From assembly GCF_964204645.1 (NCBI RefSeq), contig NC_134029.1, positions 5,899,001 to 5,963,000 of the forward strand: a DNA stretch of 64,000 bases. The letters are read 5' to 3'. The notes below the pieces were generated by a model. The model saw only the letters and a program-made list of their open reading frames with translations, was not told where the DNA came from and made no database searches. Shown piece after piece: positions 1 to 64,000 of the stretch (position 1 is its first letter; each line of letters begins with the position of its first letter). A program made the translations under genes and the position numbers. The DNA comes from Tubulanus polymorphus. Lineage: Eukaryota > Nemertea > Palaeonemertea > Tubulaniformes > Tubulanidae.

Positions 1-1774
1 TCTAGTATATATAATATATTTGAATGCGATTAATGATGCGAAAAGCAAAGAAATATATAATGGGAAATCACATTTAACAAACAACAAACTACCATAACAA
101 TTCTCCAACAACCATACTTGCATTGCTTGTGTTGTCTTTCTAGTCTAAATAAAAATAAGTATAAGTCACAAAACCTGTGTAGTGAGTTATGCCATTGAGA
201 AAATTTTTCAATGTTCATGTAATTTGTAAGAAATTCATTTGATAGGTTCATAACTACAGTTGTTGAGGGTAGTTGACTAACTTTCGCGTCGTTTTCTTAG
301 TAGTTCTTAAATTCAGCTGTAGATGGCATGAAAATATTCGCAATCATTCTCGTACTAATCTTTTTCAAATCCACACGTATCTACCGATACTGACAAAGTA
401 AACAAGTCTTTGACTGTTGAATGCTATGAGAATAAGCGACACATTCTAGTATAAACCTGGAAATGAATTAGATTCAATGATTCAACTTATGTAGTAGCAA
501 TATAAGCATTTCATTGAATAATTGTAAAAAAGCTAACTGTTTTCTGCATCGCAATGTAGAATTTTAAAAATCAAAAGCTGCCAGATTTTTTCGAGATTAT
601 TCCCCTCAAAAATATAGTTTTTACGTAAAATAACATTGCCTTTGGTGGAAAGAATATTTTAAAAAATGCAGTATTTTCCACATACCAGAACCTCATTGTC
701 AGGAGCAGTATTCTAAACAGATTTTAGGGTAGGATCCGAGTTGGACAGTTATAATTTGTTCACAAACTGGGATTACAACTTTCGAAGTCAATCAGATTAC
801 GAATTACAAGTACGTTACTACTTCATAAGAATTACATTATTTACAATCATAACACTCAACGTTGTCCACCACTATAATAACAGCATTTTAGAAAATGAAA
901 TAAAGATTAGCCCAATATTCCCATGTATAGCAACAACTATCATACTACAGTTGATTATCATTATGTTTACAACTCTTAGACTTAGTGAAATGAATTACAA
1001 AATCAGGACTCGAATTGAAGATGATGTCTTTAGCTGATTCGATGATCAAGTCTTAAGCGAGTTTCATTGTATTAATGGCAAACTGAGCTTAACTTGGAAT
1101 CAACAAAACCAGAAGCCATCTGATTAAAATATACATACATGTACATAAATGGAAAAAAAAGTTATTCTTTTTTTGGTGAAAAAAATCCCCGAGTTAATAA
1201 ATCAAAGCATGGCTTACTTCACAGTGAAAAGCAAGAAAATAAAATTCCGTTTTTTTTCCAAGAAAATCAAGTGTTAATTCTGCTGTACCTTCAGGCTTAG
1301 ACATAGTGATAAGTTATGTTTCAAACAGGCATACAATACAATACCATTAAAATCAACAAAATTAATCATACATTTGTAGTAATTTCATAGCTGAAAGGAT
1401 TTAGCTTTATGAAGAAAATCTCAAATTCAAATATATTTGTGGCCAATGAAACTGTAGGTTGGGAAAGTGTCTTGATATCTCGTGAATTCTTCATCGTAAA
1501 CGGTGAAGGGGTCAATCGACAGACATCTAGCCCGAGATACATTCATCAGATCAATGTTACACTCAAATACAAAACATATTGTGGCCAACAAAACTATGGT
1601 AGGCGGTGAATTACCAATAGTCAGCGCGGATCTAACCAATTTACTGTCTGAGTTGCTCATCATATGACAAAACCGAGTTTCCTAAATTCGAACCGGTTAC
1701 CGATATTCGGAAACTCAGCGCCACAAAGTCTATTACAAAATGTTGCCTGAAGGTACAAGTCGTAATAATCGAAC
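1..1774. other. Intergenic, no supported gene
   Basis: This AT-rich stretch lies downstream of FAXDC2. The longest open frame (741-1037, plus strand) begins at a TTG, has no recognisable domain and has no splice context, so I do not call it a gene. Short open frames at 30-251 and 1409-1663 look random. The last few tens of bases next to 1775 are probably the short FAXDC2 3' untranslated region. Confidence 0.6.
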
Positions 1775-1780
1775 TTTATT
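1775..1780 (-). terminator. Poly(A) signal overlapping the FAXDC2 stop codon
   Basis: On the minus strand the end of the gene reads GAA CAA TAA AGT, so the stop codon TAA lies inside a perfect AATAAA hexamer. If it is used, the 3' untranslated region would be only about 15-30 bases. Other AATAAA sites further downstream could be used instead. Confidence 0.5.
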
Positions 1781-4700
1781 GTTCTTTGGCAGCGGAGGTG
1801 CTAGCAGTGGCTCTTCCTTTTTTCGGATCGTCGGGGTATTGTTTTGACAATGGTTCAGTGTTCAACAGCATGATGTGTCGCTGGTACGCTTTCGACTCGC
1901 GGAACTGATTATCGGTGCCATGTAGCCGGTCCAATACTCCCAACACGCCGTAACACTGGTTAAACCTACAAGTAACATTCAAAATAACATATAAGTTATA
2001 GTGTTATGTTAAGTAACAGGAGCATTTTTAAATTCAGGGGATGTTTTTAAAAAATTTTTCTGAACGATTTCCATTAAATTAGTGCCTTTATCTTCAGTGT
2101 ATACGAAACTATCTTAAGTTTGTTATTTCTGTGAAACTAAAACCCTCTGAAGTTGATTGTTATGAGGTTCCACTATTGTCCAATCATCAGACTGTTTTTA
2201 ATAAAACAATGGAAAGTTTGAACCATAAACACAAGTTAAACTTGGGAATTCACTGTATCAAAGTAGACTCTGAAATTTGTCAGACTTGAGATCCACACGA
2301 ATTGGTTGGGATATAATTCTTAACCCTTTCGCTGCGTACACGCTTGCACCGCCCCCTACGTAAGGTATTTTCCGAAAAATTCGATTTTTTTCAAATTGTT
2401 TTTAACCCCGATTTTTCGCGTTTTTATCGAAGATTATGATGTTATTTAGTGAAAATCAGTAAAAAATCATACCAACAGCCTTTTCTGTAGGGGGGGGCGT
2501 GTTGGGGGGGGGGTCAGGATGGGTTAAAAATTTTTTTTTTCCAGTTTTTCACCCAAGTGCCTATCTCAGTCTTTGGTGATTGATGCTACGGTGTGGATGA
2601 AAGAAATTCAATTGATATGGGATATCCTTTTCCGCTGGTAGAGGTACGTAAGTGGGGAGCCATCTCAATCCCGCGCAAATTACCATGTGCTCAACAGGCT
2701 GACAGCACCAACTACTGACGCATTTTCGCCATCTGTTGTTTAGAAAGCTAACTATCTTGTCTTACATGCGTTTCCATACTGTTTGCTGTGTACGCGTTCG
2801 AGTTATAAATCAATAGGTGCATGACGTTTCTACAACGTCATACGCACAGCAAGTGTCACTCATATGACGTTTCCAAAACGTCACACGTAGCGAAAGGGTT
2901 AATAGGAACGTAATAATGCATTTATTTCTTCTAGTAAGAATTTTTTCAAAATTTCCTTTGGCCAGCCACCCCTACAACAGAGAGCCTTTGCGCTCCTAAA
3001 ATCAGTTTCGCCAAAAATTCATAACTGTTGGTTTCACTCGTATCTTAAAAGGTCCGTACTCTAGTCACTCCCATAAGGACAGTGCTGGCTATGGGCCAGG
3101 TATTTGCTCGTTCTTTTCAACTTACTTAAGATGGTGATAATCGTGGGCTTCCGGCGAAGGCATCAGAGGAAGATGATACCCGCTGTGAGAATTGGTCGTC
3201 GACAACAGAGCAATAGCGAACCACATCCAGGCGGTAGCGATGTGCGACCCCATCAACAACGGACCCATGATCGGCGGAAGCAGATTACTGAAGATGTGCT
3301 CGATCGGATGAGCGTATAGAGATATGATACCGATCGGAGCTGTCCATTCGTGATGTTTCTTGTGAATGTACTTGTACAGCCGCGGGTGATGCAAAGTCCT
3401 GAAAATAACATCAATACAACCGAAATTGCGATTAAGCACAATTGGCATGGAAAGAATTATATTACAGTAGAACACTCCATAGTAAACAACTGCAATGGAA
3501 AACACCTTTCATTCAGTCCTACGGTATCTACTATAGAGAGGTTTTACTTTATTGAGAAAATGCTGGACTTCTGATAGCTTACTACATTTACCTGTGGGAA
3601 TAATAGAAAAAGGCCTCTTCGACGAACACGAATACAGTCATTTCTAATAAGACCCACTGGAAGGTGGGCAGATCTCCGTGAAACTGACATCCTCTCATTT
3701 CAGAAAAATACCAGGCCACAATTAAAAACGGAGGTCCGATCACCAACTGATTGAACAACACAGCGAGTACGGCCTTTTTCAGACGTTTCGGATCGACCTA
3801 CAATGAGAGAAACTACAGAAATGAAAATTTTGTCAACACTGGTAAAGAGTACCAGTAGATTTTCATACAAGTGAAATATAAGTGGACACTAGAAGTGATG
3901 GGTTACATACTTAATGGTCCCAAAGCTGGATGTTTTGGGATAAAAGGATTTTCGCTGATCTAAGAAAAAGTCAGACCAAGAGAAGAGTAAGATTTTCCAG
4001 CTTTTGAATATAAAATTGGAACAGAGAGCTTGATTTCAGTACAATATATCGACACATCTCATAATGATTGCTGAAAAGAGCCCGGGTCATACGCATTTGA
4101 ACCTTAAGTTATAGTTCTATCATCATTGTATTAACGACCGTTTAAACCACTGTCTATCAGCCAGTAGTTATCATAGATTTTCAAATATTTGGACCAATAA
4201 AGATGTGACTTAGGAGTTAACGACTTGAAACATTCGACTTATGGATAAATATCTATTTGAAAAAGAGAGGAATGAAATGGGACGAAACACTTTCCTCTGA
4301 CTTGAGCATTTATCCGACTTACGCAAGGCTTACTGTACATTAATTTTAAAAAGGATGAACTTACGGGAACGTTTTCTTTCGGCTGAATTTTGTAGTTGTA
4401 GAAGAACTCCGGTTTTCCGGTCAAATCGACGATGATGAGGAAAATATTAGCAGTCCAGAATACAGCCATACAAATCACAGTCGTACCTTAATTACAATAC
4501 ATACACAACATTATCAATACAAAACTCTATATACCACTGATAACCGTTTGGTAGAATTAGTTAGTATTACAGCAGCTTATTGGTAGTCTCAGCAATCCTG
4601 GGTAAATACGTTCAAATCCTAGCGGAGGCAGTTTCTAGGTCAAAGGTTAATCTCCCCTGCTTTATATGTAACCTTCGAAATGTTAATGCCCTTAATGGTG

Positions 4701-5420
4701 CTCAATGGATTGAGGAATCTAAAATATTGCAGCCCATACCGCAGCCCTTAAATACTCTTGTCAAGTGGGGCTTAAAACCTTAAAATAGGTAGTATTCAAA
4801 GTCTTTTCATTTTATCCCAAAGTCCAAATACCATGGGACAATATACAGTTATCTATTACCGGCTAAGATGTTTACACCAAGCTCGTGAACGTCACGAGTA
4901 GCCCAATTCAATACTTACCCCAAATAGCCACATTAAAATCGCTACTTCCGAATAAAACATACGTGTGGTCAAACATACTCTGCCACAAACTGGCAGAACC
5001 ACCCCAAATTCTCTGTAAATGCCTATAAAACATGAAAGGTGCTTGTATTAGAACTTAAAGGAAAAATTTGACGAATTGTGAGATACAGTTAAACCCACTT
5101 AATCTGTATCAGTGGAATTGGTTGATCTAATGCTGATCTATTAACACTCCACCTATACATATCTCATAAACAAGATGAATTTTCACTTGTCCCATATGAT
5201 CTGAATCAGGTGGGTTTGACTGTATCCAAAAGCAAGTCCCCCCAGTGACTTAGGAGAGAACATAAAATACATACCATACTAAAGTATTTCTAAAAGCGAC
5301 AAACACGACCAAAGCCGTTCCGATAATAAACGCAGCCTTTTTCACCGAGTCGATGAACTGAATACGTTGATTTTCACATATAGTCACGCGATGGACTCGC
5401 TGCTCAGCTGTCGTCCTCAT
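1776..5420 (-). CDS. FAXDC2: Fatty acid hydroxylase domain-containing protein 2, 6 coding exons
   Basis: This is a predicted di-iron membrane hydroxylase of the sterol desaturase/fatty acid hydroxylase superfamily, expected in the ER. Coding exons in transcript order are 5420-5275, 5022-4919, 4486-4365, 3797-3592, 3398-3126 and 1965-1776. All introns are GT-AG and the phases close to about 346 residues, close to the vertebrate length. The N-terminal exon has a hydrophobic helix (AAFIIGTALVVFVAF) followed across the junction by WHLQRIWGG. The histidine clusters of the family are present: SHRTLHHPRLYKYIHKKHH, HSGYHLP and HDYHHLKFNQCYGVLG. I chose the ATG at 5420 (MRTTAEQ); an in-frame ATG at 5450 would add ten residues, but a TTTTCAG just before AGTTATATCG could instead be a splice acceptor. 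The gene is divergent from MOSPD2. The substrate cannot be read from the sequence. The FAXDC2 assignment rests on strong similarity through the catalytic half and the C-terminus. Confidence 0.93.
2320..2902. mobile_element. piggyBac-like MITE in the last FAXDC2 intron
   Basis: TTAA is followed by CCCTTTCGCTGCGTAC at the left end. The right end is CGTAGCGAAAGGG followed by TTAA, so the element has inverted ends starting CCC and a TTAA target duplication, as in the piggyBac superfamily. It is about 583 bp long and has no transposase frame. Two G runs (2490-2497 and 2504-2513) lie inside. Three shorter relatives occur in KIDINS220 introns. Confidence 0.75.
4565..4795 (+). mobile_element. Possible tRNA-derived SINE
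   Basis: Inside FAXDC2 intron 2, a B-box-like GTTCAAATCC (4610-4619) lies about 25 bases after an A-box-like AGCTTATTGGTAG (4574-4586), as in tRNA-derived SINE heads. The downstream body and tail were not matched to a family, and I see no target duplication. The call is weak. Confidence 0.3.
5086..5222. mobile_element. Tc1/mariner-like MITE
   Basis: Inverted ends CAGTTAAACCCACTTAAT and the complement of AGGTGGGTTTGACTG are flanked by TA on both sides. The element is 137 bp, in FAXDC2 intron 1, with no coding capacity. TA duplication with CAGT-type ends fits the Tc1/mariner superfamily. A relative lies at 22748-22903. Confidence 0.7.
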
Positions 5421-6484
5421 TTTCTTCGATATAACTCTGAAAATGTTCATCTCGAAAAATTAGACTTAAGAACAATGAAGGAAAATAAGTCGCCATACAA
5501 CTGGACTGAAATTTCACCAAATACAACTGATTTTTTTGTGAAATGTGAAAAAGTTAAAGTTGAAACAAGAAATTCAAGACTATTGCGATAAAACTTCCAA
5601 GCGCTTTGAGATTTTGAATGTATATAACGAGTTACTTTATTAAGTCACGGTGGTTAAGCAGCACATGTTTTCATTATTCGGCACTGTTGAGACCGGTTAG
5701 TTTATAGATACATATGATATATAACACACTTGTCACAATTCAGTGGCACCGGTACAAACGAATTGCGAACATAATAGAAACTTGGAAATAATCCAAGATT
5801 ATTTCAGCTTTGTAAGCCAGGCGCTGTGATAGTGTTTTTATTGCCTATGCTGGTAACCAAACTTAACACAGATGTTAAACTTCCAAAATCACATTTGTTG
5901 AACAGACGAGATCTTTTTAACAGTTTTAACCAGACCAACAACTCGATAAAAATATACCTCTGACAACGGTCTCTAATTAAATTTGAGTGCGAAATATATT
6001 AGATTTGTAATGAAATTTGTCAGACTAAGTAAGATTGTTCTACCAGTGAATCATAAGAAATCGGAACCATTTAGAGGAATCTTACCCCAGATCTGAGAAT
6101 GAACATGAACTTATAAAAGTTATGTAACCATAATAAACTAACATGTCATAAGCTACATTTTTTCTATATAGCCTATTGTGATGGCAAAATATGCTTTACA
6201 ATATCAATCAAGGCCTATGATGTTTAACTCCCCTGGTGGTGAAAACAATATGAAAATACACTAGGAGTGGGTGATCACAAGTGGTTTTAAAGATTTGAAG
6301 GAAAGAACTTGAAAAGTCCACCCTCTTTAACTTGGCATTCAAACCTAGGCCTACAGCATAACATGCTGATAAACAAATCTTGAACTATTTACCCCTGGCT
6401 GGCCTAATGCCAGAACTGGATTACCCAATACACCATCTTTCGAGAGTACAAAACAATCCTTTTTTGTTGCGACGGCTAAATGGT

Positions 6485-6562
6485 GTCAGTATTGTTGTGT
6501 GTCATAAATACAAAAGCGACTTAGCCGTCAGTATTGTTGTGTGTCATAAATACAAAAGCGAC
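6485..6562. repeat. Tandem duplication, 36-bp copies
   Basis: Two identical 36-base copies beginning GTCAGTATTGTTGTGTGTC and ending AAAAGCGAC lie 42 bases apart, with TTAGCC between them. Perfect identity indicates a recent event. The duplication alone produces the internal repeat in a short open frame here. Confidence 0.9.
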
Positions 6563-6576
6563 GATAAATCCATGCA

Positions 6577-6600
6577 TGTAGGCCTACTAGTAGGCCTACA
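6577..6600. repeat. Perfect 24-bp palindrome
   Basis: The 12-base half TGTAGGCCTACT is followed directly by its exact reverse complement. The half contains TAGGCCTA, a word that recurs throughout the window. Confidence 0.9.
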
Positions 6601-8064
6601 TTCTATCACCTGTGAGGGCACCTTAGAGGGCATAGTAAGAAAATCAAGAAATTAAGGTCGAAAAAAGAAATCAGAAGGATGTTCATTACCCAAAGAGCAC
6701 TAAACATGTGAAATGCCCTCCCAAAAAAAGTGGTATCGGCCACCTCTACACACTGTTTTAAATTTTGGAAAGATGAAATTATTTTATTTCATGTTTTTCT
6801 TAGATTTGGAAATTGGAGGTGAAGTATATAGTTACAAATTGAATTTCATACCAACAACTCATTGATGATGACTACCCTAGCTGGAATGGTGTATCCCGGG
6901 TGCGTGCCGGTGCCGGTGGGGTGGTTTACTAGCCCGTGTGCCAATTTTCGAGCAATCAATCAATCATTGTTAACCAATTCTTCAAATTCAATCTAATGTT
7001 TATAATAAAAGTTATGAAAATTCCAATTACTAATCAAAAATACTAATCAATGAGTTACCATTTAACTAATCATGAGTATAAAATTGTTAAAATTAACCAT
7101 TAACAACGAATCATGTTGATTTTAATTCCTAATTCAACGAGTTAAATGAATAACCAATAGGGAAGGGAGTCTCAGCCGTGGATACCGGTAACATATTACG
7201 AACATATTAGTCATCATTATCATTGCATAAACCTGGCACACGTGATGTGTGCTTCTTGAAATGGATTGGAGCGGAGGAAATGGAATGCTGAATGGAATGA
7301 ACGCCCCATGATTGTCGATGACTACCACCCATTCCAAAACGCTCAAAAATCCTAACGTCCATAAACTGATAAACCATAACATCCGCGACACATTAGTTTC
7401 TTAATATCTTACACAATTAAACAGGGACAATTTTGGTGTCAAATGAGATAGAATACGATGAATTTTACCTGCGAAGAAATGGATTTAATCAGAATGTGGT
7501 TAATGTTGATGCACATACAATGTTTATAGATGGCGGTACTTGCTGGTCTCAGATTGTTGTTAATTTTTCATTTTCTAATGTCTTATCATTTAAGTGTTGT
7601 TTTGTAAGTATTTGTATATACATGTAATAGTTTTCTCCATCCTACCATGGAAATGGTTGGAGTGTAAATAAAATCGTAATCTTATTCGTAGAAGCAATAA
7701 ATCTGAATTGAATAGGTTTAATCGATGAAATTGTAAGATGGCAGCACCTCCGTGTTAACCCGAATGGGGAATATGATATTTCTCTCATTTACGATTTTTC
7801 CAACAATTCAGCTCTAACCCTCACCGAAAATGTAAATTTCTCATAGTATTTCTTTGTTTTGATCTTCACGCTATGTTTTCTATCTCAGACGGTTGTTATT
7901 GATTAAAACTAATCATTATCGAAAGCACATGGTTTTGTTTACTTCATTTAGATGACGTCATTCAGATACCTAGCCAATTGAATTTGGTTTTACAACTAAA
8001 TTAGCCAATTACAGATCATGTATCATTTGGTGGCACGAACCCGGAAGTAAATTGACCCAACGAA

Positions 8065-11000
8065 ATGATAATGGCTGTAAGTCCTAAGGTTTTTTTTTTT
8101 CATTTATTTGATCATAGGCCTGGGCAAATCATATAGGATTAAACCTATTTTTCGCAATTTTATGCGCATTTCTGTGGGTTTGGTAACGAGAGAATTAATA
8201 GAAATTGTCATGCGACTGCGTTCCCGTTTGCGTTACACCGGTCGGTATTGAATTATTAAATATTACTATAGTGAGAGTAGTAAAACTACTGACTCAAAAA
8301 ATCAAAAAAGTGTCGAAAGAAAGACGACCCACACCACTTACCAGCCATCAATGGTCTTCTTCCTTCATTGTACTGTGGTGGTGGGCCCTTGCTTTGATAC
8401 CGTGAGTGCCGAAGGGGTTGGGGGTGAGGCTTTAATAGAGTCCGTATGACATTTATGACAATTATAATGTGATGACCCTCTACTCTGTCCCCTGGCCTAA
8501 GCCTACATATATCTCTGGCTGATCTGTAGGACTACGTAGTCGACTTACTAATAGACCTACCCAGCTAGCACACAACGTTCATACAACATTCGGAAACGTT
8601 CGTGAAAGTTGTGTGATAGTTTATAATGTAACGTTCAGGCGATAACGTTTTCTGAAGGTTTTTCTAAACGTTATCATCCAAGAGCCTGCAGCAAATTATT
8701 AGTTAAGTCAGATATCATCAATATAGTCCGTTTTAAGCAAATCCCGACGTGGATTCCTACATTTTAATACCATTTGAAAGCAAGATTCAAACTTTCGGGA
8801 GTAGGCCTAAAGAAAAATATGGGATTCGAAACCGATGGATATCGTGACATATCAAAGCAGGAAGTGTTCGCCATTGTTCATCAATCAGCTTTAAGCGGCG
8901 TGTTTAAGGGATTTAAAAATCGTTTATTTACTAAGGTACGTTATTCAATCCACAAATTTTGATACTTTCAATATATGGAAAAATACAGATAGAATGTTTT
9001 TGAAACAATCTTTTATGTAGAAACCCACGTTAGAGACCTTTTCGTCGGGTTTTATATCAATGAAATGACCTAACTGTTGTTCTCCAATAACAAGCATAAC
9101 AATCCCTGTATGTATGGATGAAATGAACTTCAAGGCTTAACACAACCATGAAAATAAAAGTTTCTGTATCATTTCCTTTTTATTTTAGGAATCACAAAGG
9201 CTGCCAGCTACGCTGTAAAACGACGACTGGTGCACTGGAGAACTAACTTACGAGTGAATAATTTCGATATTATACATGTATATATACGTAGTTACAAAAT
9301 AAAAGTTAGGTAAAATAATTCAAATATTAGTTAGTTGAAAGGGATTTATTCTAGCTCATGAAAGAGGACATCATGGTTATAATGTAACGTCATACGAACG
9401 TTTTTGGAACGTTTTTATCAAGCTCAATGGTTGCAGAGAGGTTGTGAAGTAACGTTCAGTCAACGTTATCAAAAACGTTCTGTGAACCTTAAAATACATT
9501 TACAAAAAAAACGTTCTACAAACGTTGCACGAACGTTCAACATTAACGTTAAAACGTTAGTGAAAAACTTTTAGAAAACGTTCTTTGAACGTTTTTTTGT
9601 TAGCTGGGTAGCCGCCAATGGTGCAACAGTGACCAAGAAGATACCCTCCCCCAATGAACTGCTAAATCATTATTTTGTTTTATTTTCAGGATCAAAAAGA
9701 TAAATATGACGAATTACGAACACTATTCCAAGAAAAATATGCCGGTAAGACATAAGAAAAATGATGGAGCGACTGCAGTTAAGGTTTCCCTAGGAGTAAT
9801 AGTTATACCTATAGGCCTACCTAATAACCATTACACTAAACACTAGTGCCACATAGTGGAAAGGTGACCTACTGCAGGTAGACCCAAATAGATTAAACTT
9901 TGCCTCTATGACTGCATTCAGTCGTAAATTGGACTGTTTTTGCAATGCTGGAAGTTGCTTGAAATAGGCCAAGTCTCGAAGTTACCTCAAATAGTTTTCA
10001 ATGCAATTCGATATCACATTTATTGTATTTTAGATAAAATTACACAAGGCGCCTACGATGAAAGAGATATCAATCGTTTGAATACAAATGATTCCTATGC
10101 TGGTTGTTTTATCAATGCATTACGAACTGATGTGGAAGAAGCTGCAAAGATTGTGAACGGTTCATTTTCATGGCGCAAAGAAATTGGTGTCAATGGTAAA
10201 TATTTTCAACTACTACTGGCACATGCTATATCCGCGAAAGGGCTCCATAGAATCATGGAGTATCACTTGTATTTTTTGTAGATTTAAATGAGAATTCATT
10301 TCCTCAAGAAGCGCATGAAAAAGGGGCTATATATTACCACAATCATGACAAAGATGGCAATGATATCTGTAAGTGTATTATGCAATATTATTTCCAAAGC
10401 TTCAGGGTACCGTAGTATGTAAAGCTTTCGAGCGTTCAGAGTGCATCCATCTTTGACAGCGGGTTGAGTAACGATTCAAATCATCTATCAATTTCAGTGT
10501 ATTTCCGTATTAAAGACCACAAAAAAGACTCTTCAACTTTGCTTCTACTACAAAAGTACGTCGCGTTTATGTTAGAACGGTATTTCCAAGCAAACATCGG
10601 TAAACGGATTGTAGTTCTATTCGATATGGCTGAGGCTGGACTCACAAACATGGACCTGGATTTAGTCAAGTACATCATCACTTGTTTCACCTCTTACTAT
10701 CCAAGCTTTCTAGGTTAGTTACCATCTAATATTACGATTCCTTGTCAATTAGTATCTTATTGCCTTTTATCCACCAATTGAACTGTTAAAATAGTCTGGC
10801 TTGTTGGTTTACTGCTGGCTAGCCTTTAAACTTTACTTGGCAACATCAGGTAACTGATATTTTTCCCATTATCTTCCCTATTTTTTCAGCTTATATACTG
10901 ATATACGACATGCCATGGGTTCTAAACAGTAAGTGGTATTTCGCTTACATTGACAAGCATTTAGACAAGCATTCCCGAAAAGTCTGTAATCGAGATGTTT

Positions 11001-13590
11001 ATTTCCTTAAATATAGCTGCGTGGAAGATTATTAAAGCCTGGTTGAGCGAGGAAGCGAAGAAAAAAGTGATATTCGTAAAAAAGAATGAGATTCAGGAAT
11101 ATATCGACAGGGACCAGTTATGGGAGCATATGGGTGGCACGGTAAGTTTGTAATATCATAAGTCTAAACAGTTGAGAGATTCAAAATGAATATGAATTAT
11201 GTTCCATGCTTTTTCAAATTTTACAGGATTCGTTTGAATATAAATATACCCCGTCACCATCTCCTGAGAATGAGCAAAATGGAGAACTCCACTCACCAGA
11301 TTCTGCTGCCAATAAGAAACGGGTAAGATTTTTTAGAACGCTGCCTTTAGTGGTAACTTGTAGATCACAGTTAGCTGTATTGTAACTATGTCATCAAGGG
11401 AATGGCTGTTGGTATGACAACGTTGCTATGGCCACTGTCACTTAGCACTACTAAAGCAGTATTACTATGGTAGTGAGTGATACTGAACCTGACCTTCTCA
11501 AAAGTCAGGATGGTGTCTAATGATGATTATGATTCGATCAAAGATGGATATGTGAGGGAGCTTTGCGACACTTATGAAGCTTTGAATGACAGTGGTTTCA
11601 ATGAGGTATGCCATACAATTCACGGGTATTCGATCTACAATGCATGGACTTAAATCGATGTTCGAAGAAACTTGGAAAATAGGGCAAATGAAAAATAATT
11701 TACAGCATGTGACCTGTTAATTGATCTAGGTATAAGTGACCCCCTTGTTTGATAAGCTAGGTGTTAAGGTCAAAAACTGCAAGACTGTGGAATGTGATAA
11801 GATTGTTTCGCATTGGTCATATAACTCTTTTCTTCTACATTTCATTTAACATACATGTTTTTGCATGTGTGTGTGTGAATTTGATCATTTTCAATTTGTT
11901 GTCTTGACATGAAAATATCATAATTCATTGAAATTAAAAGTGCTGTTATAGTATTGTGATATATACACATGTCCCATGCAGGTAACATTTGCCGAGAACG
12001 ATCATAATACGTACCAGAGTTTCAGTGTTGACCAAGAAGATGCTGGAAGCCCACCAAAGGTACGTAGGAACAATATTTCAATATGTTTTTCAAATATAAG
12101 ATTTTACCGATGAGCACGTTGAATTGATTTCACTAATTCCTTGTTCGCAGAATGAAGCACGGCTGATTAAAGTACGCCCTAAAACCCTAGCAATTGCTTC
12201 TAGACGACCAGATCGTGAAGAAAATTCATTCCGAGGAAAATATGCTACAATATGGTAAGCCTCCTTTCGAAAAAATGTCCTATTACGTATTGGTTTTAAC
12301 GGTATTGCTATATGCTGAATTTTCCAGCCCGGCTGAAGAATTGGAGTTTGAATTGGGAGATGGCACAAAAGAATCGCTATATATCATCACTATAACGAAT
12401 ACTGTGAAATCAAATGTTGCCTTTAAGGTGAGATTTCATTTCATTTTGAAGGTATTTCATAACTTGATGTTTCTAAAACATTTCAATATCTAGATGTTGG
12501 CTTATTGATGTTTTAGGTGAAAACAACTGCCCCAGAAAAATACCGAGTCCGTCCGAGTTCGGGGGTTATAAAGCCAGCGGGGACCGGCGAGGTGAGCGTG
12601 TTTCTCCAAGCGGGTCACAGCAGTACGATACATCGGGATAAATTCCTCGTGATGACTATGGAAGTCGAAGCCGGTGTCAGTAACTCAGAAATCGGGGAAT
12701 TATGGCGGACTGCCTCTCGCGACGACATTATGGAACACAGGTAAAAGGCCTGACTCGATCTCCGCTTTTGCAGCTTGAGACCCTTATTCTCATGCTGTGT
12801 GTGTGTGTGTCTTTGGGTCTGACTTTCAGCGACTTAGCTTCATTAAAAGTGGGTCGATCCTGATGAAACTCTGGTACAATGTACATGTGGAGGTCTAGTT
12901 GTGCAGTGCAAAGAATTGGTCCAGTGCGCTACCTAATGGCCGAACTAGGCACTAAAAACTGTTTTTCAGAGTCATGAAGTTGAAGATCATCTCATAACTT
13001 AGGAACTGGGTCGAAATTTAAAAATTTGAATTATTTAGCTATTGGCCCTAGATACAACTTTATCCATAATGCAATGGGAACTAACACATGGTAATTTTGG
13101 GGTTTGAGTTCGAGCCTGCACCCTTGAACTGTTGTCGCCTATGGCTTGTGTATTCTCAATTTTCCAACCCTGGAAAACTGGCTTTTTGGTATACGTTCTT
13201 GATTTCATTTTTAGGCTACGCTGTAATATCGTCACGCCAAAATCACCCGAAACAATGAAACAACAGGAAGTTACGCAGCTTCAAACTACCGTTTTAATAC
13301 TCACTAAAAAGGTAAGAAAAAATCTCCCCATAAGCATGCTGAAAATGAGCTGTCAAGATCGGTACCAAATCATGATTGTAGCGAAATTACTTTCTGCATT
13401 TTAACAGTTGGACCAAATATACGCGGTGAACAGTAGGCTGGAGGAACGCCTGACCAGTATTTACAAATTCCAGTTGTTTTTCATGACGTTAGTTGTAATC
13501 GGGGCTGTGATAGTCGTGCTGTATTTCAAGGATATTTCTAACATTTCGCCGGAAAAAAAAACCAATTCGTGTAACATTTGGGGCCGATAA
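8065..13590 (+). CDS. MOSPD2: Motile sperm domain-containing protein 2, 14 coding exons
   Basis: MOSPD2 is a tail-anchored ER protein whose MSP domain binds FFAT motifs of partners at membrane contact sites. Coding exons are 8065-8076, 9690-9744, 10034-10195, 10282-10368, 10498-10713, 10890-10928, 11017-11141, 11227-11322, 11982-12059, 12151-12254, 12328-12427, 12517-12740, 13215-13311 and 13408-13590. The phases close to 525 residues (human about 518). A tiny first exon gives MIMA; the ATG at 8071 is also in frame. CRAL-TRIO covers roughly residues 60-235 (FSWRKEIGVN, VVLFDMAEAG, IYDMPWVLN, WEHMGGT). An acidic linker follows. The MSP domain starts near 325 with CPAEELEF and contains KTTAPEKYRVRPSSG, the VAP/MOSPD signature. 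A C-terminal helix (LFFMTLVVIGAVIVVLYF, about 488-505) anchors it. Intron 1 contains an AACGTT-rich transposon. It is convergent with KIDINS220. Confidence 0.95.
8560..9608. mobile_element. AACGTT-rich DNA transposon in MOSPD2 intron 1
   Basis: The left end CCCAGCTAGCACACAACGTTC is matched in inverse by the right end (GAACG...TGTTAGCTGGG), and both are flanked by TA. The two subterminal zones carry many AACGTT/AACGTTC copies in both orientations. The element is about 1.05 kb. It contains an open frame at 8774-8962 that ends at AAG|GTACGT, with a plausible acceptor before GAATCACAAAGG near 9190. I recognise no transposase domain. The superfamily is unassigned. Confidence 0.75.
11510..11605 (+). 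CDS. Possible alternative first exon of MOSPD2 (MSP-only isoform)
   Basis: An ATG opens a 32-codon frame (MVSNDDYDSIKDGYVRELCD...) that ends exactly at GAG|GTATGC. It is in phase 0 with the next exon (11982, VTFAEND). It cannot be an internal exon after 11322: each AG acceptor before it gives either a stop or the wrong phase. As a first exon it would give a protein of about 293 residues without CRAL-TRIO but with the MSP domain and membrane anchor. The peptide is not one I recognise, so this stays an inference. Confidence 0.35.
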
Positions 13591-13882
13591 TTATTACGTG
13601 GGTGATTTTAACGCCGTACCTCAGGCGCCTTATTCTTTCTAAGCATGCTGTAGCCTTATCATAATACACTGTAGTATTAATGCAATCATCTGTCACAACA
13701 TGTTTTAACTTCAACTGCTGAGCATAATCGACTTATAAATCTTTTCCTTTTTTTCTGAATATCTCAACTCATTTTGAAGCCTACGTACAATTTTCAGTAG
13801 CCTAATAGTATCGCTTTCAGGCCAGTTACTATATGGTCAATATATCGCAGCGTCTCCTTAGAAGTGTAATAATCGTATTTTT

Positions 13883-13888
13883 AATAAA
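13883..13888 (+). terminator. Candidate MOSPD2 poly(A) signal
   Basis: AATAAA lies about 295 bases after the MOSPD2 stop in AT-rich sequence. It is the first perfect hexamer I noticed downstream. Confidence 0.5.
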
Positions 13889-16117
13889 TGAAAATCAAAC
13901 TATGTATCTATTTTACATATGTAACGTTGTTATTATGTTATGAAGAATATGTTGATTAGAAGATGCGTATAATATTTTGTTTGTTCAGTAAATTAACGAT
14001 AGAATCTATAAAGAATTTTATATTTGTAAGAAATATATATGTATATGGAAAAAAATTGTAACAGCAAATCATGAATCCTTTGTACTGTGTACATGGGGAT
14101 GTATATAAAATATGTACATATTACAGGTCGACTCCCAACAAAAAGTATTATAGTTGGTCAAAATAAATGTTGTTTTAAATGATATTTCGCCGTTTGGTTC
14201 ATATTGATGGAAGACATTTTTCAATCGACTGAATGAATTGGTGGAATAAGTAAAGGTGAACAAGAAAGAAATTCTTAATATGCTATGGTCTTTCCTAAAT
14301 TTACACGATGATGTGTCGTTTAATCCAGTACGAAGCCCCTAGGTGACATACGAGATAAATTTTTCACAATTTCGACTTATCTCGAAATTCAACATAATCA
14401 AAATTAAAGAAAAAAAATGTGTTTTTCAAATGAGTGGCAAGCATGAAGTTTTCGGCGGAATTACAATTATTTTATGGACTTCCCTAAAGCGTAAGTCCAT
14501 AAAAATGATATTTGGATCATCGAAGCTTCATTGTTCAATTCCAGAGTTGAATTGCCACAGTAACTGATCCCAAAATCCCATTTTAAAAGAAATGCCTAGC
14601 ATCTAGGCAGGAGAGCTTGATGAAGTCTTGGTCATCAGTTATTGCACTAAGTATGGCCATAGTGCGTGGATTGTCTGAGGGGGAACAAGAGCACTGGATT
14701 AGAAAGAATGAACTGTATTTCAACCAGATATGTAAATAAAGGCTATAGAATTTCTTATTCGAATAATTAACTTGTTTATTCTTATCTGAAAACATCATCA
14801 GACACAAAAACACTGCATAATTACCATTGCAAACCAGATATCATTAACAACAAAACACGTATATATTAGAACCTACCAAAGTTCATATTGTGCCCTATGT
14901 ACAGTACTACAATATATTCTGGTCAGAGGTCTATTTACTGGTGGTTCGTTCCTATAATGACTTAATTAGAACATGGCGAATCTCAGCGATAATAGTTTTG
15001 ACAACTACCGGATAATTAACCATTTGAATCATAACAGATTGATAGAGGATATAGGATTTATATAGGATACATGCACTAAGATGAGCACCAAAGGTTGAAA
15101 TATGATTCATTTTGTAGCGAGTTAAATATCTGTACATGTATAGTATTCAATAAGTTGAAAATTGTCAGAAAATTGTCATGAAGCTTCCTATCAGCACTAG
15201 ACAAGTTTGTTCTATAAGATTGTCATGTTTTACAAAAAACATCCAGTAGTACATTGAGAAAGTTAACATTTATGACTGACAGACAGACCAGTGGGTTTAG
15301 TGATAACAGCTACCGCATGCATCTTATGGATAACCTTTGAAGAGATTAATACAGACAGCACTGCAGTTTTCAGTTCAGTAACATCGAACCAGCTTTTTAT
15401 CGTAAAGCCATTTGCCAGCAAAAAACTTCGATCCTCCCCAAACCCAAGCCTAGATTGTACGAACACATTTCTTTCAATCACAACTACATACAGTAAATTG
15501 ATAGATAAAAAATAAAGAATCGATCCAATAGTGTAAAAGTAACAATACTAATAGATTAAAATATGCTATAAAAAGTTCTATCTCGATTGAACATGAGAAT
15601 GTTAGATAAACTAAACATGAATGTTCGCACATGTGAATGTAACACGCATCGAAAAATGACTTAAGTTTCTAGCTGATGGTTATATTTTCCTACTAGGATC
15701 CCATCCTTGGCGAACTTTTACTCTACAGAGGTAAAAGTTTCATGGAACTGATTGGTAATCAGAAAATAATGTACATCAGTAATTTTGCTATAATACTCTA
15801 CAACACACTGATACACATTCGAAAAAATCGAAACGCAAAAACTTTGAAATGCATAGTCAAATTGTTTCTTATTTCGGTTTCTGTCGATTGCAGAATCCAA
15901 AGTTGGTATTTGAACGACGGAAGATTATCATTTAAGGAACGTTTAACTATAGCCGACTATAATGATACTATTAATCAGTAGTGCTTACATGAAACTATTG
16001 AAGTGAACTACGAATACGTTATATCACCTGGGACCAACAGAAAATACAATCCATCTTGCTATGGAATGCTCATAACAGATTCTATATCAAAATCATATTA
16101 ACGAAATTTACTCTGGG

Positions 16118-16258
16118 TATATAACGTAGAGACTTACATCAAGCCTTTCGATTAACGGTCACTGCCGTCGTGATCACGTCTTGAATGTGATCATGACGTG
16201 GTCAAGACAGCAGTGACCGTTGATCGAAAAGCTTGATGTAAGTTTCTACCTAATATAT
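16118..16258. mobile_element. Foldback MITE, nearly perfect hairpin
   Basis: The left arm (ACTTACATCAAGCCTTTCG then TTAACGGTCACTGC) is repeated in inverse order on the right with only a few mismatches. The central part, GTGATCACGTC...ATGTGATCATGACGTG, is itself nearly self-complementary. Outer arms TATATAACGTAGAG / CTACCTAATATA extend the pairing. It is about 140 bp and non-coding. Confidence 0.7.
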
Positions 16259-16530
16259 CCATAGTACTATCGTTAAAATGATTTTTATTTTTTAATTTCC
16301 TGGATGGATGAATCTACAAGATTCGAAATTACCCCAAGTAGATAGAACCATCTACAGGATAGTAATAAAAAATATGTCATATCAATTGCTAGTTTGGAAG
16401 ACTTGCGTATCTAATTGAACCCTTAACCTTCTAGTAAACTACTGTTTGGGAACAAATGACATTCTAAAAGGTTCACTAAACAAAATCGCGATCAGTTGTT
16501 TCTGACAACCTTCTCATTTTCAATGACTAT

Positions 16531-16780
16531 CAGGGTTGGATCTTAGGGGATGGTGCAGGAGGTGTGTATCCCCCTAAATATGTCAAGTTGCCCTAACTTA
16601 AACGGGAAAATGAATAATATTAAAATGATTCCTAAAGCAGTATAAATTCATAAGCTGGTTCCCTGTATTTCCAAAAATTAGTTAATGTTTTCCTACGAGC
16701 TTTCATTCGGAGTGCCCTTTCAATTATATGGCCTATTTTGGGGGTGCACCCATCCCTGAATCATACCCTAGATCCACCCT
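16531..16780. mobile_element. Worn hAT-like element
   Basis: The left end CAGGGTTGGATCTTAGGGG pairs imperfectly with the right end CCCTAGATCCACCCT. These resemble hAT non-autonomous ends (CAGGG...). I see no clear target duplication, so the copy is probably old. Confidence 0.45.
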
Positions 16781-16941
16781 TAACTCAACAATAGAAATGA
16801 ATCCTGATTAGCTATGTGAATGCTGGGGTTCGAGTCCTCAACACTGAACTCTGTAGTTTGCTAAATGTGGTACATACGTTAAAACACTAATACTTCTGAA
16901 TAATACTATTTCATGCAGAGAGCAATAATTCCTATAATGAT

Positions 16942-19900
16942 TTAAACTAGATACGTATCAATATTTTCTAAGTCTACATCGATCTTCACGTCGACTTCAT
17001 GATCATCATCATCATCGCCGCGTTGAGCTTCGACGTCGGATTTCCAAGTGACCATTTTCACGCTATCGAGTCTGTTCTCAGCCGACGAACAACGCGACGA
17101 TTTGTTGCTGAGACTCTCTTTGAAATAAACGTCTGCGTCGTCGCCGCCGCGGTAGTTCTCCGGCGAGACATCGTCGCGCGACAACGCGGGCATCGTTTGA
17201 TCGGTGAACTCGTCCTCGATCGTCGTCACGCTGAACGTACGCGTTCTCGTCGGCTTGCTGCCGTCGCCGTCTTTCGACGGTTGTCTCTGGATGATTCGCA
17301 CGACCGGCTCCTGAGATGGCGCAGCCGCCGTCGTCGCGGAGGCAGCGTCGGTCGAACCTTTCGTCGGCGAAACATCGACGCAATCGCGGCGTTCAACTTT
17401 GCCGTGGCGTTTCGTTTTAGAATCTCGAACGTCGAGCAACAATGGTGAAGCGACCGAATACGATTCGACCTCGTTATTCGAAATATCCACCGGTACTTCA
17501 CGTTTTTGTAATTTATTTCGCAGCGCCATTTTGTTCGCGGTGAACTGATTTTTCGGACCATCTTTGATCAAATCGACTACGTCTGATAGATCCTCGTCGC
17601 TGAACGTACTCAGAGCAGCCGGCTGGTCGGCGTACGACGACGAAGGCGACTTTTTCCTCGAACGCGATTTGTCTTTCGAACTCTTACCTTTAACCTCCGC
17701 TGCAGGTGCCAGTTCTAACTGAACCGCACCTTCGCTATCGCCAGATAATGAGAATGTCACTCGAGAACTCAATTCACTGATCGTAAGATTTTTCTGATTC
17801 GGTCGCGACGTTTTCGATCGTTTCTTCTGCGAACTTTTCTGCAACTTCTTGAACTTCGCGTTCAAATCGTCGGGGCTCGAAACCGCGTCGATATCCGGCG
17901 TATCGGACGACTGATGATCGATAGGGGGCGCCGTTAAACGATTCATCGCGTCGATGTCGTCGTACGTTTCGCCCGCGGCCGTCGCGCCGTGGTCGCTTCC
18001 GCTCTCGCTGAATTCGTCGATGACGTCGTGTAGCATTTGATTTTCTAACGCGACCTGCATCGCCATGCTGTTACGACGCGGTATGAAACGACGCGTGTAA
18101 TTCTGAAACGGGTCGGGCTGCTGTCGATCGTGATGACCGAGGATATTCAACTGCGCGTTCGTCGTCGTCACCGCCGCTGCAGCTGACGCCATCGCTTCCC
18201 GCCCGCAGCTGACACCGCTGTCGGCTTGTTCGTTGCTCTCTGTGCTGTCGTTCGAATTCCGACTCGGACTATCGTCGTCGAGTTGATTCAAATGCTCCGT
18301 GCTGATCGCCATGAAGTGCGGCGCGATACCGCTTGCGATACCATTCATTTGTTCCTCTTCGCGTTCGCGTAACGCTAAAATCATCGCTCTGAACAGCTGC
18401 CAGTCGCCGAAGTTCATTCCGACGACCTGTTTCAGTTCTTCGAGGTCGCAATGCGATAAAACGAAGCCGTTCAGGTTGTTCTCTTTGATCGTCGCGATGT
18501 ATGTCGATAGCATGTTACGATTGAGACCTTCGAGACGACTGATCGTATCACAGATATGAGTTAGATTCATACCACTCAGTGGCTTCTGCGGGGTTCCACC
18601 CTGAAATACATATATGCCTTATTTACAACCACGAATACAGAGCCACTGTACCACAACAGTTCCATTTCTATCCCTGCCCTCTACTCATGAATATGGCTAA
18701 GATATTTTTCTTATTCTTAAATAAAAAATAGATCTAACGATGATGGTGATATAATGCCATATCTCAGAAAATAACCGATGAGAACTAAAATCCCTGCGCA
18801 TCTAAGACCAAAGAATAAAGGCAACTAAGCTATCAATAGCAATGAATTCACTTCTTAATCAGATGAAAAATAAGTCTGCCCGAATTCTATTTTAAATCTC
18901 CTTTTTTCAAATTAAATTCTCAAAAATAAAAATTCATATCGATTTTATAAATTTTCACCTACCCTCAAGAACACTTTCGGGGTTAATCGAGACATCGTAC
19001 GCGTTGAACCCGCGATCGATGCAGCCGGAGACATCAACTGCATCATCTGTTGTTGCATCAACGGGAATGAGCCGAGTTGTCGTAACCTCGAGTCCGACGG
19101 TTTCATTGGAGGTGCAAAACCTGCTCCTAAAAATGGATACCATCGGTCGGTTTGAGGAGTGCCAGCGACAACTGCGCGGTCAGGTAGGGAAAAAGAGAAA
19201 TAGGAGATCGGATTTAGAAATCATTTGAAATCATTCTTAAGTACATCATTTCCATTTCAGCTCTGTAGGATGGAAGTTACAGGGCTGCCAACTTCTGAAA
19301 AGTGCTATCTGATCTGATCTGTGCTATCTGAGCTGATTTTTTTTCAGTAACATTCCTTGAAATATGAGAAAGAAATCGGTAATCAACAGTAAGACCTTCA
19401 GTAACATCTTTCATATTTCTCTATGCATCGAACAAAATCAAATGAGTATTTCTCGTTATAAAATAGTTACAAATACAGAAAATCAGGAACAGTTGGCAGC
19501 TCTGAAGTTAAATCAATTCAGAATTTGATTAAAACATCTAAACAGCTCGATCACTTATTAGCATAATCTTATTGTTAAAAACAATCAAAATAATGGATTA
19601 TGAAATAATCTAACACTTTAACCCTTTGACTGCAAGACCTGATTTATTGATTACGAGCCTGTCACTATGTCCGGGATTTTGAGAAAAAATCATATTTTTC
19701 CAAAATAACTTTTTAGTTTATCAATACACCAACTGAGGTCAGCTTGTCATGGTACTATGACCCCATCAGTAGCAGTCGAAGGATTAAGCATATTTGGAAA
19801 ACGGGATAAGATGACTATCATTAGAAAATCAGAAAAAAACATTACTTCAATGATCAATCACATCAGAAGGAAAACACATAGCAAACCTTCTGGCACGAAA

Positions 19901-22900
19901 TTAAGTTTTCATTAGCGGATTAGATCAAATCTTTACCTGAAAAGTTGTCGTAAGAACTCGTTTTTGGAAATCCAGGAACTGGTTCGAGCAACTGACTGTC
20001 AAAGTTCTTCATGTAATCTATAGAAAAATAGACGCGTGAGAAGAAATTTGAAATAGGTTCTGATCAGCAAGAATATGTTTAAACCATGAATGAAATATCA
20101 TTAGGCAGATCAAAATTAAAGATTTTATCAAGGAAATGATACGTCAGTTGAAAGTGAAAGATATGCCTTATTTTTTACCTCGTATTATTTTGCGTAAAAA
20201 CGGATCCATGTTAATACTGCAAGGTAGAAACTTCTTTAGATCGCTGACGTTCAACATAGGACTCATTCCCGACAGTAAAGCCTCCAGTTTACGAGCGTTA
20301 CGATCAATTTCAAGCAGAGGTTCCTGCTCTCGAGACACCGGTACACGCGGAAGTACCCTTAAACAAGAAAAATAACTACAGTTTATTTCACTGCTTCGTG
20401 CTCTGAGTTCAACAAGAATAACTGTATGGGGTACATACTTTTCATAAATATCCTTTAAAGACGTCGATTCGTCAAGATCACTTGTGTCTTCGTAATACCA
20501 GACAATCCAAGCCGTTCTATACGGCCATTGTTCCGTCAAATTGATCCATGTAGCTAAACGATGCCAGCTGTACTCAACATCATACGCTCGAAGCAAACGC
20601 CCTAAAAACAATACCGGTAATAAAGATAGCATTCACCATGTCACACATGCATCCTATGATTGTTTCCATCCAAGAGAATTCAGTTAGATTTATCTATTCA
20701 ATTTTCCAGAAAATAAGGTGAATTAAACTTTTTTACTCAGGGTAAATAATTCAAGTTTATTCAGCTGGAATCCGAGGTGGCAGATAATTTCATCAATCAA
20801 TTGTGGGAACATTGGCTAACATTCAGTAAGGTCGCCTCAAGAAGCCTGGATGCAGTCCATGCCCAGAACCCCTGAAATTGTCCACCCAGCTGCACAAACC
20901 CCGGATAGAATAGCACAAAACAGAGAAGAAATATATTTTCAATAACCCTTTCAGTGCATCGGTGATGGACTGTGCTAGTAATACCATAGTGGCATAGATA
21001 CACTTAAGCGGTTTGCCCACTATTCAACACAATGAGGTAAATTTTCTTTTAGATTCTAAAATCATCTCCAGCACTTTCGGATATTAATCAGACAGCACTG
21101 AAAGGGTTTAAGTAGTTACATTACTGGACGGACAATATCACATTGATATGGTATAAGGAAGAGAAATGTTCTTTTAAAGCTCGAAAAAAATGCATTAAGA
21201 AAATTTCAACATTTTACGCATATTTCATAAGTGAATATAAGTTTAAGTGAAGCTGTAAAATCAATTTACCTGTGACAGCGATGATATTCAACAAACGTCT
21301 CATATTGCGAGGATTCACGTCGCTGAAATAGTCGTGTTTTAACAACGTTTTCGACAAGTCGGTCGTCGACGCGAAGTACGAACTGCTGCCCATCGAAAAC
21401 CGGTCGGGATGACGGTGTTTATTGCCGCGAATTGAAAACTTATCCAAACTCAACGACGACATTATCGACTCATTTCGCTGAAACAGAGTTTTCGTAAATG
21501 TAAATTTTTACCATCTACCACATTTCGATACTTCGAGATCGGGTCCAAATCAATCAATTTTACAGCGAGCGAAAATCATTTTTGCCCCAAGCCGAGCCCA
21601 AAGCGATAATCAACAACCAGTAGTCTCATAACTATTCGAATAAGACTAACAGATAAGTATGGGGGCAAGCCATAAAGTACGAAGGCAAAACTTCGCCCAT
21701 TGTACATGTACCTTCATAGGAAGATGTGACCAATTTTCAACCGTTCCCTCATGTGGTTGGTGGATGCTTACCGGTAAGTACTTTATGGATTTGCCCCGAT
21801 GAAGCACGATGGAGATATCGTTTACGCAGTACTATACCCAAATCATGCAGCGGCTCTTAAACTAAACACTAATACAACCATTGGATAAAGGCATCTTCTA
21901 AAGAGGCAGTTTTTGAAACCAAATTCTAATTCTTAAAGATTTTTTGTTCCAGTATATAAAAGCGTATCGGCGAAATTTGAAAAGCGGTGATTGAATATGC
22001 GAAAATAGGCCTCGGCGTGATTTATATTTTTTCGGCGAGAAATACAGCTATCTTCGTTAATATGATGATAATATCGTGGATACATAATATAATCGATGAC
22101 TATACCAGGAACTCGGGCCTGCCTCGCCGGGCCAGCAAAGGGGACTGCACTTCACGCTTGTTGGCCTATGATATAAGAAATTTGTTAGCACGAAAGCTAA
22201 TATAAATAATAATAATAATAATGATAATAATATCATTATCATGATAATGATTATTAATCGTCATATATACTTATGATCAAACTAATCCCATGACATAAAA
22301 CACACCGGCACAGGATGTTTCAAACATCGCCTATTTTTTTTCATTCAAAGGACTAAACTCAACCAACCCGCATAATGATGAGACATGCAATCTGTTACCT
22401 CAATTTTCCAAAATGGATATGACCAAGGAATTTCAAAAGGCTCACCAATACCGGTAATGATATGTATTTTTCTGATGGATATTAGAGCTCTGTTCCGCAA
22501 TTGTGAGGTAAAATTTGACCGTATAACTGGTAGTTCATTATCAATTTAGTAAAACTTTACACAGTCAAATCAAACTCATTATCACAGAACCGGGCACAAG
22601 TTACATGATGCAGAAACGAGTATTATCAAATAAATAAGAGGGTAAGGAGAGTGGATTTCAGGTAAATGGCTCCCATAGGCCGTGCTTATCATCCGAGAGC
22701 AGAACATGCAATTTGACATATTCCATATTTACAGAATACGTACATTACAGTAGAACCCGCTTAATTCCGATCATTCGGGACAAATTTTTGACATAATTTT
22801 GGAAGAAAAATCATATCCAAAATACAAGCGGGCCGTTAATAGATAATCTACAGATCAGCCGAAGATTTAGATTAAACTGATCCGGATTAATCGGGTTATA

Positions 22901-25900
22901 CTGTACGTACGTATATAAATGCACGTGTGTTTTATATCATAACCGTATGATATATAAACCTAGAATTGTTTTCTCATTTGCTCTGCGTATACTAGTACCG
23001 ATTCATCAGCGCCCGAACTTCGTCTACTAGCCGATTTCACAGTTAGATATTCCTTATCATTGATCTTTGAAAATAATACGTGCATCATGAGTAATTGTAT
23101 TTGTGAACATAATACGTTAGTATTCAATAAAACAGAACTGTGAGTTAGAAAACAAAAAGTTGAAATGATCATTTGAAAATTAAATCTTGAGTTAAATGTA
23201 ACTCACAAAATGCGAAGTTTGATAGAGATTAAGGGTCTAAGGGGCCATTTCACAGAACGTCTTTAAGTTTCATTAGTCCTCATAATGCACACACTATGCG
23301 AATAGAACTTTATGAAATAAGTTTATATAATGAAAACCCATTTATGTAAAGTTTTAAAACCAAGAATTTATCTATTCAAAAATTCAAAACGATACAATGT
23401 TTCAATCTCTCACAAGAGATCATCATCAGGTGTGGTGATGACGATGATCTCTAGTGTTCGAAATGTTGTGTATTTTTGAAATTTTCGATTAAATAAATTC
23501 TTGGTTTTAAAACTTTTAAATCTAAAAAAAGAGTGGGATTTTATCATATTATCCATTCTCCGCGTACTTCAAATAGCCTATGAAGTTTGTCTGTGAAATG
23601 GCTCAGCTGGATTACAATTCAGAAAACTGAAAGCATTGTCAATAAATTGTGACATTTTTTGTCTGGTCATCTTCCCTCAGCTTCATCAGCCTGATGGCAT
23701 CAAGTCTGCTTTAAAAAACCCTGTTCCAGAATGCGGGCAACACAGCTAATCACCCACATCTCTATCAGCCATATCGCAATTCTCATTACATTCAGTCAGC
23801 GTTAGGAAAAATCTACAGCACAGGAAATCTGAATGGGTACACACATTTCTGCATGAATAGATTTTTTCACATGTGCTGATCCATATTTGCAGTTAACTCA
23901 TAGAAACAACAAATAAACGATGAAATTAAAGGGGTTTAAATAAAAATACAACAAATACTATGTTAACCCTTTCAGTGCGTCTACACCGCAGTGTGGTGTG
24001 AAAATCGGTGATGGTTTTTGCTAGTACACTGCACTGCGGTGTATTGATGTAATTAGTAATTAGTTTTTATCTCTATGGAAAAATGGCAGCACCTGCCAAA
24101 CATAGTGAAATATTAGTAACTAACGATACACTGCACCGCGGTGTAGACGCACTATAGTGGTATTCCCGTTATTGAATACACTAGGGTGGAATTTTTAAAA
24201 ATTTTCAAATTATCTTCAGCACTATAGGGTATTAATTAGTCAAAACTGAAAGCGTTAATAGTGAATAGTAAACGATGCAATTCTAATCATTTCATGTCGA
24301 CACATATGACTGCATTTACGCGGGCCAAAGTGCTTACATGGTACGAATAGACAACAACAAAGGCCTACTGTTTTAGCCGTATTTACCTGGTGCTAAGAGA
24401 AATGAATCAAAGATAAAATAGATTTAAAACCGAGAACTAAAAAGATATTTGCATGATTTAAAGTCGTTAAACTTAAAATATTTTCTTCTATGTTCATCAT
24501 TTAAAAAAGATTTGTATATAAACTGTGAGTTGAGGGAAGGTCTACGTAAATCATAGAAAATGTAGTGACGGAAAAAGAATCTTCGATGCAAAGGATTACT
24601 TACATGTATTTTCGGTGGAGATTCCCGATGATCGTGACTCTCATTCGTGGCCCGCAAATGACTACCGATGACTACCGTGGGCACCGGGTGACCTTGATTC
24701 TGTAAGAACACCGGCAAGTGTACGATATTGCGCAGATAATCGTGACCGTTGATGTTCGAATCGCGGAACAGACCGGGCAAATTTTGCTCGATTCCTTTGA
24801 TGATGATGTGCGGGTCGATGGCGAGAATCGTAATGAACGGCGATTCGTTTTCAGAGAACAGGATGTTCAAAATGTCGAGAACTTGCAACAGTTTCTCCTG
24901 TTCGCTCGAGTCCAGACCGTCGACGTAGATAACCAGACGATACTGACGTCCGGTGAAACTGTTTATGCATCGCACCATTCCGTTGATGATTTGGACTTCA
25001 TGTTTGATGTGTTGTATGAATCGTTCGACGTTGAATTTCGAGCTTTTCATCTCGGTCGCCGCGTGCAGGATGCGTGATCGTTGCGATCGAAATAACGCGG
25101 CGATCACTTTGATCCACGTGTAAACGTGTCCGATGATGATGACGCCGACGACGATTCCGAGACCGATCAACGCCCCGTACACCGGTTTGTTGTTCTTCTC
25201 GATGTCTTTCAGCGGGTAGATCGAGATGAGGCATATGGCCGCCACCAGACTGCAGAAGAATATGATCGCGATGACGAAATACGGAACGCAGCAGATCGCG
25301 CGGTAACGTCCGGAGTCGGCTGAAATTTTGAGAAAAAGAAAAAATTAGTTTAATGGGATCTACAGCACCAGTTATCCCACCAGATGAGTAGTGGACTATC
25401 TTACAGTCTTAAGTTGCAAAATTGGGACATTTTTATCAACTTCGAAGTGGATTTTCAGGCTCTCAAATTAGATTATCAAAAAGGCCGCCAAATATATATC
25501 ACATTGATCTTCCTACTTTGTGTTTGATATAGTTCATTCAATGATAAATGATTCCATTTTGATTGAAATGAATCATTTCAATGAATCGGAATCCTCCATT
25601 GCCGAAGTAGTGTTAGCAGTTCCCCATGAAATTCTACCTCATATATTTCAATAACAGCCATGAAATTATCTTTGAACCCGAAGCTGTTGAACGAACAGGG
25701 AGGTAATTGACGTTAAGATTAAGAATTCGTTCACCTTTTCGGTTCTTGAATACGGAGTAAAGTCTCGTCGCTAAAATTCCGAATTCCTTCTCGATTTGTT
25801 CGCATAAAGAGGCTAACATTGTGGCTATCGACTGTTCTCCGCCTCCGCTGACAATCCTAGTGTAACCGCTAAACAAAAACCTACAAATGATGAAGGAACG

Positions 25901-28900
25901 GGAAAGTTATGCACGAATTTACCAACTCCTGTCATTATTCCTTACTTGATGTTACAATTTGATCAAATAATATGAACTAGTGTTTTACCTGACGAGATGC
26001 ACTTCTCGAGTAGATTTCGGAGGATTCATGAATAAAACTTGTAGAATCAATTGTAATTTGCCGAGTTTGTTCGCTAGATAGACACTGACTGTGTAGGCAA
26101 TGTTCCATTCCCTTCTCTCCGTACCAAACCATATTACACCTTGTAAGAATACATTGAAATCTTGATCGATCAACCATTCAAGGAGTTCAAGGATATACTT
26201 AATTACAATTCTGGATCTATTTCCACAGTTCTGAGTTTTTCTTTCACTCACCTAAGAATACCACTACGGCTAACAGAAGACCAAGACCGACTCCTAAACC
26301 GATCTGCCACATAGTCGTTGTGCCCAATATTATTCCAATGATTGAAGCAATCGAGAAACAGAGAAAGAAAACGAGTACGGAAGGTTCGAATGTCGGCTCG
26401 CCCATCTGATGTTCAAATGACATCATTTCATCTTAAATAGAAAGATGAACACAATAGAAACCAACACAAATTCAGCCAAACAATAGCTTTAAATACATTA
26501 TGTGGCTACCAGAACGTTTCAAATCAAATCATTCATAATCGATGTAAGTTCAGCTTACTTTTCAATTTGTCGAGCAGAAAGGATTTACCGCTGCCCCATT
26601 TGGCGTAGAGTCCAACAGTGATCGGGGTACATAATGATGGTTCACTGAGAACATCGGCAATTGTACTGCCATACAATTCATATCCTAAGAGATTCTCAGT
26701 CGTATCACTGGCATTCAAATGCCCTGAAAATTTAGAAAATATTCATATAATTTTCAAGCGGAAAATGAAATCCTCATTCAAACTTAAGTACAGTCCGAAG
26801 CCCATTGTAATTTGCAGCTAGATATGTTTGCATCACCTACATACAGTAGGCTTTCATAAAGGAAAAAGAAATAAACCTACGAGCACCAAACACTTGTGTA
26901 AGAATACTGCGTTGATGATTGGAGTCAATGCTGTAAGGCGTTTCATTGGCTTTGTTCGGTTTGTACAGCAAACGACTGTTCTTCGGATTTCGCAATAACA
27001 ACTCAGTCGCCTTACGACTACGGCCTCTCAACGCGATGTGCAACGCCGTATCGCCTTTCTGTAAAATAATATTTCAAAACGATAAGTACCAGCTAACTGA
27101 ATAGAAACTGATTAAGTAACTTATGATGAACACAGAGATCAGTGACTGTTGTTTGTTAGTTTTCATTATCTTTTCTCTACGCATAATCTAACTGTATTTC
27201 TACTATCTACTTTGTTGTGCAATAACTGTCTATGTTTTGGATATAAAAGCTCAATAATCATTGAAATTTAATAGATGTTTTTAATCAAGTGAATATCGAA
27301 TTACCAGATTTCAGAGCTTGAAGGCCAGTTGTACAGTCATGACTTAAGATTTGACCAATGTAAGACCAACTTAGTTCTATATATCCAAAGATAAGACCAG
27401 TCTTAAGATTTAAGACTACTTTTGAACTTGACCCTGCAACTGGGCTCAGGATTTTAGTGAACTGGACGAAACCCTGATAATTCATAGTTGAAGAAAAGAA
27501 GATTCAAATCAAATGTAGGACGAAGAAGTGGTGAAATGAATCAATACGCATGCTTTTGAAAATAAAATATTTGCATACCTTATCAACAGCATTGACCTTC
27601 GCACCTCGAGCGAGGAGCAAGGTCACCATTTCGATGTTACGAGAACGCACTGCCTTCATCAATGGCGTGTCTCCATCCTTAGTCGCTAGATCCAAATCAG
27701 GACTAAACTCCATCAAATCACAGGCAATTTCGTAATAACCTTTTTCTACTACGTGATACAAAGCTGTCTTTCCATCCTAAAATAACAAATCAGTTAGCAT
27801 CAAAATTGAAGCTGTACTGGAACAATATCCTCGATTGAACTTTTTTAAACTTCAACCCACTGAGTGCCACGCAGGGCATGGATATTTAGCAGGTTCAACG
27901 TTTCTTTATCCCAACTAATGGGAGCGAGACCCTCAACTTCGAAACTCTGTTGCCACCAGGATTCCAACTCAGGAACCCTGGATTGACAAGATCAGTGACT
28001 GGTTTTCATACAACAGAACTTACGGAGCCTTGGACGTCGATATCAGCATACTTATTCAGTAAAACTTTCACTATATCTCTGCGGTTACTGTCACGATTTC
28101 CAGTTTTAGCACCATGAATCAATATACTGTCACCATCCTAGAAATATGTACATATACATGTATCGAAATAACTAACAACGTTCTTCTTCACTTTCGGGAA
28201 CCCTTCAGCTCGGTCATCACCAGATAATTTTGAGGAGTGTCAGTATCGCTTGGTAAACCATTGATTTTGTGGTTCCGTAAGCAAATTTCTATCCTTTACA
28301 CTACCTAAACTGGGTTTCTAGTTTGGTAACTGCCTAATTCGGGTAAAAAATCCAGATCCCAACTGTATCGATTTAAGGGTAGTCTACTGCACAACTACAA
28401 ACTAGCCAAACATTTCTAAATGCCTATTTCTCAAAATTGAAGGATTTCTATAAGGGGTTTTGTGCATTTTGTTCAAATTAAAGGAGTTTCAAGCACCTTT
28501 TCCGTTTTGAAGGAATCAAGGAGTCGTAGGGGCACTGACTTCATATTTGTGAACACATTTGCTTACTCGATCATTCAGGTTCACATATGCTCCTTTTTCG
28601 ACCAGTTCTTCGACGATTTCTAAGTGTCCACCGCGCACGGCCCAAGTCAAAGCTGTGAAACCATCCTAAAACATGAAAAACGCATCCATTTTTACTCAAA
28701 GATGCTCAAACAAATTTGTAAAAATAACAGGGTTTTTTCAAACATTTCGAAGACTAACCTTATCAACGGCATTGGTATTCGGATTACAATCTAAAATCAA
28801 TCTAACACACTCTAAGAAACCGTTTTTCGCAACAACGATCAATGGAGTCCACGAGTACTGTAAACAATCATGGCATCACAGTTAATACTGCACTGAATAT

Positions 28901-31496
28901 CATCACGAATACTGAAGCCAACAGGACCATAATTAGGGGAGGGGGGGGGCACTTGCCCCTCAGAAATTATGGTAAAGTACCCTTTCTGCATCTGCCTGTG
29001 CCCTTTTAAAAAATCTTTTGAATATCATTGTTATATCCAATAGAAATTAAATGTAGAATCATTCATTTGGGACTTAGGCCTACAAGGATTTTGTAATAGG
29101 ACTGACAGCATTTTTGTCAAGGCATATAAGAATTGCCTGTAACTGCCTGTTTTAGGGTTTCTCTGCTCCATCAAAATTCTAATGCTAAGTTCATGTAATG
29201 AACAGTACTCACCATGCCTGCGTTGTCCACGTTAGCTCCATTATCGATGAGCATGCCGACAATTTCCTCGAGACCTTTCCTCGCCGCCCACAATAATGGA
29301 CCCGACCCGTATTTATCGGCTGTGTTCACTTTAGCGTTGTGCTCGAGCAGCAGTTCGACGATCTCAACGTAACCGCGTCCGGCCGCCCAAATCAACGAAC
29401 TCATGTGGTGTTCGCTTTTGATGTTCGGATTCGCGCCGTGTTGCAGTAGCATTCGCACGACGTCCGTACGACCTTTATAACACGACCACATCAGCGGCGT
29501 CCAGCCACCCTGATAAAGATAAAAACATCACCGTACAGTCGGTTTCACTTTATTAGGTCATCGTCATCAGATAAGTCATCACATCACTAAAGTTGCCTGT
29601 ACTTTTGAGTGCAAAATTTGTATTTTGAATTCTCATGCATTTGACAAGTTGTGAACATAATAGGCGAGTTCAGCGGTTCGGTGTGACTGAAGCAGCCTTC
29701 AGTTCAGAGCTGGTTATTTCAGTTTAGACCGAGTTGACTGAGTTCAGCAATGAAACGGGGAACCGAGACAACTATCTAGCTCAGTCAGCCCAATCAAACA
29801 TACCTAATGATCGTCCCAACTATGATGTAAGCGAGTTTGAATGCATTTCAAATTTCATTAAGTTACGAGTTGCTTAACCCTAGAATCTTACCCCACTGTT
29901 AAAGAAATCTTGGTACGCGATCTTTCAGAAATTCACTTCTCAATAGAATATACCACTTTTTAACAGACGAGAATAGACTGGTACTTACAACATCTCTAGC
30001 TTCTAAAACTGCTCCCGAATCCAACAATGCAACAGCGATGTCAAGATGTCCGTGCTTGCAGGCGTAATGAAGAGCTGTCCAATCATCCTGGAAAGAGATG
30101 AAAAATATTGAGAAATTCACGGTGAAACAAACGCTTCTGTTGGTCTAGGTATCGTCAATGAATAGAAAGTCTTTACAGTGGTCTTAAGGGTATTGGTCAG
30201 GTACGGCTCATATACCGGTAAACTAAGCATAACTTCAGTTGGTTGCTCGTTATACAATGAACTCCTGTACAGAAACTTCAAAAAACTTATTGATGATAAG
30301 ATTTCATGACCGAGTCAACGCTTTGTTACAAAGTCTTCATTTAAAATGTCAAATGTGCTGAGTGAATATGGGCTTATTTTTAAAATTCAATACCTGGCCA
30401 AAACTGAATTTTGATAATATAACAGATCTAATCACGAAACTTGTATAAATGTCTTCACATAGACTTATTTTTTAAATAATCGACTATGCAATGTGGTGCT
30501 AGCACTCACCAGATGCCGCAACTACACATTGGGTTATTCATAGTGAAAATCAGTTAATTTTGAATGAAATTTGAACTTGATTTTTAGTCTTCCAAAACCG
30601 ATAATTATCAAACAAGTCATGGGATAGTTGTGTATTCAGTTTTCTCAATCAGTGTATGGTGTAGATTAAACTCCAAGTGGATTCACTAATGAGAATAGTC
30701 AATTTGAATTTAATTGGTAGAAAAAACTGAAGCGCCGTAACCCTGTGCCACCTGGCCTAAAGCTCGCTTGCCACAGTAGTAGCCGTTACCCCATTTAAAT
30801 TGGAGAAATATATCTGCACGGTACTTACGTAATCAACCGCGGTAACGTCGACTTCGTGATCGATCAGTTTCCTAACAACTTCATAATTGCCTTGTTGAGA
30901 TGCGGACATAAGAAACGTAATTCCATTCTGAAAAACATTCCAAATATACATTCAATAATCTTTATCATCGAATAACCCATCGAATAAATCTCACTCGAAC
31001 AGATTTTTCTGTATAGAAGAAATGGACGAAAAAGATTTTTCTTCCAATTCTTCCATACACGAGACTGATCGCATAAAAAAATGAAAATCGGAAAGTTCCC
31101 GCGTACCTCGTCTCGGTTATCACCGGATGTGGACGGTTGTAAAAGTTCTGACGTCTCCGCGGCTCGTTTAGACCGCGGAGGGGTCAATTCGGTGACCATC
31201 GGCGTCATCAACATTTCATACGACGTATAGTATTAAACTCAATTCCGTTTATTTCAAAAACTGACATTTCAAACCGATGATAACCGACGCTTAAAATTCG
31301 AACGCCGTTTTCGCTCCTATTTCGGAAATGTATACGTCGATATGGAATAAAGCGCGATGTCATAATAACGCAAGCGCAAAAATTGATCGATGCAAAGTAT
31401 TTCGTTCTAATAATCCTCCGGAGAGATTCGCGATTGTTTGATTGACCGCCGCGCGTGTGCAATTCACGTCAATACACACTATTGACTATACACGCG

Positions 31497-31543
<47 letters not shown>

Positions 31544-34500
31544 ATAATACACACGATATTGATTATCAGTAAAATACTGAAAAACCAGTACAAACTACAT
31601 GTCGAAATACACAGTCCAAATTAAGCGATTATTACGAAGGTAGTAGGTAATCTATGACCTATATATAATTGTCACGGGCCCTGGTACAATTTCGCATAGA
31701 ACAATACACAATATACGCTAACAACAAAGCATGTCCATTTGGAGTTCTCTCTAGTGCACAGCTGAATTGATAATATATTAACCAAATAACACAATATTCC
31801 AAAACCGAATATAGAAATTTATGCAGTTCGTTCGAATTGACTAATGACATCGACAGTTGGTGTTTAACTGTTCGAAAGCTCTCTTCGCTCTAATCCTATT
31901 TCACGTGTTCAGTCATAGCAGATACGAACGTGTACGTATATACATATATCGCGTATATTTCGAAAGTTTTAAAACGAAACCTGATTCCTGACTGCGAAAA
32001 AAACCTGAATAAACAATAATTGTTACAAGCGTCTAGGTTCCGCTTAAATTTTCAAACTCGAAATGAAAATTCGTCCGAACAAGTTTTCCCCATAAATTTT
32101 TCTTGTATGAACTCAAACGTACACCTTCTTCCTAGAAATGCATGTTCTTTTTCAAAACTGGTTTTCACGCTATACCTTGACATGAATTTTTACAAAGAAA
32201 TAGCCCGAATGGCAATCATGAAATGAATACCAAAAAAAACCTCTTAAGCTAACGTATGATATTCTTTTCTTTAGAAAAAAAGCTTATCGGTCCATAGTAA
32301 AAATGCAAATCGAAAAAAAATCATTTTAAAAAACGATTTTATTTCAATATAGGCCAGCACTATTTTCTAAAATATTAATACTCTCTACGCTTCAAAATTC
32401 CTAAATAGTATTGTTTATCCCAGTAAACCATCAATAAGATGGATTTATAATCAAATTTTCTTATCTTTTACAGTAGCAAAACTCGTTTTCTAATTTGGTA
32501 ACCGCCTACTTGGGTTAAAAAAAATCCAGGTACCAACTGTACCGATTTAGGGGTCTACTGTACACAGTACAGTCTTCAACAAGCTAGTCCTCCAAATTGA
32601 AGGAGCTTTATAAAAGTTTTGGAGATTTTGTTCAAATTAAAGGAGTTCCAAGCACATTTTCCGTTATGAAAGAGTTTTTAAGAAACGAAAGAGTCGTTGG
32701 TCTGGACCCTGTATAACGTAATTTCGTTTTTATCAATGTCGGATTAAGGTTGGTATGTTGGAAAAATCACTCGTGAATTAGAAATTGGAACGCGGATGTT
32801 TGTGTTGATACTACCTGCCATTTCTTAAGTGTACTTAATCTTTAAGCTAGACGTCAGGTCATCAGGTACTGGCAGTTTTTCCATCATCAAAACTCTCATA
32901 ATTCTTCACTTAAGATGATCTTAATCATTGTCTAACATAATACGAACTTAAGACGATTTAGAAATATCTCTGATTTCAACAATCAAAAAACTCAGTGCGA
33001 TACACGGCGCCCAGAATATGAAATACATGTGTAATTGGGAATTTTTCTAAAAATTTTCAAAATCGAATTCAACCTAATAATATTCAGAGTACATCAGGTC
33101 GATTTTAATGCATGGAAATGGTTTCCATGTGCTGCAGATATCGAGGTATACCTCTAATTTTTGAAGCCAGCCCACTCGTTTATTTACGTAGTAAAAGTTT
33201 ATTCTCTATGAAAATTTCTTAAATGCTATAAAACTTTCTTATTATCTCTCAGTTGTTTAGGTGTAGTGTGGATTTAAAAAAATGTTATTGTCTTCATTGT
33301 TTTATCTTTGAAGGGCTTGATCTCTTATCTCTTGTCAGATAAAGAGCTAACCTTTAAGGAAGCTCGTAAATCATCGTAGAACCTAATACGACAAAAGTTA
33401 CCTCGCAAAGGTGGATAATTTTCCTAACGTAGAGGGCCAAGGAAATAACTAAGGGTCCATGGACACCGTACAGACTTGAAAACTTCAACAGGCCCATATT
33501 GAGGGGGTTTGGGGGTTCGAAACAAACAAACCCACACCCCGCTCGCCGACAAAGGTCCACCCGGATCATGCCGGCCATAAGAAAATATGAGCATTAATTT
33601 CAAAAGATGCACTCATTGGTAACACATTAGTTCATTTGTTTTTGTTCGAAATGAGGTCAAATTGTAGAAAAATAAGCCAAATTTTCAACCCAAAAACTGT
33701 AGGCCCTATGCAAGAATTTGTGTAATGCAAGAATTTGTGTAAATTGCTCTCTTTTCTGTGGGAGCACACCCATGGCCAGACATTTGCATGAGCACCTTAC
33801 AAAAAATTCCACTTTCTTGAAAATTGAACCCCCAAAAGACCGTGTTGCTACGATACGTATTCCTGAAGATGACTATCATGTTAAATAGTCGAAACGTCGA
33901 ATGAATAAATCATTGCTTTAAGGAGACTTTTCAGACCTCATCTTTCTCATTAGTGTGGGATTCTCTAGTACATAACGCAATAGAAGTTATTCATACAGTA
34001 GTATGAATAAGTTATTCATTATAAGGGATTAAGTTATTCATACAGTAAGCATATATCTTCAATAATGAATTAGTTCATCTCGATGACAACAGATGTCACG
34101 CACAATCACTGAGTGAACACAAGACAAGCGACGACTTTAATCACGATGTATCGGCGGACCTAATCGCTCTACTGACAATTCACCGGGTTCAAAAGTTTGA
34201 CCAGTGTCAGTCGTAGGCTAGATATATCAATCAACAAATGGACATTTCCTTATCGCAGTACTAACGTCAATTCTAGCAAATACAAAGCCATTGTATGTAT
34301 CAAGCTATATAGATTATGATCATTAATGGTTCATATATTTGGCAACAGTTCCTCCTATGTACATTATACTTAGAAATAATGAAATCAATCCCACATCGAA
34401 TGAAAAAAATGTTTCTGCAAACCACAATTTGCAATTTATTTCAGCTGCATTCATACGTAGCTATTACGGCTATTAAGGCTAAAATACAATGATTCATTGT

Positions 34501-34808
34501 TTTTCCTAAGCGGCCGTGACATTGTTATCAGTTCATTTCTATAAATGCCAGGTTTGTGATGGTTAGCTTGATCATGATTTGAAAAAAAGTAATGTACAGG
34601 GCAGATAGACAGCCGGCTGGGTCAAATTATAAGCTCGGCAGTAATTAGACACTAGGTATAAATTTTCTTAGCCTAATCCGTAATTCGTACTCACTTCATC
34701 TCGTTCATTGCCGATGACTTTCCTTTCTTTAAGCGCGTTTAAAATATCGCTCAAATCTTCGACGTCGGTTGCCGAGAAAATTCCCTTTTCGCTGTTCGTC
34801 GAAGTCAT
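16942..34808 (-). CDS. KIDINS220: Kinase D-interacting substrate of 220 kDa (ARMS), 20 coding exons
   Basis: KIDINS220/ARMS is a membrane scaffold for neurotrophin and Eph receptors that links them to Ras/MAPK signalling. Exons in transcript order: 34808-34695, 30927-30829, 30087-29989, 29509-29213, 28857-28759, 28665-28567, 28137-28024, 27776-27579, 27058-26881, 26723-26559, 26431-26252, 26139-25989, 25880-25735, 25319-24604, 21477-21270, 20601-20439, 20357-20179, 20017-19937, 19126-18963, 18600-16942. The phases close to 1702 residues (human about 1771). Eleven ankyrin repeats cover about residues 39-430. The KAP NTPase has Walker [13 protein letters not shown] (about 470) and Walker [11 protein letters not shown] (about 775), with two pairs of membrane helices inserted (exons 11 and 14). 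[11 protein letters not shown] and [13 protein letters not shown] follow. A SAM-like domain (about 1161-1230, [10 protein letters not shown]) precedes a long charged tail ending DTYLV. One small exon in the 3.1-kb intron 14 could have been missed. Confidence 0.95.
19618..19787. mobile_element. piggyBac-like MITE, 170 bp
   Basis: TTAA plus CCCTTTGACTGC at the left is matched by GCAGTCGAAGGA plus TTAA at the right. It belongs with the elements at 2320-2902, 20942-21111 and 23963-24258 by its CCCTTT start and TTAA duplication. It lies in a KIDINS220 intron. Confidence 0.7.
20942..21111. mobile_element. piggyBac-like MITE, 170 bp
   Basis: Left end ATAACCCTTTCAGTGCATCGG and right end GCACTGAAAGGGTTTAA form inverted repeats of the same family. 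The left TTAA has decayed to ATAA. It lies in the KIDINS220 intron between exons 15 and 16. Confidence 0.65.
22200..22255. repeat. AAT/ATG microsatellite with palindrome
   Basis: A run of AAT units passes into TGATAATAATATCATTATCA, which is self-complementary. Simple sequence in a KIDINS220 intron. Confidence 0.8.
22748..22903. mobile_element. Tc1/mariner-like MITE, 156 bp
   Basis: Left CAGTAGAACCCGCTTAATTC and right GGATTAATCGGGTTATACTG are inverted repeats with TA on both flanks. The TIR resembles that of the 5086-5222 element (CAGT, AACCC, TTAAT). Non-coding, in KIDINS220 intron 14. Confidence 0.7.
23241..23604. mobile_element. Nested inverted-repeat element with hammerhead-like core
   Basis: Outer ends GGCCATTTCACAGA and TCTGTGAAATGGCTC are inverted. 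An inner pair, GTTTTAAAACCAAGAATTTAT (23351) and its complement ending at 23513, encloses a loop. Read on the minus strand, the loop contains CTGATGA, a short stem (GATCTC/GAGATT) and GAAAC. A related but inverted copy of the motif follows on the plus strand. The element is in KIDINS220 intron 14 and has no coding capacity. Confidence 0.55.
23963..24258. mobile_element. piggyBac-like MITE, 296 bp
   Basis: TTAA plus CCCTTTCAGTGCGTCTAC on the left pairs with AAACTGAAAGCG plus TTAA on the right. Internal CACCGCAGTG/ACTGCGGTGTA motifs recur three times. Same family as the other TTAA-flanked elements here. Confidence 0.7.
28308..28530 (+). repeat. Dispersed repeat, copy 1
   Basis: This 223-base segment (AAACTGGGTTTCTAGTTTGG... 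TTCAAATTAAAGGAGTTTC... TTTTCCGTTTTGAAG) is matched in the same orientation at 32478-32700. It lies in a KIDINS220 intron. The family is not recognised. Confidence 0.7.
31107..31214 (-). CDS. KIDINS220: Alternative first exon of KIDINS220
   Basis: An ATG at 31214 opens 36 codons ([20 protein letters not shown]...) ending NRDE at GAG|GTACGC, phase 0. The first exon at 34808-34695 ends NERDE at GAA|GTGAGT, also phase 0. Both therefore join the same ankyrin exon ([14 protein letters not shown]). No pyrimidine tract and AG acceptor is evident just upstream, which favours a transcription start over an internal exon. The peptide looks disordered, whereas the distal exon continues an ankyrin-like helix. 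The isoform would be 1700 residues. Confidence 0.65.
31499..31541. repeat. (TA)n microsatellite
   Basis: An uninterrupted TA run of about 43 bases lies roughly 285 bases upstream of the proximal KIDINS220 first exon. Its position near a candidate promoter may be accidental. Confidence 0.95.
32478..32700 (+). repeat. Dispersed repeat, copy 2
   Basis: Same-orientation homologue of 28308-28530, starting AAACTCGTTTTCTAATTTGG and containing TTCAAATTAAAGGAGTTCC. Both copies are in KIDINS220 introns about 4.2 kb apart. Confidence 0.7.
33863..33897 (+). other. Hammerhead-like hairpin motif
   Basis: CTGAAGAT, a stem GACTAT/ATAGTC with an eight-base loop, then GAAACGTC. The layout imitates the CUGAUGA-stem-GAAA core of hammerhead ribozymes but the core is not exact. 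It lies in KIDINS220 intron 1. Confidence 0.25.
34474..34676. mobile_element. AAGGCT-ended MITE
   Basis: AAGGCTAAAATACAATGATTC at the left and TATAAATTTTCTTAGCC at the right are imperfect inverted ends. The interior (GCTTGATCATGATTT, AAAGTAATGTACAG) is shared with 57224-57437. It ends about 19 bases from the splice donor of the distal KIDINS220 first exon. Confidence 0.6.
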
Positions 34809-34932
34809 TCTAGAATTCAATCTCTCAAATTAACTGAAAGTTAATATTAGTATAAGTTGAAAATTTGGTGGTAGTACAGGCAGGTGGCGAGGTTTGTTTT
34901 TAGAAAGGGAATATTTATAGTAACAGTCACTA

Positions 34933-35165
34933 CAGGGGCGGATCCAGGGGGTTCCGAGGGTTCTAGAATTATGTCGAGGTTTGTCTGCGCCCCTGGAGAT
35001 GCCTCTTAATCCATGGATTTGACTTAAAAATGCCCCAATTTGGCATGATTTGGCATAGGAAGTGCCCCTGAAAACCCCTAGTTTGATGTTAAGTGCCCTA
35101 TTTTGCCGTGATTTGAGAGTGACCTACGGTGCCCTCCTAAGGCCTTAGGCCTGGATCCACCCCTG
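34933..35165. mobile_element. hAT-like MITE with 5-bp target duplication
   Basis: Inverted ends CAGGGGCGGATCCAG and CTGGATCCACCCCTG are typical of non-autonomous hAT elements. CACTA occurs directly outside both ends. It is 233 bp, non-coding, and upstream of the distal KIDINS220 first exon. Confidence 0.75.
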
Positions 35166-36849
35166 CACTAGGCCCATATCTTAGGGCCAACACCAAGTTA
35201 AGACTGCAGTTTAGCAATAAGATCATCTTGCTGTATGTACTCTGGTGTTACTTAGTCTAAAGATTAAGAGTCAGGCCTAGGTTCCGGGGTTAGGTGCTTG
35301 CTCCAACAAAAAAGGCCTACCATGGTTAGAAATGTAAGCCTACTAGGGCATTGGTTAACTTAAACCTGGTTAGGTCTGAGATATAGGCCTAACTTTTAGG
35401 GACACCTTAATGACAAGAAGGTCCCTCTCCTAAAAACCAAGACGAGGTTAGTTCCTGAACAAACCAGGGCCCAGGCGGTATGCCCGGGCCACCGGGGACC
35501 TGACACAAGGTTATTGGCCCGGGCGGCTATTTAACCTAGCAATAGCATCAGGTCCATGATGAATATAAAAAAAATCAACACCAATCACACATAAATCAAA
35601 GTTTGAAGCGATAGGGAGTTAAACGATGATCATAATTCAAATTCAAAAACAAAAGAACTCTTTTAGTCTTTGAGTTTGAACAAAAAATTTGATTGAATTG
35701 AATGAAAATTTGACAGTTAACTTACATTTTTACACGACAAGCAGAAGAAGCCGCGGATTCGGCTTTTAACGAACACCACAATTTCACATTATGTATGACA
35801 TAGTTCGATTGATAAGTGAAAGCAATCTTTGACCAGGTTAAAAATTGGTCAGTTTTATTATTTACCCTGCTGAATTGCAGGGGTAATGACTTATTCCAAG
35901 CTGGGAACGGAAGGTTCGAGGCGTTCAGGTTCGAATCCCATAATTTACATAATTTGTTAGATTGTTTGGGAGTATCCCACATGTATCCCATGTACTAGTA
36001 ATCATTTGAAATGGGTATTTCCATTCTAATTTATTTGATTACATAGGTATTTGGTGTTTCCATTCCAAATGGTCACACCTACAATGAAACCTGGGAATTT
36101 TTCTGATTATATAGCCAACAAAAGTATCATCTCTAGGTAGGCCCTACTATATCGAATTAATCTTAGGTAAAAGTGCAGATCCGCACCTCTTGATCGCGTA
36201 AACTTAATTTAATAATACGTATAACTTCTAATTCTTAAGAGATCCTGAGTTGTATCTCAGAGAATCTTCATCAGAACACAATCAATATGACCTATAATAT
36301 AGACAATCAACAGAATATTTGTAAATAAGTATTCATTTACTGTTCACAATTTTTAAAAGACTGAAGTCTTTCAAGCAGGGTAGATTTAGACGGCGCTGTA
36401 ACGGAGACATCCTGAATTGTATATCGATATTTTCGAAGCCACACGTAGTACAGGTGCCCGCAGAAGCGTTACCTAATAGTTTTGGTCGAGTTTCTTTCTT
36501 GATTGGTGTAAAAATCGACTTTTAAGCGGTCCATGGAACGTAAATCGAGACACGAGGGTTCGTGAAAATGATTCACGGGCCGGCCGTGAAAAGCAGTTAA
36601 TTTTATAGCAGGGCAGTGAAATGGGGGTGTTACTAAAAATGACTATGGGCTACTAAAACGAAGACCTATGCACTTCGGGTATTAGAACTATGCATGACTA
36701 TAAGAAGTCCGAAGATACTCGAAATCCTCACTTGGGGCGCTCTGTACCACCTCTGCCAGAAACGTAAATTGCCTGGTCGGTTTTCTCGGGTGCATAAAGT
36801 CTTCGTTTTTAGTAGTGCTTCGTTTTAGTAACACTGTTGCTTAACTAAA

Positions 36850-39400
36850 CGAATGACAAATTTCAAAATCAATCATATTTATTCTCATACAACAATTGTA
36901 CAAAATGCCAGGTTTGTGCTCGAGGAATTATAGTGTAAGCTCCTCAAACAAGGACTTTCAAAAACAACTAGTCCAACCACCATAGGCGTATAAACTAGAG
37001 AGTTTATACGCCCATGGTCCAACCATAGACTCTAAAACAGAAACGTCTATGGCCCACAACTATGGACTCTTAAACTGTGAGTCCATGGCTCCCGCACTAA
37101 AACCAGAGATAAACCTGGCCAAATACTCTGGAAAGCGTAGGATTAAGTAATCATAATCTGATTTACATTCTTACATCATTTTATTTTGACATATCATATT
37201 AACTTATAACATATAAGCTTATTTTCTCAAATTTTAATAGTAATTTTATTTCTAATACTATGCATGAAATTGTACTAACTAAAAACAAAGTTACATGTAA
37301 GGTATTTTTATTTAAGACTTTATCTACGATACATTTCCACTACAGCTGATTTATACAATTTGCATCAATAGGAAAATAACAAAAATACACAAAGAATTAT
37401 AAACTTTGATCCATAAAAAACCGAAAATTGGACTAGTCTAAGATTATGAATTTGACAATTCATGAGGTCAATATAACCGACATTTTGTTATATTTCATGA
37501 AATATGAATCTATCATGTCAACTTTTCAAATGACATCGATTGAGGACATCTCATTTATCGAGAAAAAACTCAACTTTATTCGATAGGACCTTAATAAATA
37601 AACGTTTTATGAACAATTGACATGAACATGTCATTTGATCTCCACAACAACAATTATACCTAAATGACAGGTATTCATGTACTGGAGGAAGTGCCTCAGT
37701 CATTTACAAAAACGTGACCTGTATTTTAAAAAGTCACCAACATAAAAACATTATAACCGGAGATAAAACCACAAATTCAATCTGGAAAGCTTAAGAACTT
37801 AACTAAACAGTCTTTTGATTTAATTTTCATTAACATTTTTTTACAAGATAGCTAGTTTTGCCACCTTTGCCTTGTCTTTAAGAGGTTTCAAGACATTATC
37901 AAATTGGTTATTTTCTCAAATGTTACATTTAATGCAAAGTATTTTTAAGGTATTCTCTTCTATGCATACAGCAAGAGTATATCAATATTGTTCAACTGCC
38001 AAGTGAATAGAGCTAGGGCAATTACTAATAACTAATGGCTTTGCTACAATTAAGTTAAGATTCAATAAATAACTTTTTGAGGTGCTTCTTGTGCAGATAT
38101 TTCAGAACCCATATAGACATTGTTAAACAATGGTTTTAGAGTCCATTGCTAGCATAATCTACTGATTAATACTGTTCATATATCCTCATTTATCAAGAGA
38201 CTGCTCCTCTATTTTGCTACTCTATTTTCCATAAGGGCCTTAATGAAAATAGAATTTTATGAACCAATGATGAACACCACAGTATGAATGACAAAACATG
38301 TATATCATTTTATTCTTTCACAACAATTATACCCCGCTAAATGAGTTATTTAAAAAACAGTTCAACATAAAACTTACAAATACACTCACTCTGGAAAGCA
38401 TAAGGTAAACTAATTACTCTTAGTTATTACAAGAAAACTAAAGACATTGCGAAAAATTTCCTCGTCTGAGAGATTTCTTTAATTATCAACTAGCTTATTT
38501 CACAAATGTTACATTTGAAACAAAGCAGGGTCTGATTTAAGCACTAGTCCAATTGCCCGGGACAAGTATATTTTCATTAGGGCATGTAGGTTATCACAAT
38601 CACTTGTCCACCAGGCTCGTGTAATTCTATATCTCAAAGCTTTTATCCCAATCGATGCAAGGGATGATTGTGTCTCAATCGGACTACTCATGTAGGGCAA
38701 GTTGATTTTTGAGGGGGCAAGTGATATTACATATGCTTGCCCCAAGGTCAACTGGCATTTGTTCCTTAGATCAAACCCTGCAAACTATGCAAACTCAATA
38801 TAAAGATCAGAAATTCTTCTTGTCCAGATATTACAGGCCCCACACAGATGCGGTTAAACTGATAATCAAAACAAAGCTAGGACAATTGACCAATTAGCAC
38901 TGTATCCTCGAGTTAGCCTATCAAGAAACTGCTCCTTCCATTCTATCAGTATTTTATGAACCACTGAAAAGCACCACAGTGGAATTGTTGCTAAGAAATT
39001 AACAACTTAACAGTTTCAACATGAATGATGAAAATGTACATGTTTCATTCACACAACAATTATATCTTATTAAACGAGGAATCATCATGCAAGTTCCTAA
39101 TTTCCAAACATGCATTATGTGTTACAATAACAGTCTCCAACATAGAGCATTAAAAATAGAGATGGAACATACAGATTCACTCTGGAATCTAAGTATCAAC
39201 TCATCATTACTTTCACTAGAAAACTAGAATTTTGCCTACTTTGCCCTGACTTAAAGATGTCCAAGCACCTTGGCATTAAATACTAAGTATTCTGATGTTT
39301 TTTTCTGGCAGCTCCAAAAACATCAACATAATCATACAATCGGAAACTAATCAATAACACCAATAACTTAAGTTTATAGCTGTTTTACATTCTTTCTTAA
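36850..39400. repeat. Degenerate tandem array, units about 0.7 kb
   Basis: Two anchors recur in the same order. CAACAATT-type words are near 36892, 37648, 38321 and 39051. TCTGGAAAGC/TCTGGAATC words are near 37127, 37781, 38389 and 39180. Other shared words (ATTTTATGAAC, TTTGCC) fall between them. The spacing of 0.6-0.8 kb suggests four old copies. I did not align them formally. Confidence 0.6.
36985..37012. repeat. Perfect 12-bp stem hairpin
   Basis: GGCGTATAAACT, loop AGAG, AGTTTATACGCC. Short imperfect inverted repeats of CTATGGACTCT/AGTCCATGG follow within 100 bases. Confidence 0.85.
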
Positions 39401-39939
39401 AAGTAAAATGTATGTACTAGATTTTAGACAGTAAGTCCCCCCCCCCCCCGTATAACAATAAACAGTCACAGCAGTGATTGAGCGCAGCTAGATCATAGGA
39501 CGGTCGATCTTTCATCACAGTTATTCAAAGTATTCTATCATATCAGTTATTTTCTTAAGTGTGTTCGATTTAGTTAAGGTTTATGGTTATTTGTTTTGTT
39601 CATTACAATAACTGAGTCCGATAGAATGCTTTGAATAACAACAGAAAAGATCTGGGGTTTTCGCTACACTTAGGGAAGGTTGTTCGATAAATGAATAACC
39701 TTGTTGATAAATATTTGAAAAAATGCCTTTTCATGTAAATAGAATATCAATTTGTTGTTTGTTTGTATTGTTGTTTATTATTTTTATCTATTTTTTAATA
39801 TTATCTATTTATGTATGTACTTGTATTTTGTATTATTTACTACTTATTTTTTATTGGGTTTTTTTATTTATTTTTTTATTAATTCATGTACTTGTAGTTT
39901 GTATTATGTATTATTCATACTACTCTATTTACAACTGCA

Positions 39940-40173
39940 GGCATTTTTTCACTGTAAAGTTTCTGGGCCCATTTTAGAAAAGCACTACCGATTCACTGCC
40001 ACTGCCACTCCTTATGATCATTATACACCCAATTTGAAGCTAAGTGATTATTCACGAGAGCCATCTTGTGATATGGATTTACCCATTACAATAAAAGAAG
40101 TTCAAACAGCTATAAACGATGTTAAAACGTTCAAAATTAGTCCTAGCTATAACTTTATGCCTTGTTATTCCTA
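39940..40173 (+). pseudogene. Possible reverse-transcriptase-linked fragment of a LINE
   Basis: The frame contains DLPITIKEVQTAINDVKTFK, resembling the segment just before the fingers of many non-LTR reverse transcriptases (ITxxEVxxAIxxLKxGKSPG). The KSPG part reads FKISPS, and the frame stops about 20 residues later. The rest of the frame upstream is low-complexity hydrophobic sequence and I do not trust it. Confidence 0.25.
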
Positions 40174-40779
40174 GCTTTACCTCTCATATGTAAATAATCG
40201 TCTCCTTTCAAATAAAGCTTTTGATTTCAAATACGTAGCTATGATCATCAAACAGATTGATGGAGGCTCAAAGTTAAAACTCGATGTGAAAGTCGACATA
40301 TGCGATTCAATTGTGAAATCAGTTACATGGGCCTTCGAAAATATATATCCATCAAATTAATACATCTACAATTCAGCAAATACTTAATATTTGTACATCA
40401 ACACTGGCCTAACGTTATGTTCTATGTTTCCTAACTATATGATACCTCCACGGACAAATAGTCATAGTTGACTATGTTTAAACAATGGTAAGGTTTAAAG
40501 ATTAAACTCACAATATCATGTTGAAACTATATCTCAGTTTAGGAGTTAACTCAACAGACCTGCGAGCCCAAACAAGGCGCTCGACGCGACCATTTACCCC
40601 TAGTGACTAACCTAACTTGACTTCTCTATCAACCAAGGATCGAATACCAATATCGTGAATTAATGGAGCTTAGCTTTTATTAGACTCTCACATTGCATTA
40701 AACATTATAAAATAATATCCTTTAAGACACTATATCAGACTGGTTTGAAAAAGGGTGATAAGTAAAAAAATCAATACTT

Positions 40780-41040
40780 TACGACAGAAATCCGCTATTG
40801 TCTTTGCCGCTCCTGGATCTCAGTGTTTATAAGATGCGCTATTGTTTATGCTGCTCTTAATAAGATACACTATTGTGTTTGCTGCTTTTAAAACAGTGCT
40901 TATCCTGAATCAGTGTTTATGAGATAATCCATTAGCTTTGTCGCTCGAATCAGTGTTTATAAGTACTATAGTACCTGCTGCTCCTGATAACATATTTTAT
41001 AGAAATCAACCACCGTTTGTAGAAGAATCAATCGTTGAGT
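40780..41040. repeat. Degenerate short repeats with CAGTGTTTATAAG
   Basis: CAGTGTTTATAAGAT/CAGTGTTTATGAGAT/CAGTGTTTATAAGTA recur about every 60 bases, alternating with TTGTxTTTGCTGCTC. They adjoin the 240-bp satellite. Confidence 0.55.
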
Positions 41041-43040
41041 GATAAATCTGTTACTGGCTCCTCAACTTCTAATCTGGGCTTCTGCAGTTTTCATCAGCAA
41101 ATGGGTCAATCAGTATTCATCTACTTGTAGATTTTCTGTTGAGTAGTTGATCTCAAGCTGGGTTTTTCTCATAGTTGATATTTAGCTGCAATAATTAAAA
41201 GAAGACATCCTGTAATGACCAAATATTTCAATAAGAATTAATCGTAATAATTTCATGTATATCAAGTTACCTTTTATGATTGCTTGGTTCGTTATTGTGT
41301 GGATCATCTAAAGTTGGTGGGTTAATGAGTTCGATTCTTTTGGCCTCATCTGTGCGTAATTAAAAGAATAATCATAATTAAAAGAAGGCATCCTGTAATG
41401 ACCAAATATTTCAATAAGAATTAATCGTAATAATTTCATGTATATCAAGTTACCTTTTATGATTGCTGGTTTCATTATCGGCGATTATCTTATTAGTTGA
41501 TTGGTTAATGAGTTCGATCCTAGTTGGCTGTGCGCCGTACAAGTTAGTCGATTTTTGACGAGTAGTTGTTCTCAAACTGGGTTTTTTCGCATAGTTGAAA
41601 TTTAGCTGCAATGATTAGAAGAAGATATTCTGTAATGAATAACGTAATAACTTCATGTATATCAAGTTACCTTTTATGATTGCTTGGTTCGTTATCGGTG
41701 TGGATCATCTAAAGTTGGTGGGTTAATGAGTTTGATTCTGTTGGCCTCGTGCGCTGTTCAAGTTGGTCGATTTTGGACGAGTAGTTGATCTCAAGCTGGG
41801 TTTTTTCGCATAGTTGAAATTTAGCTGCAATGATTAAAAGAAGATATCCTGTAATGACCAAATATTTCAAAAAGAATTAATCGTAATAATTTCATGTATA
41901 TCAAGTTACCTTTTATGATTGCTTGGTTCGTTATCGGTGTGGATCATCTAAAGTTGGTGGGTTATTGAATTTGATTCTGTTGGCCCAATCTGTGCGCTGT
42001 TCAAGTTGGTCGATTTTGGACGAGTAGTTGATCTCAAGCTGGGTTTCTTCTTATAGTTGAAATTTAGCTGCAATAATTAAAAGAAGATATCCTGTAATGA
42101 CCAAATATTTCAATAAGAATTAATCGTAATAATTTCATGTATATCAAGTTACCTTTTATGATTGCTGGTTTTAGTATCGGCGATTATCTTATTAGTTGAT
42201 TGGTTAATGAGTTTGATCCTAGTTGGCTGTGCGCCTTTCAAGTTAGTCGATTTTTGACGAGTAGTTGTTCTCAAACTGGGTTTTTTCGCATAGTTGAAAT
42301 TTAGCTGCAATGATTAGAAGTAGATATTCTGTAATGAACAAATATTTCAATAAGAAATAATCGTAATAATTTCATGTATATCAAGTTACCTTTTATGATT
42401 GCTTGGTTCCTTATCGGTGTGGATCAACTAAAGTTGATGGGTTAATGAGTTTGATTCTGTTGGCCTCGCGCGGTGTTCAAGTTGGTCGATTTTGGAAAAG
42501 TAGTTGATCTCAAGCTGGGTTTCTTCTTATAGTTGAAATTTAGCTGCAATGATTAAAAGAAGATATCCTGTAATGACCAAATATTTCAAAAAGAATTAAT
42601 CGTAATAATTTCATGTATATCAAGTTACCTTTTATGATTGCTTGGTTCGTTATCGGTGTGGATCATCTAAAGTTGGTGGGTTAATGAGTTCGATTCTGTT
42701 GGCCCCATCTGTGCGCTTTCAAGTTGGTCGATTTTGGACGAGTAGTTGATCTCAAGCTGGGTTTCTTCTTATAGTTGAAATTTAGCTGCAATAATTAAAA
42801 GAAGGCATCCTGTAATGACCAAATATTTCAATAAGAATTAATCGTAATAATTTCATGTATATCAAGTTACCTTTTATGATTGCTGGTTTCATTATCGGCG
42901 ATTATCTTATTAGTTGATTGGTTAATGAGTTCGATCCTAGTTGGCTGTGCGCCGTACAAGTTAGTCGATTTTTGACGAGTAGTTGTTCTCAAACTGGGTT
43001 TTTTCGCATAGTTGAAATTTAGCTGCAATGATTAAAAGAT
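41040..43040. repeat. Satellite array, ~240-bp units in A-A-B order
   Basis: ATCAAGTTACCTTTTATGAT occurs at about 41261, 41444, 41661, 41900, 42143, 42380, 42619 and 42861, so the array has about eight units with a period near 240 bases and two shorter first units. Type A continues TTGGTTCGTTATCGGTG, type B continues GGTTTCATTATCGGCG. B units begin at 41444, 42143 and 42861, with two A units between each pair. The whole therefore repeats as a trimer of about 700-718 bases. No open frame runs through it. Confidence 0.85.
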
Positions 43041-43583
43041 GATCAGTGAGGTCCCCTAAGTTGGTTGTCTAATTTTACATTTCTTTGCTCTTTTTTCGTG
43101 TAAATAGTCCGAAAGTTTACAAGGTTTAAGATAATTTCGTCTAATTTTTACATTTCTTTGGTCTTTTTTTTCATGTAAATAGTCCGAAAGTTTACAAGGT
43201 CGTAATTTTGTCTAATTTCAAATTTTTTTGTAGTTTAAGTTTTTTTTAAATCGGAAATCGAAGTACAGATATAGTTGTGTGATCGGCGGTCGATTTCACA
43301 TAAATTTCTTTTTCTTTAAATCCGAGCACATAATTGGGAAATTTGGTTCCGGTTCATTCAATTAATCTTCCAACCAGTCTGAACCGGTAAGCGACTGATT
43401 GGGGTCAATTAAGTTGACTGCCTATTTCAATACATCGAGATTTGGAATATCTATATTACAAGGTTGAAGATCATTTTGTACATTTTATGACTAGTTGATT
43501 AGTAGTATAGCTGAAAAAAGAAGAGCAGAGTCTTGTGAGCAGAAAATCCTTTCAAATATCACTGATAATAATTAAGGTGTCAA

Positions 43584-43587
<4 letters not shown>

Positions 43588-43640
<53 letters not shown>

Positions 43641-43672
43641 ATATATATATACACATATATATATATATATAT
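43588..43672. repeat. (TA)n microsatellite with ACAC/GTGT palindrome
   Basis: A long TA run is interrupted by TGTGTATATATATATACACA, which is self-complementary. It may form a cruciform or be prone to length change. Confidence 0.95.
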
Positions 43673-43699
43673 AAGATCAGCAATGTGGACCGGTAAGTA

Positions 43700-46000
43700 G
43701 ATTATGAGTAGATTATGATAATAGTCAATTATTAAACAATATCTATATGAAATTCAACTCATATCGTAATTCATCTATATTCTAGATATCTAAGCAACGG
43801 TTGATTATTATAGTTTAACAACAATTCCACTAAAGCATCTCTAGTCATCTCTAGGAATACCAGAGTTACAACAAATTTAGTAATGCATAATCAATCTTAT
43901 CAAATTGTTTTTGTACTGATTCCCAATATACATTTCGATTGTCAGCTAAACCATTTTCGCATTATCAAATTAACTTCATCGTCAATTAATAAACTTTAAG
44001 AGATATGTTTTCTACCCACAGAAGGCGACACCTGTGCCCATGAATGTTATTCTAATCCATTCCAGTAATTCTAAATATTGCTCCTAATATATATCTTGTA
44101 ATTATGATAATATAACAAACTGTGCGTTGCCAGCATTGAGCACACTGATCCTGGTCAACATGGTTCTACAGATTTAAGAAACCTTGAATCATTCAAACGC
44201 CTTGACAAATCCAGAATTCTGCAAAGCCTAAAAAGATTCAATAAATCCCACGTCTAAGAGACAGAGCGTGAACACACCCTGTTTTCTTTAGATATCAACC
44301 AATTAGATTATACAGTTTTCTTATCAACCCCTACGGTTTAGATTTGAGCACTTTTACCTTATATGAAGATGCTGAATCACTCAATTTATTTCCTAGCTAT
44401 AATTAAAATTGTCTCTGACAATATTTTATACGGGGCTTGATATTTCTACACGACAAGAATTTCAGATCTGGTTTTGATTGATCACTATTTCAAAATGCTT
44501 ATTTTGCATCAGAGCTTTTGATATCTAGTTTGACGAATACAGAATTCCCCAAAACCTAACTGATTCAACAGATCCCACACACATGTCGCCCAGTTATGAC
44601 GCAGGTGACATTGCACGTTACAGTCGTCTCATCCACTGCACTATCTTTTAAATACTTTTCACTTATATTCATTACATTGAATTAATTTTAATTAATCTTC
44701 TAGATATCTAAGCGATCCGTTTATTAGTAATCATACTAGCTACATTTTAATAGTCAGTTGAACATGGAGCCTGAAAATCTACATGAGTACAATTTCAGAT
44801 GTGGTGAATTCATCACTCTTTAGAATTCATCAGAAATTAAGATAAAAGCACAATTAAGTGGTAAATAAGAAATTCCCTTAAAGCCGAATTGCTATATAAT
44901 CTTTATTTCCCTTTTATAGTAGTACACTGTGTGTAAGGACCGAAAGACCTTGTTATGACCGGACCTCCCTGGTGCGGTGCAAGACATGATGCTAGAAAAT
45001 AGTTTGAAGGAGAGGGGTTAGTAAAAGAGAGCTATTAGCAAGAGGACCATAAGCACTGCAGTTGGAGATGGAAATACTGATCAGTCGATGAGACTGATTC
45101 AGATGTGCTCATACATATATCAGCTATATTTAAATTTTCAGTTTTACGACATTTATATTATGGACCTGTATTACATACCGTATAAATAGTTTTTGATCTT
45201 AGAAATATTGAATCCATCTTAATTGTGGATTTAAGCCATTGGTTAATGAGCAATTTTTCCTAGCTATATATGATAATTGTCAGTCAAACAATAATCAAAG
45301 CACAAAACAAGGCACAGAGTATGGCTTTCGGGAATGATTTGAACCAATTGAAGCTTTGTTTTATTCTAGATTTGTCAAAGTGCTGAGACCTAATCAGAGT
45401 TTCAAAAAGACCCACAGTCCATAGTTTTCCCCATATATATTACACCAGATCTCGATCTAGTGTCCACAGCCCTAGACACTATTTTATACATCTTTCCCCC
45501 AGAAATTCATCAATGCAATGGGTAAAGCACCATATAATATATACTGTGAAGTGCCTGAATGTTTATAAGTGACATATAAATGACATATGTATCAATATAT
45601 TATTTGTAAAAAAATCTATTTACTGACGATAAAGTTTAATTGATATATAGGCCTATCTTTACACGTAAAGCCAGCCTTAATGTATATGGGGCCCTAAAAT
45701 ATCTACACCAGAAGAATTTTTCATCAAACATTATACGATATTGAATGATTGCTAATATCTAAGCAATTGGTTAATTAGTAAATTGTCTTATCTATATAAT
45801 CAGTTAAACAATAGTCATATGAGGCCTGAAATATCTACGGTACATTCGAAAAATTTCAAATGTCACATAAGATATTGAATTTACCTTAATTGTACATACT
45901 TACAAAATCTTTTAATCAATAACTGACCAATCTACATTTTAATTATCAGACCAAAAAATATTTAAGGGACCTCACTCCTAAGTCCTAAGGGACATTGCCT
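43700..46000. repeat. Worn repeat field
   Basis: Similar phrases recur at irregular spacing: GATATCTAAGC near 43788, 44702 and 45768 (with TTA...ATTAGTA after it), CCTAGCTATA near 44391, 45260 and 46000, and GGCCTGAAATATCTAC-like words near 44430, 44767, 45689 and 45820. This looks like an old tandem or duplicated array that has diverged. No coding signal. Confidence 0.45.
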
Positions 46001-46479
46001 AGCTATATTTCAATTTACTACCGGCCACAGAGCTTCAATAAAGGAGTGCGGAGATGGTGAGCTTGACCAGCGTCTCTATCCTCTCCAGTGCCTATGCATT
46101 CTACCCCAGATATGAAAAATCAACTTAGCTTTATGTATGTATGCATTCCTGTTGCCATGCAGGATGAGGTCAAGACTGCCAGGTTCGGTTGCGGCAGGTC
46201 TTTGGTGGTACTTCAAGGTGGAGTCTTTTGTGGGCACTTCTGGTGGGCAGATTTAAGATGGGCCTTTCCGGATTAACCTGAAATGAGTAAAAGAACAATA
46301 TTCTGTAGTTACATAATCCTTTCCGTATCACTCATCGTAATTTACATGTGAATCAACTTAACTGTCAATATTGCTGAATTTAGTGTTCTTTTTTCGGCAT
46401 CGTCTTCGTTGTAGTCACCTTCAGCATCAACTTCTTCATCTCGGGAGTCCTGAAATGAAAAAAAAGAGAAAAGCGATGA

Positions 46480-47292
46480 AAACCTGGTACGGAACAAAAC
46501 TAATGTCCGAAAGCTTTTCAGCTCTCCGTTGCCGGTCACATGCCGAGAACACCAGACAAAGAGCCAGCCAGAAATATACTGCCCTCTACACACCCTCACA
46601 CAGAACGTGAAAACCAATATGACGACGCCTTACTTTCACCATTTACCGACAGGGTGTGCCGGGTGACGACAGTAACTGACAAACCTATCAAATTACCCAA
46701 GCCAAAAATAGGGCAGCGCAACTGGATTGCCCACACTAGCACTCAAAGGAAGACAAGACTTAGCCCTGCCCGAAGCAACCCACGCGGAATCAATGAATAC
46801 TAACACTCAAAGGAAGACAGGAAAATTAATCCCTGCCCGAAGCAATCCCTTAAAAGGAATCAATGAATGCTAGCACGTAAGCGATCCCGCAGTGAATTAA
46901 TGAATCCTAGCACGCAAAGGAAGACAGGGAAATTAATCCCTGCCCGAAGCAATCCCTTAAAAGGAATCAATGAATGCTAGAACGCAAAGGAAGACAAGAC
47001 TAAATCTTTGCCCGAAGCTATTCCTGAAAAGGAATCAATGAATACTAGTAGACAGTCAGGCTTTACCACTCCACTTTTAACCCGTGCAATCCGACTGATT
47101 TGCCCGTCATTGACGTCACCAAGCACACTCTGTTGATACGTGGGGAGAGTGAGGCCTCGTCATCCTGGTTTTCGTGTTCCGTATAAGGGCGTGTAGAGGG
47201 CAGCCATTTCCTGACCAACTCTTTGTCTGATATCCTCGACACGTGACCGGCGAAGGAGAGCCGACGCTTTCAGACATTAGTTTTGTCCCAGC
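46480..47292. mobile_element. Foldback structure enclosing ~70-bp tandem repeats
   Basis: About 140 bases at 46480-46616 (ACAAAACTAATGTCCGAAAGC... GCCGGTCACATG... CTGCCCTCTACAC) recur in inverse orientation at 47153-47292 with moderate identity. Between the arms, at 46736-47050, AAAGGAAGACAGGAAAATTA... GGAATCAATGAATGCTAGC repeats about five times. It is non-coding, and the arms may be ends of a foldback transposon. Confidence 0.6.
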
Positions 47293-49601
47293 AAACGTTG
47301 AAATTCGACAGAGAAATCGGCCCTGAAAAATAAAACGGGTTAAATCCTGAAAAATAGAACGGATTAATAAACACGGAACAGTACAGGACAGTACGGAGAC
47401 GAACAGTAACACATAAAACATAAAGACATCGTTCCTCAGGAAGCAGGAACAGGAGCAGGAGCGGGAGCGCAGCGAAAATTGCCAGGAGGAGAACCCACGG
47501 TAGCATGTTCACAGTGTGAGTAAGCCGAGGTGAATGGCCTATGCTTACGTACACCGTGGTCAGCCGGTGACGTATCCAATAGCGCGTATAAATGATATCA
47601 ACAACTCTTGTGCCTCTATTGTTGAATGGATTTACATTATGAAAGGTTCCACTGCCGGGTTGAATACGCGCCAGTAGTCAGCTGAACAATATAGTGGAGG
47701 AACTTTAATAAGGCCATGAAATAAATTACTTTATTCCCAACAGCTACCTGTTTTTTCTGCTTAAATTCTAGAATGATTTATAAATTATACCGACCGATAG
47801 CACTTCAGTTAAAGATTCACACCAACACAGGTCTTCATGTACCCCGAGATAACTAACTCACACCATGCACGAGAAAGCGGTCTATTTGAGTCATTGGGGG
47901 GAAAACCGTTCATTCTTTAAGCCAAGTGGCCTCTCAGGGCAGGTTCTGGAAAATCTGCAGAATGACTCATATGCATTCATACCGTTATCACAGAATCCCG
48001 TCAATAGAAAAAACTCCTTGATTCAATTGAGGGGAGACATAGGCTTTTTTAATTACTTGGAGCACCGATCATCTTAAATTCTGCCAAAACTCATGCTTAC
48101 CACTCATAATTTTAAAAAAAACAAATTGTTTTCTTTAATATTGATACTGTACTGCAGATTATATTAAACGGTACATCATCATGTAAATTTAGGAAAGTCC
48201 ATATTAGAATTTCGTTTCTTGTTCCAAATTACTCTTATCCCATTTTTGATTTTGGTCAGAGTATGGCAGTATCAAATCATGCGTACAGGCTCAGTCTGTC
48301 CATGAGGATACTAGTTGTGATAAGTCAGACAAGTCATGATTAGGCATTGATGCAATTCACTAAGTGAAAAACTGCCACCTGCCACTTTTTTCCGCATTAA
48401 GTGTTAAATTTTGCTTAAGCATAAAAAATCATTTCATCATTGATGCCGGTCCTCTGATAGAAGAAAAATAAACTCAAAAGAAAAACCATTCAGTAAATGA
48501 TAATACATGTAATAATATTGAGTTTATTAATCACAATGCAATAAAAGTGGTAATTTTCAATTTGCCTCGTGCAAATTCATACACTCGTGGTTGTAATTTG
48601 GTCACAATTCTCTGGTGCCATTTTGCCTTTTAGAATCGGATTATTTCACAGGATCATCAAATACCCATTTCCCACAGGCAGTTCACAAATCATAATTAAC
48701 TCATAAGTAATTATTTGTTTTATGCGCACTCAATACAAGGAATCTGTAATTTTTTGCTATCCTCTCCTGGTGTTCCTTTAATATCCTGATACAAAAGCCA
48801 ACAAGTATAAGACAAAGTGTCAAAATAATTATCTTTATTCTATAAAATATGGGCTGCTCGTCCAGCAAGCCAACCATATACATGTATACTCAATTTCTAC
48901 ATCTCTATCACCGTATAAAAATAATTTCCAATTGTTAAATACATTAGGGAAATAAATAGACAAAATAAATTAGAAGACCAAATACTGAACTTGTAATACC
49001 TCTACTACAAATAATTTATGTATCGGACATTTCCTTCTTCGCGTAAAAGAAGACGAAAACATTTTCGAAATTAATACGAAACACAACCAATATATCGAAC
49101 AAACTTTCTTTGTGTTAATCAGTGTAGTATCAACAATCGAAATGACAGAAAGTAACAAACAGTAAATTCCACCAAATTTAGATGATCTGTTGGAATTGAT
49201 TATTCTATATTGATCGATTGTTCACGGAAGACCCGAATGATTTTATAGACAAGTTTTAGGGTAGAGTGGAACCTCATTATAACCAAATTTGGATTTAATG
49301 ATTTATCAATTATTACTAATCTAGAATTTGGTTAAAAACGGACAATTTTGATAATTCCATACTGGATATAACGAAATAACAGTTATAAAGAATAGATTTT
49401 CTGGTACCTTTGAAGTTCGTTGTAACGAAATTCCATAGCATTCAAAACCAGCACTGGATTTTGATGTAGTTTTTACATATATATGTTCTATAAAGTACAG
49501 ACATGGATATTTTTTCATCATGATTTCTACGTTTTATCCACTGACACACAGTTCAGTCGCGGCGAATAAGTTCTCATGGTAACAATAAATTCAGTTCAAA
49601 A

Positions 49602-52600
49602 TCAAGATTTTGATTTTAGTACAGCTCGCTCTGCTTCTCGAACTTTCCTGAGTTTTTTGTCTTGATCTTTCATCAATTGAGCCATTTCTTGAAATAAAAG
49701 AACACATTTTTTACTGTGATTTTCATTTCCACTTAAAATTTGTATACTATCGTATACAGCTGGGTTCAATATGAAATCCACAGGTGGAACGCGAGGTCCC
49801 TAATCAATAAACGCCAAGACATTCTCTGCGAAATCTTACCTCTATTTTCATGTTTCAAATGAGCTCCGACTAATGACAGATTTTGTATTTTCTGCTCTAA
49901 ACGCTGACACAGTTGCTGCGATTCCGAGGCCATCGACGAAGCTGTTGACTTTCTCCCAATGTTGCTACCACTCGACCGATGGTTATACGTTGATGATAGC
50001 AATGTCGGTTGTGGTTTTGATGAACCGTTAACTGAAAATATATATATATACATGATATATGAAAGCATTTTTCAAGATACATGTTCAAAAACTGGAAATC
50101 ATACCGGGGCGGTTAAGTATTACTCAGAAAAAGAGTTAAGATTAGTTTATTATCAGTGTTCTAACTGTAGTCAAATCTTAACCCTGAACTTGGTGTCGGG
50201 GTCAGTTGGTTATAAACTTAACCACCAGACCATTGTTTCGACTAGTATCCTAACATTCATCTCCAGGAATTTCGCAAGAAATAGCTCAAGGAAAACTTTC
50301 GGATTCATTCTCCCTCTCCATATTGCAGGATTTAACCATATGAAATATTCTTTGGCCAAGTGGCAAAAATCTGATCAGCACAGGTGAATGCGGTATCTTT
50401 AACTTACATGCCGTTGATGTAAGTGGTTCTCGCGGTGAAAGTAGATCACTGACTGGCGATAAACGCCCAGTAGTTTCATCCTTTACAGGACTCTGTACCG
50501 AATTCATCTCGAGATAGAGATCCAACTTTTGCGGTGCCGAATGTCGCTGGCAATCAGTTTCAAACTGGACCGTTTTTGGACTTCGAGATGGTGGTCTAAA
50601 AATAAAAAAATTGTATTATCTCGATGAACAAAAATACATCTGAATACGAGAAAGAATTCTTGCACTGGTTTCAGATCATTGACAAAACTGCTTACCGTTC
50701 CTGAGTGTCAATATTGTTGTTATTTGTCTGGGCGAGATTTGTACTTTGGCTTATGAGGGCTCGCATTTCATGCAGTAAACTTTTCAGCTCTTGTCCAGCG
50801 CCATCGACAGGCACGACGTTATCCTAGAAAATTCATGCAAAGATCTGTTTATTACGACGCAAGCGGAAAAGTTAAGCTTTAATCGCAGAGGAAGAATTTG
50901 ATACAACGTACCCGTACCATGACTTTGCTATCACTTGTTGATGGAGGTACAATAGATGTGTGAGCATTGAACAGTTGAGGACATTGAGAACTAATCATGG
51001 GTGGCAATTCTCGGTTTAAAGATCCGGTTCTTAGTACTTCCTGTAAAATAATGATTAATACACAATTTAAAAGAATGATCTTTCAAAGATATGAATTCAA
51101 TTTTTTCTCATCGGATGAGCGACAGACAAACCTTCAATTCTAACTGATGTTTCAATTTCAGACGCGCGATATCTTGTTCTAACGCTTCTATTTGACTTTG
51201 TGCCGCTGCGTTCTTCAATGTAGCCTGAAGAAGTTTCATGAGTATAGTCTTCAGTAACAACTTTGACTCGCTAAGAAAAACTTAAACTTTAGGCTACCTA
51301 AAAATTACCTTTTCATAAGAGGATGCAGTTTTCGACGTGTCCTCTCGGATATCTTTGTATTTTGTTATGTACATTTCCAGTTCTTTTGTTAGCTTCTCGT
51401 TCTGAGCACCGGTTGTTGTTACGAGGGATGCTAATTTCTCATTTTCTTCCTCGTGGACAGTTTTTTCCTATGCAAATGTAAATAGAACAAATTTAGGCAT
51501 GGTAAAAGAAGTGTGATTCATTCTCGGTCTGAAAAATATACTATACTAATTACCTTTTTCAAAGATTCTATGCATTCTTCCAGCCAGTATATTTTGCTAT
51601 GCAGTGAGTCCAATTGACCACGTTTTGCTGTAACTTCTTTCTGCATTTTTCCAGCTGCCTTCATCGCTATAATTACAAAGAGAAACAATACTAAATTCAA
51701 GCTTAATATATGAACAACAACAGGGCCTGCTATCATAGTTTTCGGTAAAAGTTTGAATTCAGAGTTGAAATATAGGAAATAAACTAATTCTTAATCTTTT
51801 CGAGTCAAACCTAAGCCACAACTGAAGAATGGTACATGTTCTTTCATATAAACACCTACCTTTTCCTCCAAATCCTTCTTTTCTTTTTAAAGCTTTCTTA
51901 GCAAGTTGAAGGTCCTTTTCAGTGGCTACAATATTCATAGATAACCATGTTAAGTAATTCAACACAAATCGGGAGGTGATCTGCTCGGATTGGAAATAGA
52001 TCCTATCATTCCTACCTTCTAACTTTGTGACAAGTTTCTTCACTTGTTTCTGCATGTCACCTTCGGTTCCATCGAGCACCTTTTTCAACGCGTCGAGTTC
52101 GTCCTTCAGGAAGGCGACTTCATATCGACTCTCTTTCAACTCGAGGAACAGACCTTCTTTATCAGCTTTGATTTCTTCAGCCTCTTTAACCTTCATCTGA
52201 GGAAATAGAAAAATGATTTTCTATTCAGCAACAAGCAAATCCGTAAATCCTTGATTATCTCATCATCAAGATAATTACAGTAATATCATCTTTCATTTTT
52301 GCCGAATCTGCTTCCAGTTCTTTCAGACGTTTTTCGCGAATTTTCAACTTTCTCAACACGCTGTCTCGTCCGACTTTCAGCTCTTCGATTTCGGCGATCT
52401 TTTCGTTGATCATATCGCCGAGTTTTTCGTGTTCGTCTTTCATCACGTGCTCGTGGCGAGATTTGATTTCGAGCGCGCTCGTCACTTCCTGAGACTTTTT
52501 CAGCAGCGTTTCCAGATCGTGCTTCTTTTCATGAACGTCGGCGCGAATGTCTTTCAGCTATGAAAAATCACAAATTTCAGAATTAGGAATTCCTAGGACC

Positions 52601-55600
52601 TAATGCCCTACAAATTAAGGCGTTAATCAGCCAGCTGGTGCAGTGAGACTAATCTGACTGTATCATAGGCAGTGAATGCTATATTTTGGCCCTACCAAGA
52701 GTTAAATCAAGATTGTTAGATTCTTTAGCAAATTTTCCACCATCGTTTAACTTCAAAACCCAGCCTTGAAATTCATTAACAGGCTGTTCTTAGTTAGACA
52801 AGAGCAAATAATAACAACGCTAAATTCTAACCGACATACCTCACTCGTTAAAACTGCAATTTCGGCATTTTTCTCATCCAACATACTGTAATAGTAATCA
52901 CGTTCGCTTGTAAGTCTTTGACAGTCCCCGACGCGATCTTGAAGCAGAGCCGATAAGTGATCTTTCTCGGCTACGGTCGCCGTAAACTGAGCGTTGACGT
53001 CTTCGGATTTTTCTTCGCTTTCGCTGATTCTAGAACGTAGACCCGTTATTTCCGTGCGCAATATTTCAAGCTCGACGTTCGCCGCATTTTTCTTCTCAGT
53101 CATCGACATGAGCTCGTCCTGCAACACCGACATCTGATCCAGCGCACGCCCTCTTTCAGTCTTTTCCATAGTTGCCATCTTGAAAATATCAGTCAAAGAA
53201 TGACAAAACTAAACCTAAATCGGTCAATAACACATTTTGCTCCTGAACTAGCAAATAAACCAAAGGTTCAAAACTTTTTTTTGTGAACATACCAAAGCAT
53301 ATCAAATTCAATTAATTAGACTTCAGACTTCAGTTTTTTTAGATTTTTTAATAGAATCAAGTTTCATATAAAATCCCTCCAATACAGTACCTGCTCTTTC
53401 AAATTCAAAAGCGATTCATTTCGCAACGCTTCGATCGCCGACTGCAGCTGGATGACGGTAAGTTCTTTTTCCTCGAAGGCGTCCTCTAGTTGGCGTTTTT
53501 TGTCAAGCAGTTGTTCCTCGCGATTTTGCACCTTCTTCAAATGGTCCTTTTCGACGTCGAGTTCATTTTGCAATCGTCCCAACATGTCCTTAAATTCAAC
53601 ACAGAAATCAAAGCCACATAAATAAACACGCAAAAAAAATTTCCTCCAAAAATTAGATTAACAGTTAGATTTTCTATGATGGTGATGAAATAATACTTAT
53701 ATAGTGCCAATTTAAGTATTCAAAGGTGCTTAAAAGTAACCAGGTATTTTTTGGAGTCTTTTGAATTTTTCCAAATCCGGTTCCTGATGAATGTTTTTGC
53801 GTAGAACATTCCAAATGAACAAGAAATGTGAAAGACCGTCTGCCAGAGGCTAGATACCAGCAGTAGAATGAAAGCAATTGTATGAAAACACACCTCGTAT
53901 TGCTTTGTCTTCTCATGAAGTGTCCTCAATTCGACTTTAAGATCATCTCGATCAGTTTTTGTGGCCAGTAACTCCTTCTGCGTATCGTCTAAAGTCGACT
54001 CCAATCCACATTTCTATTCATGATAAAACAAATTTTTAATGGACTTTTTCAGCTTTGAATTTCAATCATTGTTAGATGTCTCAGCTTTTACAAACCTTGT
54101 GTTGCCAGTGTTCTTTATCGGTACCAAAATCTTTCTTGATTTGATTCAACTTCGTTTCCAAATCTCTGATGTGGTCGTCCTTCATTTTCAGCTGGTTTCG
54201 ACTTTGAGTTCTGGAAATAACAACCGATGGCACACGTTTTTACGATAAGCAATTTAAACCAACCCCAACTACGATTGACGATGGCTCCAAGTGCTGTTAT
54301 TTGGATACTTCTAGAACTAGCCAGACTAGTAACGACTTAATCAATAATACTATTCAAAATAAATATTTGAATAATAAATCTCTTAAGATGGGTAGAAGCA
54401 TTCGAAATTTCTATATCCATATTTCATCACTTACTGTAAAACATCAAGCTGTTCCTGAAGTGATAGGGCTTGTTTGCGAGCGTTCAATGACCGTTCAGCG
54501 GTCGCTGAAATCTGTTTTTCGTGCTCTTCAGCGATGTGCGTCAGCTTCTCTTGATTTTCTTTCGCGGTCGTCTTTCGGAATTCGTGAAAATCATCTGTCA
54601 GACTTCTCAGCTCATTTTCCAACTGATATGAAATACACAAACATCATACACATGAATAACAATATCGAAATGGAATCATGCTTTCTTAAGTCTGGATCGG
54701 GTTGATCAAGATTTTGACCTGAATGACACACTTCTTAAATATACAGAAAATACTAATTTTCATCCAAGGTTCACATAATTTCATTTATCCCCTGATCTGG
54801 GTTTTACCTAATAATTGGATCATCCAAATAAAGGATTATTACTTAGGTTACTCAAGAACCTCAACTGAAAATGAACTTATTGCGCGATTCTAGTGGTACT
54901 GAGGGTCTAGAATTCTAATTTCATCTAACGTTTAAGCTTATAGCTTAAAATTCAAGATAGAAGGAAAATAACCTAATCTAGAGACAATCTCTTCTACCAT
55001 CGAACGAACAACTGCGAATCGAATGCAAATTACGTACGTGTTTGATTTTATTCTTTCCGTAATCATTTTCGACTTCGTAATCTTGTAAACACCGTTCGAG
55101 CGTGTGAACGAGCATGGTCGGGTTCTGGTTTTGAAGCGGCTCCATATCGAAATACGCTTTTCCGCGTTTCGCTTCCATCGTCGCGAGTAACATTTTCAAC
55201 TGTTTGACCGCGGCGTCCATCACGTACTGACTTTGCTGATAACCGTCTAAATTCGAGGTCGCTTTCGAGAGTCTCTGAATTGAAGGACGGGAGAAAATTG
55301 CACTCGAAACACTATAAAAATCATTGACATTACTAATGTAGGAGCCAACCTGTTCAGTTTCGCGGATATAAAAGTTAAACCCGGATCCATCTGCTAAGAA
55401 TCCAATCAATTAACACAGCCAAATACATAAGACATAGATGGAACCTGTCTATCTATCTCAACAAATATTCTTGACTTAAAGTTTTTTTTAAATAAAAAAT
55501 TCCTCGACCTTTTTCAACAAAAGAAAATTCTCTGACTATTCCCGATTCCCAGGCAAGTGGTCGCCCTGTCAAATTGATTTTTTTTGGCATGACCTTGTCT

Positions 55601-58600
55601 GTGGAGCCAATTCTAATAAGAAGGAAACTTCAAGGCAGGTAGAGACACAGAGTAGAAGAAATAATCTATTTCTAGCACGCATGCGAAAAACAAGCGATTT
55701 CTAACATCGTTGATGTTATTTTTCAATCACGAAAGACGGCTTTTTTTATGAGGGTCTATTTTAGTGAGCATCACAGGCACAATGTTGGCAGGATGGTCGG
55801 TAACAGCGATTTTATAGAATAGAAATCAGTATGCTTACGTCTTCCAAGTCACGATTCGTCTCTTGAAGCTGAGTAACATTGACTTGTAGTTTACTAATCA
55901 AAGTCTCCTGTCCATTCACTTCCTTCTCTCTATTTAAGTATATTTTAAAGAAAAAATATACGCATACATTAAAAATACATGTATTATATCACGTAAACTG
56001 TCTCCGTTAAAACACATGTAGAAGTCAAACCTTAGATCCATAATTGATTGTCGACTTGCCGCCGCATCTTGTAGCTTCGTTTTTAACTCATCAATCAATG
56101 AAAGATAATGTCTTTTAGAATGGTCGGCTTGATCTTTCAGCTGAAAATAGAGTAATACAAGATTTATGAACCGACAAATGAGAACAGGCAATATCAGGCA
56201 AGTTTGCTTAAAAGCAGCGAATTTTTTTAAAATTCCATTCAGGCTCTTTTTGTACCTCAGTAATTCTTGTTTTCAGTAGGTTTATTTCGGTTTCGCTATC
56301 GGTCAATTTCTTCTCCAACATCCACCTAACAAAAACCATAAATATACAATTTACACAACTGAATACATGTAATACATTTACATCTTGTACTGACTGTAAA
56401 TAGTATCAATCCGGATTGGATTAAAAACCCAATCAGACTTAAGTAGGTTTGGCCGTATATAAGCAGGGTTGCCACTTTTATTTAACTTGCTTTCCCCCCA
56501 ACTTTTCCCCGACATGTTCATTGTGTCCACGACTTGATCTACTAAGAATCCAATCAATTAACTCAGTCAGATATATACAACATAGATGGAAACTGTTTGA
56601 TTAAACGTGTAATTTATCAATCTCAACAGATTTCCCCTGACTTAAAAACATTTTAAATGAATTCCCTGATTAGTCCTTGACTTTTTTAAATTAAAAAAAA
56701 TTCTCTGACATTTCCCTGATTTCCAGTCAAGTGGCCACCCTGATAAGTGAAGAAAAATTCGACAAAATCCGATTAGGAAATGTGATCCATCTACACCATG
56801 ACGCTTGAAATAACAAAAACTTACTTATTTAGATAATCGGGATTATCGTTTTGTGACAGATTTGAAGTCGCCACATTTGACGACGGCAATGACTGCCCGA
56901 CGCTGAAGGTGGCAGGTAACGAGTATCTACTGGGCAGGTGAAAACTCGATGCCGATATTCCGTTACTACTAATGACGCCGTTGTCTCCTTGAACGAACTC
57001 ATTTCGTCGACTAAGCGACAGTTCACCCCTGAAACGACGAAATCTCAGTTAATCAACTCTCTTCTGCCGCATGAAATCCGGGTTAATGAACACTTCAGCC
57101 TTGAATTCGAGGTGAAATATTCTACTCAGTAAAAAGCAAAGCGCTTCGAAATAGGTTCCAGCACTTCTTCGATGGCATAATTACCACAATTTTAAAATAA
57201 GCTTTTAGTAGGAATTTTTGTAGTAAGGCTAAAAAAATCATATCTTGTTTCTCCTAATCGGCCGGGTAATTTTGTAGATTGCGATATAATTTGTAATGTT
57301 TTAATTTCTATAGCTGCCTGGTTATGGTAAGCTTGATCATGATTTTAAAATCAAAAGTAATGTACAGGTAGATGAAAACCTGCCAGGTCAACTTTTAAGC
57401 TCAGCAGAGAAACAAGGTATCAATTTTTTTAGCCTTAATACAAGTTTGCGTATGAATAGGCGTTTTTCTTAAATTGAATAAAATACATTTTTAAGAATCG
57501 TAAATAGTAGAGGTTTTTCAAGTCCTCAACTCACTCAGTGTCACTCAATCGAGGTTATACATAGGTATTTCTTTTCAGGAGACTCTGGTTTGTGATGTGA
57601 ATCTGACAGCTTGAAATACATCTCAAATGGACTCGATTTGACATTATATTTACACACCTGAAATCGGGAATTACTGGTGCTTGCACATCCACTGAACTCG
57701 GTAACGATGACAATGAAGCTGCTCTTGTTCGTAAAGGTCTATTTGTTTCAACCTGAAATCAAGCAGACAAGAAGCATTTTTTAGACAAGAAGATAAACCA
57801 TTGTTTTCACAAAATATCCATCCTTCAGCAAGAGTTAATCAAATGAAAAAAATCTATACTACGCAAAATTATACAATTCAAACTTTTTGGCAAGCTTTAT
57901 ATAAACAAACGCAGATTTAAAGCAATTTCTTGGGGCTGAACTTTGTAAAAAAACGTCTCCTAAAACGTTGATCAATAATTGCAGGAGTCGATATTGAAAA
58001 ATGCCCCTACGTAGGATTAAAACCGTGGTAAAATATTTTCAAAATCTCTACATACTCAATGACTTTTTCAAATTTAAGGTTGAATCTTATTCATTATCAA
58101 GCCCTAAAATTCGCCGCGACAAAGTTTTGCCGAATGCTTTCGCAACGCTATAAATTCGTAATTTACTATACACATAATTGAAGAAGCAGATATCTGAGCC
58201 TTACATCATCATCATCGCTGAGACGACCTGTCTGTCGCTGCTGCTGCTGCTGCTGCTGCGAAGAGGTGATTTTTATCGCCGGCGACACGAGCGCGGCGTG
58301 ATTGGAACCGGTACAGCGTAACGGAACCCAATAAAATCCCGTACGACGAGAATATTTCAATTCCCTCGGCCCCGGTAAACCGCCGAATATACACGATATA
58401 CATCCGCTCATAATGACGAATCGACGTCGATTCCGATCGGACTCATATTCGCGACGATTCCTTAATCTATATAAATCCCTGCGCGGAGAGATCGTCGTAT
58501 CGGTAATATTCGCGCATGTCTCGTCGATTAAATCAATACGTCGGAAATATCGGACTGATCATCGGTAATAACATATATATATATATACACCGGTACGAGA

Positions 58601-61600
58601 AAACGTGTAAGTATTAAATAGAAGAGCGCGACGCGAGTACATTTTTACCACCGCGCCGCACGAAACCCTGCTGCTGTCATCGCGAGTCGAGAATTACGCT
58701 ATAGGCCTATATGTAGCGATCAATTGTCGAAATTGTCAACGACCGCGAAACCAGATTTGAGCACTTTCATTTTTAGCGCGCCGATGAATGGGCGCGAATA
58801 GATTTATCATACAGACACGACGGCTAACGAAATATTTGCACACGGTTTGTTTCACAAGTCGAAAGTGAATGGCTTTTGAAAACGGTATTGTGTACGCGCG
58901 TACAATCTGCCCGAACACGAGGCCTTCCTTTTTTCACTTTTCAATGACTTCTAATTACCCAATTTTTACGAAACGGACAGATTTTTGATCGGTCCTTTCA
59001 CACGTCAGAAATACAAAAGACGTCTGACTGCGTCTAGCTGTTGTTCATGAAACATAAGACGTTTGCGCTGAGAGACGTACATTATTCCGAACAATGCCCT
59101 AGTACTGAATTAGGTAGACTTGTTTGTCTACTAAACAAAAAAAAAAGAAGAGAACCCTCCACCATTCAAATTTCTACGACTTTTGAAAAAAAAAATTCCG
59201 AATCGATCCAAAAATGAAATTCCCATGCGGTCTTTTACCGGGATCTCAACAACAATAGACCCGATAGCTTCTGAGATGATCAAATCTTGATTGAAATCAT
59301 TTTTCTCTCGATTTAAAGAATGTAAATGTTCATTTTTGAAATAAAATTCCCAGCTATGAGAAAAATCATCGACGGAAAATTGAATACTAACAATGATTCC
59401 TTGAAATACTCGTTTATAATGTTGAATAGGCGTAATCAAGATGACAGATGGAAATATGTACATCGCAATCAATGGTGGATTTAGGGGTAAGAAATTAATA
59501 TCAAAGGCCCTTCAAAATATTATGAACAAAAAAACTCAAATCTTTTGACTGCAAATTCATTATCAGGCCCTTATCAAAGGCCCTTCAAAATATTATGAAC
59601 AAAAAAACTCAAATCTTTTGACTGCAAATACATTATCTGGGAATTGAAGTTTCAGTAACTAATTAACAAATTTATTTTCATGGGGGGAGGGGTGACATTA
59701 ACTTGGCACAGTGGCGAAAATTGAAAGAAACTCTAAACTTACAACATGTTCAGCATCAACTGATGTATTTCTTTGATGGAATTTTTGTTCGGCTTCATTT
59801 TTTCTAGAATCTGTAAAAAAAAAGAAAAACAGAATGATCTAAACTTACAAGCTGGGCCTAGTACGGATAGGGTATAGTGCTCAATGAGAATGGTGCCATC
59901 TGTAGTTTTGAAAATGATTCCATAGCCTAAAATATTGAGGAGCCCCCTCCCCCCCCCCCCCCCCCGCACACCAGACATATGTGTGCTGCATCAAATTCCA
60001 CTCATGTACAGGTGTTTTTCCGTCTAGCCAAATAAGATCAGATATACCGTAACATGCACTAAGGACCAAATTTTTTACATACGTTCAGACTTGATACACG
60101 GCAAATATGGATTATGTCAACAATTATAATCTACTCCGATATATTTTTCGAGAAAAGATTTCGGCAAAATATATGCAAACACGGCAGGCTGCAATAAACT
60201 ACATTACTTTAAGCGATAACGGTATTTACTGACTCCAACGTGTACTAATCCTTTTAGACACCTATAAACCTGAGACCATACAGCAAACAGTGGGCTTTAC
60301 AGGCATTCTGTTTTATCTCTTCCATTCATGATATACGCGAGGGAAAAACGAAAGTTCATCAGGAACATTTGATGACTGGTGTTAAACGTCTGAGTTAATA
60401 AGCAAAATCACAGTTGATGATTTAACAATTCATTTTCTGGCAGTTTCGAAGTTTTGACTAAATTTCATCATCACAGAAATGAAAAATAACATAATAATGA
60501 TATACAGTAATTCAAAGATTAAACTTTTTTAGAATTATTATCATAAAAACTTCGAAACTGTCAGAATAAATGCCTAAATCATGAACTGTGAATTTTTCTC
60601 ATAAAAGAAAATTTGATATTTGTCAGATGTAACGGACACGAAATTCTGTCTCTGTGTTTGACAATTTCCGTAGCAACACAAAATATACTCAGCACATGTT
60701 CATTGCCAGTGTGCAGCGTTAATGAGCGATAAGCACGGCTAGCAAATTTTGGAAAAGAAAATCATCAATTTATTAAATAATTATCACTTTCTCGACTACA
60801 AAATAAATAAAATCATTATTTCTCCTTGCAAAACCCTCTATATTTAGATTTCTTTTGTTATGGAGAAGTAACACTAGGAACACTCAAGAATTCCTTTATA
60901 CTTAGATAAATTTGAACAGGGTGATGAAAGTTGCGCATAATGCTGCAGATAGGCCTAATGTACAGTAAATATGGTCATAGATGCTTGCCCCAGTTCCGAG
61001 TGTGAGTACATTTTTTGCCATGGACTAAATTCTGTACTAAATGTATACTCAATATAAATACACTCGTGCACTAAGCATGAGTAGGACTGGCTGTACAATA
61101 TTTCTGCCTTCAAAAATTCTAAAGAGGGATCGTACTGCGTAAAGCTAAGCGCATTCACACTAGTTGTTAACAACTTGACAACTTTTTAGAAAAAAATTTC
61201 AGAGACATGAAAGAAAATGATCAAATCGATCAGTTTTAAGCAAGGCGCTCAGTTAAGCTAAGCCTATATCGGACTAGCGCATACCACCAACAACAACTGG
61301 GATAGAAGACATTCGTGCGTCACACGTTTTAGTTAGTTGTGCAATGTGTTGTTGTTTATGGGGCGCATATATTCAATATACTTTCCCCATTTTCCATGAT
61401 CGCTATGAACCCTGATATTGGCGGACACCACCGAACTGAATACAACCAGTTGCCGAAAACATGAGCAACTGGCTGAAACTGAAGATAGATCACCATTACC
61501 AGTCGTAAGGTCGTGCACATGGACACATTCAAGCAACTGATTGTATCCAGATAGTTCCACTTGTAACAAGTACACCAAAGACTGCTTTACAACTAGTTGT

Positions 61601-61984
61601 CTCCGAATACTTATACTCCAATATATGCTAGCCTAAACACATCATTTGCAAAAATGCTTTCAGTCTAACAAATACTGACAATCAGGACCTACATTTAAAA
61701 AAGTGAAAATAAGTGCACATACCTGAACAATCGTTATCCCCTCTGCCTTCTTCGGTTTCAATATGTAATGTAGAATTCCTCAATTGATTTCCGACGAGTT
61801 CCAACTGTCGAATTTGATCGGCGAAATCTTTCGACGTCAAGCCCGATTTTGACATTTTTCGCGGCGGACTTTTCGGCAACGGCGGAAGTGAGGAGAGAGG
61901 TAACTTCTCATTTTGCGTTTGCTGCGATGTTGTCGTTATTGCTGTTGCAGGGGTTCGACTGTCCCCTTTTACAACTCCAGACAT
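49602..61984 (-). CDS. CCDC158: Coiled-coil domain-containing protein 158, 24 coding exons
   Basis: Exons in transcript order: 61984-61723, 59810-59743, 57752-57658, 57028-56825, 56325-56256, 56140-56031, 55929-55839, 55274-55038, 54622-54435, 54210-54096, 54013-53894, 53588-53391, 53178-52840, 52557-52279, 52196-52016, 51925-51860, 51666-51554, 51467-51309, 51224-51132, 51040-50912, 50823-50696, 50595-50408, 50031-49840, 49687-49602. Lengths sum to 3711 bases, giving 1236 residues (human CCDC158 about 1113). After a Ser/Pro-rich N-terminus, the protein is heptad-rich coiled coil from about residue 195 to 900. The landmark AMKAAGKMQKEVTAKRGQLD closely resembles vertebrate CCDC158 (MQKQITAKRGQID). 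The C-terminal CQRLEQKIQNL...KDQDKKLRKV helix is also conserved. The molecular role of the family is poorly known; a structural, filament-like role is only inference. Introns contain several MITEs. Confidence 0.88.
55386..55568. mobile_element. hAT-like MITE, truncated copy
   Basis: It shares CTAAGAATCCAATCAATTAA, ACATAGATGGAA, TTGACTTAAA and the right end CAAGTGGTCGCCCTG with the complete copy at 56464-56742. Its left terminal repeat is missing. It lies in a CCDC158 intron. Confidence 0.65.
56464..56742. mobile_element. hAT-like MITE, complete copy
   Basis: Inverted ends CAGGGTTGCCACTT and AAGTGGCCACCCTG are classical hAT-type ends. ATAAG stands directly outside both. 279 bp, non-coding, in a CCDC158 intron. 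Confidence 0.75.
57224..57437. mobile_element. AAGGCT-ended MITE, second copy
   Basis: Left AAGGCTAAAAAAATCATATC and right AATTTTTTTAGCCTT are inverted, continuing into CTTGTTTCTC/GAGAAACAAG. The interior matches 34474-34676. It lies in a CCDC158 intron. Confidence 0.7.
58205..58411 (-). CDS. CCDC158: Alternative first exon of CCDC158
   Basis: An ATG at 58411 opens 69 codons (MSGCISCIFGGLPGPRELKY...) ending SDDDD at GAT|GTAAGG, phase 0. It is in frame with the exon at 57752 (VETNRPLRTRAAS). The distal route (61984 and 59810 exons) reaches the same acceptor in phase 0. The peptide has cysteines at 4 and 7, a basic/aromatic core and a run of seven glutamines encoded by pure CAG (58238-58258). 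It is CpG-richer than its surroundings, as promoters often are. It could alternatively be the start of another transcript. The isoform would have 1195 residues. Confidence 0.6.
58571..58590. repeat. Short (AT)n run upstream of the proximal CCDC158 exon
   Basis: About 20 bases of alternating AT lie about 160 bases upstream of the candidate first exon at 58411. It could act as a TATA-like region, but that is unsupported. Confidence 0.6.
59501..59639. repeat. Tandem duplication, 73-base period
   Basis: TCAAAGGCCCTTCAAAATAT begins two nearly identical copies at 59501 and 59574. I see one substitution over about 65 bases, so the event is recent. It lies in CCDC158 intron 2 of the distal transcript. 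Confidence 0.9.
59949..59965. repeat. Poly-C run
   Basis: A run of 17 C in a CCDC158 intron. A similar run occurs near 39439-39450. Such runs are prone to assembly and length errors. Confidence 0.9.
60408..60591. mobile_element. MITE with TCACAGTT ends
   Basis: Left TCACAGTTGATGATTTAACA and right TAAATCATGAACTGTGA are inverted, and the match continues through CAGTTTCGAAGTTTT to give arms of about 45 bases. 184 bp, non-coding, in the first intron of the distal CCDC158 transcript. Confidence 0.7.
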
Positions 61985-62144
61985 TTTCAATTATCAGCTG
62001 AAAAACAGGACGAGAATCGGCATTAAATCAAAACCAAATGAGCCAGTGATTGCAGTAGTGTTCCTTTAAAGGTTGTACAAGAACAATCAAACCGGCTCTC
62101 TAGGGCCTAACTCTTCATTTTTCAACATACCTCTCTGTGGTGGG

Positions 62145-62475
62145 CATGGTTCCCACAGTTATATGAATTCAAAATTTCCCAAGTTTTTCCCAAGTATTTC
62201 ATGGGGGATTCTTCAATTTTCCCAAATGGAAATGAACTCATATTGTCATGCTACAGTCAACATTTTAGCGGTGAGTGGTTGATAAAGGTCATTTTAAAGG
62301 GAAATTGCTGAAGAAAGTTGCACTTGGCAAATGCATCATGTGAAATGTAATGAATTTCCCAAATATTTCCGTGATTTGAGGAAAACTTTTCAAATTCCCA
62401 AATATATCGAAACCAGGAATTATCATTTCAAAATTCCCAAGTTTTTCCAAATTTACCTGTTCTGTGGGAACCATG
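62145..62475. mobile_element. MITE with CATGGTTCCCACAG ends
   Basis: Left CATGGTTCCCACAG and right CTGTGGGAACCATG are perfect inverted repeats. GGTGGG stands directly outside both ends. The interior is rich in AATTTCCCAAGTTTTTCC-type words in both directions. 331 bp, non-coding, perhaps hAT-like. Confidence 0.75.
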
Positions 62476-62525
62476 GGTGGGGTGGCACCACAAAATCTAA
62501 ATTTCTAAGTTCAAATCTTAATAAC

Positions 62526-63975
62526 CAGTCAGGAACACTTTCCAAAAACGGCTTATTCTGCCAATTTCGGCGTTTTCCGCCAATAGCAGAATCAGCCATT
62601 TATGGATTACTCAGTTTTAAACTGCTTCTGCCAATTTAACCGAAATCGGCGTTTTCTGACATTTTTGGCTTGTTCTTAAAAAACGCCATTTCCGCCATTT
62701 TCAGCTGTTACAGTTTTTAAAACTACATCGTCAGAAACGGCGTTTTTAGCTTAGATAGTTTTACAGGTGCTATTTATAGTGCTTAGTTCGATGGGAGTCC
62801 CTATTATGACATCATCGCTTTTCTGCTGGCATACATTTGTATATTTGCGCCGAAAAATTAATCTCATTGATCCATTCCAGGCTTCAAGAAAGAATTAAAT
62901 ATAAATGTATTTGAATTCTGTTCTTCTGTATACCTGTATTCTATGTAATAAATATATACATACATGTATCCCAAATTGTTTCGAAAATGTTTGTTGTATT
63001 TTGAAATGAGTCTAGATACAGCTGTATTGATTTTGAGTTGTAACGTCATCGGCCACCAATTCATTCAATCACTATCCATCACAAGTCCAATTAGCTTGGA
63101 GGCATCGAAGATGTTAATTACCTCCAATTAACCAACATCATATGCAGTCCAATATATCCCTCAACCATTCTATGCTTTATTAGGCAAGATAAGACCATGG
63201 GCAAAACTTAAAACTAGATTTTTGATACACTAGTTTATACATCCATGATTGATTTGTCTTATGAGAATGATAATTATAATAATAATATTATTTTTATTTT
63301 TAACATATAATATTTACACATCCGTTCACCTCAGCAAATTAATTATTTTATTCCGAAAAAAGGTACCGTGTAGACACTAGGGAAAACGTCTAAGTGGGTG
63401 GGGGAATCCTCATATATAACAAGTGGACTGCCAATAATGGCTTAATAGTTTATGATTATAAAACTAACTACGCCAAAAACGGCGGAATACGCCAGAAATG
63501 GCGAATGTTTTTATGTGTACCCATGGCAACGTTTACTTGAAAACTTTATAATAGTTTTTAAAACTAGTTCCCAAATTTATTTTTAACAAAAATCATGATT
63601 AATAAACTTGTTTCATGCTGTAGTAGTTTTGAGAGTTTTCCAAGAGTTTTTTGGCTTCATATGACGTAATCATTTAGAAAAACGTAAATTTGACCACTTT
63701 ACCTAGCTCAAAAATTTCCATCCTAGCGTCATATGAAAGCTTATCGTCTGCTCGAGATTATGGCGTCATCGGCAACATGCGCTAATTGAACCGGAAGTGT
63801 GCAAAAAACTTTGAAGCAAAACTCGAAACTTAGTGAGCTGAAACTGGCTGATTAAGCCATAAACGACTGTAAAAGTTTCAAAACTGAGTGATCCATAAAC
63901 GGCTGATTCTGCCGTAATTGGCGGAAAACGCCGAAATTGGCAGAATAAGCCGTTTTTGGAAAGTGTTCCTGACTG
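62526..63975. mobile_element. 1.45-kb non-autonomous element, long TIRs, 5-bp target duplication
   Basis: CAGTCAGGAACACTTTCC at the left and its exact complement at the right begin long inverted repeats that continue through AAAAACGGCTTATTCTGCCA and beyond (over 100 bases with some gaps). ATAAC stands directly outside both ends. The arms are full of CGCCAATTTCGGCGTT-like words that can also fold locally. No transposase frame is visible. Confidence 0.8.
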
Positions 63976-64000
63976 ATAACATAGATTTTAGAATAGACAA

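Follow-up and report, generated by a model that had tools for sequence, protein, structure and literature searches.

Does a short array of diverged repeat units lying between two genes represent a satellite in its own right, or is it one part of something larger? The question is raised by a locus in the nemertean Tubulanus polymorphus, within a 64,000-nucleotide stretch of DNA that was analysed as a whole and is referred to here as the window. The left neighbour of the array is a KIDINS220-like gene on the minus strand (16942–30144), with a SAM domain (E=2.4e-28), a KAP domain (E=2e-20) and ankyrin-like exons, and the right neighbour is a gene for a long coiled-coil protein, also on the minus strand (~49766–62000, with ORFs at ~49.8–62 kb).

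Units and trimer of the window array

The array extends from 41190 to 43026 and is made of eight ~240-bp units that follow one another as A B A A B A A B, with unit anchors at 41259, 41442, 41659, 41898, 42141, 42378, 42617 and 42859. TRF calls a 239-bp array at 41643–43043 (5.8 copies, 87% matches), while the true extent is wider on the left. All units are read on the plus strand. The first, U1 (41190–41375), is of A type and has lost ~55 bp on its right side. It is followed by U2 (41376–41609, B type), U3 (41610–41828, A1 type with a 20-bp deletion), U4 (41829–42071, A2 type), U5 (42072–42308, B type), U6 (42309–42547, A1 type), U7 (42548–42789, A2 type) and, as the array's last unit, U8 (42790–43026, B type), which is identical to U2 over 234 bp. 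The B units U2, U5 and U8 share 97 to 100% identity with one another and the A units U3, U4, U6 and U7 share 93 to 98%, whereas A and B units of the window are only 81 to 87% identical and differ consistently at 22 columns. An earlier, sequence-only reading of this DNA had described ~240-bp units of two diverged types with B at every third position, and in this it was right.

Unit phylogeny, which had been proposed as a check on that reading, was carried out and gives three groups, (U2, U5, U8), (U3, U6) and (U4, U7), that correspond to positions within the trimer, with bootstrap values of 1.0 for the B clade, 0.81 for U3 with U6 and 0.74 for U4 with U7. In this tree the A and B types separate, the B units cluster and neighbouring units are not the closest relatives; trimers are more alike than neighbouring units. 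Among the four full A units, the split of U3 and U6 from U4 and U7 is backed by 8 columns and either alternative split by 0. There are therefore two sub-types at the A positions, and the trimer is better written A1-A2-B. The ~0.7-kb trimer is itself repeated, as had been proposed: U3–U5 and U6–U8 are 96.6% identical over 698 columns. Mean identity between units stands at 0.949 for lag 3, against 0.874, 0.868 and 0.864 for lags 1, 2 and 4 respectively, and lag 3 is the sole lag that departs from random (exact p=0.012 against all 40,320 unit orderings). With monomer types in a fixed order and multimers more alike than adjacent monomers (96.6% for the trimer versus a lag-1 mean of 87.4%), the array has the structure of a higher-order repeat, albeit one of only ~2.7 trimers.

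The array as part of a dispersed repeat

The window's own assembly (267.8 Mb, 77 contigs) was searched with the array and its flanks, and both flanks were found to belong to one dispersed non-coding repeat. The left flank (36203–41189, plus strand) is common to tens of loci at ~85–97%, with matches at at least 40 loci and homology that reaches back to 36203 in the window. The right flank (43040–48618, plus strand) likewise matches tens of loci, and the order and orientation of the flank matches are constant across many chromosomes. Immediately to the left of the array is a 30-bp marker (41078–41107, plus strand) with 108 matches genome-wide at up to 3 mismatches (reversed control, 0), spread over all 12 large contigs and in both orientations. 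For a 29-bp core of the unit, with up to 2 mismatches allowed, there are 857 matches (control, 0), which amounts to ~0.2 Mb of units in the whole assembly. On contigs C1–C5, 56 of the 61 exact unit cores are oriented like a marker that they follow on its downstream side at a distance of up to 5 kb, and 0 lie near a marker in any other arrangement; an exact core is found within 2 kb of 33 of the 50 markers, a pairing that is a lower bound since exact cores alone are listed.

The same tandem repeat is thus found between the same flanks, in the same orientation, at many unrelated loci, as is characteristic of a tandem repeat carried in a dispersed element. Given the marker and core counts, the empty controls and the position of 56 of 61 cores downstream of a marker, the array is an internal module of a dispersed repeat and not a free-standing satellite. 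The claim of the sequence-only reading that the array lies between two genes stands, but it does so inside a ~12-kb dispersed repeat, and the picture of a short free satellite set between two genes has to be given up, since the array is one component of such an element and its A-A-B order is local to the window copy (see below). The analysis thereby corrects the reading of the array as a free satellite beside genes.

The host repeat spans at least 36203–48618 in the window (12.4 kb) and ~19 to over 40 kb in other copies. The copies examined end at differing points on the left and right sides, and the window copy is truncated on both: on the left at 36203, and on the right near 48618, where other copies run on. 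Two stretches that other copies carry are missing from the window copy, one of ~200 bp (at 36367) and one of ~170 bp (at 36554). Directly right of the array lies a minor tandem repeat of the element (43067–43230, plus strand) with a 75-bp unit in 2.3 copies. Further right is a module (46275–47749, plus strand) that contains an imperfect ~190-bp inverted repeat (46494–46683 and 47099–47286) together with 64/107-bp tandem repeats. This ~1.5-kb module is also seen at loci where the remaining host element had no match, and it may be a nested mobile element. Weak internal similarities ~590–740 bp apart are seen at 37500–39100, and they suggest that an old, degenerate tandem repeat may have given rise to the left flank itself.

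The outer ends of the host repeat were sought at C3/C1, at C11 and at C8/C4/C12 and were not found there; every candidate end turned out to mark, or may mark, a place where a single copy is truncated. For this reason the sequences AAAAAGGGCTC... and ...GGGGGAGCCT, which had been considered as termini, were rejected as true element ends. Neither the window copy nor the other pieces examined contained a recognisable coding region or transposase, or a reverse transcriptase or helicase gene of the kind that an autonomous transposon would carry. Candidate ORFs of the window copy gave no significant Pfam match. At the other loci first examined, the one open frame of at least 130 aa beyond the window's own is a neighbouring GPCR-like ORF. 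Rfam returned chance microRNA-like matches in the (AT)n run alone, below the gathering score.

These properties also bear on the possibility that the copies arose by segmental duplication of a single non-coding locus, for instance a large non-coding RNA gene, with no mobile element involved. Such duplications would be compatible with copies that stop at variable points, with the failure to find either outer end and with the absence of a coding region, and two copies on C8 that lie 28–30 kb apart do resemble a local duplication. However, some 108 marker copies on all 12 large contigs and in both orientations speak against this explanation, and the copies inspected adjoin unrelated sequence, such as the GPCR-like ORF at C8:9.903 Mb, which fits transposition better. 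We consider segmental duplication unlikely as a general explanation, although it could account for some copies. Copy number, dispersal and unrelated neighbours indicate that the host is most likely an old non-autonomous transposable element.

Array length and unit order in other copies

If the array were a satellite seeded from elsewhere, large arrays of the same unit would be expected at other sites, for example at centromeres, and the sequence-only reading had recommended a search for them. The largest arrays found lie between the same two flanks as the array of the window. Their lengths, taken as the distance between the flanks where TRF and BLAST place array at both ends, are put at ~16 kb (C8:10610803–10626794), 19 kb (C6:2591061–2610029), 21 kb (C8:9876799–9897451) and 33 kb (C6:8067329–8100585). 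Dividing these lengths by 241 bp gives ~66 to 138 units per large array. These counts are inferred, save for a 7-kb stretch sampled midway along the 33-kb array, which consists of 29 uninterrupted units. Exact unit cores occur all along the 19-kb array. The expectation of large arrays elsewhere was therefore not borne out, since the biggest arrays found are inside host flanks, with the proviso that centromeres may be missing from the assembly.

In the higher-order repeats of primate alpha satellite, diverged monomer types stand in a fixed order and the multimer is more alike than neighbouring monomers. The window array shares both of these features, but it differs from alpha satellite in having ~2.7 multimers, an order of its own in each copy, and no megabase arrays or centromeric location seen in the assembly. 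It could be supposed that the array is an outlying piece of such a conventional higher-order satellite, with its main arrays at centromeres and a piece seeded between two genes. The trimer structure is real, and classical higher-order satellites do grow by block amplification. Against this, all but a few of the unit cores checked are inside the same host repeat, the 857 cores of the assembly, which may lack centromeres, make up ~0.2 Mb of units, the largest arrays seen, put at ~33 kb, lie between the same flanks, and the trimer is not common to most other arrays. Taken together, these points make a centromeric origin very improbable.

Unit variants could be compared among copies by tiling overlapping loci into 23 stretches with agreeing overlaps, from which 192 units were cut out. 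Sorting all of these into A or B by best identity was tried and abandoned, as 36 of the 192 units remained undecided because units are mosaics; block haplotypes were used instead. Along the unit, the diagnostic positions group into four blocks, each linked internally but only loosely linked to the others. The common haplotypes are AAAA (38), bbbb (30), Abbb (28), bAAA (25) and AbAA (23). Since haplotypes are mosaic in this way, A and B do not form two clean lineages across the genome, and the clean A/B contrast of the window is one sample of a wider range. The nearest neighbour of a unit carries the same block-II type in 182 of 185 scored units but lies in the same array for only 113 of 222 units, and mean identity is 0.88–0.92 within arrays versus 0.89–0.91 between arrays. 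The near-equal identities and the neighbours in other arrays imply that the variants predate the spread of the copies or were exchanged between copies.

Unit order was tested in 13 arrays at up to six lags without correction, so that isolated p values of 0.01–0.05 mean little. Period 3 is found at C9:11146574 (0 of 2000 shuffles as good), and shuffling gives lag 6 at C11:10096265 (p=0.006) and lag 5 at C8:14767281 (p=0.0075). Apart from the window and C9 arrays, the pattern found is lag 2/4, lag 5, lag 6 or none at all. No significant order was seen in the sample of 28 units from the 33-kb array, nor in several further arrays. A higher-order satellite would also be expected to carry one multimer in homogenised form throughout long arrays or at different loci. 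This was not observed in these arrays, as orders differ between copies.

This variety also bears on the idea that A-A-B was already the order of the founder element and was inherited by all copies. A and B are present in most arrays, and the array at C9:11.147 Mb has period 3 as well, as inheritance would predict. Its trimer, however, is built of the haplotypes bAAA bbbA bAAb and that of the window of AAAA AAAA Abbb, and the remaining arrays have other periods or none. We regard an inherited order as improbable. The A-A-B order is local to the window copy and is not a property of the satellite family.

Block duplication and comparison with known systems

How a local order can arise is best seen where copies can be compared directly. 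The left flanks of the two neighbouring C8 copies (~28–30 kb apart) are 97.7% identical over 2.2 kb beside the array, and their units 1–6 are collinear and 99.6% identical over 1435 bp. In copy 2, units 2–7 are repeated as units 7–12 at 98.7–100%, with the next pair at 97.4%, and this 5-unit block duplication is absent from copy 1. Copy 1 in turn has lag-3 (100%) and lag-5 (99.6–100%) repeats that are absent from copy 2. At C9:11.147 Mb, a 3-unit block is repeated at 99.6–100%. Repeats confined to single copies in this manner are direct traces of recent multi-unit duplications. Growth by multi-unit blocks, which had been proposed from the window alone, is thus supported in related arrays by recent 3- and 5-unit duplications at 99–100% identity. 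The A1-A2-B trimer of the window, at 96.6%, is best interpreted as an earlier duplication of this type, and its A-A-B order therefore as a local product of block duplication.

We conclude with considerable confidence that the array is an internal tandem array of a large, non-coding, multi-copy repeat and that it evolves in place by block duplication and loss. The element would have been dispersed by transposition with unit variants A and B already in its array, and in each copy the array would then have evolved in place. Blocks of several neighbouring units would have been gained or lost via unequal exchange or replication slippage, two processes that are indistinguishable in these data, and short tracts would have been exchanged between units. 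In the window copy, a three-unit block A1-A2-B would have become the duplicated block, giving rise to the A-A-B pattern. No host function is needed for any of these steps.

Comparable systems have been described in other animals. The foldback element Tetris of Drosophila virilis carries ~220-bp TIR-220 repeats, whose amplification on the spot has produced arrays with as many as 66 copies (PMC4079207); the term 'higher-order repeat' is absent from the text consulted. As in Tetris, an internal tandem repeat of a dispersed non-coding element has here given rise to satellite-like arrays in place. TIR-220, however, is located in terminal inverted repeats, whereas the present array forms one block in the interior of its element, and the window showed no terminal inverted repeat. 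A second, inverted copy of the array, as expected of a foldback element, was not found in 34000–50000, where the small inverted repeat at 46.5–47.3 kb is without units; the outer ends are not reached. The closest known systems also include the bivalve Pearl elements and, grouped with them, the non-autonomous Cg_HINE Helentrons of Crassostrea gigas, whose satellite-like central repeats consist mostly of up to 5 units (29 in the longest), with monomers mostly of 138–180 bp and short flanks that carry the terminal features (PMC7492417). The oyster paper does not use the term 'higher-order' (PMC7492417). Like Cg_HINE, the present arrays are dispersed through the assembled (putatively euchromatic) genome and keep a constant orientation between element-specific flanks. 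Unlike Cg_HINE, they have ~240-bp units, from a few to ~138 units per array, and flanks of over 4.9 and over 5.5 kb. As for the features of Helentrons and HINEs, namely subTIRs, a left-flank microsatellite and a 3' hairpin or palindrome near the array, the flanks here are kilobases long and carry a large (AT)n on the right, and their outer ends are not reached. The mechanism is as in Tetris and Cg_HINE, in that a tandem repeat inside the element reached many loci and grew longer at some of them; the differences are longer units, far longer flanks, larger expansions and a higher-order structure specific to each copy.

The locus is thus of use as a record, kept by nature, of the way in which higher-order structure begins, and not as an element of a new kind. 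What is known of higher-order repeats comes mostly from finished centromeric products, in which the early steps have been erased. We suggest tentatively, and at slightly less than even confidence, that the present family is an open record of their beginnings, in which around a hundred separate arrays began with two unit types in common, swap tracts inside units and have each settled on a duplicated block of their own (of 3 units, of 5 or none), and in which some have grown from a few to over 100 units with no sign of centromeric location. Many small arrays from one founder, with flanks that can be aligned, can show which block sizes were duplicated and when this happened relative to the flanks. 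The block-duplication model of higher-order repeat origin can accordingly be tested by direct comparison of copy with copy.

Other repeats were noted at the edges of individual copies. In the right outer part of one copy (C8:14727550–14731549, minus strand, positions 2007–2679 of that piece) there is a 92-bp satellite with very many matches elsewhere, notably on C10, C12 and C9 and often toward contig ends. Beyond the left side of the C11 copy (C11:10110901–10116900) lies a dense cluster of ~75-bp tandem repeats that are arranged in larger blocks and include inverted segments. A ~520-bp piece of the element's left part recurs on C3 at 443408, 487802, 558543, 602339, 677613 and 723437, with spacings that alternate between ~44–46 and 71–75 kb, which suggests a large tandem segmental duplication.
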